A stretch of 20,482 nt of DNA from a virus. Positions within the stretch are counted from its first letter, which is position 1. Each line of letters begins with the position of its first letter. The translations under genes were made by a program, and so were the position numbers. Below are positions 1-20,482 of the stretch, piece by piece. The notes under the pieces are model-generated. The model saw only the letters and a program-made list of their open reading frames with translations, had not been told where the DNA came from and made no database searches. The stretch lies in the IMG/VR virus record IMGVR_UViG_3300030106_001689, positions 1 to 20,482 of that record, one strand, 5' to 3'.

Positions 1-57
1 ATCGAAAGAAAAGAAAGAAGAAACCTTATCCGCTACACCACAGAAAAAGTTTAGGTC

Positions 58-333
58 CTAAATCTTCTTGGAGAGGGTGTCTGAAGAAACGGAGAGGCCA
101 GGGATAGATTCCCCCGTTAATTGACAGTCAAAAATCCCCCCTGTAATAGAAGTTCCTTTCGGAAAAAGAGAAGCTGACCAAGACTTTAATGTGGAACTAT
201 TCTCATTAATATGTTTTTTGCAGCTTTCTTCTGTCTTAAACCGTAACTTTGAACCTTTATATTCGTCTACGGTAATGACAACGGGCCCGGGAAGTCCAAG
301 AACTCCTATGAGTACGACTATTACATAGAGCAT
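58..333 (-). CDS. Small membrane-anchored or exported protein, function unknown
   Basis: The family is not recognised. The 91-aa product opens with an uninterrupted hydrophobic stretch (about residues 2-21) with no basic residue before it, which looks like a membrane anchor or an uncleaved signal. The rest is polar and basic, with only two cysteines (about 38 and 70) that could form a disulfide outside the cytoplasm. The ATG at 333 is preceded by a GGAG Shine-Dalgarno 8 bases upstream and overlaps the last codons of the helix-turn-helix gene, so the two are probably co-translated. It is the last visible gene of the leftward early operon. A host-envelope or superinfection role would be a guess from position and topology only. 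Confidence 0.7.
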   Translation of the reverse strand: MLYVIVVLIGVLGLPGPVVITVDEYKGSKLRFKTEESCKKHINENSSTLKSWSASLFPKGTSITGGIFDCQLTGESIPGLSVSSDTLSKKI

Positions 334-551
334 TTGTTTTTCTCCACTTTAATAGCATCCAATTCATAACCCATAGCATGTAAAAGACTTTCGATCTTGT
401 AAATTGATGGCTCGAGAATCTTGCATCTTTCATAATTCTCAATTGTGCTAGAGCCAACACCAGATAAAGCAGAAAGTTCTGTGCGTGTTAAACCAGACTC
501 TCTTCTTATGTCAGATAATATCGTTGACCAGTGTTCCTTAGTCTCTAGCAT
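321..551 (-). CDS. XRE-family helix-turn-helix DNA-binding protein
   Basis: The 76-aa product is nearly all one Cro/CI-type helix-turn-helix domain. Residues 12-66 follow the family pattern: a first helix with IRRESGLTRTEL, a turn and recognition helix around GVGSSTIENYE (31-41), then helices ending in a typical LLHAMGYELD. This is the fold of phage repressors and of antitoxin-like regulators, and the protein would bind an operator as a dimer. An AAGGTG Shine-Dalgarno lies just before the ATG. It sits in the leftward operon downstream of the SNF2 helicase and overlaps the small membrane protein gene. The target is unknown; the divergent promoter region near 2459-2547 is the natural candidate. 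No dimerisation or RecA-cleavable domain is present, so it is Cro-like in size rather than CI-like. Confidence 0.8.
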   Translation of the reverse strand: MLETKEHWSTILSDIRRESGLTRTELSALSGVGSSTIENYERCKILEPSIYKIESLLHAMGYELDAIKVEKNKCSM

Positions 552-560
552 TTCACCTTA

Positions 561-821
561 TTAGTGCCGGGACATATCAGACGGATCTAAATCCTCCAAA
601 ATATCTTCGTAAGAAGAGTCGCTGTCCCCAGCCATAATTCCCATCGTTACAGTCGTAAGTCTACTCATTAAATGCATCACTTTCGGCAATCCTATTTCCG
701 CTGCGCCTGATTCTATGGCTACTCTAAAAAGAACCACAGATCTTGATGATGGCGATAGAGAGGTGTTTTCTTGGGTAACCTCTGAAACCCGGCGGTAGAA
801 ACTGTCTAAATCTCCGCTCAT
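561..821 (-). CDS. Hypothetical small early protein with acidic C-terminus
   Basis: This 86-aa product is not recognised. It is probably mostly helical, with a hydrophobic middle (about residues 27-60, including VVLFRVAIESGAAEIGLP) and a strongly acidic C-terminus (about residues 65-83, rich in D, E and S). There are no cysteines, no signal peptide and no clear motif. The start codon overlaps the stop of the upstream ribbon-helix-helix gene as ATGA, and the next gene begins 9 bases after its stop, so it is inside a translationally coupled early operon. Acidic early phage proteins sometimes act as inhibitors of host DNA-binding proteins, but nothing here shows that. Confidence 0.65.
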   Translation of the reverse strand: MSGDLDSFYRRVSEVTQENTSLSPSSRSVVLFRVAIESGAAEIGLPKVMHLMSRLTTVTMGIMAGDSDSSYEDILEDLDPSDMSRH

Positions 822-1003
822 GCGCTTGATCCCTCCCCATAAGTTAGGCGAAGTTCAGCGTCCGTGGGTGCATTTTGCGCTACTTCTACCAAAAAAGCAA
901 TCTGCTGGGCAGGTGACCGCTGATTCTTCTCCGCTAGTGTCAAAAGTTTTTCCCAAGCAGGAATTGGAACAGCAACACTCTTGTATCTTTTAATGTCTGG
1001 CAT
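818..1003 (-). CDS. Ribbon-helix-helix-like (Arc/CopG-type) small protein
   Basis: The 61-aa product has the layout of a ribbon-helix-helix DNA-binding protein. A short strand (KSVAVPIP, about residues 8-15) is followed by a helix beginning with AWEKLLTLAEKNQ, a turn at RSPAQQ, and a second helix AFLVEVAQ. Members of this fold pair their strands in a dimer to read the DNA major groove. A GGAG Shine-Dalgarno sits about 6 bases before the ATG and spans the end of the helicase gene, and its stop overlaps the next start (ATGA). With the XRE-type protein further down the operon, this gives two candidate regulators in one early transcript. The assignment rests on length and pattern only. Confidence 0.6.
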   Translation of the reverse strand: MPDIKRYKSVAVPIPAWEKLLTLAEKNQRSPAQQIAFLVEVAQNAPTDAELRLTYGEGSSA

Positions 1004-1012
1004 TTTACTCTC

Positions 1013-2458
1013 CTAGGTTAGCCATTGTTTAAGTTCCTCGCCCAGCACCGTGCTGGCGATATCCATTTTGTTCCGAAGAGCTTTGACAATCTTTTCATCA
1101 ATTGTTTTCTCCGAAATAAAATCAATGTAAGTAACGTGATCTGTTTGACCGATGCGGTGCGCTCGATCTTCCGACTGCATACGAACAGCTAGATCAAAGC
1201 TGTTTGCAAAATAAATAACAGTTGTTGCCGCAGTCAGAGTAATTCCGTAACCGCCTGTCTGTGGATTGCCTATAAAGAATCGAGCATTGCCATTCTGAAA
1301 TTTCTCAATGGCTTCCACCCTCTCCTCGTCAGTCGTATCTCCAAAGTAAGAAACGGTAGAACCTGGGCCGTGAGCCTTGGTCAGTGCTTCGGTAATGCGT
1401 TTCACATCGTATCTGAATCGTGACCAAATTATGGCTTTACCTTTAACTTCTTCTAAACAAGCCAGTAACTCTTTGATTCTATTATCATCTATCTCAACAA
1501 ACTCTCCGCTGTCTGATCTCACATGACCAGACAACACCTGTTGCATTCTCAGAAGCTGGGTCATGACGTTGTTTGCAGTCATGAACTCTTCGTCATCAAT
1601 GTGTGCAAGAGCGTATTCTTTTAATTCGTTATAGATACGGTTCTGGTCAGGTGTCAGTGCTATGTTTCTCTGCGTATAGATTTTTGCCGGCAGATCTAGG
1701 CACTCTTCTTTCGTAATTCGGCTCGAAAAATCTTTCAACATGGAGCCAAGTTGCTCGAGGTTACGGTATCCCACAACGCGGTTAAAAGAATGTGATCCAA
1801 CATGCTGCTTCTTCATCACAGCGTAGCGGTATTGGAACTGAAAGAAGTTATCTCCGCACTCTCCAAGAAGTTTCTTATCCAGGAATCTACATTGCGCCCA
1901 CAAATCCATCGGAGATTGCGTAACAGGAAATCCTGTCAGGATACGTCTGTAAGTGGCCAGTTCGCCTATCTTGATTAGAGCCTTGGTTCGCCCAGCTTTG
2001 GGAGATTTGATTGCGGTGGATTCGTCAACCGCCAACATCGCTTTGGAAGCCTTTAGAAGAGCCGTGAGATACTTCCGACCCTTGGGGGTAGATAGTGCCT
2101 CAACATTCATGACTAGCACTCTAAGAGCCTCTGAGGGCTTTAGGATGTCCTCTAAAAGTCTTTTCTCGGATTTGTTCGCACCAGACTTCCAAATGGCAAC
2201 AACCCGTTCGATGGTCTCGGGCATGTGTGCAGGAATCTCGAGGTTCGCCCAATTGCGGTAAACACCCTTGGGGGCTACTACAACAAAGGTATCAATCTTG
2301 CCCGTTTGAAAAAGCACAGAAGCGTTGTCAATACACACCTTTGACTTACCCGTTCCCATTTCCATAAGGTAAGCCCAATTGACTGCACTCCACGATTTAC
2401 GCAGAACATCATCTTGGTGTTTGTAAGGCTCGGTTTTATATTTGTATTTCATTTCCAT
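1013..2458 (-). CDS. SNF2-type superfamily 2 DNA helicase/translocase
   Basis: This 481-aa protein is an SF2 ATPase of the SNF2 class, which translocates on duplex DNA. Visible motifs, numbered from the ATG at 2458, are: a Q-motif-like YKHQ (about 12-15), Walker A MGTGKS (34-39), a DES box in place of DEAH (145-147), motif III LTGFP (174-178) and motif VI QSEDRAHRIGQ (428-438), whose arginines complete the ATP site. The RAHRIGQ signature is typical of SNF2 proteins. The open frame runs back to 2674, but that would put about 70 residues across the control region and the opposite gene, so the ATG at 2458 is preferred; a second ATG lies at 2452. No Shine-Dalgarno precedes either. In phages such enzymes are thought to help replication, recombination or the shift to late functions. 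It heads the leftward early operon. Confidence 0.9.
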   Translation of the reverse strand: MEMKYKYKTEPYKHQDDVLRKSWSAVNWAYLMEMGTGKSKVCIDNASVLFQTGKIDTFVVVAPKGVYRNWANLEIPAHMPETIERVVAIWKSGANKSEKRLLEDILKPSEALRVLVMNVEALSTPKGRKYLTALLKASKAMLAVDESTAIKSPKAGRTKALIKIGELATYRRILTGFPVTQSPMDLWAQCRFLDKKLLGECGDNFFQFQYRYAVMKKQHVGSHSFNRVVGYRNLEQLGSMLKDFSSRITKEECLDLPAKIYTQRNIALTPDQNRIYNELKEYALAHIDDEEFMTANNVMTQLLRMQQVLSGHVRSDSGEFVEIDDNRIKELLACLEEVKGKAIIWSRFRYDVKRITEALTKAHGPGSTVSYFGDTTDEERVEAIEKFQNGNARFFIGNPQTGGYGITLTAATTVIYFANSFDLAVRMQSEDRAHRIGQTDHVTYIDFISEKTIDEKIVKALRNKMDIASTVLGEELKQWLT

Positions 2459-2468
2459 CGTGCGTGGT

Positions 2469-2496
2469 AAATTAGCATAATTTTTTCCATTGTCAA
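2469..2496 (-). promoter_or_regulatory. Probable sigma70-like promoter for the leftward early operon
   Basis: On the minus strand there is a perfect TTGACA -35 box (2491-2496) and, 16 bases on, an extended -10 element TG-C-TAATTT (-10 hexamer at 2469-2474). Transcription should start near 2462, only a few bases before the helicase ATG at 2458, so the message would be leaderless or nearly so. Placement is from the sequence; activity is inferred. Confidence 0.55.
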
Positions 2497-2540
2497 AGAT
2501 AATTTTTTGTGATAGAAGGGAAAAGTTAGAAAGTGAGGAA
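2490..2540 (+). promoter_or_regulatory. Rightward control region: weak promoter candidate and strong ribosome binding site
   Basis: A TTGTCA -35-like box (2490-2495) almost completely overlaps the leftward -35 box. A poor -10 match (around GATAGA or TAGAAG, 2511-2518) follows. The GAGGAA Shine-Dalgarno at 2535-2540 is 7 bases before the ATG at 2548. The ribosome binding site is convincing. The promoter is tentative, and the rightward operon may instead depend on an activator or a phage polymerase. Confidence 0.35.
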
Positions 2541-2547
2541 GTAATAA

Positions 2548-2901
2548 ATGGCTGTATTCGTAACACAAGAGAATCCCCGGGTTGATATCGTATCGGCTCA
2601 CAAGTGGGGAGACCTCGAACCTTTAGCATCACCTTTTGATCAAGTTCATTTGAATCCCGGAAGAATTGTGGCATCTATTCGTCGCAAGCTTAAAGGATTT
2701 AATGACGATGATTGGCTGTTGGCTATGGGGGATCCAGCCATCATAGGCATTGCTTTTGCTGTTGCCTCATCTGTAAACCATGGCCGCGTGAATTTGTTGA
2801 AGTGGGATAAGATTGAGAAATCTTATTACCCAGTGAAGATTAATCTGCGTGGTGGTGGCATTGAGAACTTAAACCCTGACGAGGAGATACGTTATGACTA
2901 G
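2548..2901 (+). CDS. Hypothetical protein, first gene of the replication operon
   Basis: This 117-aa product has no recognised family. The sequence is soluble and mixed alpha/beta, with a basic helix around IVASIRRKLKGFNDDDW (about residues 46-62) and a hydrophobic segment around DPAIIGIAFAVASSVNHGRVNLLKWD (about 70-95) that is too interrupted to be a membrane span. A strong GAGGAA Shine-Dalgarno lies 7 bases upstream of the ATG. The last 8 bases overlap the next gene, whose own Shine-Dalgarno is inside this one. Its place at the head of an operon of replication enzymes suggests an early DNA-metabolism or regulatory role, which is inference from context. Confidence 0.8.
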   Translation: MAVFVTQENPRVDIVSAHKWGDLEPLASPFDQVHLNPGRIVASIRRKLKGFNDDDWLLAMGDPAIIGIAFAVASSVNHGRVNLLKWDKIEKSYYPVKINLRGGGIENLNPDEEIRYD

Positions 2902-3469
2902 CACCGCAGAAGACGTTTGGGACATTATCCAAGCTGATGCTTCTGCCTTCGAGGGACTGACAACTGAGGGTGGTGGCGAATTGAGTCAATTGATTCGCAC
3001 GGTATCTGAAGTCAATCAGTCACTGAGCAAGGCAGAGGAGACTGTTAAATCTTTGAAACGTAGTCGTGATCGATATCTTTACGATCTCATTCCAGCAAAG
3101 TTGGCGGAGATGGGAATCGATAAGGTAGAGGTTGATGGGAACAAGGTGTCCTTACGGACGTTTGTTTCCGGGACTATGCCGAAAGATCCAATACAACGAG
3201 AAAATGCTTTCGCACATTTACGAGAGATTGGAGCGGGTGACTTCATTAAGAACGATGTGAGTGTGTCGTTTGGAGTTACGCAGGACAATTCTGCGAAATC
3301 GTTGCAAGTGGAACTTGAGGAGAAGGGGTTCGACACATCAGCCAAGACTTGGGTAGAGCCTATGACGTTAAAAAAATTGATTCGTGAACGAGTAGAAGCG
3401 AACCAAGAAATAGACCTTGAAATGTTTAACGCACACGTTGGACAAGTAGCCAAGATAGAAGGAGTATGA
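2894..3469 (+). CDS. Coiled-coil early phage protein, possibly Gp157-like
   Basis: The 191-aa product has an N-terminal helical part (about residues 30-75) with heptad-like spacing, followed by a part with short strands (VEVDGNKVSLRTFVSG, about 79-94). After that come two alpha/beta segments ending in a predicted C-terminal helix (TLKKLIRERVEANQE). A coiled coil leading into a small beta domain resembles phage Gp157-like proteins, which are found beside ssDNA-binding and recombination genes. The likeness is one of layout, not a confirmed motif match. It lies directly upstream of the putative ssDNA-binding protein, 3 bases from stop to start, with GAGGAG 7 bases before its own ATG. A helper of ssDNA metabolism is the most economical guess. 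Confidence 0.75.
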   Translation: MTSTAEDVWDIIQADASAFEGLTTEGGGELSQLIRTVSEVNQSLSKAEETVKSLKRSRDRYLYDLIPAKLAEMGIDKVEVDGNKVSLRTFVSGTMPKDPIQRENAFAHLREIGAGDFIKNDVSVSFGVTQDNSAKSLQVELEEKGFDTSAKTWVEPMTLKKLIRERVEANQEIDLEMFNAHVGQVAKIEGV

Positions 3470-3472
3470 ACC

Positions 3473-4240
3473 ATGGCTAAAACAAATGGAAAACTACCAG
3501 CAGAACTCACCGCCGCATTTGAAGCAGATTCGGGGATGGGTCTAGAAGATGTATCAACAACAGATATGCAGATACCTTTTCTGCGTATCATTCAAGCATT
3601 GAGCCCTCAGTTAAAGAAAAGCGATCCAGCTTTCATTGAGGGGGCTTCACAAGGGGATATATTTAATACCGTTACCAATAAGACATGGGCAGCTGAAGAT
3701 GGTGTTTCTGTCTTGCCCGTGCATTTTATCCAGAAGATGTTGGAGTTTGTTCCAAGATCAGCGGGTGGTGGTTTCGTTGGCGAACTGTCTGCTGACAGCA
3801 ATGAGGTTCGCCAAGCTGTTCGAGATCAGGATACCGGCATGGAAGTTCTGCCAAACGGTAATGAACTTGTTCGCACAGCCCAGCACTACATCAAGATTGT
3901 GCATGAGGATGGTTCTCTTGAAAGTGCTATTCTGGACATGAAAAAGACACAGTTGAAGGTGTCTCGCAAATGGAACACGCTGATTGCCATGCAGAAGCAT
4001 AATGGCAACACGCTTCCGAGTTTTGCCAAGACTTATACGCTTAGATCGATTGAGGACGGAAACGACAAGGGTAGTTGGTATTCCTGGTCTATCGAAGTTG
4101 GCGATATGGTTAAGAGTCTTGAAGCTTATAACGATTGCAAGGAGCTTCACAGTAGCATTCGGAAAGGGGAGTTGCAGATTGCTCCGCCCCCATCTGATAT
4201 GGTGCTGGAAGATCAGTCCTCTCAAGAAGTGCCGTTCTAG
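3473..4240 (+). CDS. Putative single-stranded-DNA-binding protein
   Basis: The 255-aa product probably coats ssDNA during phage replication. The body, about residues 30-225, is rich in beta-forming and aromatic stretches, such as DGVSVLPVHFIQKMLEFVPR and GSWYSWSIEVGDM. It is followed by a disordered tail (about 228-255) that turns acidic and ends in QEVPF. An acidic tail closing in an aromatic residue is the recruiting element of bacterial SSB (which ends in IPF) and of T7 gp2.5. No classic OB-fold motif can be confirmed by eye, so the function rests on the tail, the size and the position between early genes and the primase. AAGGAG lies 8 bases before the ATG. A strong terminator follows 10 bases after the stop. 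Confidence 0.65.
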   Translation: MAKTNGKLPAELTAAFEADSGMGLEDVSTTDMQIPFLRIIQALSPQLKKSDPAFIEGASQGDIFNTVTNKTWAAEDGVSVLPVHFIQKMLEFVPRSAGGGFVGELSADSNEVRQAVRDQDTGMEVLPNGNELVRTAQHYIKIVHEDGSLESAILDMKKTQLKVSRKWNTLIAMQKHNGNTLPSFAKTYTLRSIEDGNDKGSWYSWSIEVGDMVKSLEAYNDCKELHSSIRKGELQIAPPPSDMVLEDQSSQEVPF

Positions 4241-4250
4241 GAAGGACTGC

Positions 4251-4284
4251 GCCCCCCTCGTCTGCACACGAGGGGGGCTCTTTT
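4251..4284 (+). terminator. Strong intrinsic terminator/attenuator between SSB-like and primase genes
   Basis: An 11-bp perfect GC-rich stem (arms 4251-4261 and 4268-4278) with a 6-base loop is followed by TCTTTT. It lies 10 bases after the SSB-like stop and 9 bases before the primase ATG at 4288. The 3' arm contains the only purine-rich stretch (GAGGGGGG, 4270-4277) that could serve as primase Shine-Dalgarno, so the hairpin should limit both read-through and primase translation. That dual role is inferred. Confidence 0.85.
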
Positions 4285-4287
4285 CTG

Positions 4288-5823
4288 ATGGAGAATGTAG
4301 CAGAAAGATTCCTTCAATTATTTGAAGGCTATGGTAAAGCCCACGGACAGACCGCTGTTCTGGATCGTGCTAGACACGGTAAAAAGCAAGCGAACTATAA
4401 AATTGTCCATGAGCCGTTGACCTTGCAACTCGTTCAGAATCATCTGGACGGGAAACTTGGTGTCGGGTCGATACCAATTGATGAAACAAGTCGATGCTCG
4501 TTTGGAGCATTAGATATAGATGATTACAACCTAGACCTCACCGCTCTTCTAGCGAAGGTCAAGAGATTTAAGCTACCTCTGATTATGTGTCGCTCAAAGT
4601 CGGGCGGGGCTCACCTGTTTCTTTTTCTGTCGGAGAAAATAGCAGCCGCCGAAGTGCGCGACAGATTAGCTGAGTTTGCTTCCGTTCTAGGCTGGGGTAA
4701 CTGTGAGATATTCCCCAAGCAAGAAGAAGTTCGAGCGGACAGAGGGGATGTCGGTAACTTTATAAACCTTCCTTACCAGAACGCAAAGCATACAACGAGG
4801 TATGCTCTCAAGGATGATGGAGACAGTCTTACTCTAGAAGAGTTTCTGTCCCTAGCTGAAAGTCTGTGCGTCACGGGTGCGGAACTGGCTTCAATTAAAC
4901 TTGGTTCACAAGATACGGTTCTGCCAGATGGACCACCTTGTTGCCAGCAGTTAACCGAGTTTGGAATACCAGAGGGGGGTCGTAACATGACTCTTCTCAA
5001 CGTGGGGATCTACTATCGGAAGTTTGCTCCCAACGATTGGAAAGAACTTCTGGAAAAGCACAACAGAGAACACTGCACTCCTCCTTTACCTGCCAGAGAG
5101 ATAGTGATTATCCAAGAGCAGTTGGAAAAGAAGGAGTATGCCTACACCTGCAAACAGGAACCCTTGCAAAGTCACTGCAACAAGAGTCTGTGCCGAAGTC
5201 GAAAGTTTGGGATTGGGTTTCATAACTCCCATCCAGTGGTGGGTGGTCTTACCGTTGTAGAGTCGGAGCCTCCTGTCTGGTTTGTAAACGTGGATGGATC
5301 AAGGCTCGAACTATCTACTAAACAGCTACAGATGCAGGTTGAGTTCCAGAGAGCTTGCATGGAACAGATGTATAAGATGCCAGCCAAGATGAAAGAGGGT
5401 GATTGGCGGGACCTAATAGATACGCTTTTGGAAGATGCAACACGCATATCTGTCCCGGAAGAGTTAACGCAGAAGGGTCTGTTTGTGGAACTGGTCGAAG
5501 CGTTTTGCACTTCTCGCATAGCGGCTCATAGCCCAGAGGAACTTTTGACAGGCAAGCCGTGGACAGAAGAGGGGCTGACTTACTTCAAGCTAAGTGCTTT
5601 GCAGGAGTTTTTGAAGCGTAATGGGTTTACGCAATACACTCGTGGTCAGATTACAGAGCGTCTTAAAGAAATGAACGAGGGCGTTGAAGCGGACAAGACG
5701 TATCGCTTCAAGGACAATCAGGACAGGTGGAAGTCTGTCCGTGTTTGGTTTGTGCCAGAGATGAACCGTGGAGAAGTAGACCTTCCAGATGTCACTTTTG
5801 AACCAGAGGATCCGCCTTTCTGA
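4288..5823 (+). CDS. Archaeo-eukaryotic-type (AEP) DNA primase
   Basis: This 511-aa protein makes primers for phage replication. The AEP catalytic core is visible: metal-binding ALDIDD (D76, D78), the nucleotide-binding SKSGGAHLFLF (103-113, with H109) and a downstream NFINLPY (157-163). These are followed by PPCC (216-219), a GRNMTLLNVGIYYRKF helix (231-246) and a cysteine cluster YTC..HC...C (C288, C297, C302). The layout matches AEP catalytic domains joined to a C-terminal PriCT-like helical module, as in TOTE-type and viral primases. The last residues, PEDPPF, resemble an SSB C-terminal peptide. The ATG at 4288 has its only Shine-Dalgarno within the terminator hairpin. The stop overlaps the helicase start as TGATG, which suggests the two are made together and may form a complex. 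Confidence 0.85.
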   Translation: MENVAERFLQLFEGYGKAHGQTAVLDRARHGKKQANYKIVHEPLTLQLVQNHLDGKLGVGSIPIDETSRCSFGALDIDDYNLDLTALLAKVKRFKLPLIMCRSKSGGAHLFLFLSEKIAAAEVRDRLAEFASVLGWGNCEIFPKQEEVRADRGDVGNFINLPYQNAKHTTRYALKDDGDSLTLEEFLSLAESLCVTGAELASIKLGSQDTVLPDGPPCCQQLTEFGIPEGGRNMTLLNVGIYYRKFAPNDWKELLEKHNREHCTPPLPAREIVIIQEQLEKKEYAYTCKQEPLQSHCNKSLCRSRKFGIGFHNSHPVVGGLTVVESEPPVWFVNVDGSRLELSTKQLQMQVEFQRACMEQMYKMPAKMKEGDWRDLIDTLLEDATRISVPEELTQKGLFVELVEAFCTSRIAAHSPEELLTGKPWTEEGLTYFKLSALQEFLKRNGFTQYTRGQITERLKEMNEGVEADKTYRFKDNQDRWKSVRVWFVPEMNRGEVDLPDVTFEPEDPPF

Positions 5824-7346
5824 TGCAGTGCGAAACAATACTTGGACCCCCAGGAACGGGGAAGACGCAGACTAACTCTAACCGAGTTAGGGATTGCATC
5901 GAGGAAGGAATAGATCCTGACCGGATAGCATGTGTTTCTTTTACTCGCAAAGCCGCGAGGGAAAGCCGAGAGCGGGTTGGAAGAGATTGGGGCATAGACG
6001 AAAAAGATTTGCCCTTCTTCCAGACGTTACATTCCATGGCTTACAGGGCGGGGGGTTACAGTCCTGATGATGTTATGGGACCTAAAGATATGAAAGCCGT
6101 TGGAGACGCAACAGGCATTGTCTTTGGTTCCAAGAACTCAAACGTAGAAACAGATTTTGATACCTTGGGAGTTTCCAAGGGCGATAGTTACATGAACCTT
6201 TACCATTTGTCTCGCAGTAAGGGTATTCCCATGGAGGAAATGTATCGTCTTCAAGGGGACTACAAGGTTGACTTTGCGGAACTCACTCATCTTGTGAAGG
6301 CTTACGAGAACTACAAGCAGGTCTACAAGAAGATAGATTTTACAGACATGATTGAAGAGTTTATTGCCTCGGATGTCTGCCCTGACATTGAAGCATTGTT
6401 TGTGGACGAGGCACAGGATCTGTCTACCCTTCAGTGGTCAATGGTCGATGTATTGAGAAAGAATCCTCGTATACAAGTCTTCACGGGTGATGACGATCAA
6501 GCCATCATGAATTTTCAAGGGGCGGATGTTCGAGCCTTTCTAAACGCAACAGAAAAGAAAACTGTACTAAATCAGTCCTATAGAGTTCCGGGCTCAGTGT
6601 GGGAACACGCACAGTCTATTGTTAATCGGATAAACAACAGGGCTCCAAAGGATTGGTATCCTCAAGATCACGAGGGTAGCGTCCGTTATCATCAAAGTTT
6701 GTGGGACGTTCCCTTACAGGAAGGGGAGTGGTGTCTCATGGCTCGAACCAACAGAATTGCTTCCTATTACGCTTCGGAGTTACGGGCAGAGGGATGGGTT
6801 TACAGTCGCAATGGTCACCCCAGCATCCCGGCTAAAACTTACGAAGCTATTATGGATTGGGAGTCTTGGTGCAAGGGAACACCTTTAGAGCCAACCAAGA
6901 TCAGGAATATATACACTTTTATGAAGGTTGGAGAGGGATACGAAAGAGGCTATGGTCCAAGGTCAAGGAACCTTTTAAGCATGGACGAGGAAGAGTCCTA
7001 CACCATGGATTACGCCAAAGAGAATTTAGGGCTATGCGTCAATGAGTCCATAAGATGGCATAGAGTGCTTGGAAAGATTGACCTTGAGACAAAGAACTAT
7101 ATTCTTAACGCCCTGAAGAGAGGGGACAATGTAAGGAACCCTCGTATCAAAGTGAGTACGATACATTCAATGAAGGGGGGAGAAGCCGACAATATAATTG
7201 TGGTTCCAGACCTGTCGTATGCGGCTCATAGAGAGTATCAGAAAAACCCAGCTACGGAGCATAGAGTCTTCTATGTGGCCGTAACGAGGGCGAAGCAGTC
7301 CCTTCATGTGCTTTACCCGCAGACAGATAGGAACTACGTGCTATGA
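5823..7346 (+). CDS. UvrD/Rep-type superfamily 1 DNA helicase
   Basis: This 507-aa SF1A helicase should unwind DNA 3' to 5' using ATP. All the motifs are present and in order: Walker A GPPGTGKT (8-15), motif Ia SFTRKAA (39-45), Walker B VDEAQD (194-199), motif III GDDDQAI (222-228), motif IV NQSYRVP (250-256), motif V VSTIHSMKGGEAD (444-456) and motif VI VFYVAVTRAK (482-491). At about 507 residues it is shorter than UvrD or Rep (about 670-720), with reduced accessory subdomains. Translation is coupled to the primase by a TGATG overlap and to the next gene by ATGA. With no DnaB-like gene in the operon, it may be the replicative helicase, although a repair or recombination role is equally normal for the family. 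Confidence 0.93.
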   Translation: MQCETILGPPGTGKTQTNSNRVRDCIEEGIDPDRIACVSFTRKAARESRERVGRDWGIDEKDLPFFQTLHSMAYRAGGYSPDDVMGPKDMKAVGDATGIVFGSKNSNVETDFDTLGVSKGDSYMNLYHLSRSKGIPMEEMYRLQGDYKVDFAELTHLVKAYENYKQVYKKIDFTDMIEEFIASDVCPDIEALFVDEAQDLSTLQWSMVDVLRKNPRIQVFTGDDDQAIMNFQGADVRAFLNATEKKTVLNQSYRVPGSVWEHAQSIVNRINNRAPKDWYPQDHEGSVRYHQSLWDVPLQEGEWCLMARTNRIASYYASELRAEGWVYSRNGHPSIPAKTYEAIMDWESWCKGTPLEPTKIRNIYTFMKVGEGYERGYGPRSRNLLSMDEEESYTMDYAKENLGLCVNESIRWHRVLGKIDLETKNYILNALKRGDNVRNPRIKVSTIHSMKGGEADNIIVVPDLSYAAHREYQKNPATEHRVFYVAVTRAKQSLHVLYPQTDRNYVL

Positions 7347-7609
7347 AAAAACCAGAGGATATATTGACAGAAGCCGCAGAATTGGTTGGGGGGGAGAGAG
7401 CCCGTCAACATGGTGATTATGTGACACAACATAAAAGGGTTGCTGATTTGTGGAGTGCGTATTTGAATTGTTCTGTGACCGCATCTGATGTTGCTTTTTG
7501 CATGGTGCTTTTGAAAGTTGCTCGAGATGAAGTGGGATCACCAAACCCAGATGATGGGGTTGACGCATCTGCGTATACCGCGCTATGGGCAGCACTAACG
7601 AATGCGTGA
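7343..7609 (+). CDS. DUF6378-like small phage protein
   Basis: The 88-aa product matches from memory the pattern of DUF6378, a domain found in many phages: ERARQHGDY near residue 18, then a helix with RVADLWSAYL, then SDVAFCMVLLKVARDE, a D/N-rich loop and a final YTALWAAL helix. Its function is not established. The all-helical pattern with conserved His/Asp resembles small nucleotide-pyrophosphatase-like folds, but I see no full catalytic set and would not assign the activity. It is wedged between the helicase (ATGA overlap) and the polymerase (8-base overlap), so it is made together with the replication enzymes. Confidence 0.8.
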   Translation: MKKPEDILTEAAELVGGERARQHGDYVTQHKRVADLWSAYLNCSVTASDVAFCMVLLKVARDEVGSPNPDDGVDASAYTALWAALTNA

Positions 7610-9530
7610 AGATTTATTTGATGAGAAGGTCTGGTCTCCTCCAGATCATTTACCTGATCTATCGGGCGAGAAACTTATCGCTGTAGACGTTGAGACCAAG
7701 GATCCTCATCTCAGAGACTTGGGGCCAGGATGGGCGCGGGGGGACGGTAAGCTTATAGGTATTGCTGTCGCTGCCCCCGGTTGGAAGGCTTATTTGCCGA
7801 TTGGCCACGAAGGTGGCGGAAACATGGCGAAAAGTCTTGTGACCGGCTGGCTCCAAGACCAACTTGACCACGGCATGTCTGTGGTGTTTCATAACGCTCA
7901 GTATGATTTAGGATGGCTTTTGTCAGAAGGAATTGAGGTCAAAGGTGCTATTCTTGACACTATGGTCGCCGCTCCGTTACTGGACGAAAACAGGTTTAGT
8001 TACTCCCTTAACGCGCTGGGTTCGACGTATCTGGGCGAAAAGAAAAAAGAAGAAGAACTGAAGCGGGCAGCAGATCAGCATGGCGTTAATGCTAAAGCTG
8101 AGATGTGGAAACTGCCTGCCGAGAGGGTAGCTCTATACGCAGAGGGTGATGCCGATTTAACTCTTCGATTGTGGGATGTTCTTTACAAGAAGTTGCAAGA
8201 GGATAACTGTAAGGATATCCTAAAAATGGAGCTTTCCCTGCTTCCTCTTGTTTTTGAAATGAGGAAGAGAGGCGTTAGAGTAGATCTGGACAAGGCAGAG
8301 AAAACCAAGTCCTATCTTCTATCGAGAGAAAAAGACATCCTCAAGGAACTCCATGACGAAACGGGAGTTCACATTGAACCATGGAATGCAAAAAGTTTGG
8401 CGGCAGCGTTTGACAGCCTTGGTCTGTCCTATGACCGGACTCCCAAATCTGATGCCCCCAGCTTTACCAAGCATTTCCTGAAGACCCATGAGCATTCTGT
8501 CGCAAAGAAAATCCTGGAGGTCAGGGAATACAACAAGGCTAATACGACTTTCGTTGATACGATTCTTAATCATCAGCACAATGGTCGCATCCACTGCCAG
8601 TTTAATCAGTTGCGCTCGGATGAAGGTGGAACTGTGTCAGGACGATTTTCATCAAGCCATCCTAATTTACAGCAAGTTCCCTCTCGGCATCCAGAAATCA
8701 AGAAACTCATTCGAGGTCTCTTTTTGCCAGAAGAAGGATGCCAGTGGGGAAGCTTTGACTACAGTTCCCAAGAACCAAGATGGTTGATGCATTACGCTTC
8801 CCTGGCTCCAGCTACTCGCGATAATGAACGTGTTCAAGAGATCGTCAGTCAGTATCAGGAATCAGATGTAGATTTCCATCAGATTATGGCCGACATAGCG
8901 GGTGTAGACCGATACCAAGCCAAGATTATTAACCTAGGAACCATGTATGGTATGGGCATTGGTAAGCTGGCACAGACCCTTGGTGACATACCTTTTGAAG
9001 AAGCCAAGGCTATTCGAGCGGAATACGATGAGAAGGTTCCATTTATAAGAGCCCTTGCGTCTTCTGTTATGGATGCGGCATCCAAACGCTGTGAGGTGAG
9101 AACTTTGCTGGGCCGTAAGTGCAGATTTCCAATGAGGGAGCCAAAGGGTTTTTCTCGTAAGGCAAAGACAATCATTCATGCCGAGAGGCTTGAGGAACAA
9201 TGGAAAGAACTATTGGACACTCCGCTTGAGGAAAGACCATCTAATTGGGCTGAGAAGAATCCTCAAAACTATCAGGTTGCGTTTGTATACAAGGCACTTA
9301 ACAGACTGATACAAGCTTCCGCAGCGGATCAAACCAAGAAAGCCATGCAAGACTGCATAGACCATGGTTATTGGCCCATGCTTACGGTTCATGACGAGTT
9401 ATGTTTTTCGATAGAGGGCAAAGATCAGGTGACCGAGATCAAGGGTCTTATGGAGAACTGCGTCTCAGACATGAAGATACCGTCCAAGATTGATGTGGGT
9501 CTAGGAGACAATTGGGGTTCAGCTAAGTGA
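7602..9530 (+). CDS. polA: Family A DNA polymerase (Pol I type) with 3'-5' exonuclease
   Basis: The 642-aa polymerase copies the phage genome and proofreads. The exonuclease domain keeps ExoI VDVE (D29, E31), ExoII HNAQYD (D102) and ExoIII YAEGDAD (Y179, D183). The polymerase domain carries GRFSSSHPNLQQVPSR (347-362), motif A FDYSSQEPR (D386), motif B with R437, K441, L445 and Y449, and motif C TVHDE (D598, E599). There is no 5' nuclease domain, as is usual in phages. Aligning motif B with E. coli Pol I (R754, K758, F762, Y766) puts Leu445 at position 762, a variant linked to slower or temperate replication. It is the last gene of the plus-strand operon; its stop lies 1 base from the stop of the opposing gene. 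The Shine-Dalgarno is weak, so expression probably relies on the 8-base overlap with the gene before. Confidence 0.95.
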   Translation: MREDLFDEKVWSPPDHLPDLSGEKLIAVDVETKDPHLRDLGPGWARGDGKLIGIAVAAPGWKAYLPIGHEGGGNMAKSLVTGWLQDQLDHGMSVVFHNAQYDLGWLLSEGIEVKGAILDTMVAAPLLDENRFSYSLNALGSTYLGEKKKEEELKRAADQHGVNAKAEMWKLPAERVALYAEGDADLTLRLWDVLYKKLQEDNCKDILKMELSLLPLVFEMRKRGVRVDLDKAEKTKSYLLSREKDILKELHDETGVHIEPWNAKSLAAAFDSLGLSYDRTPKSDAPSFTKHFLKTHEHSVAKKILEVREYNKANTTFVDTILNHQHNGRIHCQFNQLRSDEGGTVSGRFSSSHPNLQQVPSRHPEIKKLIRGLFLPEEGCQWGSFDYSSQEPRWLMHYASLAPATRDNERVQEIVSQYQESDVDFHQIMADIAGVDRYQAKIINLGTMYGMGIGKLAQTLGDIPFEEAKAIRAEYDEKVPFIRALASSVMDAASKRCEVRTLLGRKCRFPMREPKGFSRKAKTIIHAERLEEQWKELLDTPLEERPSNWAEKNPQNYQVAFVYKALNRLIQASAADQTKKAMQDCIDHGYWPMLTVHDELCFSIEGKDQVTEIKGLMENCVSDMKIPSKIDVGLGDNWGSAK

Positions 9531-9531
9531 T

Positions 9532-10173
9532 TTAAAAATTAATTCTGTAACCTATGCGTGCGCTACTTTCGTCTGGTCTTCCTTCGTTAAGTGATCTTTG
9601 CCCAGACAACGAAAGAATACCTGGTCCAACAGGGGTTTCTACAGATCCTGAAAAATTACGGTCAGACAAGTTAGGTTCAAAATATTGAAAATTAACTGTG
9701 GGGGCGTTGTTTTCAAACATACCTCTTAGAATTTGTCCTTGACCGCCTATCCCTCTGCGTCGGTTTGTATCAACGATGCTTTCTCCGAAGGGAGTGGTAA
9801 CCTCCTGTCTTGACCGACCATACGAAACATTGACTCGTTTTGGTCGTAAAACATCTTCCATAAACTTAGGCAAAACTCCTCTAGGCAAGTGAGCCGCTAT
9901 CCCAACATTGTAAGAAGTTTCGTCTATTTCTAAATTTTGTACGGGAGTTCCCTTTTCAGACATAAATCGCACAAACTCTGAAGGCATTCCTAAAGCTTCA
10001 GGAGTTCTTTCGGAAGATCCTGAAAAGTAATCTCCTGAAAAAGTAAAGGGTCCTACGGATAAACCTTCTTCTGGAGTTCGGATACGAAATTGAGATTCTC
10101 TAACTCCGTCTTGATTCGAAGTTCTGTAACCTCCTAAATTTTCGTAAGGGTATTGTCTATCAGCAGAATCCAT
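9532..10173 (-). CDS. Beta-rich protein with outer-membrane-like C-terminus, function unknown
   Basis: This 213-aa product is not recognised. It is rich in Gly, Ser, Arg and Asn, with short alternating polar/hydrophobic segments typical of beta strands. Examples are GPFTFSGDYFSG, SYNVGIAAHLP, VNVSYGRSRQEV, TVNFQYFEPN and ILSLSGQRSL. It ends in RIGYRINF, with alternating Y, I and terminal Phe as in C-terminal strands of bacterial outer-membrane barrels. There is no signal peptide. The ATG at 10173 is chosen because GGGAGG lies about 9 bases upstream and TAATG couples it to the zinc-ribbon gene; an in-frame TTG at 10197 is weaker. It is the final gene of the late operon, after the lysis gene, so a virion fibre-like or envelope role is possible but unproven. 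Confidence 0.75.
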   Translation of the reverse strand: MDSADRQYPYENLGGYRTSNQDGVRESQFRIRTPEEGLSVGPFTFSGDYFSGSSERTPEALGMPSEFVRFMSEKGTPVQNLEIDETSYNVGIAAHLPRGVLPKFMEDVLRPKRVNVSYGRSRQEVTTPFGESIVDTNRRRGIGGQGQILRGMFENNAPTVNFQYFEPNLSDRNFSGSVETPVGPGILSLSGQRSLNEGRPDESSARIGYRINF

Positions 10174-10343
10174 TACAGCGGTCCTCCCTGACAACAATCT
10201 CCGTCAGTCACACACTTGCAATCGACACACTGGTAGTGTCCATGGACAAAGACCTTTGGTTTGTCACACCCACAGCTAGGACAACGGGGACCAAGTCCTT
10301 CCGTCGAACCGTTTTGATTCTTTTCTGTTTCGTTCTCCGACAT
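10173..10343 (-). CDS. 56-aa cysteine-rich zinc-ribbon protein
   Basis: The small product begins with an acidic/Asn-rich N-terminus (MSENETEKNQNG) and then carries eight cysteines. Two knuckles, CPSCGC (C21, C24, C26) and CVDCKC (C39, C42, C44), are 14 residues apart, and a CC pair (50-51) is near the end. This is a zinc-ribbon pattern. ATG at 10343 is the only usual start in this frame downstream of an in-frame stop. The Shine-Dalgarno is weak. The first 68 bases overlap the end of the endolysin gene in another frame. The stop overlaps the next start as TAATG, the coupling used elsewhere in this operon, which supports it being real. The role is unknown: a virion or host-interaction accessory, or a regulator. 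Confidence 0.72.
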   Translation of the reverse strand: MSENETEKNQNGSTEGLGPRCPSCGCDKPKVFVHGHYQCVDCKCVTDGDCCQGGPL

Positions 10344-10725
10344 AACTACAATGTACCCATCCTGAGTCCGGTATGCTTTCTTTGTAAAATTCTAAAAGCA
10401 ATTGGTCGTAGTCCAAATGCTCCTTTATCCATAGCGCGAGTTCCATGTTGGGAACTCCAGGTATTTCAAAATCAACAGCTTGCCCCGTTATGTGCTGGGA
10501 CTTGCTTGAAGAACCAACGGCCTTGTTTAAATCAAAACATCTGAAACCGCTCGAGGGCGTAAAGGGAATGCCGTAATGTTCCCGGACAGGTTCCAGTATG
10601 TTTTCGCACAAGGTCTTGAGGTTCTCTATTTCACCATCGTTTGGTGTGTTTTTAATTCCCTTTCGTTCTGCTGTTTGTGATCTTGTTAATTCCTTTAGAG
10701 AAAAGTGTGTCGAAAGGCGTGTCAT
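10276..10725 (-). CDS. M15-type peptidase endolysin
   Basis: The 149-aa product is a peptidase of the M15 (D-Ala-D-Ala carboxypeptidase-like, M15_3) type, cutting peptide stems of peptidoglycan to release phage. It shows a substrate-binding SSGFRC (58-63, R62), the zinc motif SQHITGQAVD (H78, D85) and the third ligand in WVHC (H125). The length is right for a single catalytic domain; there is no separate wall-binding domain, signal peptide or membrane anchor, so a holin outside this window, or not recognised here, would be needed. The ATG overlaps the stop of the 1134-aa gene as ATGA. Position at the end of the late operon fits a lysis gene. A virion-associated role in entry is the alternative. 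Confidence 0.9.
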   Translation of the reverse strand: MTRLSTHFSLKELTRSQTAERKGIKNTPNDGEIENLKTLCENILEPVREHYGIPFTPSSGFRCFDLNKAVGSSSKSQHITGQAVDFEIPGVPNMELALWIKEHLDYDQLLLEFYKESIPDSGWVHCSYVGERNRKESKRFDGRTWSPLS

Positions 10726-13700
10726 TGTGTTGGCTGAACCCCTAACAGTTTATTCATTTCTTGTTGCCTCAAAACTTGTCCCGCTTCATTAACTTGATTT
10801 TGTAGTGGAGGCGCAGCGGTTTGAATTTCAGTTACAGCTTGATCAATAAAAGGACGAGCTATGTCTCTAGCTTGACCAACGGCTCTGGATACACTTTCTC
10901 TTGCTTCGGAATCCATACCGGAAGCTAACGGCATGGATACTCCCAAGAATCTTGCTTCTCGTGCCAAAGCCTCCCTAATTGTCATAGAAGCTAATCCTAA
11001 TTCGCCTTTAATACCTATACCAAATTCATTTCGAGCTTGAGACATTGCTTGGGATCTAGAAAGAGTTCGACCTTCTCGTGCGGCATTTCTCTGAAGATCA
11101 TCTGCTATAATATTTAATCCTCTTTTTGCATCCCTAGCTCTTATGGATGGTTTAGTCATCCAAAGCAAAAATTGTTTGTTCCGCATTATTCTTGCAGAGG
11201 CCAACATAGCAGCAGCACCACCTAATGTTGCTACGGGGTTTATGAGTAAGGATACCCCAAAAGCTGCCGCGTAAGTTGCTGCGGCTAAACCGCCCTTTCC
11301 TTTTAGGGAAGCGTCTCCCACCCTAGTGGCCGCTTCTGATACTTCTTGCAGTCCCTTAACAACATCTTTTCCTAAAATTTCATCCAAAGAACCTCTAGCA
11401 TTCATTTTTTTAATAGTTGATGCCATGGTCTTTCCGAAAGCACCTGACTGAACAGCATCGGCTGTTATACCTTCAGGAAAAGCTTCCATCATAATTTTAA
11501 GCATTGCTTGGTCTTGCAGACCCCCAGGAGTATTAAAAACATCCTCCCCAACTCTGTTTTTTAAAGCCTTTACAAGACTTGGATTTTTAACAGATTCAAG
11601 TATCAAGTCTTCTGCGTTTTCAATACGACCAGACCTAACTGCTTTAAATAAAGCATCGCGGCTTTGTTCCGAAGCTATTTTTAAATCTGATTGCAGAGTT
11701 TCAACAACAGTTTTTATGTTAGGGTTACTGATGTCGTTCAGAACAACTCGTCCCCATTCATCCCCAGAATTTTTAACCAAATAAAAATCTTTTAGAGTTT
11801 CACGCATCTGACCGGCTCTTTGAGAACCGAACAGTAAGTCTTGGGTTTCTTTTCCCAAGTCGTCAAATTTTTGAGCAAACTGTTCTGGCCTAAATACACG
11901 ACTTACTTTTGATTCTGCTGCTGCGTTTTGCACCCAAGCAGCGGCTAACATATCTCTATTGATATCTCTTTTTGCAGCAGATCCTGTTCGAGCCAAAGCG
12001 TCATCTGCATATTGATCAAGTGTCTCGCCCAGTTGATCTAAAATACGTTTTCTATAAGCATCCCCAGCGGGTAAATCTTTTAACCAAGGTTGAACACGGA
12101 CAATTATGTCATCTGGAATATCGTTAGCCACTAATATTCTGTTTAATCCGTCTATGTCTCCCGCACGGGCGGCTTGAGCAGCTTGGCCCCAAACTTCTGG
12201 CTTGATCTGCTGTATCTTTCCAGCCGTAGAAGAACTTGGTGTTACACGTGCTAAGTGAGCCCTGAGAAGTTCGGGTCTGTTATTCTTAACAACTGTTTGA
12301 GCAACATCTATGAGATCCTCAAAAAATCCTTCTTTTACGTTTTTGTTAAGCATGTTGGCAGCGCCCGTTTTAAATATCTCAGCGCCATCAGTGTAATGTT
12401 TATTGGCTTCCACCAACTTTTCTAAACCTTCTCTCTGTAACTGCGTTACCTCAGAAGATTCTCTTGAAGCAAACCTTCCGCCTTCTCCTCGAATATTTAT
12501 TCCTCCCCCAAAAGCAGGTTGACCTGTAGCTACATCCTTGGCCAACGACCTAGCTTTCATTTCAAACATCTCATCAATTTGATCTTTAAGTTGTTTAATT
12601 TGAAAATCAGCGGCTGTTCCGACAAGATCAGGAGACTTTCCCTGCGCTCCTAAAACGTGACGCAAAGAATTTAATTCGGATAACGTAAAGTCATCTGTTT
12701 TTTTCATTACATAATTTAATAAAGGAGCATCGGACATTTGCCCCATTTGAGCTTCTGTACTATCTAAAATATCTTTAACAGCCTTTTGAATAGGCGCTCT
12801 GTCAAATCGGACGTTGCCCAATAATTCTTCTGCGTTCCTATACAGAACAGAAGAATCTTGTTGCCAAAGACGAACAGTCTGTCCCATGGCTCCTGTCCAA
12901 TCTTTAGATTGCCTGCTCCCTGGTGCAAAAGCATTAAGAAGAATGTCCATTTCGCCATCTATTGTCATTCTAAGATGGCGATCCGCAAGACGCACGGCTT
13001 CGTCAGGATCTTTCATAGCGTTCTGGATAACACGAGTGATTTCACTAGCGTTTTCTTGCATCGCTGTCTTGAACTGTTTTTCTGTCAAATTCCCTTTAAA
13101 ATACTGTTGCCAAAGACCCTCAATGTAATCTCTGTTTCTAGAGGCCGCTTTCGTGCTTCCAAAAATTCCTTCGTAAACAGCTTGAAGTCGAGCAGCAATA
13201 GGTTTCCCAGTAGCTTCGTATATACTGGGTCGTCCGCCTGCTCGGATGTCTCCTCGAATTTGTGCGCGAGCTTTTTGAGTAGCTATTTTTGTGGCCAATC
13301 CTTTGGGGACACCTTCGGAAACCAATTTAGAAATATAAGAAGGATCTGGTTTGCCAGGACCTTTAAGCAATCTTCGAGCCAATCTAAAACCTGTTCCTAC
13401 AACAAGTTCACCACCCGCTCCGAAAAGAGCTTCGGTTGCGACATCTCCCCAAACTTCTTGGTTTGTTTGATCCTGTATTCCTCTAAATTCTTCTTCAACA
13501 AATTCATCGAAGATTTTACCCCCACCAGCCGCAGCACCCATTATTAAAACAGAAAGTGGAAGGCCAACTCCTGTTGTTGCAAAAGCAGCCGCAGTTGTAG
13601 CGGCTATTGGTCCTTGATGAGCCCCAAAAACTCCAACAACATCGGAAAAATCAAATAAACCTAAAAAGTCTCCTCCGGGGCGATTAAGATACATCGTTCC

Positions 13701-14126
13701 TGATTCAGGTAAATTTTCTTCCTGTTTTATAGCGGGATCTATTTTATCCAAGTTAAGATAAAAACGACCCTCCTGATCTTGACCAAAAGTTCCTGGGCCA
13801 AAATTACGGGTTATCCAAGCCGCTCGACCTTTGTCGTTATCAGCTTTTGAATAATCATAATAAGCCCCTAAATCCAAAGCATCTCCTTCATGGGTAGGGG
13901 TAAAAACAGGTCCAGATGGTTGACCCGTGCCTCTTCCTTCGTAATAAGCTTTGTAATCTTCCCACGTAGACGTTAAAGGATTAGGAGGTCTTTCTGCTGA
14001 AGAAACTGTTTGATCCTGTCCCAATAGAACAGACTGTATGGATTGTAATTCCATATCAGTAGGTTTTTCCCCAGCTATTTCAAACTGGCGATCACCTTCA
14101 GGTGTTTCAAAAGTTATAGTTCCCAT
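10722..14126 (-). CDS. Very large structural protein, likely internal/DNA-ejection protein
   Basis: At 1134 aa this is the largest gene here. A small N-terminal domain (TITFETPEGDRQFEIAG, about 3-19) is followed by a Gly-rich region and a hydrophobic stretch (about 171-203). Then comes a long, mostly helical charged body. A second hydrophobic Ala-rich stretch (about 946-978) precedes a helical basic tail. No lytic transglycosylase or peptidase motif is evident. Size, two membrane-capable stretches and position just before the lysis gene resemble podovirus internal proteins such as T7 gp16, which leave the head and help carry DNA across the envelope. This is inference from layout; no sequence family was recognised. 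It starts 2 bases after the previous stop. Confidence 0.85.
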   Translation of the reverse strand: MGTITFETPEGDRQFEIAGEKPTDMELQSIQSVLLGQDQTVSSAERPPNPLTSTWEDYKAYYEGRGTGQPSGPVFTPTHEGDALDLGAYYDYSKADNDKGRAAWITRNFGPGTFGQDQEGRFYLNLDKIDPAIKQEENLPESGTMYLNRPGGDFLGLFDFSDVVGVFGAHQGPIAATTAAAFATTGVGLPLSVLIMGAAAGGGKIFDEFVEEEFRGIQDQTNQEVWGDVATEALFGAGGELVVGTGFRLARRLLKGPGKPDPSYISKLVSEGVPKGLATKIATQKARAQIRGDIRAGGRPSIYEATGKPIAARLQAVYEGIFGSTKAASRNRDYIEGLWQQYFKGNLTEKQFKTAMQENASEITRVIQNAMKDPDEAVRLADRHLRMTIDGEMDILLNAFAPGSRQSKDWTGAMGQTVRLWQQDSSVLYRNAEELLGNVRFDRAPIQKAVKDILDSTEAQMGQMSDAPLLNYVMKKTDDFTLSELNSLRHVLGAQGKSPDLVGTAADFQIKQLKDQIDEMFEMKARSLAKDVATGQPAFGGGINIRGEGGRFASRESSEVTQLQREGLEKLVEANKHYTDGAEIFKTGAANMLNKNVKEGFFEDLIDVAQTVVKNNRPELLRAHLARVTPSSSTAGKIQQIKPEVWGQAAQAARAGDIDGLNRILVANDIPDDIIVRVQPWLKDLPAGDAYRKRILDQLGETLDQYADDALARTGSAAKRDINRDMLAAAWVQNAAAESKVSRVFRPEQFAQKFDDLGKETQDLLFGSQRAGQMRETLKDFYLVKNSGDEWGRVVLNDISNPNIKTVVETLQSDLKIASEQSRDALFKAVRSGRIENAEDLILESVKNPSLVKALKNRVGEDVFNTPGGLQDQAMLKIMMEAFPEGITADAVQSGAFGKTMASTIKKMNARGSLDEILGKDVVKGLQEVSEAATRVGDASLKGKGGLAAATYAAAFGVSLLINPVATLGGAAAMLASARIMRNKQFLLWMTKPSIRARDAKRGLNIIADDLQRNAAREGRTLSRSQAMSQARNEFGIGIKGELGLASMTIREALAREARFLGVSMPLASGMDSEARESVSRAVGQARDIARPFIDQAVTEIQTAAPPLQNQVNEAGQVLRQQEMNKLLGVQPTQ

Positions 14127-14128
14127 AG

Positions 14129-16696
14129 TTAGTCTTTCGGCACAATTGAAAGTTTACCGAGATTTTCTTTAGTAGGTTCAAAAAACTGCCCCGCAAAAGT
14201 AGTTCCTTCAGCCCCTTTGTATCTAAATTTATTGGTTTCAGGATCAAAGTCATAAGACCACAAACGTGGTTGTACAGCAGCTTGGTCAGAGTCTTGAGCC
14301 AATCCTCTTGTTCGTTCTGCTAAAGGACTTACTCGTGATAAAGTTTGTGCAAAATAATCTCTTCCGAAAGGCCCCGGGTCAACAGGAATGCCAAGCGCTT
14401 GAGCAGACAGTATTCTTTGATTTGATGTGTTAAGACGATTTATTACATCATCGAATCCAGCCAAAGCCTCTAACTGCTTATCTCTAAACACTTTCATGGC
14501 TCCCATTAATTTTCTGCCCAAAGCATCTTTACCTGTAGTGATAAAACCTAAAACTCCATTATCATTCAAGAAAGCAGAATCTATGTAGGCGTTAGCAAGC
14601 AATTCAACATCTCTATTGGAAATAGAGTTGGCCGTTTGAGATTTTCCGAGACTGATAGGAATTAATAGTTGAAGAACTCTTCCTATATCCGCTTTAGCGT
14701 CTTCTATCTTAGTATATTTTTTATTGGGATCTAAACCCGCTGCCTTATATGCTTTTCCTATTAATTCTTGTCCCGCAGAGCCAAATCCTGTGATATCACC
14801 CGCTGCTACATTTGCTAAAACAGAATTTAAAAGAGAAATACCAACTTCCCCGCTTATAAAAGCGTTTTCATACTTAGAAAGATTTTCTTTTATTTTGTCA
14901 GCCTCAACTCTACCTATTCGATAAAGTTCTGCGTTTTCTAAAATTTGTTCGTTTAAAGCTGTGGTGGTGGCTTTAACAGATGCAATATCTTTCAAGACTA
15001 GCTCTTTTTCTACAAGATTGTCCGGTATCTTGCCATCGTTAGCCAAAATGTCCGCCATACTCACACGAACAAGTTCTCCATAAGGTGCATCTTTAGTTTT
15101 CTTACTTTGGTCGTAAAAGAAGAAACCCTTCCTTCGATCAGCATCACGTTGAGCTTCGTCCTTGGCCACAGAAGACAAAGCATACTGAGCAGCGGAAAGA
15201 TTAACTTTCCTCTCAAACGCTCGTTTTTGTTTGTCGTCAACACCGAACGTATCTATGGTTGCCAAAACACCGTTAGCAATATTTGAAATAGCGTTATCAC
15301 TTTTTCCAGCAGCAATCGCCATTCCTAATTTAATAAAATCATTAGCTTTTTCGTCTTCTGTTTTTCCCTGATATTCTCCTACAGAATCTATAAATCTCTT
15401 CTTGAAGAAATCCATATCTCGATCAACATTTTTATTTTCTGCGGCAGCGGCTATTTTTAACAAAGTTTCGTCCGTTGCTCTCTTCTCCCCTGATAAAGCA
15501 TCTTTTGTTGCGAGAGCAGTTTCTTTTTTAACGCCAGATTGAATGTCTTGAATAGCCTTTGAACCTGTTATAACACCATCTAGCACAGCTTGACTGTCTT
15601 GATCTGGACGCTCTGTGACAGAGTCAAGGTCAGAAACCTCCGTTTCAGAAACAGATTTACCTTCGTAATCGTCAGTGGCTAAAGCTTCTTCTTGTTTCTT
15701 TGCCTTTTCCGCATCTTGAATAGCTTTGTCTCGAGCCTCTTCGTTGATAACTAAATCAGCATCAGCCGCTGCCATTGCGTATCCGGCTTCAAACCGATTA
15801 TAAACTCCCTCTGATACAGCTTTGGCTAAATCAGCACCACTAGCATCAGGATTTTTACCTAAATACGCATCTGCCAATCTATTAATAGTATCCGTAACTT
15901 CTGAAGAATCCACACCTTCAATGGTAGGTTGTCTGCGTATTAAGTTACCTAGGGTAGATATCTGATCGTATTTTGTTCCAAAACTTTGGTCGCCCCTTTT
16001 AAATATAGTTTTTCCTAAATTCATTAAGAACTTTCCTGCCGCAAAATTAGCCTGACTTAAATTTCTTGCTGTTTCATCAATAAACGCAAGAGGAGCCTCT
16101 ATAGCTTGTTCAGCTAAAGAAGTTGAATCTACTCCTATGCCAGGACCTGCTTCCCTAGCTTTTTGGGGGCCAAAAAATCCGCCTGTAAGTTCTGCCTCAT
16201 AAGGAAAGATAGACTTTAAACGCTCCGCAGCAGTCATATTCGCACGTTTTTGTAGATCTTCTGGAGGAGAGCCCAGACCAATTTCCGCACGTTCTCCTAC
16301 AGTTGGCTTATACTTTACTTCTGCAAAAGGACCACTTGTTTGCAATCCTATGGGAGTTTCACTTTTATAAGCAGCGTCGTATATTCTTTTGCCTTCCGCA
16401 TCTCCCTCTTGTAATTTAGGAGGTTCACCAAAAATGGTTAGACCATGCGGATGTCGATGGGCGTAACCCCCTTCATGAAACCCAGCCACGGGCATTGCAC
16501 CACCCGTCATGGGTGCAAGAATTTCTTGCGACACTGCCTCAATCAGTGGAGTCGAGGATGCCAGTATTCCAGACGCTTTATTCTGACCTTGATCCATGGT
16601 GTTTTGCATGGGAGTGCTTATGGGAAGCATTCCACCATTCGCAAACATTCTGCGTTCTGCTAGGACGGATCGAACTGGAGAGCGTCTATTCATCAT
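14129..16696 (-). CDS. Large structural protein, probable internal/ejection protein
   Basis: The 855-aa product is not recognised. The first 80 residues are Met/Gly/Pro-rich with basic motifs (RRSPVRSVLAERRMFANGG) and a GFHEGGYAHRHPHG stretch. Thereafter it is helical and rich in A, K, D and E. A coiled-coil-prone centre around residues 315-360 has many K and E, and long amphipathic helices continue to the end. There is no signal peptide or membrane span. It overlaps the upstream gene by 4 bases (ATGATGA) and lies between the Ala/Gln-rich 343-aa protein and the 1134-aa protein, the place where T7-like phages carry gp15. Sampled stretches are clearly more AT-rich than the upstream gene. Confidence 0.85.
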   Translation of the reverse strand: MMNRRSPVRSVLAERRMFANGGMLPISTPMQNTMDQGQNKASGILASSTPLIEAVSQEILAPMTGGAMPVAGFHEGGYAHRHPHGLTIFGEPPKLQEGDAEGKRIYDAAYKSETPIGLQTSGPFAEVKYKPTVGERAEIGLGSPPEDLQKRANMTAAERLKSIFPYEAELTGGFFGPQKAREAGPGIGVDSTSLAEQAIEAPLAFIDETARNLSQANFAAGKFLMNLGKTIFKRGDQSFGTKYDQISTLGNLIRRQPTIEGVDSSEVTDTINRLADAYLGKNPDASGADLAKAVSEGVYNRFEAGYAMAAADADLVINEEARDKAIQDAEKAKKQEEALATDDYEGKSVSETEVSDLDSVTERPDQDSQAVLDGVITGSKAIQDIQSGVKKETALATKDALSGEKRATDETLLKIAAAAENKNVDRDMDFFKKRFIDSVGEYQGKTEDEKANDFIKLGMAIAAGKSDNAISNIANGVLATIDTFGVDDKQKRAFERKVNLSAAQYALSSVAKDEAQRDADRRKGFFFYDQSKKTKDAPYGELVRVSMADILANDGKIPDNLVEKELVLKDIASVKATTTALNEQILENAELYRIGRVEADKIKENLSKYENAFISGEVGISLLNSVLANVAAGDITGFGSAGQELIGKAYKAAGLDPNKKYTKIEDAKADIGRVLQLLIPISLGKSQTANSISNRDVELLANAYIDSAFLNDNGVLGFITTGKDALGRKLMGAMKVFRDKQLEALAGFDDVINRLNTSNQRILSAQALGIPVDPGPFGRDYFAQTLSRVSPLAERTRGLAQDSDQAAVQPRLWSYDFDPETNKFRYKGAEGTTFAGQFFEPTKENLGKLSIVPKD

Positions 16697-17724
16697 GAAG
16701 CCCCCGTAGCACTGCCGAAGAGATTACCCAAAGGGTTGCCTAACTTCTGGTTAATTCCAAAAGCCCCTATTCCAAGACCAATAGCCTGTGACAACGGACT
16801 TGGTGCGGGAGCCACGTTCATACCTAACGTGGAGCCAGCGGAGCCAATCTGAGGCTTAAAGATATCGCTCATAAAGCTTATACGCTGGAAGGGTTCAAAA
16901 GACTGTTGTAACTGGGACTGTCTTGCCGCGTCTAGTTCTCTTTGAGACTGCGTCTGTGCAAGAGAGCCAAGCTGAGACTGTATCTGCGCCTGCTGACCCA
17001 AAAGGTTTTGTCCTACACCAGCTATATTTGCCTGTTGTGTTCCAAGACCCGCGATACCCCCACCAAGACGAACCGCCTCCTGTGCCTGTGCAGATCCTAG
17101 TCCACCTAGAAGCTGTGCGACACCTTGCTGACGGCGTTGCTGGTTTTCAAAAGCTGTTTGTGCGGCATTCTGGGCTTGGTTAAAGTTACGGCTTGCATCT
17201 TCAAAGATGCGACGGCTCTGAATGTCGGCCAGATTTCTGCCCAATTCTGCCTGTGCTATGCCCTGTCTACTACCACCAAAAGCACCCGCACCAACAGCCT
17301 GTGCGGCAAGTTGATTCGTCTGGATGTCCGCCTGCCGTTGCATTTCGGCAAGAGCATCTCGTGTAACAGCCTGTTGGAAGGGATCCATAAAAGCTGCAGA
17401 TGTGGTTGGGTCAAAAGCACCCGTAGTCCCAGCCGCCTGTTGCCGTGCTTGTTCAAATAATCCGGGAATACCAGCCGCCTGTTGTTCAAGAGTTGCTAGC
17501 CCTCGACCAATTGTATTGGCGCCAGTTGTTAAGAAAGGTTGAAATTGCCCTATACCCTGTCCAGTAGCAATGGCTTGTTGCGTAAGTGGGTCAAGACCCG
17601 CAACACCTATGTCTGGAATATCAACAGGAGTTTCGCCTCGTGCGAAGGAAGCTTCCAGAATCTTTCTTTGGAAGTCCTCAAGAAAGGGGGCTTGGCGTAC
17701 AATTTGTTCTGTTACAGTGGCCAT
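16693..17724 (-). CDS. Ala/Gln-rich helical structural protein, probable internal virion protein
   Basis: The 343-aa product is very rich in Ala, Gln and Gly. Long helical stretches (about residues 80-280) carry repeated Q-A patterns such as GGSRQGIAQAELGRN and AQNAAQTAFENQQRRQQG. The sequence before this is amphipathic, and the last 50 residues are Gly/Pro-rich. There is no enzymatic motif. Ala/Gln-rich proteins of this size beside larger ones are typical of podovirus internal virion proteins (T7 gp14-like), which may line a transient envelope channel; the link here is by composition and order, not homology. An AGAGGAG Shine-Dalgarno lies 7 bases before the ATG at 17724, and TAATG couples it to the 521-aa gene. 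It is distinctly GC-richer than the two genes after it. Confidence 0.85.
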   Translation of the reverse strand: MATVTEQIVRQAPFLEDFQRKILEASFARGETPVDIPDIGVAGLDPLTQQAIATGQGIGQFQPFLTTGANTIGRGLATLEQQAAGIPGLFEQARQQAAGTTGAFDPTTSAAFMDPFQQAVTRDALAEMQRQADIQTNQLAAQAVGAGAFGGSRQGIAQAELGRNLADIQSRRIFEDASRNFNQAQNAAQTAFENQQRRQQGVAQLLGGLGSAQAQEAVRLGGGIAGLGTQQANIAGVGQNLLGQQAQIQSQLGSLAQTQSQRELDAARQSQLQQSFEPFQRISFMSDIFKPQIGSAGSTLGMNVAPAPSPLSQAIGLGIGAFGINQKLGNPLGNLFGSATGAS

Positions 17725-19289
17725 TATGCTACTCCTCTCTCAAAACGGTTCATCATGTCATACATCCGAGCAGCACCTAAATTTCTGTCACCACCACCTG
17801 CATTTCTAACGGCTCGAGCCGTCATTACAAATTCACCATCCGATAGCCTTGCGGGAATGCTGTCGGAAGTTCCTGTTCCTGGCCCTACAATTTCACCGCC
17901 ACTTGCAACAGGCACCGCTCCAAACGATGCGGCAAGTTGTGGATTAGTATACGCAGGCTGTCCATACCAAGTTAATTTTAACTCTTGTGCTTCAGGAGAA
18001 TTTTTATCCGCTATTTGTAACCATTTCTGATAAGCGGCTATTTGCGCTGAGTTGGCTTGTCCTCGTGCCATTAAATTTTTAAATTCTTCATCTTCGGGGG
18101 CATCGAGCATTCCTGTAGCTTTAGCCAGACCATATCCCCCTAATCCCAAGGCACCGTATCCAATGCCCTTGTTGAGAAGAGGATTTGTAGAGCCTGTTAG
18201 AGAACCAACGATTCGTTCTATGCCCCCTCTTGGTTGATACCCAATTTTAAGATTACCTGCTTTATCAAGCATTTCTACCGCTATAAATTTTCCATCGGGA
18301 GAAATATCACCTACTTTTAAACCTCCTGTCGTTTTTGTTGTGAAACCTTCTCCGAGATTGGTAGACAGCCTGGATGTGTCTTGTGCTGCACCAGATTGAA
18401 GACTTTGAAATCTTTTTGCTGCGTCGGTTTGTGTAAGGTCAGGAAGTTTTTCTATGGTAACTGGAACGCGCGCAGCACTAACATAGGCACCTGTTTGAGG
18501 GTTAATTCCCGCTGCTTGAAGCTGTGCGGCACCTTGGTATGAGGGGAATAGTTTGTCCATAATACCTGATTGTTGAGTTGCGGGATCCGCAACACCAAAT
18601 ATCCCGGGTCTATCAAACTTGGTTCCAGAAAGATCAGAGAAAAATGTTCCCGTGCCTCGAGGACCAAAGACTCCTTGAGCAAGTGGGTTTTGAGGTCCTG
18701 CCGAGAACAGATTGCTAGCGGCACTAAAGGGTGCGGTAAGACCCCTACCAAGTCCTGTCGTGAAACCTTCTCCGAAACTAACCCCCGGTGGTGCGTTAAA
18801 CCCACCCATAATTCCTGAACCCAGCGCACTTGCACCGTAACTTAGAGCGCCAGCCTTTAAAGCATCCGCCCATGAACCACCCATGAGTTTAGTGGTTAAT
18901 CCTGACGCTACAATGCCACCAATGCCTGGTGCAATAATGTTACCAATAATAGGAGCCGCTATAGGAAGAATCTTTTTAGCGACTTTCTTAATAGCCCTGA
19001 ACACTTTCTTAAAGAAAAATTCAGGTTGTCCAGTAATTGGGTTAATTGAATTTAGTTCGCTACCCACAACATAACGATTTGGATCTTCAATGCCCATCAT
19101 CGTCATTTGTCTAAATAAGTCTTCTTTTAGACCCGGATTAGCCTCAAGAATCTCTTTGGGGACAACGGTCTCGCCTTCAGCAGCGTGAACCATGTAGTTG
19201 TCACCGTAACGACCAAGAGTTGCCAAACCGTTGGCCAAGGCTTCTGCGGTGGGTTCACCGGAATATTTGGGAGAGGTATCTATCATCAT
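17724..19289 (-). CDS. Structural protein with membrane-active segment, probable virion protein
   Basis: The family is unnamed. Near the N-terminus is VHAAEGETVVPKEIL (about 34-48). A cationic helix (FKKVFRAIKKVAKKIL, 93-108) leads into an Ile/Gly/Pro-rich hydrophobic stretch (109-131), which could be membrane-inserting. The middle (150-300) is Gly/Ala/Pro-rich with two GEGFTT repeats (173-178, 313-318). The C-terminus holds the motif DSIPARLSDGEFVMTARAV (about 476-494), seen near the ends of many phage tape-measure and internal proteins, followed by a helix and final basic residues. Length is 521 aa. GGAG lies 8 bases before the first of two ATGs, and TGATG couples it to the small gene upstream. 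A role in DNA ejection or tail assembly is inferred. Confidence 0.85.
   Translation of the reverse strand: MMIDTSPKYSGEPTAEALANGLATLGRYGDNYMVHAAEGETVVPKEILEANPGLKEDLFRQMTMMGIEDPNRYVVGSELNSINPITGQPEFFFKKVFRAIKKVAKKILPIAAPIIGNIIAPGIGGIVASGLTTKLMGGSWADALKAGALSYGASALGSGIMGGFNAPPGVSFGEGFTTGLGRGLTAPFSAASNLFSAGPQNPLAQGVFGPRGTGTFFSDLSGTKFDRPGIFGVADPATQQSGIMDKLFPSYQGAAQLQAAGINPQTGAYVSAARVPVTIEKLPDLTQTDAAKRFQSLQSGAAQDTSRLSTNLGEGFTTKTTGGLKVGDISPDGKFIAVEMLDKAGNLKIGYQPRGGIERIVGSLTGSTNPLLNKGIGYGALGLGGYGLAKATGMLDAPEDEEFKNLMARGQANSAQIAAYQKWLQIADKNSPEAQELKLTWYGQPAYTNPQLAASFGAVPVASGGEIVGPGTGTSDSIPARLSDGEFVMTARAVRNAGGGDRNLGAARMYDMMNRFERGVA
18340..18775 (-). repeat. Two copies of a 16-base direct repeat inside the 521-aa gene
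   Basis: The plus-strand sequence GTGAAACCTTCTCCGA occurs at 18340-18355 and 18760-18775. Both are preceded by TCCTGTCGT-like bases; the first copy has extra bases between the two parts. Each encodes GEGFTT in the same frame, so this is a small in-frame repeat rather than a regulatory site. Interval given spans both copies. Confidence 0.75.
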
Positions 19290-19609
19290 CAGGAAATCTC
19301 CAGCACGCTTGCGAAGGCATAAATCTTCGACGCTGTGTCACAATTAAGTATGAGCGTATCACTGGCCTCAAGAACAAAAGGTCCAGCGAGAAACGTATCT
19401 GCGAGAGTTCCGATACTAGCTTTCTCTAGCGTAACAGTAACCGATGCGGAACTATCGGTAATCTTCGGGTACACTACTATAGTGCCTGAATGACTATTAT
19501 AAAGATTTATATTCTTTATTATCGCTTCTGTCGCGGTTGGACAGGTATAAATTGTGACATCCCCTGTCGAACCCACTAAAGTTGCTATATTTTTGTACGC
19601 TGAAGCCAT
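19289..19609 (-). CDS. Small beta-rich structural protein
   Basis: The 106-aa product is a string of beta-forming segments: DVTIYTCP, KNINLYNS, GTIVVYPKI, SVTVTLEK, FVLEASDTLILNC and KIYAFASVLEI. It looks like a compact beta sandwich, as often seen in phage tail, fibre or decoration proteins. Two cysteines (23 and 90) are present. I prefer the ATG at 19609, which follows the upstream stop as TAATG; a TTG at 19624 would add five residues inside the upstream gene. There is no good Shine-Dalgarno, so translation probably depends on reinitiation from the 55-aa gene. Similar small proteins sit next to tail genes in marine phages, but I cannot name the family. Confidence 0.8.
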   Translation of the reverse strand: MASAYKNIATLVGSTGDVTIYTCPTATEAIIKNINLYNSHSGTIVVYPKITDSSASVTVTLEKASIGTLADTFLAGPFVLEASDTLILNCDTASKIYAFASVLEIS

Positions 19610-19776
19610 TAATCCATAAACCAACTTTTGCCATTATCATCATCTTCACCGCTAACCACCGCAGGAAAATCTATTTTTGTTAAAGCCATCTCTAAATCAC
19701 GTAAAATACGCACAAAAGTGTCCGCATCGTATTGATCAGGAGCCATGGGCATTGAATGGTCAAGCAATTTAGCCAT
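19609..19776 (-). CDS. Small hypothetical structural-operon protein
   Basis: This 55-aa product is unrecognised. A mostly helical middle (ADTFVRILRDLEMALTKIDF, about 18-37) is followed by an acidic GEDDDNG loop and a short hydrophobic end (SWFMD). An AGGAG Shine-Dalgarno immediately precedes the ATG at 19776, which overlaps the stop of the tail gene (TAATG), and its own stop overlaps the next start the same way. The longer frame from 19827 would run 51 bases into the tail gene without a ribosome site, so the short form is preferred. It could be a small assembly adaptor, but nothing beyond position supports that. Confidence 0.7.
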   Translation of the reverse strand: MAKLLDHSMPMAPDQYDADTFVRILRDLEMALTKIDFPAVVSGEDDDNGKSWFMD

Positions 19777-20482
19777 TATCTCCTCCCATCTGGTCGGATA
19801 CCAAGACGTAAATCGCCCAATGTCCATGTTATATCTGTAGTATCGCTTTCTATGCGGAGAGACGCTTGCCTTGATCGACTACGCAGAAAAGCCTGTTGAG
19901 TTGAGGATTTCACCGCGTTTGTTGAATTTGTAGACAAACTATCTCCTGGATAATTTCTAGTCTTTAGAATGTAGTTAACCGAAGCATCTGCGTCTGAGCT
20001 TGTAATATCAATATCGGGTATAAGACGATCTAGGAACATAAACTGTTCGCCATCTCCTAAATCAAAATCGGCAGATTCTATAAAGGATGTCATGGGAGAA
20101 CCATCATCGTCATCGCCACTTTCGTGGACATAGACGTAATTTGTGCCACTAGAAGTGCCGCAACCTCTCGGATTGTCGTGAATACCGTAATCCACCCACG
20201 CTGTTCGAGATAACGTCCCTAAATCCCACGTGTTTTCCGTAAAGTTATACTTGACGTAGCGATCTATCTCGTCTGCGTCTGAACTAGGGTAGAACCAAAA
20301 CACCTCATCAAACATCTTGTTAGATGCGGCAAAGCACTTAAAGCTCTGTTCAAGGTTAATGTTGTCAAACACATATCGAAGAAGCGTACAGGGAATTGTC
20401 TGAACACGGCCCGTGTAGACGTAAAAGTTTTCACGATCCATCCAGAAAACCTTGTCTCCTACTGTTGTTACAGCATTGGGGC
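19776..20482 (-). CDS. Tail/neck protein, partial (N-terminus outside window)
   Basis: This gene is cut by the right edge; 234 residues and the stop are visible, and the frame stays open to the last base. The segment begins with VGDKVFWMDRENFYVYTG and continues with aromatic-rich, beta-type repeats: FDEVFWFYPSSDADEIDRYV, NFTENTWDLGTLSRTAWVDYG, VYVHESGDDDDGSP, FDLGDGEQFMFLDRLIPDIDI. Repeated W/Y/F-rich strands with Gly-Asp turns fit a beta-propeller or beta-sandwich hub protein. T7-like tail tubular protein gp12 and P22-like gp10 hub proteins have this style, but I cannot choose between them. It ends in a basic RRLGIRPDGRR-type tail. It is upstream of all other late genes seen here, matching the tail-then-internal-protein order of podoviruses. 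Confidence 0.8.
   Translation of the reverse strand, partial: PNAVTTVGDKVFWMDRENFYVYTGRVQTIPCTLLRYVFDNINLEQSFKCFAASNKMFDEVFWFYPSSDADEIDRYVKYNFTENTWDLGTLSRTAWVDYGIHDNPRGCGTSSGTNYVYVHESGDDDDGSPMTSFIESADFDLGDGEQFMFLDRLIPDIDITSSDADASVNYILKTRNYPGDSLSTNSTNAVKSSTQQAFLRSRSRQASLRIESDTTDITWTLGDLRLGIRPDGRR

Follow-up and report, generated by a model that had tools for sequence, protein, structure and literature searches.

A hairpin close behind the gp34 stop codon of a phage replication operon: a conserved candidate intercistronic terminator

Introduction

Riboswitch-type terminators can, in addition to their main task, sequester a Shine-Dalgarno (SD) sequence. A different type of control is found in the autoregulation of T4 gp32, where the control element lies at the 5′ end of the message.

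Translation can also act on an intrinsic terminator. In the part of the tR2 study drawn on here, the phage lambda terminator tR2 was almost fully repressed at a short distance from a translated stop codon, with series that begin at 8 and 9 bp (PMC4824070). At a distance of 5 bp from the stop, termination efficiency (TE) was below 10%, down from about 90%, and uncoupling of translation abolished the repression (Li et al., 2015, PMC4824070). The effect depends on sequence, the TE being about 0.8 at 18 bp in one series and 0.12 at 17 bp in the other, and the repression data in this part of the paper are for tR2 in Escherichia coli only (PMC4824070).

The locus considered here is in a 20,482-nt virus record of IMG/VR. 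This whole stretch, termed the window, carries a strong hairpin between a gp34-like gene and a primase gene.

The hairpin and its gene neighbourhood

A plus-strand block at 2548-9530 encodes proteins resembling gp32, gp33 and gp34 of Pam3, followed by a primase, a helicase, a DUF6378 protein and a polymerase. The features from gp34 onwards are:

3473..4240, plus strand: gp34-like gene (Pam3_Gp34 / phrog_2402), TAG stop at 4238-4240, C-terminus EVPF
4241..4250, plus strand: spacer of 10 nt from the gp34 stop to the hairpin (from sequence)
4251..4261, plus strand: hairpin 5′ arm GCCCCCCTCGT, C-rich (from sequence, fold and covariation)
4262..4267, plus strand: hairpin loop CTGCAC (from sequence)
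4268..4278, plus strand: hairpin 3′ arm ACGAGGGGGGC, G-rich, with the SD-like GAGGGGGG at 4270-4277
4279..4287, plus strand: U-rich linker TCTTTTCTG, 9 nt, without SD core; putative terminator tail and the only free primase leader
4288..5823, plus strand: AEP-type primase gene, start ATG 4288-4290
5823-7346, plus strand: UvrD-like helicase, overlapping downstream gene
7343-7609, plus strand: DUF6378 gene, overlapping downstream gene
7602-9530, plus strand: family A DNA polymerase, overlapping downstream gene

The gp34 stop and the primase ATG are 47 nt apart, a distance taken up by the 10-nt spacer, the hairpin (4251-4278) and the 9-nt linker. A first-pass annotation of the sequence had described a perfect 11-bp stem with a T-rich tail between an SSB-like and a primase gene. 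This is confirmed: 4251-4261 pairs with 4268-4278, TCTTTTCTG follows, all 11 pairs are Watson-Crick and nine of them are GC. The terminator anatomy claimed at the same time also holds, with a GC-rich stem, a T-tract and a score of +16.2 by a formula of the d'Aubenton-Carafa type. The U-tract is directly behind the stem, where five of the first six positions of the linker are T, and is present on the plus strand only. A bidirectional terminator was considered and rejected, as the minus strand has no T-tract.

Folding of the RNA and its stability had been proposed as a check; positions 4230-4310 fold with -36.7 kcal/mol (z -3.9), and none of 200 shuffles was as good. When both strands were scanned in 36-nt segments at a step of 3, the best folds were the hairpin on the plus strand (-25.1) and its minus-strand mirror (-26.7), followed by a next-best site at -17.1. 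No fold elsewhere in the window comes within about 8 kcal/mol of the hairpin, which is also the sole 11-pair entry among 22 terminator-like sites in positions 1-20000, a total that is itself at chance level (19.5, sd 5.0). The window has no Rfam match at gathering score, STAXI included, and no alternative antiterminator fold or aptamer was seen in its gp34-primase gap.

Because the genes from the primase on overlap, the ATG at 4288 is the entry for all of the downstream genes. No sigma-70-like site was detected between 3664 and 4288 in a consensus scan, and by this crude measure the primase therefore depends on read-through. A later primase start codon was rejected, because alignments to the 80 relatives listed mostly begin at residue 1. 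A frameshift or readthrough fusion of gp34 and primase was also rejected, since gap lengths occur in all three phases. At the other end of the block (9530-9532), the polymerase gene on the plus strand converges with the first ORF of a minus-strand block across a gap of 1 nt, and a scan of the window revealed no terminator-like site beside this convergence point.

The predicted model of gp34 has a mean pLDDT of 75. Its best structural alignment (Z 8.3) is to a chain of a phiC31 integrase-RDF fusion structure (9teh_I), and it aligns with the T4 and RB69 gp32 cores at Z 6.2 and 6.1, values that the aligner warns can be common. Foldseek matches to the model were weak (best E 2.8e-3) and had RPA-type chains among the high-ranking ones, and the gp34 profile has no credible sequence match in the PDB (best E 0.7). 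At the C-terminus, P254 and F255 are invariant, 31/31 aligned gp34 members ending in Pro-Phe; among named homologues 17/23 end in F, five of these in PF. A Pro-Phe C-terminal tip is a feature of SSB tails. With OB-fold matches of modest score and a C-terminus ending in PF, the earlier label 'SSB-like' is reasonable, and the model suggests that gp34 is probably an OB-fold ssDNA-binding protein.

Conservation in the window clade

At the DNA level, 3473-5823 had no match in the phage collection, and protein-level searches were therefore used. Searches with primase and gp34 yielded 146 loci, the window's own (L001) included, and 135 of these carry both genes. The 135 two-gene loci reduce to 61 distinct gp34-primase gap sequences, with primase identities of 65-100%. 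The BUCT555 protein as query gave 6 loci, and a rescan with A1, judged by eye, returned mostly contigs already in the set. The group names 'win', 'DSL', 'R5C' and 'BUCT' denote the best BLAST query only; named phages account for 13 of the 79 'DSL' rows and one of the 73 'win' rows. Related sequences enter all counts as separate items.

A GC-rich hairpin with seven or more pairs is present in all 61 distinct window-clade gaps, the window included. The sequence of the stem is entirely different across the clade, ranging from C-rich then G-rich arms near the window to GGGACCCGC/GCGGGTCCC types further away. The best 36-nt fold behind gp34 is at or below -15 kcal/mol in 72/73 window-group rows (71/72 without the named phage Bhz59), and among 500 sampled ends of mechanically defined control ORFs, 54 pass -15 and 134 pass -12. 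The only miss at -15 in the window group, L056, has an earlier stop, and the usual hairpin lies further on.

Compensatory changes in relatives, which the first-pass annotation had suggested looking for, are present. Among 13 distinct sequences of equal geometry, 7/11 pairs change on both sides, 143/143 pair cells are standard pairs and the covariation score was reached by 0/500 shuffles. This alignment (A2) holds 13 of 18 sequences that had been preselected for at least 10 of the 11 pairs, and this selection accounts in part for its full pairing, though not for the two-sided changes. Left out were three rows with a duplicate hairpin, and L054 and L062, which have 10/11 pairs and other stems.

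The gp34-primase gap of L050 and L051 (67 nt) is of a different appearance, in that the 3′ arm, linker and ATG look duplicated. Two 3′ arms could here compete for one 5′ arm, with two start codons after them.

The position of the hairpin is narrowly set. Clade stems begin 6-13 nt behind the stop, and the distance is 11 nt or less in 57/61 gaps. Loops among the 61 gaps include six UUCG (three closed by C-G) and six GNRA, sequences that favour an element acting at the RNA level. Paired changes would also be produced by a palindrome in DNA, and a site between ssDNA-binding and primase genes could suit an origin hairpin or a protein-binding palindrome. Such a DNA element is judged highly improbable in view of the UUCG and GNRA loops in 12/61 gaps, the T-tract on one strand only, the narrow distance to the stop codon, and the replacement of the hairpin in a sister clade by what looks like an RNA module.

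The hairpin as an element of the gp34 3′ end

The 26 named phages were the analyst's choice among the records that matched gp34 (503) or primase (25). A gp34 homologue is present in 24/26, with listed identities to the window protein of about 25-37%. The hairpin behind gp34 passes -12 kcal/mol in 22/24 and -15 in 19/24. The next gene is a primase in DSL-LC04, 023Pt, R5C, Pan1, R26L and HTVC027P, an endonuclease in K300, a Dda-like helicase in Bhz59 and M6, an SSB in VP2 and Bm1, a ligase in Gekk3-15, a deaminase in DMU1 and an Rz-like gene in WFC; it has no named function in JG024 and others. Where another gene precedes the primase (JeffCo, VLCpiS6a, Kokobel2), inspection by eye found no such hairpin directly before it. 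As the hairpin follows gp34 whatever comes next, and was not seen before these primases that gp34 does not precede, it is the gp34 3′ end that forms the conserved unit.

Relatives that keep the gene order and lack the stem had been named at the outset as evidence against a role for the hairpin. HTVC023P, with a gap of 5 nt and a miss at -12, is a case of this kind. The record ct3Et533 (L149) has only a weak hairpin (-10.6 kcal/mol), counted as a miss at -12, and its gp34-like ORF is 90 nt before the primase. This plus-strand ORF, at 2499-3410 of L149, lies under an annotated minus-strand hypothetical gene (2727-3476), which is probably a mis-annotation.

A terminator at the gp34 3′ end is annotated in the GenBank records of DMU1, on the other strand, and WFC. 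The predicted-terminator table, as seen in the consulted part of the JG024 paper, has no entry for the hairpin behind the JG024 gp34 homologue.

Termination and ribosome gating

The terminator score is above 0 in 33/61 window-clade gaps and at or below 0 in 28/61. At least four T are present in the first 8 nt behind the stem in 53/61 gaps, and the linkers are 59% T. The stem is kept with a weak T-tract in L067, L040, L020 and L072, among others. Because 28/61 gaps score at or below 0 and some relatives have a weak T-tract, the stem may matter beyond termination.

A processing and protection hairpin, for which puf-type operons offer a precedent, could account for those members of the clade in which the stem persists despite a weak T-tract. 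Read-through RNA would be cut in the U-rich linker, and the stem would shield the gp34 message from 3′-5′ decay. The tails of the loop-E RNAs described below also fit, with C at position 3 in 111/116 and T at positions 5-7 in 53-63/116 among the matches listed. As 53/61 window-clade gaps nevertheless have the run of T expected behind a terminator, and there is no indication of a cleavage site, we consider processing a rather unlikely primary role.

For a hairpin that terminates, the stop codon nearby is of consequence. Since the stem starts only 10 nt behind the gp34 stop, ribosome gating of read-through is expected. Leakage through the terminator should be proportional to coupled gp34 translation, which would provide the downstream genes with transcripts. 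The proximity of the stop codon, and the repression of the terminator that translating ribosomes should bring about, were absent from the first-pass annotation. In the named phages the stem lies a median of 18 nt behind the stop, and because it is within 11 nt in only 5/21, ribosome gating is not general. A literature search for transcript maps found no Pbunavirus or Yuavirus map with terminators by title, and no RNA data for these phages.

The primase start

The first-pass annotation held that the 3′ arm contains the only plausible SD sequence of the primase. In the window the SD-like run GAGGGGGG is in the arm and there is none in the linker; the GAGG of GAGGGGGG is 14 nt from the primase ATG, which is long for a Shine-Dalgarno sequence. 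Across the clade, an SD 4-mer is present in only 16/61 3′ arms.

A translational lock could be envisaged, in which the stem hides the primase ribosome-binding site (RBS) and is opened only by the ribosome at the gp34 stop, termination being incidental. Several findings are consistent with it. An SD core (AGGA, GGAG or GAGG) outside the hairpin occurs in 0/61 linkers vs 44/51 gp34 starts. The primase start is a median of 9 nt behind the stem in the 61 gaps, and the unpaired probability at -18..-10 is 0.08 at the 61 primase starts vs 0.67 at 51 gp34 starts. The 3′ arm is G-rich in 40/57 distinct window-group hairpins (10 even, 7 C-rich) and in 6/31 DSL-like, 5/21 named and 1/5 R5C-group hairpins; Fisher p is 6e-6 against the DSL-like and 6e-4 against the named phages, relatedness being ignored. 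When arms were swapped in silico (n=59), pairing to the anti-SD became weaker in 21 and stronger in 6, the rest being equal.

Other observations speak against it. Besides the low count of SD 4-mers in the arms, G-rich 3′ arms do not persist through the clade: with falling primase identity they number 12/12, 11/26 (74-85% identity) and 14/15. Arm polarity follows clades, so that few independent events are represented, and it does not simply follow SD absence. The sister-clade primase starts, taken as the 45 found with GAGAA upstream, have an SD core in 0/45 and mostly C-rich 3′ arms; because they too are without an SD core, the lock is less favoured. The hairpin also persists in phages whose next start does have an SD-like 4-mer, for example R5C, Pan1, VP2 and ZP6. 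Such a 4-mer (AAGG counted) is found at -18..-4 of the next start in 15/22 named phages; that of HTVC027P is inside the hairpin. The T-rich linkers, for their part, suit a terminator. We regard the lock as an unlikely explanation of the element.

Given the SD 4-mer in 16/61 arms and the sister starts without SD core, masking of the RBS is not the shared role of the hairpin; it is plausible as a second effect. Of the earlier proposal that the hairpin lowers primase translation, the part that is supported is that the start lies in the shadow of the hairpin; for the idea that holding the primase SD is the purpose of the stem, support is at most partial.

Some sister loci (L284, L288, L302) have CTTT..GAGAAAG just before the primase start, which could form a small second hairpin.

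A second form with a loop-E motif

The window hairpin is of a simple form, and a GAA/GUA loop is found in 0/73 rows of its group. In the DSL-LC04-like sister group (66 rows, named phages excluded), 35/66 rows have a stem with a GAA/GUA bulged-G (loop-E) loop. In the same 66 rows, 30 pass -15 kcal/mol, 3 meet both rules and four neither; of the last (L304, L306, L307, L333), three look like variants by eye. The false rate of the loop-E rule is 0.4% in shuffles and 0/349 at other ORF ends. GAA and GTA are demanded by the rule, and their invariance is by construction. Outside the rule, flanking A residues are present in 30/32 and 28/32. The motif reads GGGG-GAAAGCGGAU...GCAGCGAGUA-CCCC with a variable upper helix, and the outer stems vary (GGGG/CCCC, GGCC/GGCC, GGGAC/GTCCC, GGGCCC/GGGCCC).

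The motif is found at gp34-primase junctions in L263, L264, L268, L269, L272, L274, L281, L312 and L330, and mostly behind other genes in the loop-E loci L345-L466. A longer version, GGGGAAAGCGGAT...GCAGCGAGTACCCC, is present as an exact pattern in at least 120 stretches of viral contigs, and in a collection of 84,980 genomes in only 2 stretches, both in metagenome-assembled genomes. Among the matches listed, a set of 122 loci (116 distinct) was formed, 6/122 being gp34-primase junctions. In this set of listed matches an ORF stop precedes the motif in 105/116 distinct loci (110 with more than 200 nt upstream), at a median distance of 8 nt (5-95%, 6-14), and the upper helix has at least 4 pairs in 90/106 distinct copies vs 19% of shuffles. 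A relaxed rule gave 69 distinct copies in 3.35 Mb of loci and 0 in reversed sequence, with 57/69 copies 4-8 nt behind a stop; the 3.35 Mb contain overlapping loci and loci fetched by the motif itself.

The upstream proteins of the matches listed (94, each of at least 70 amino acids) form 26 BLAST clusters. They include gp34 (6), Enc34-type ssDNA-binding protein (5) and DUF669 (5), together with several overlapping PHROG SSB families of 5-7 members each. Among these listed matches, a PF ending is found in 24/94 proteins vs 21/1288 background ORFs, the PF cases stemming from four clusters, and an acidic tail in 43/94 vs 79/1288. The largest cluster among the matches listed has 19 members, all acidic-tailed and without named function. 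Because many upstream proteins do not resemble SSBs, and spurious ones are possible among the short ORFs, the link between loop-E and SSB is an enrichment and not a rule.

In 11 sister-clade loci the only Rfam match for loop-E was a chance microRNA hit (E 2). A blastn search of one copy against the phage collection gave partial matches only, 0/149 records covering 80% of it. No paper describing the motif was found by title or abstract, and it may lie in published candidate lists. In L348, L358 and L448, the sequence before loop-E ends like a second copy (GTAGGCCCCACCTTT or AAGTCCCCCCACC..TTT), which suggests tandem copies.

Proposed role

Anatomy, conservation, covariation, the link to the gp34 3′ end and the SD-less linker are computed or observed. 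The hairpin is real and conserved, and is most likely an intercistronic terminator, an element of a largely familiar kind. For the fuller reading the balance tips slightly in favour: that it is a leaky intercistronic terminator in a replication operon, gated by ribosomes and masking the primase RBS in read-through RNA.

Termination, ribosome gating, RNA protection and translational masking are the activities that we infer, and they could operate as follows. Part of the transcripts would end at about 4279-4287, carrying gp34 and the preceding genes with a protected 3′ end, and the remaining transcripts would continue into the primase, helicase and polymerase genes. With a ribosome completing gp34 shortly behind RNA polymerase, the hairpin would be kept from closing; read-through would then rise with gp34 translation and drop when little gp34 is translated. 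Once refolded in read-through RNA, the hairpin would cover the primase ribosome-binding region and lower primase translation further. The net effect would be much ssDNA-binding protein and little primase and polymerase.

A wider hypothesis, put forward tentatively and in our estimate possible but on the doubtful side, is that a structured RNA, in a simple or a loop-E form and about 5-10 nt from the stop, serves phages as a mark of the 3′ ends of SSB genes, and that they so tie replication-gene output to SSB translation. The RNA would be placed near the mRNA entry of the terminating ribosome, and many uncultured phages would employ the loop-E form, behind genes that are unrelated to one another but above all SSB-like.

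Distinctive of the element are its narrow place behind the stop in the window clade, its tie to an SSB-like gene across many phages, and the fact that the sister clade has in its place an RNA without a match in the Rfam searches made. If the proposal is correct, the balance between ssDNA-binding protein on one side and primase, helicase and polymerase on the other is set, in a large group of phages, by one short stem, and the replication genes are tied to translation of the SSB message. It would also be a natural and conserved case of ribosome-repressed termination, known from the built reporters in the part of the work of Li et al. considered here (PMC4824070). The loop-E form that takes the place of the hairpin suggests a phage RNA that is common, without Rfam match in the loci searched and possibly with a partner.

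Comparison with known systems

The window hairpin resembles known intercistronic intrinsic terminators in its GC-rich 11-bp stem, its T-rich tail and its position between what is probably a bulk product and enzymes needed in low amount. It differs in that the stem is 10 nt after a stop codon, the start codon is 9 nt after the stem and no SD core lies between them; termination itself is here a prediction. With riboswitch-type terminators it would share the use of one stem for both tasks; the window gap differs in that no antiterminator fold or aptamer was seen and the SD is partly conserved.

The protein product invites comparison with T4 gp32-type proteins, since the gp34 model aligns with the T4 and RB69 gp32 cores (Z 6.2 and 6.1), although the top match is the 9teh chain (Z 8.3) and no credible PDB sequence match exists. 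Control of the T4 gp32 message is at the 5′ end, whereas the gp34 element is at the 3′ end. The STAXI motif is likewise a structured RNA near SSB and other DNA-handling genes; it is a repeated pseudoknot according to the part of its description used here (Weinberg, 2010, PMC2864571), and no Rfam match was found in the window or, beyond chance, in 11 loop-E loci.

The closest parallel is ribosome-repressed tR2, together with the pyrBI attenuator cited in the same source, in which, as far as the consulted part describes, the terminator is also within about 10 nt of the upstream stop (PMC4824070). That arrangement was built by Li et al. (PMC4824070), whereas the window's is natural and conserved, and a corresponding effect of the ribosome would be expected here.
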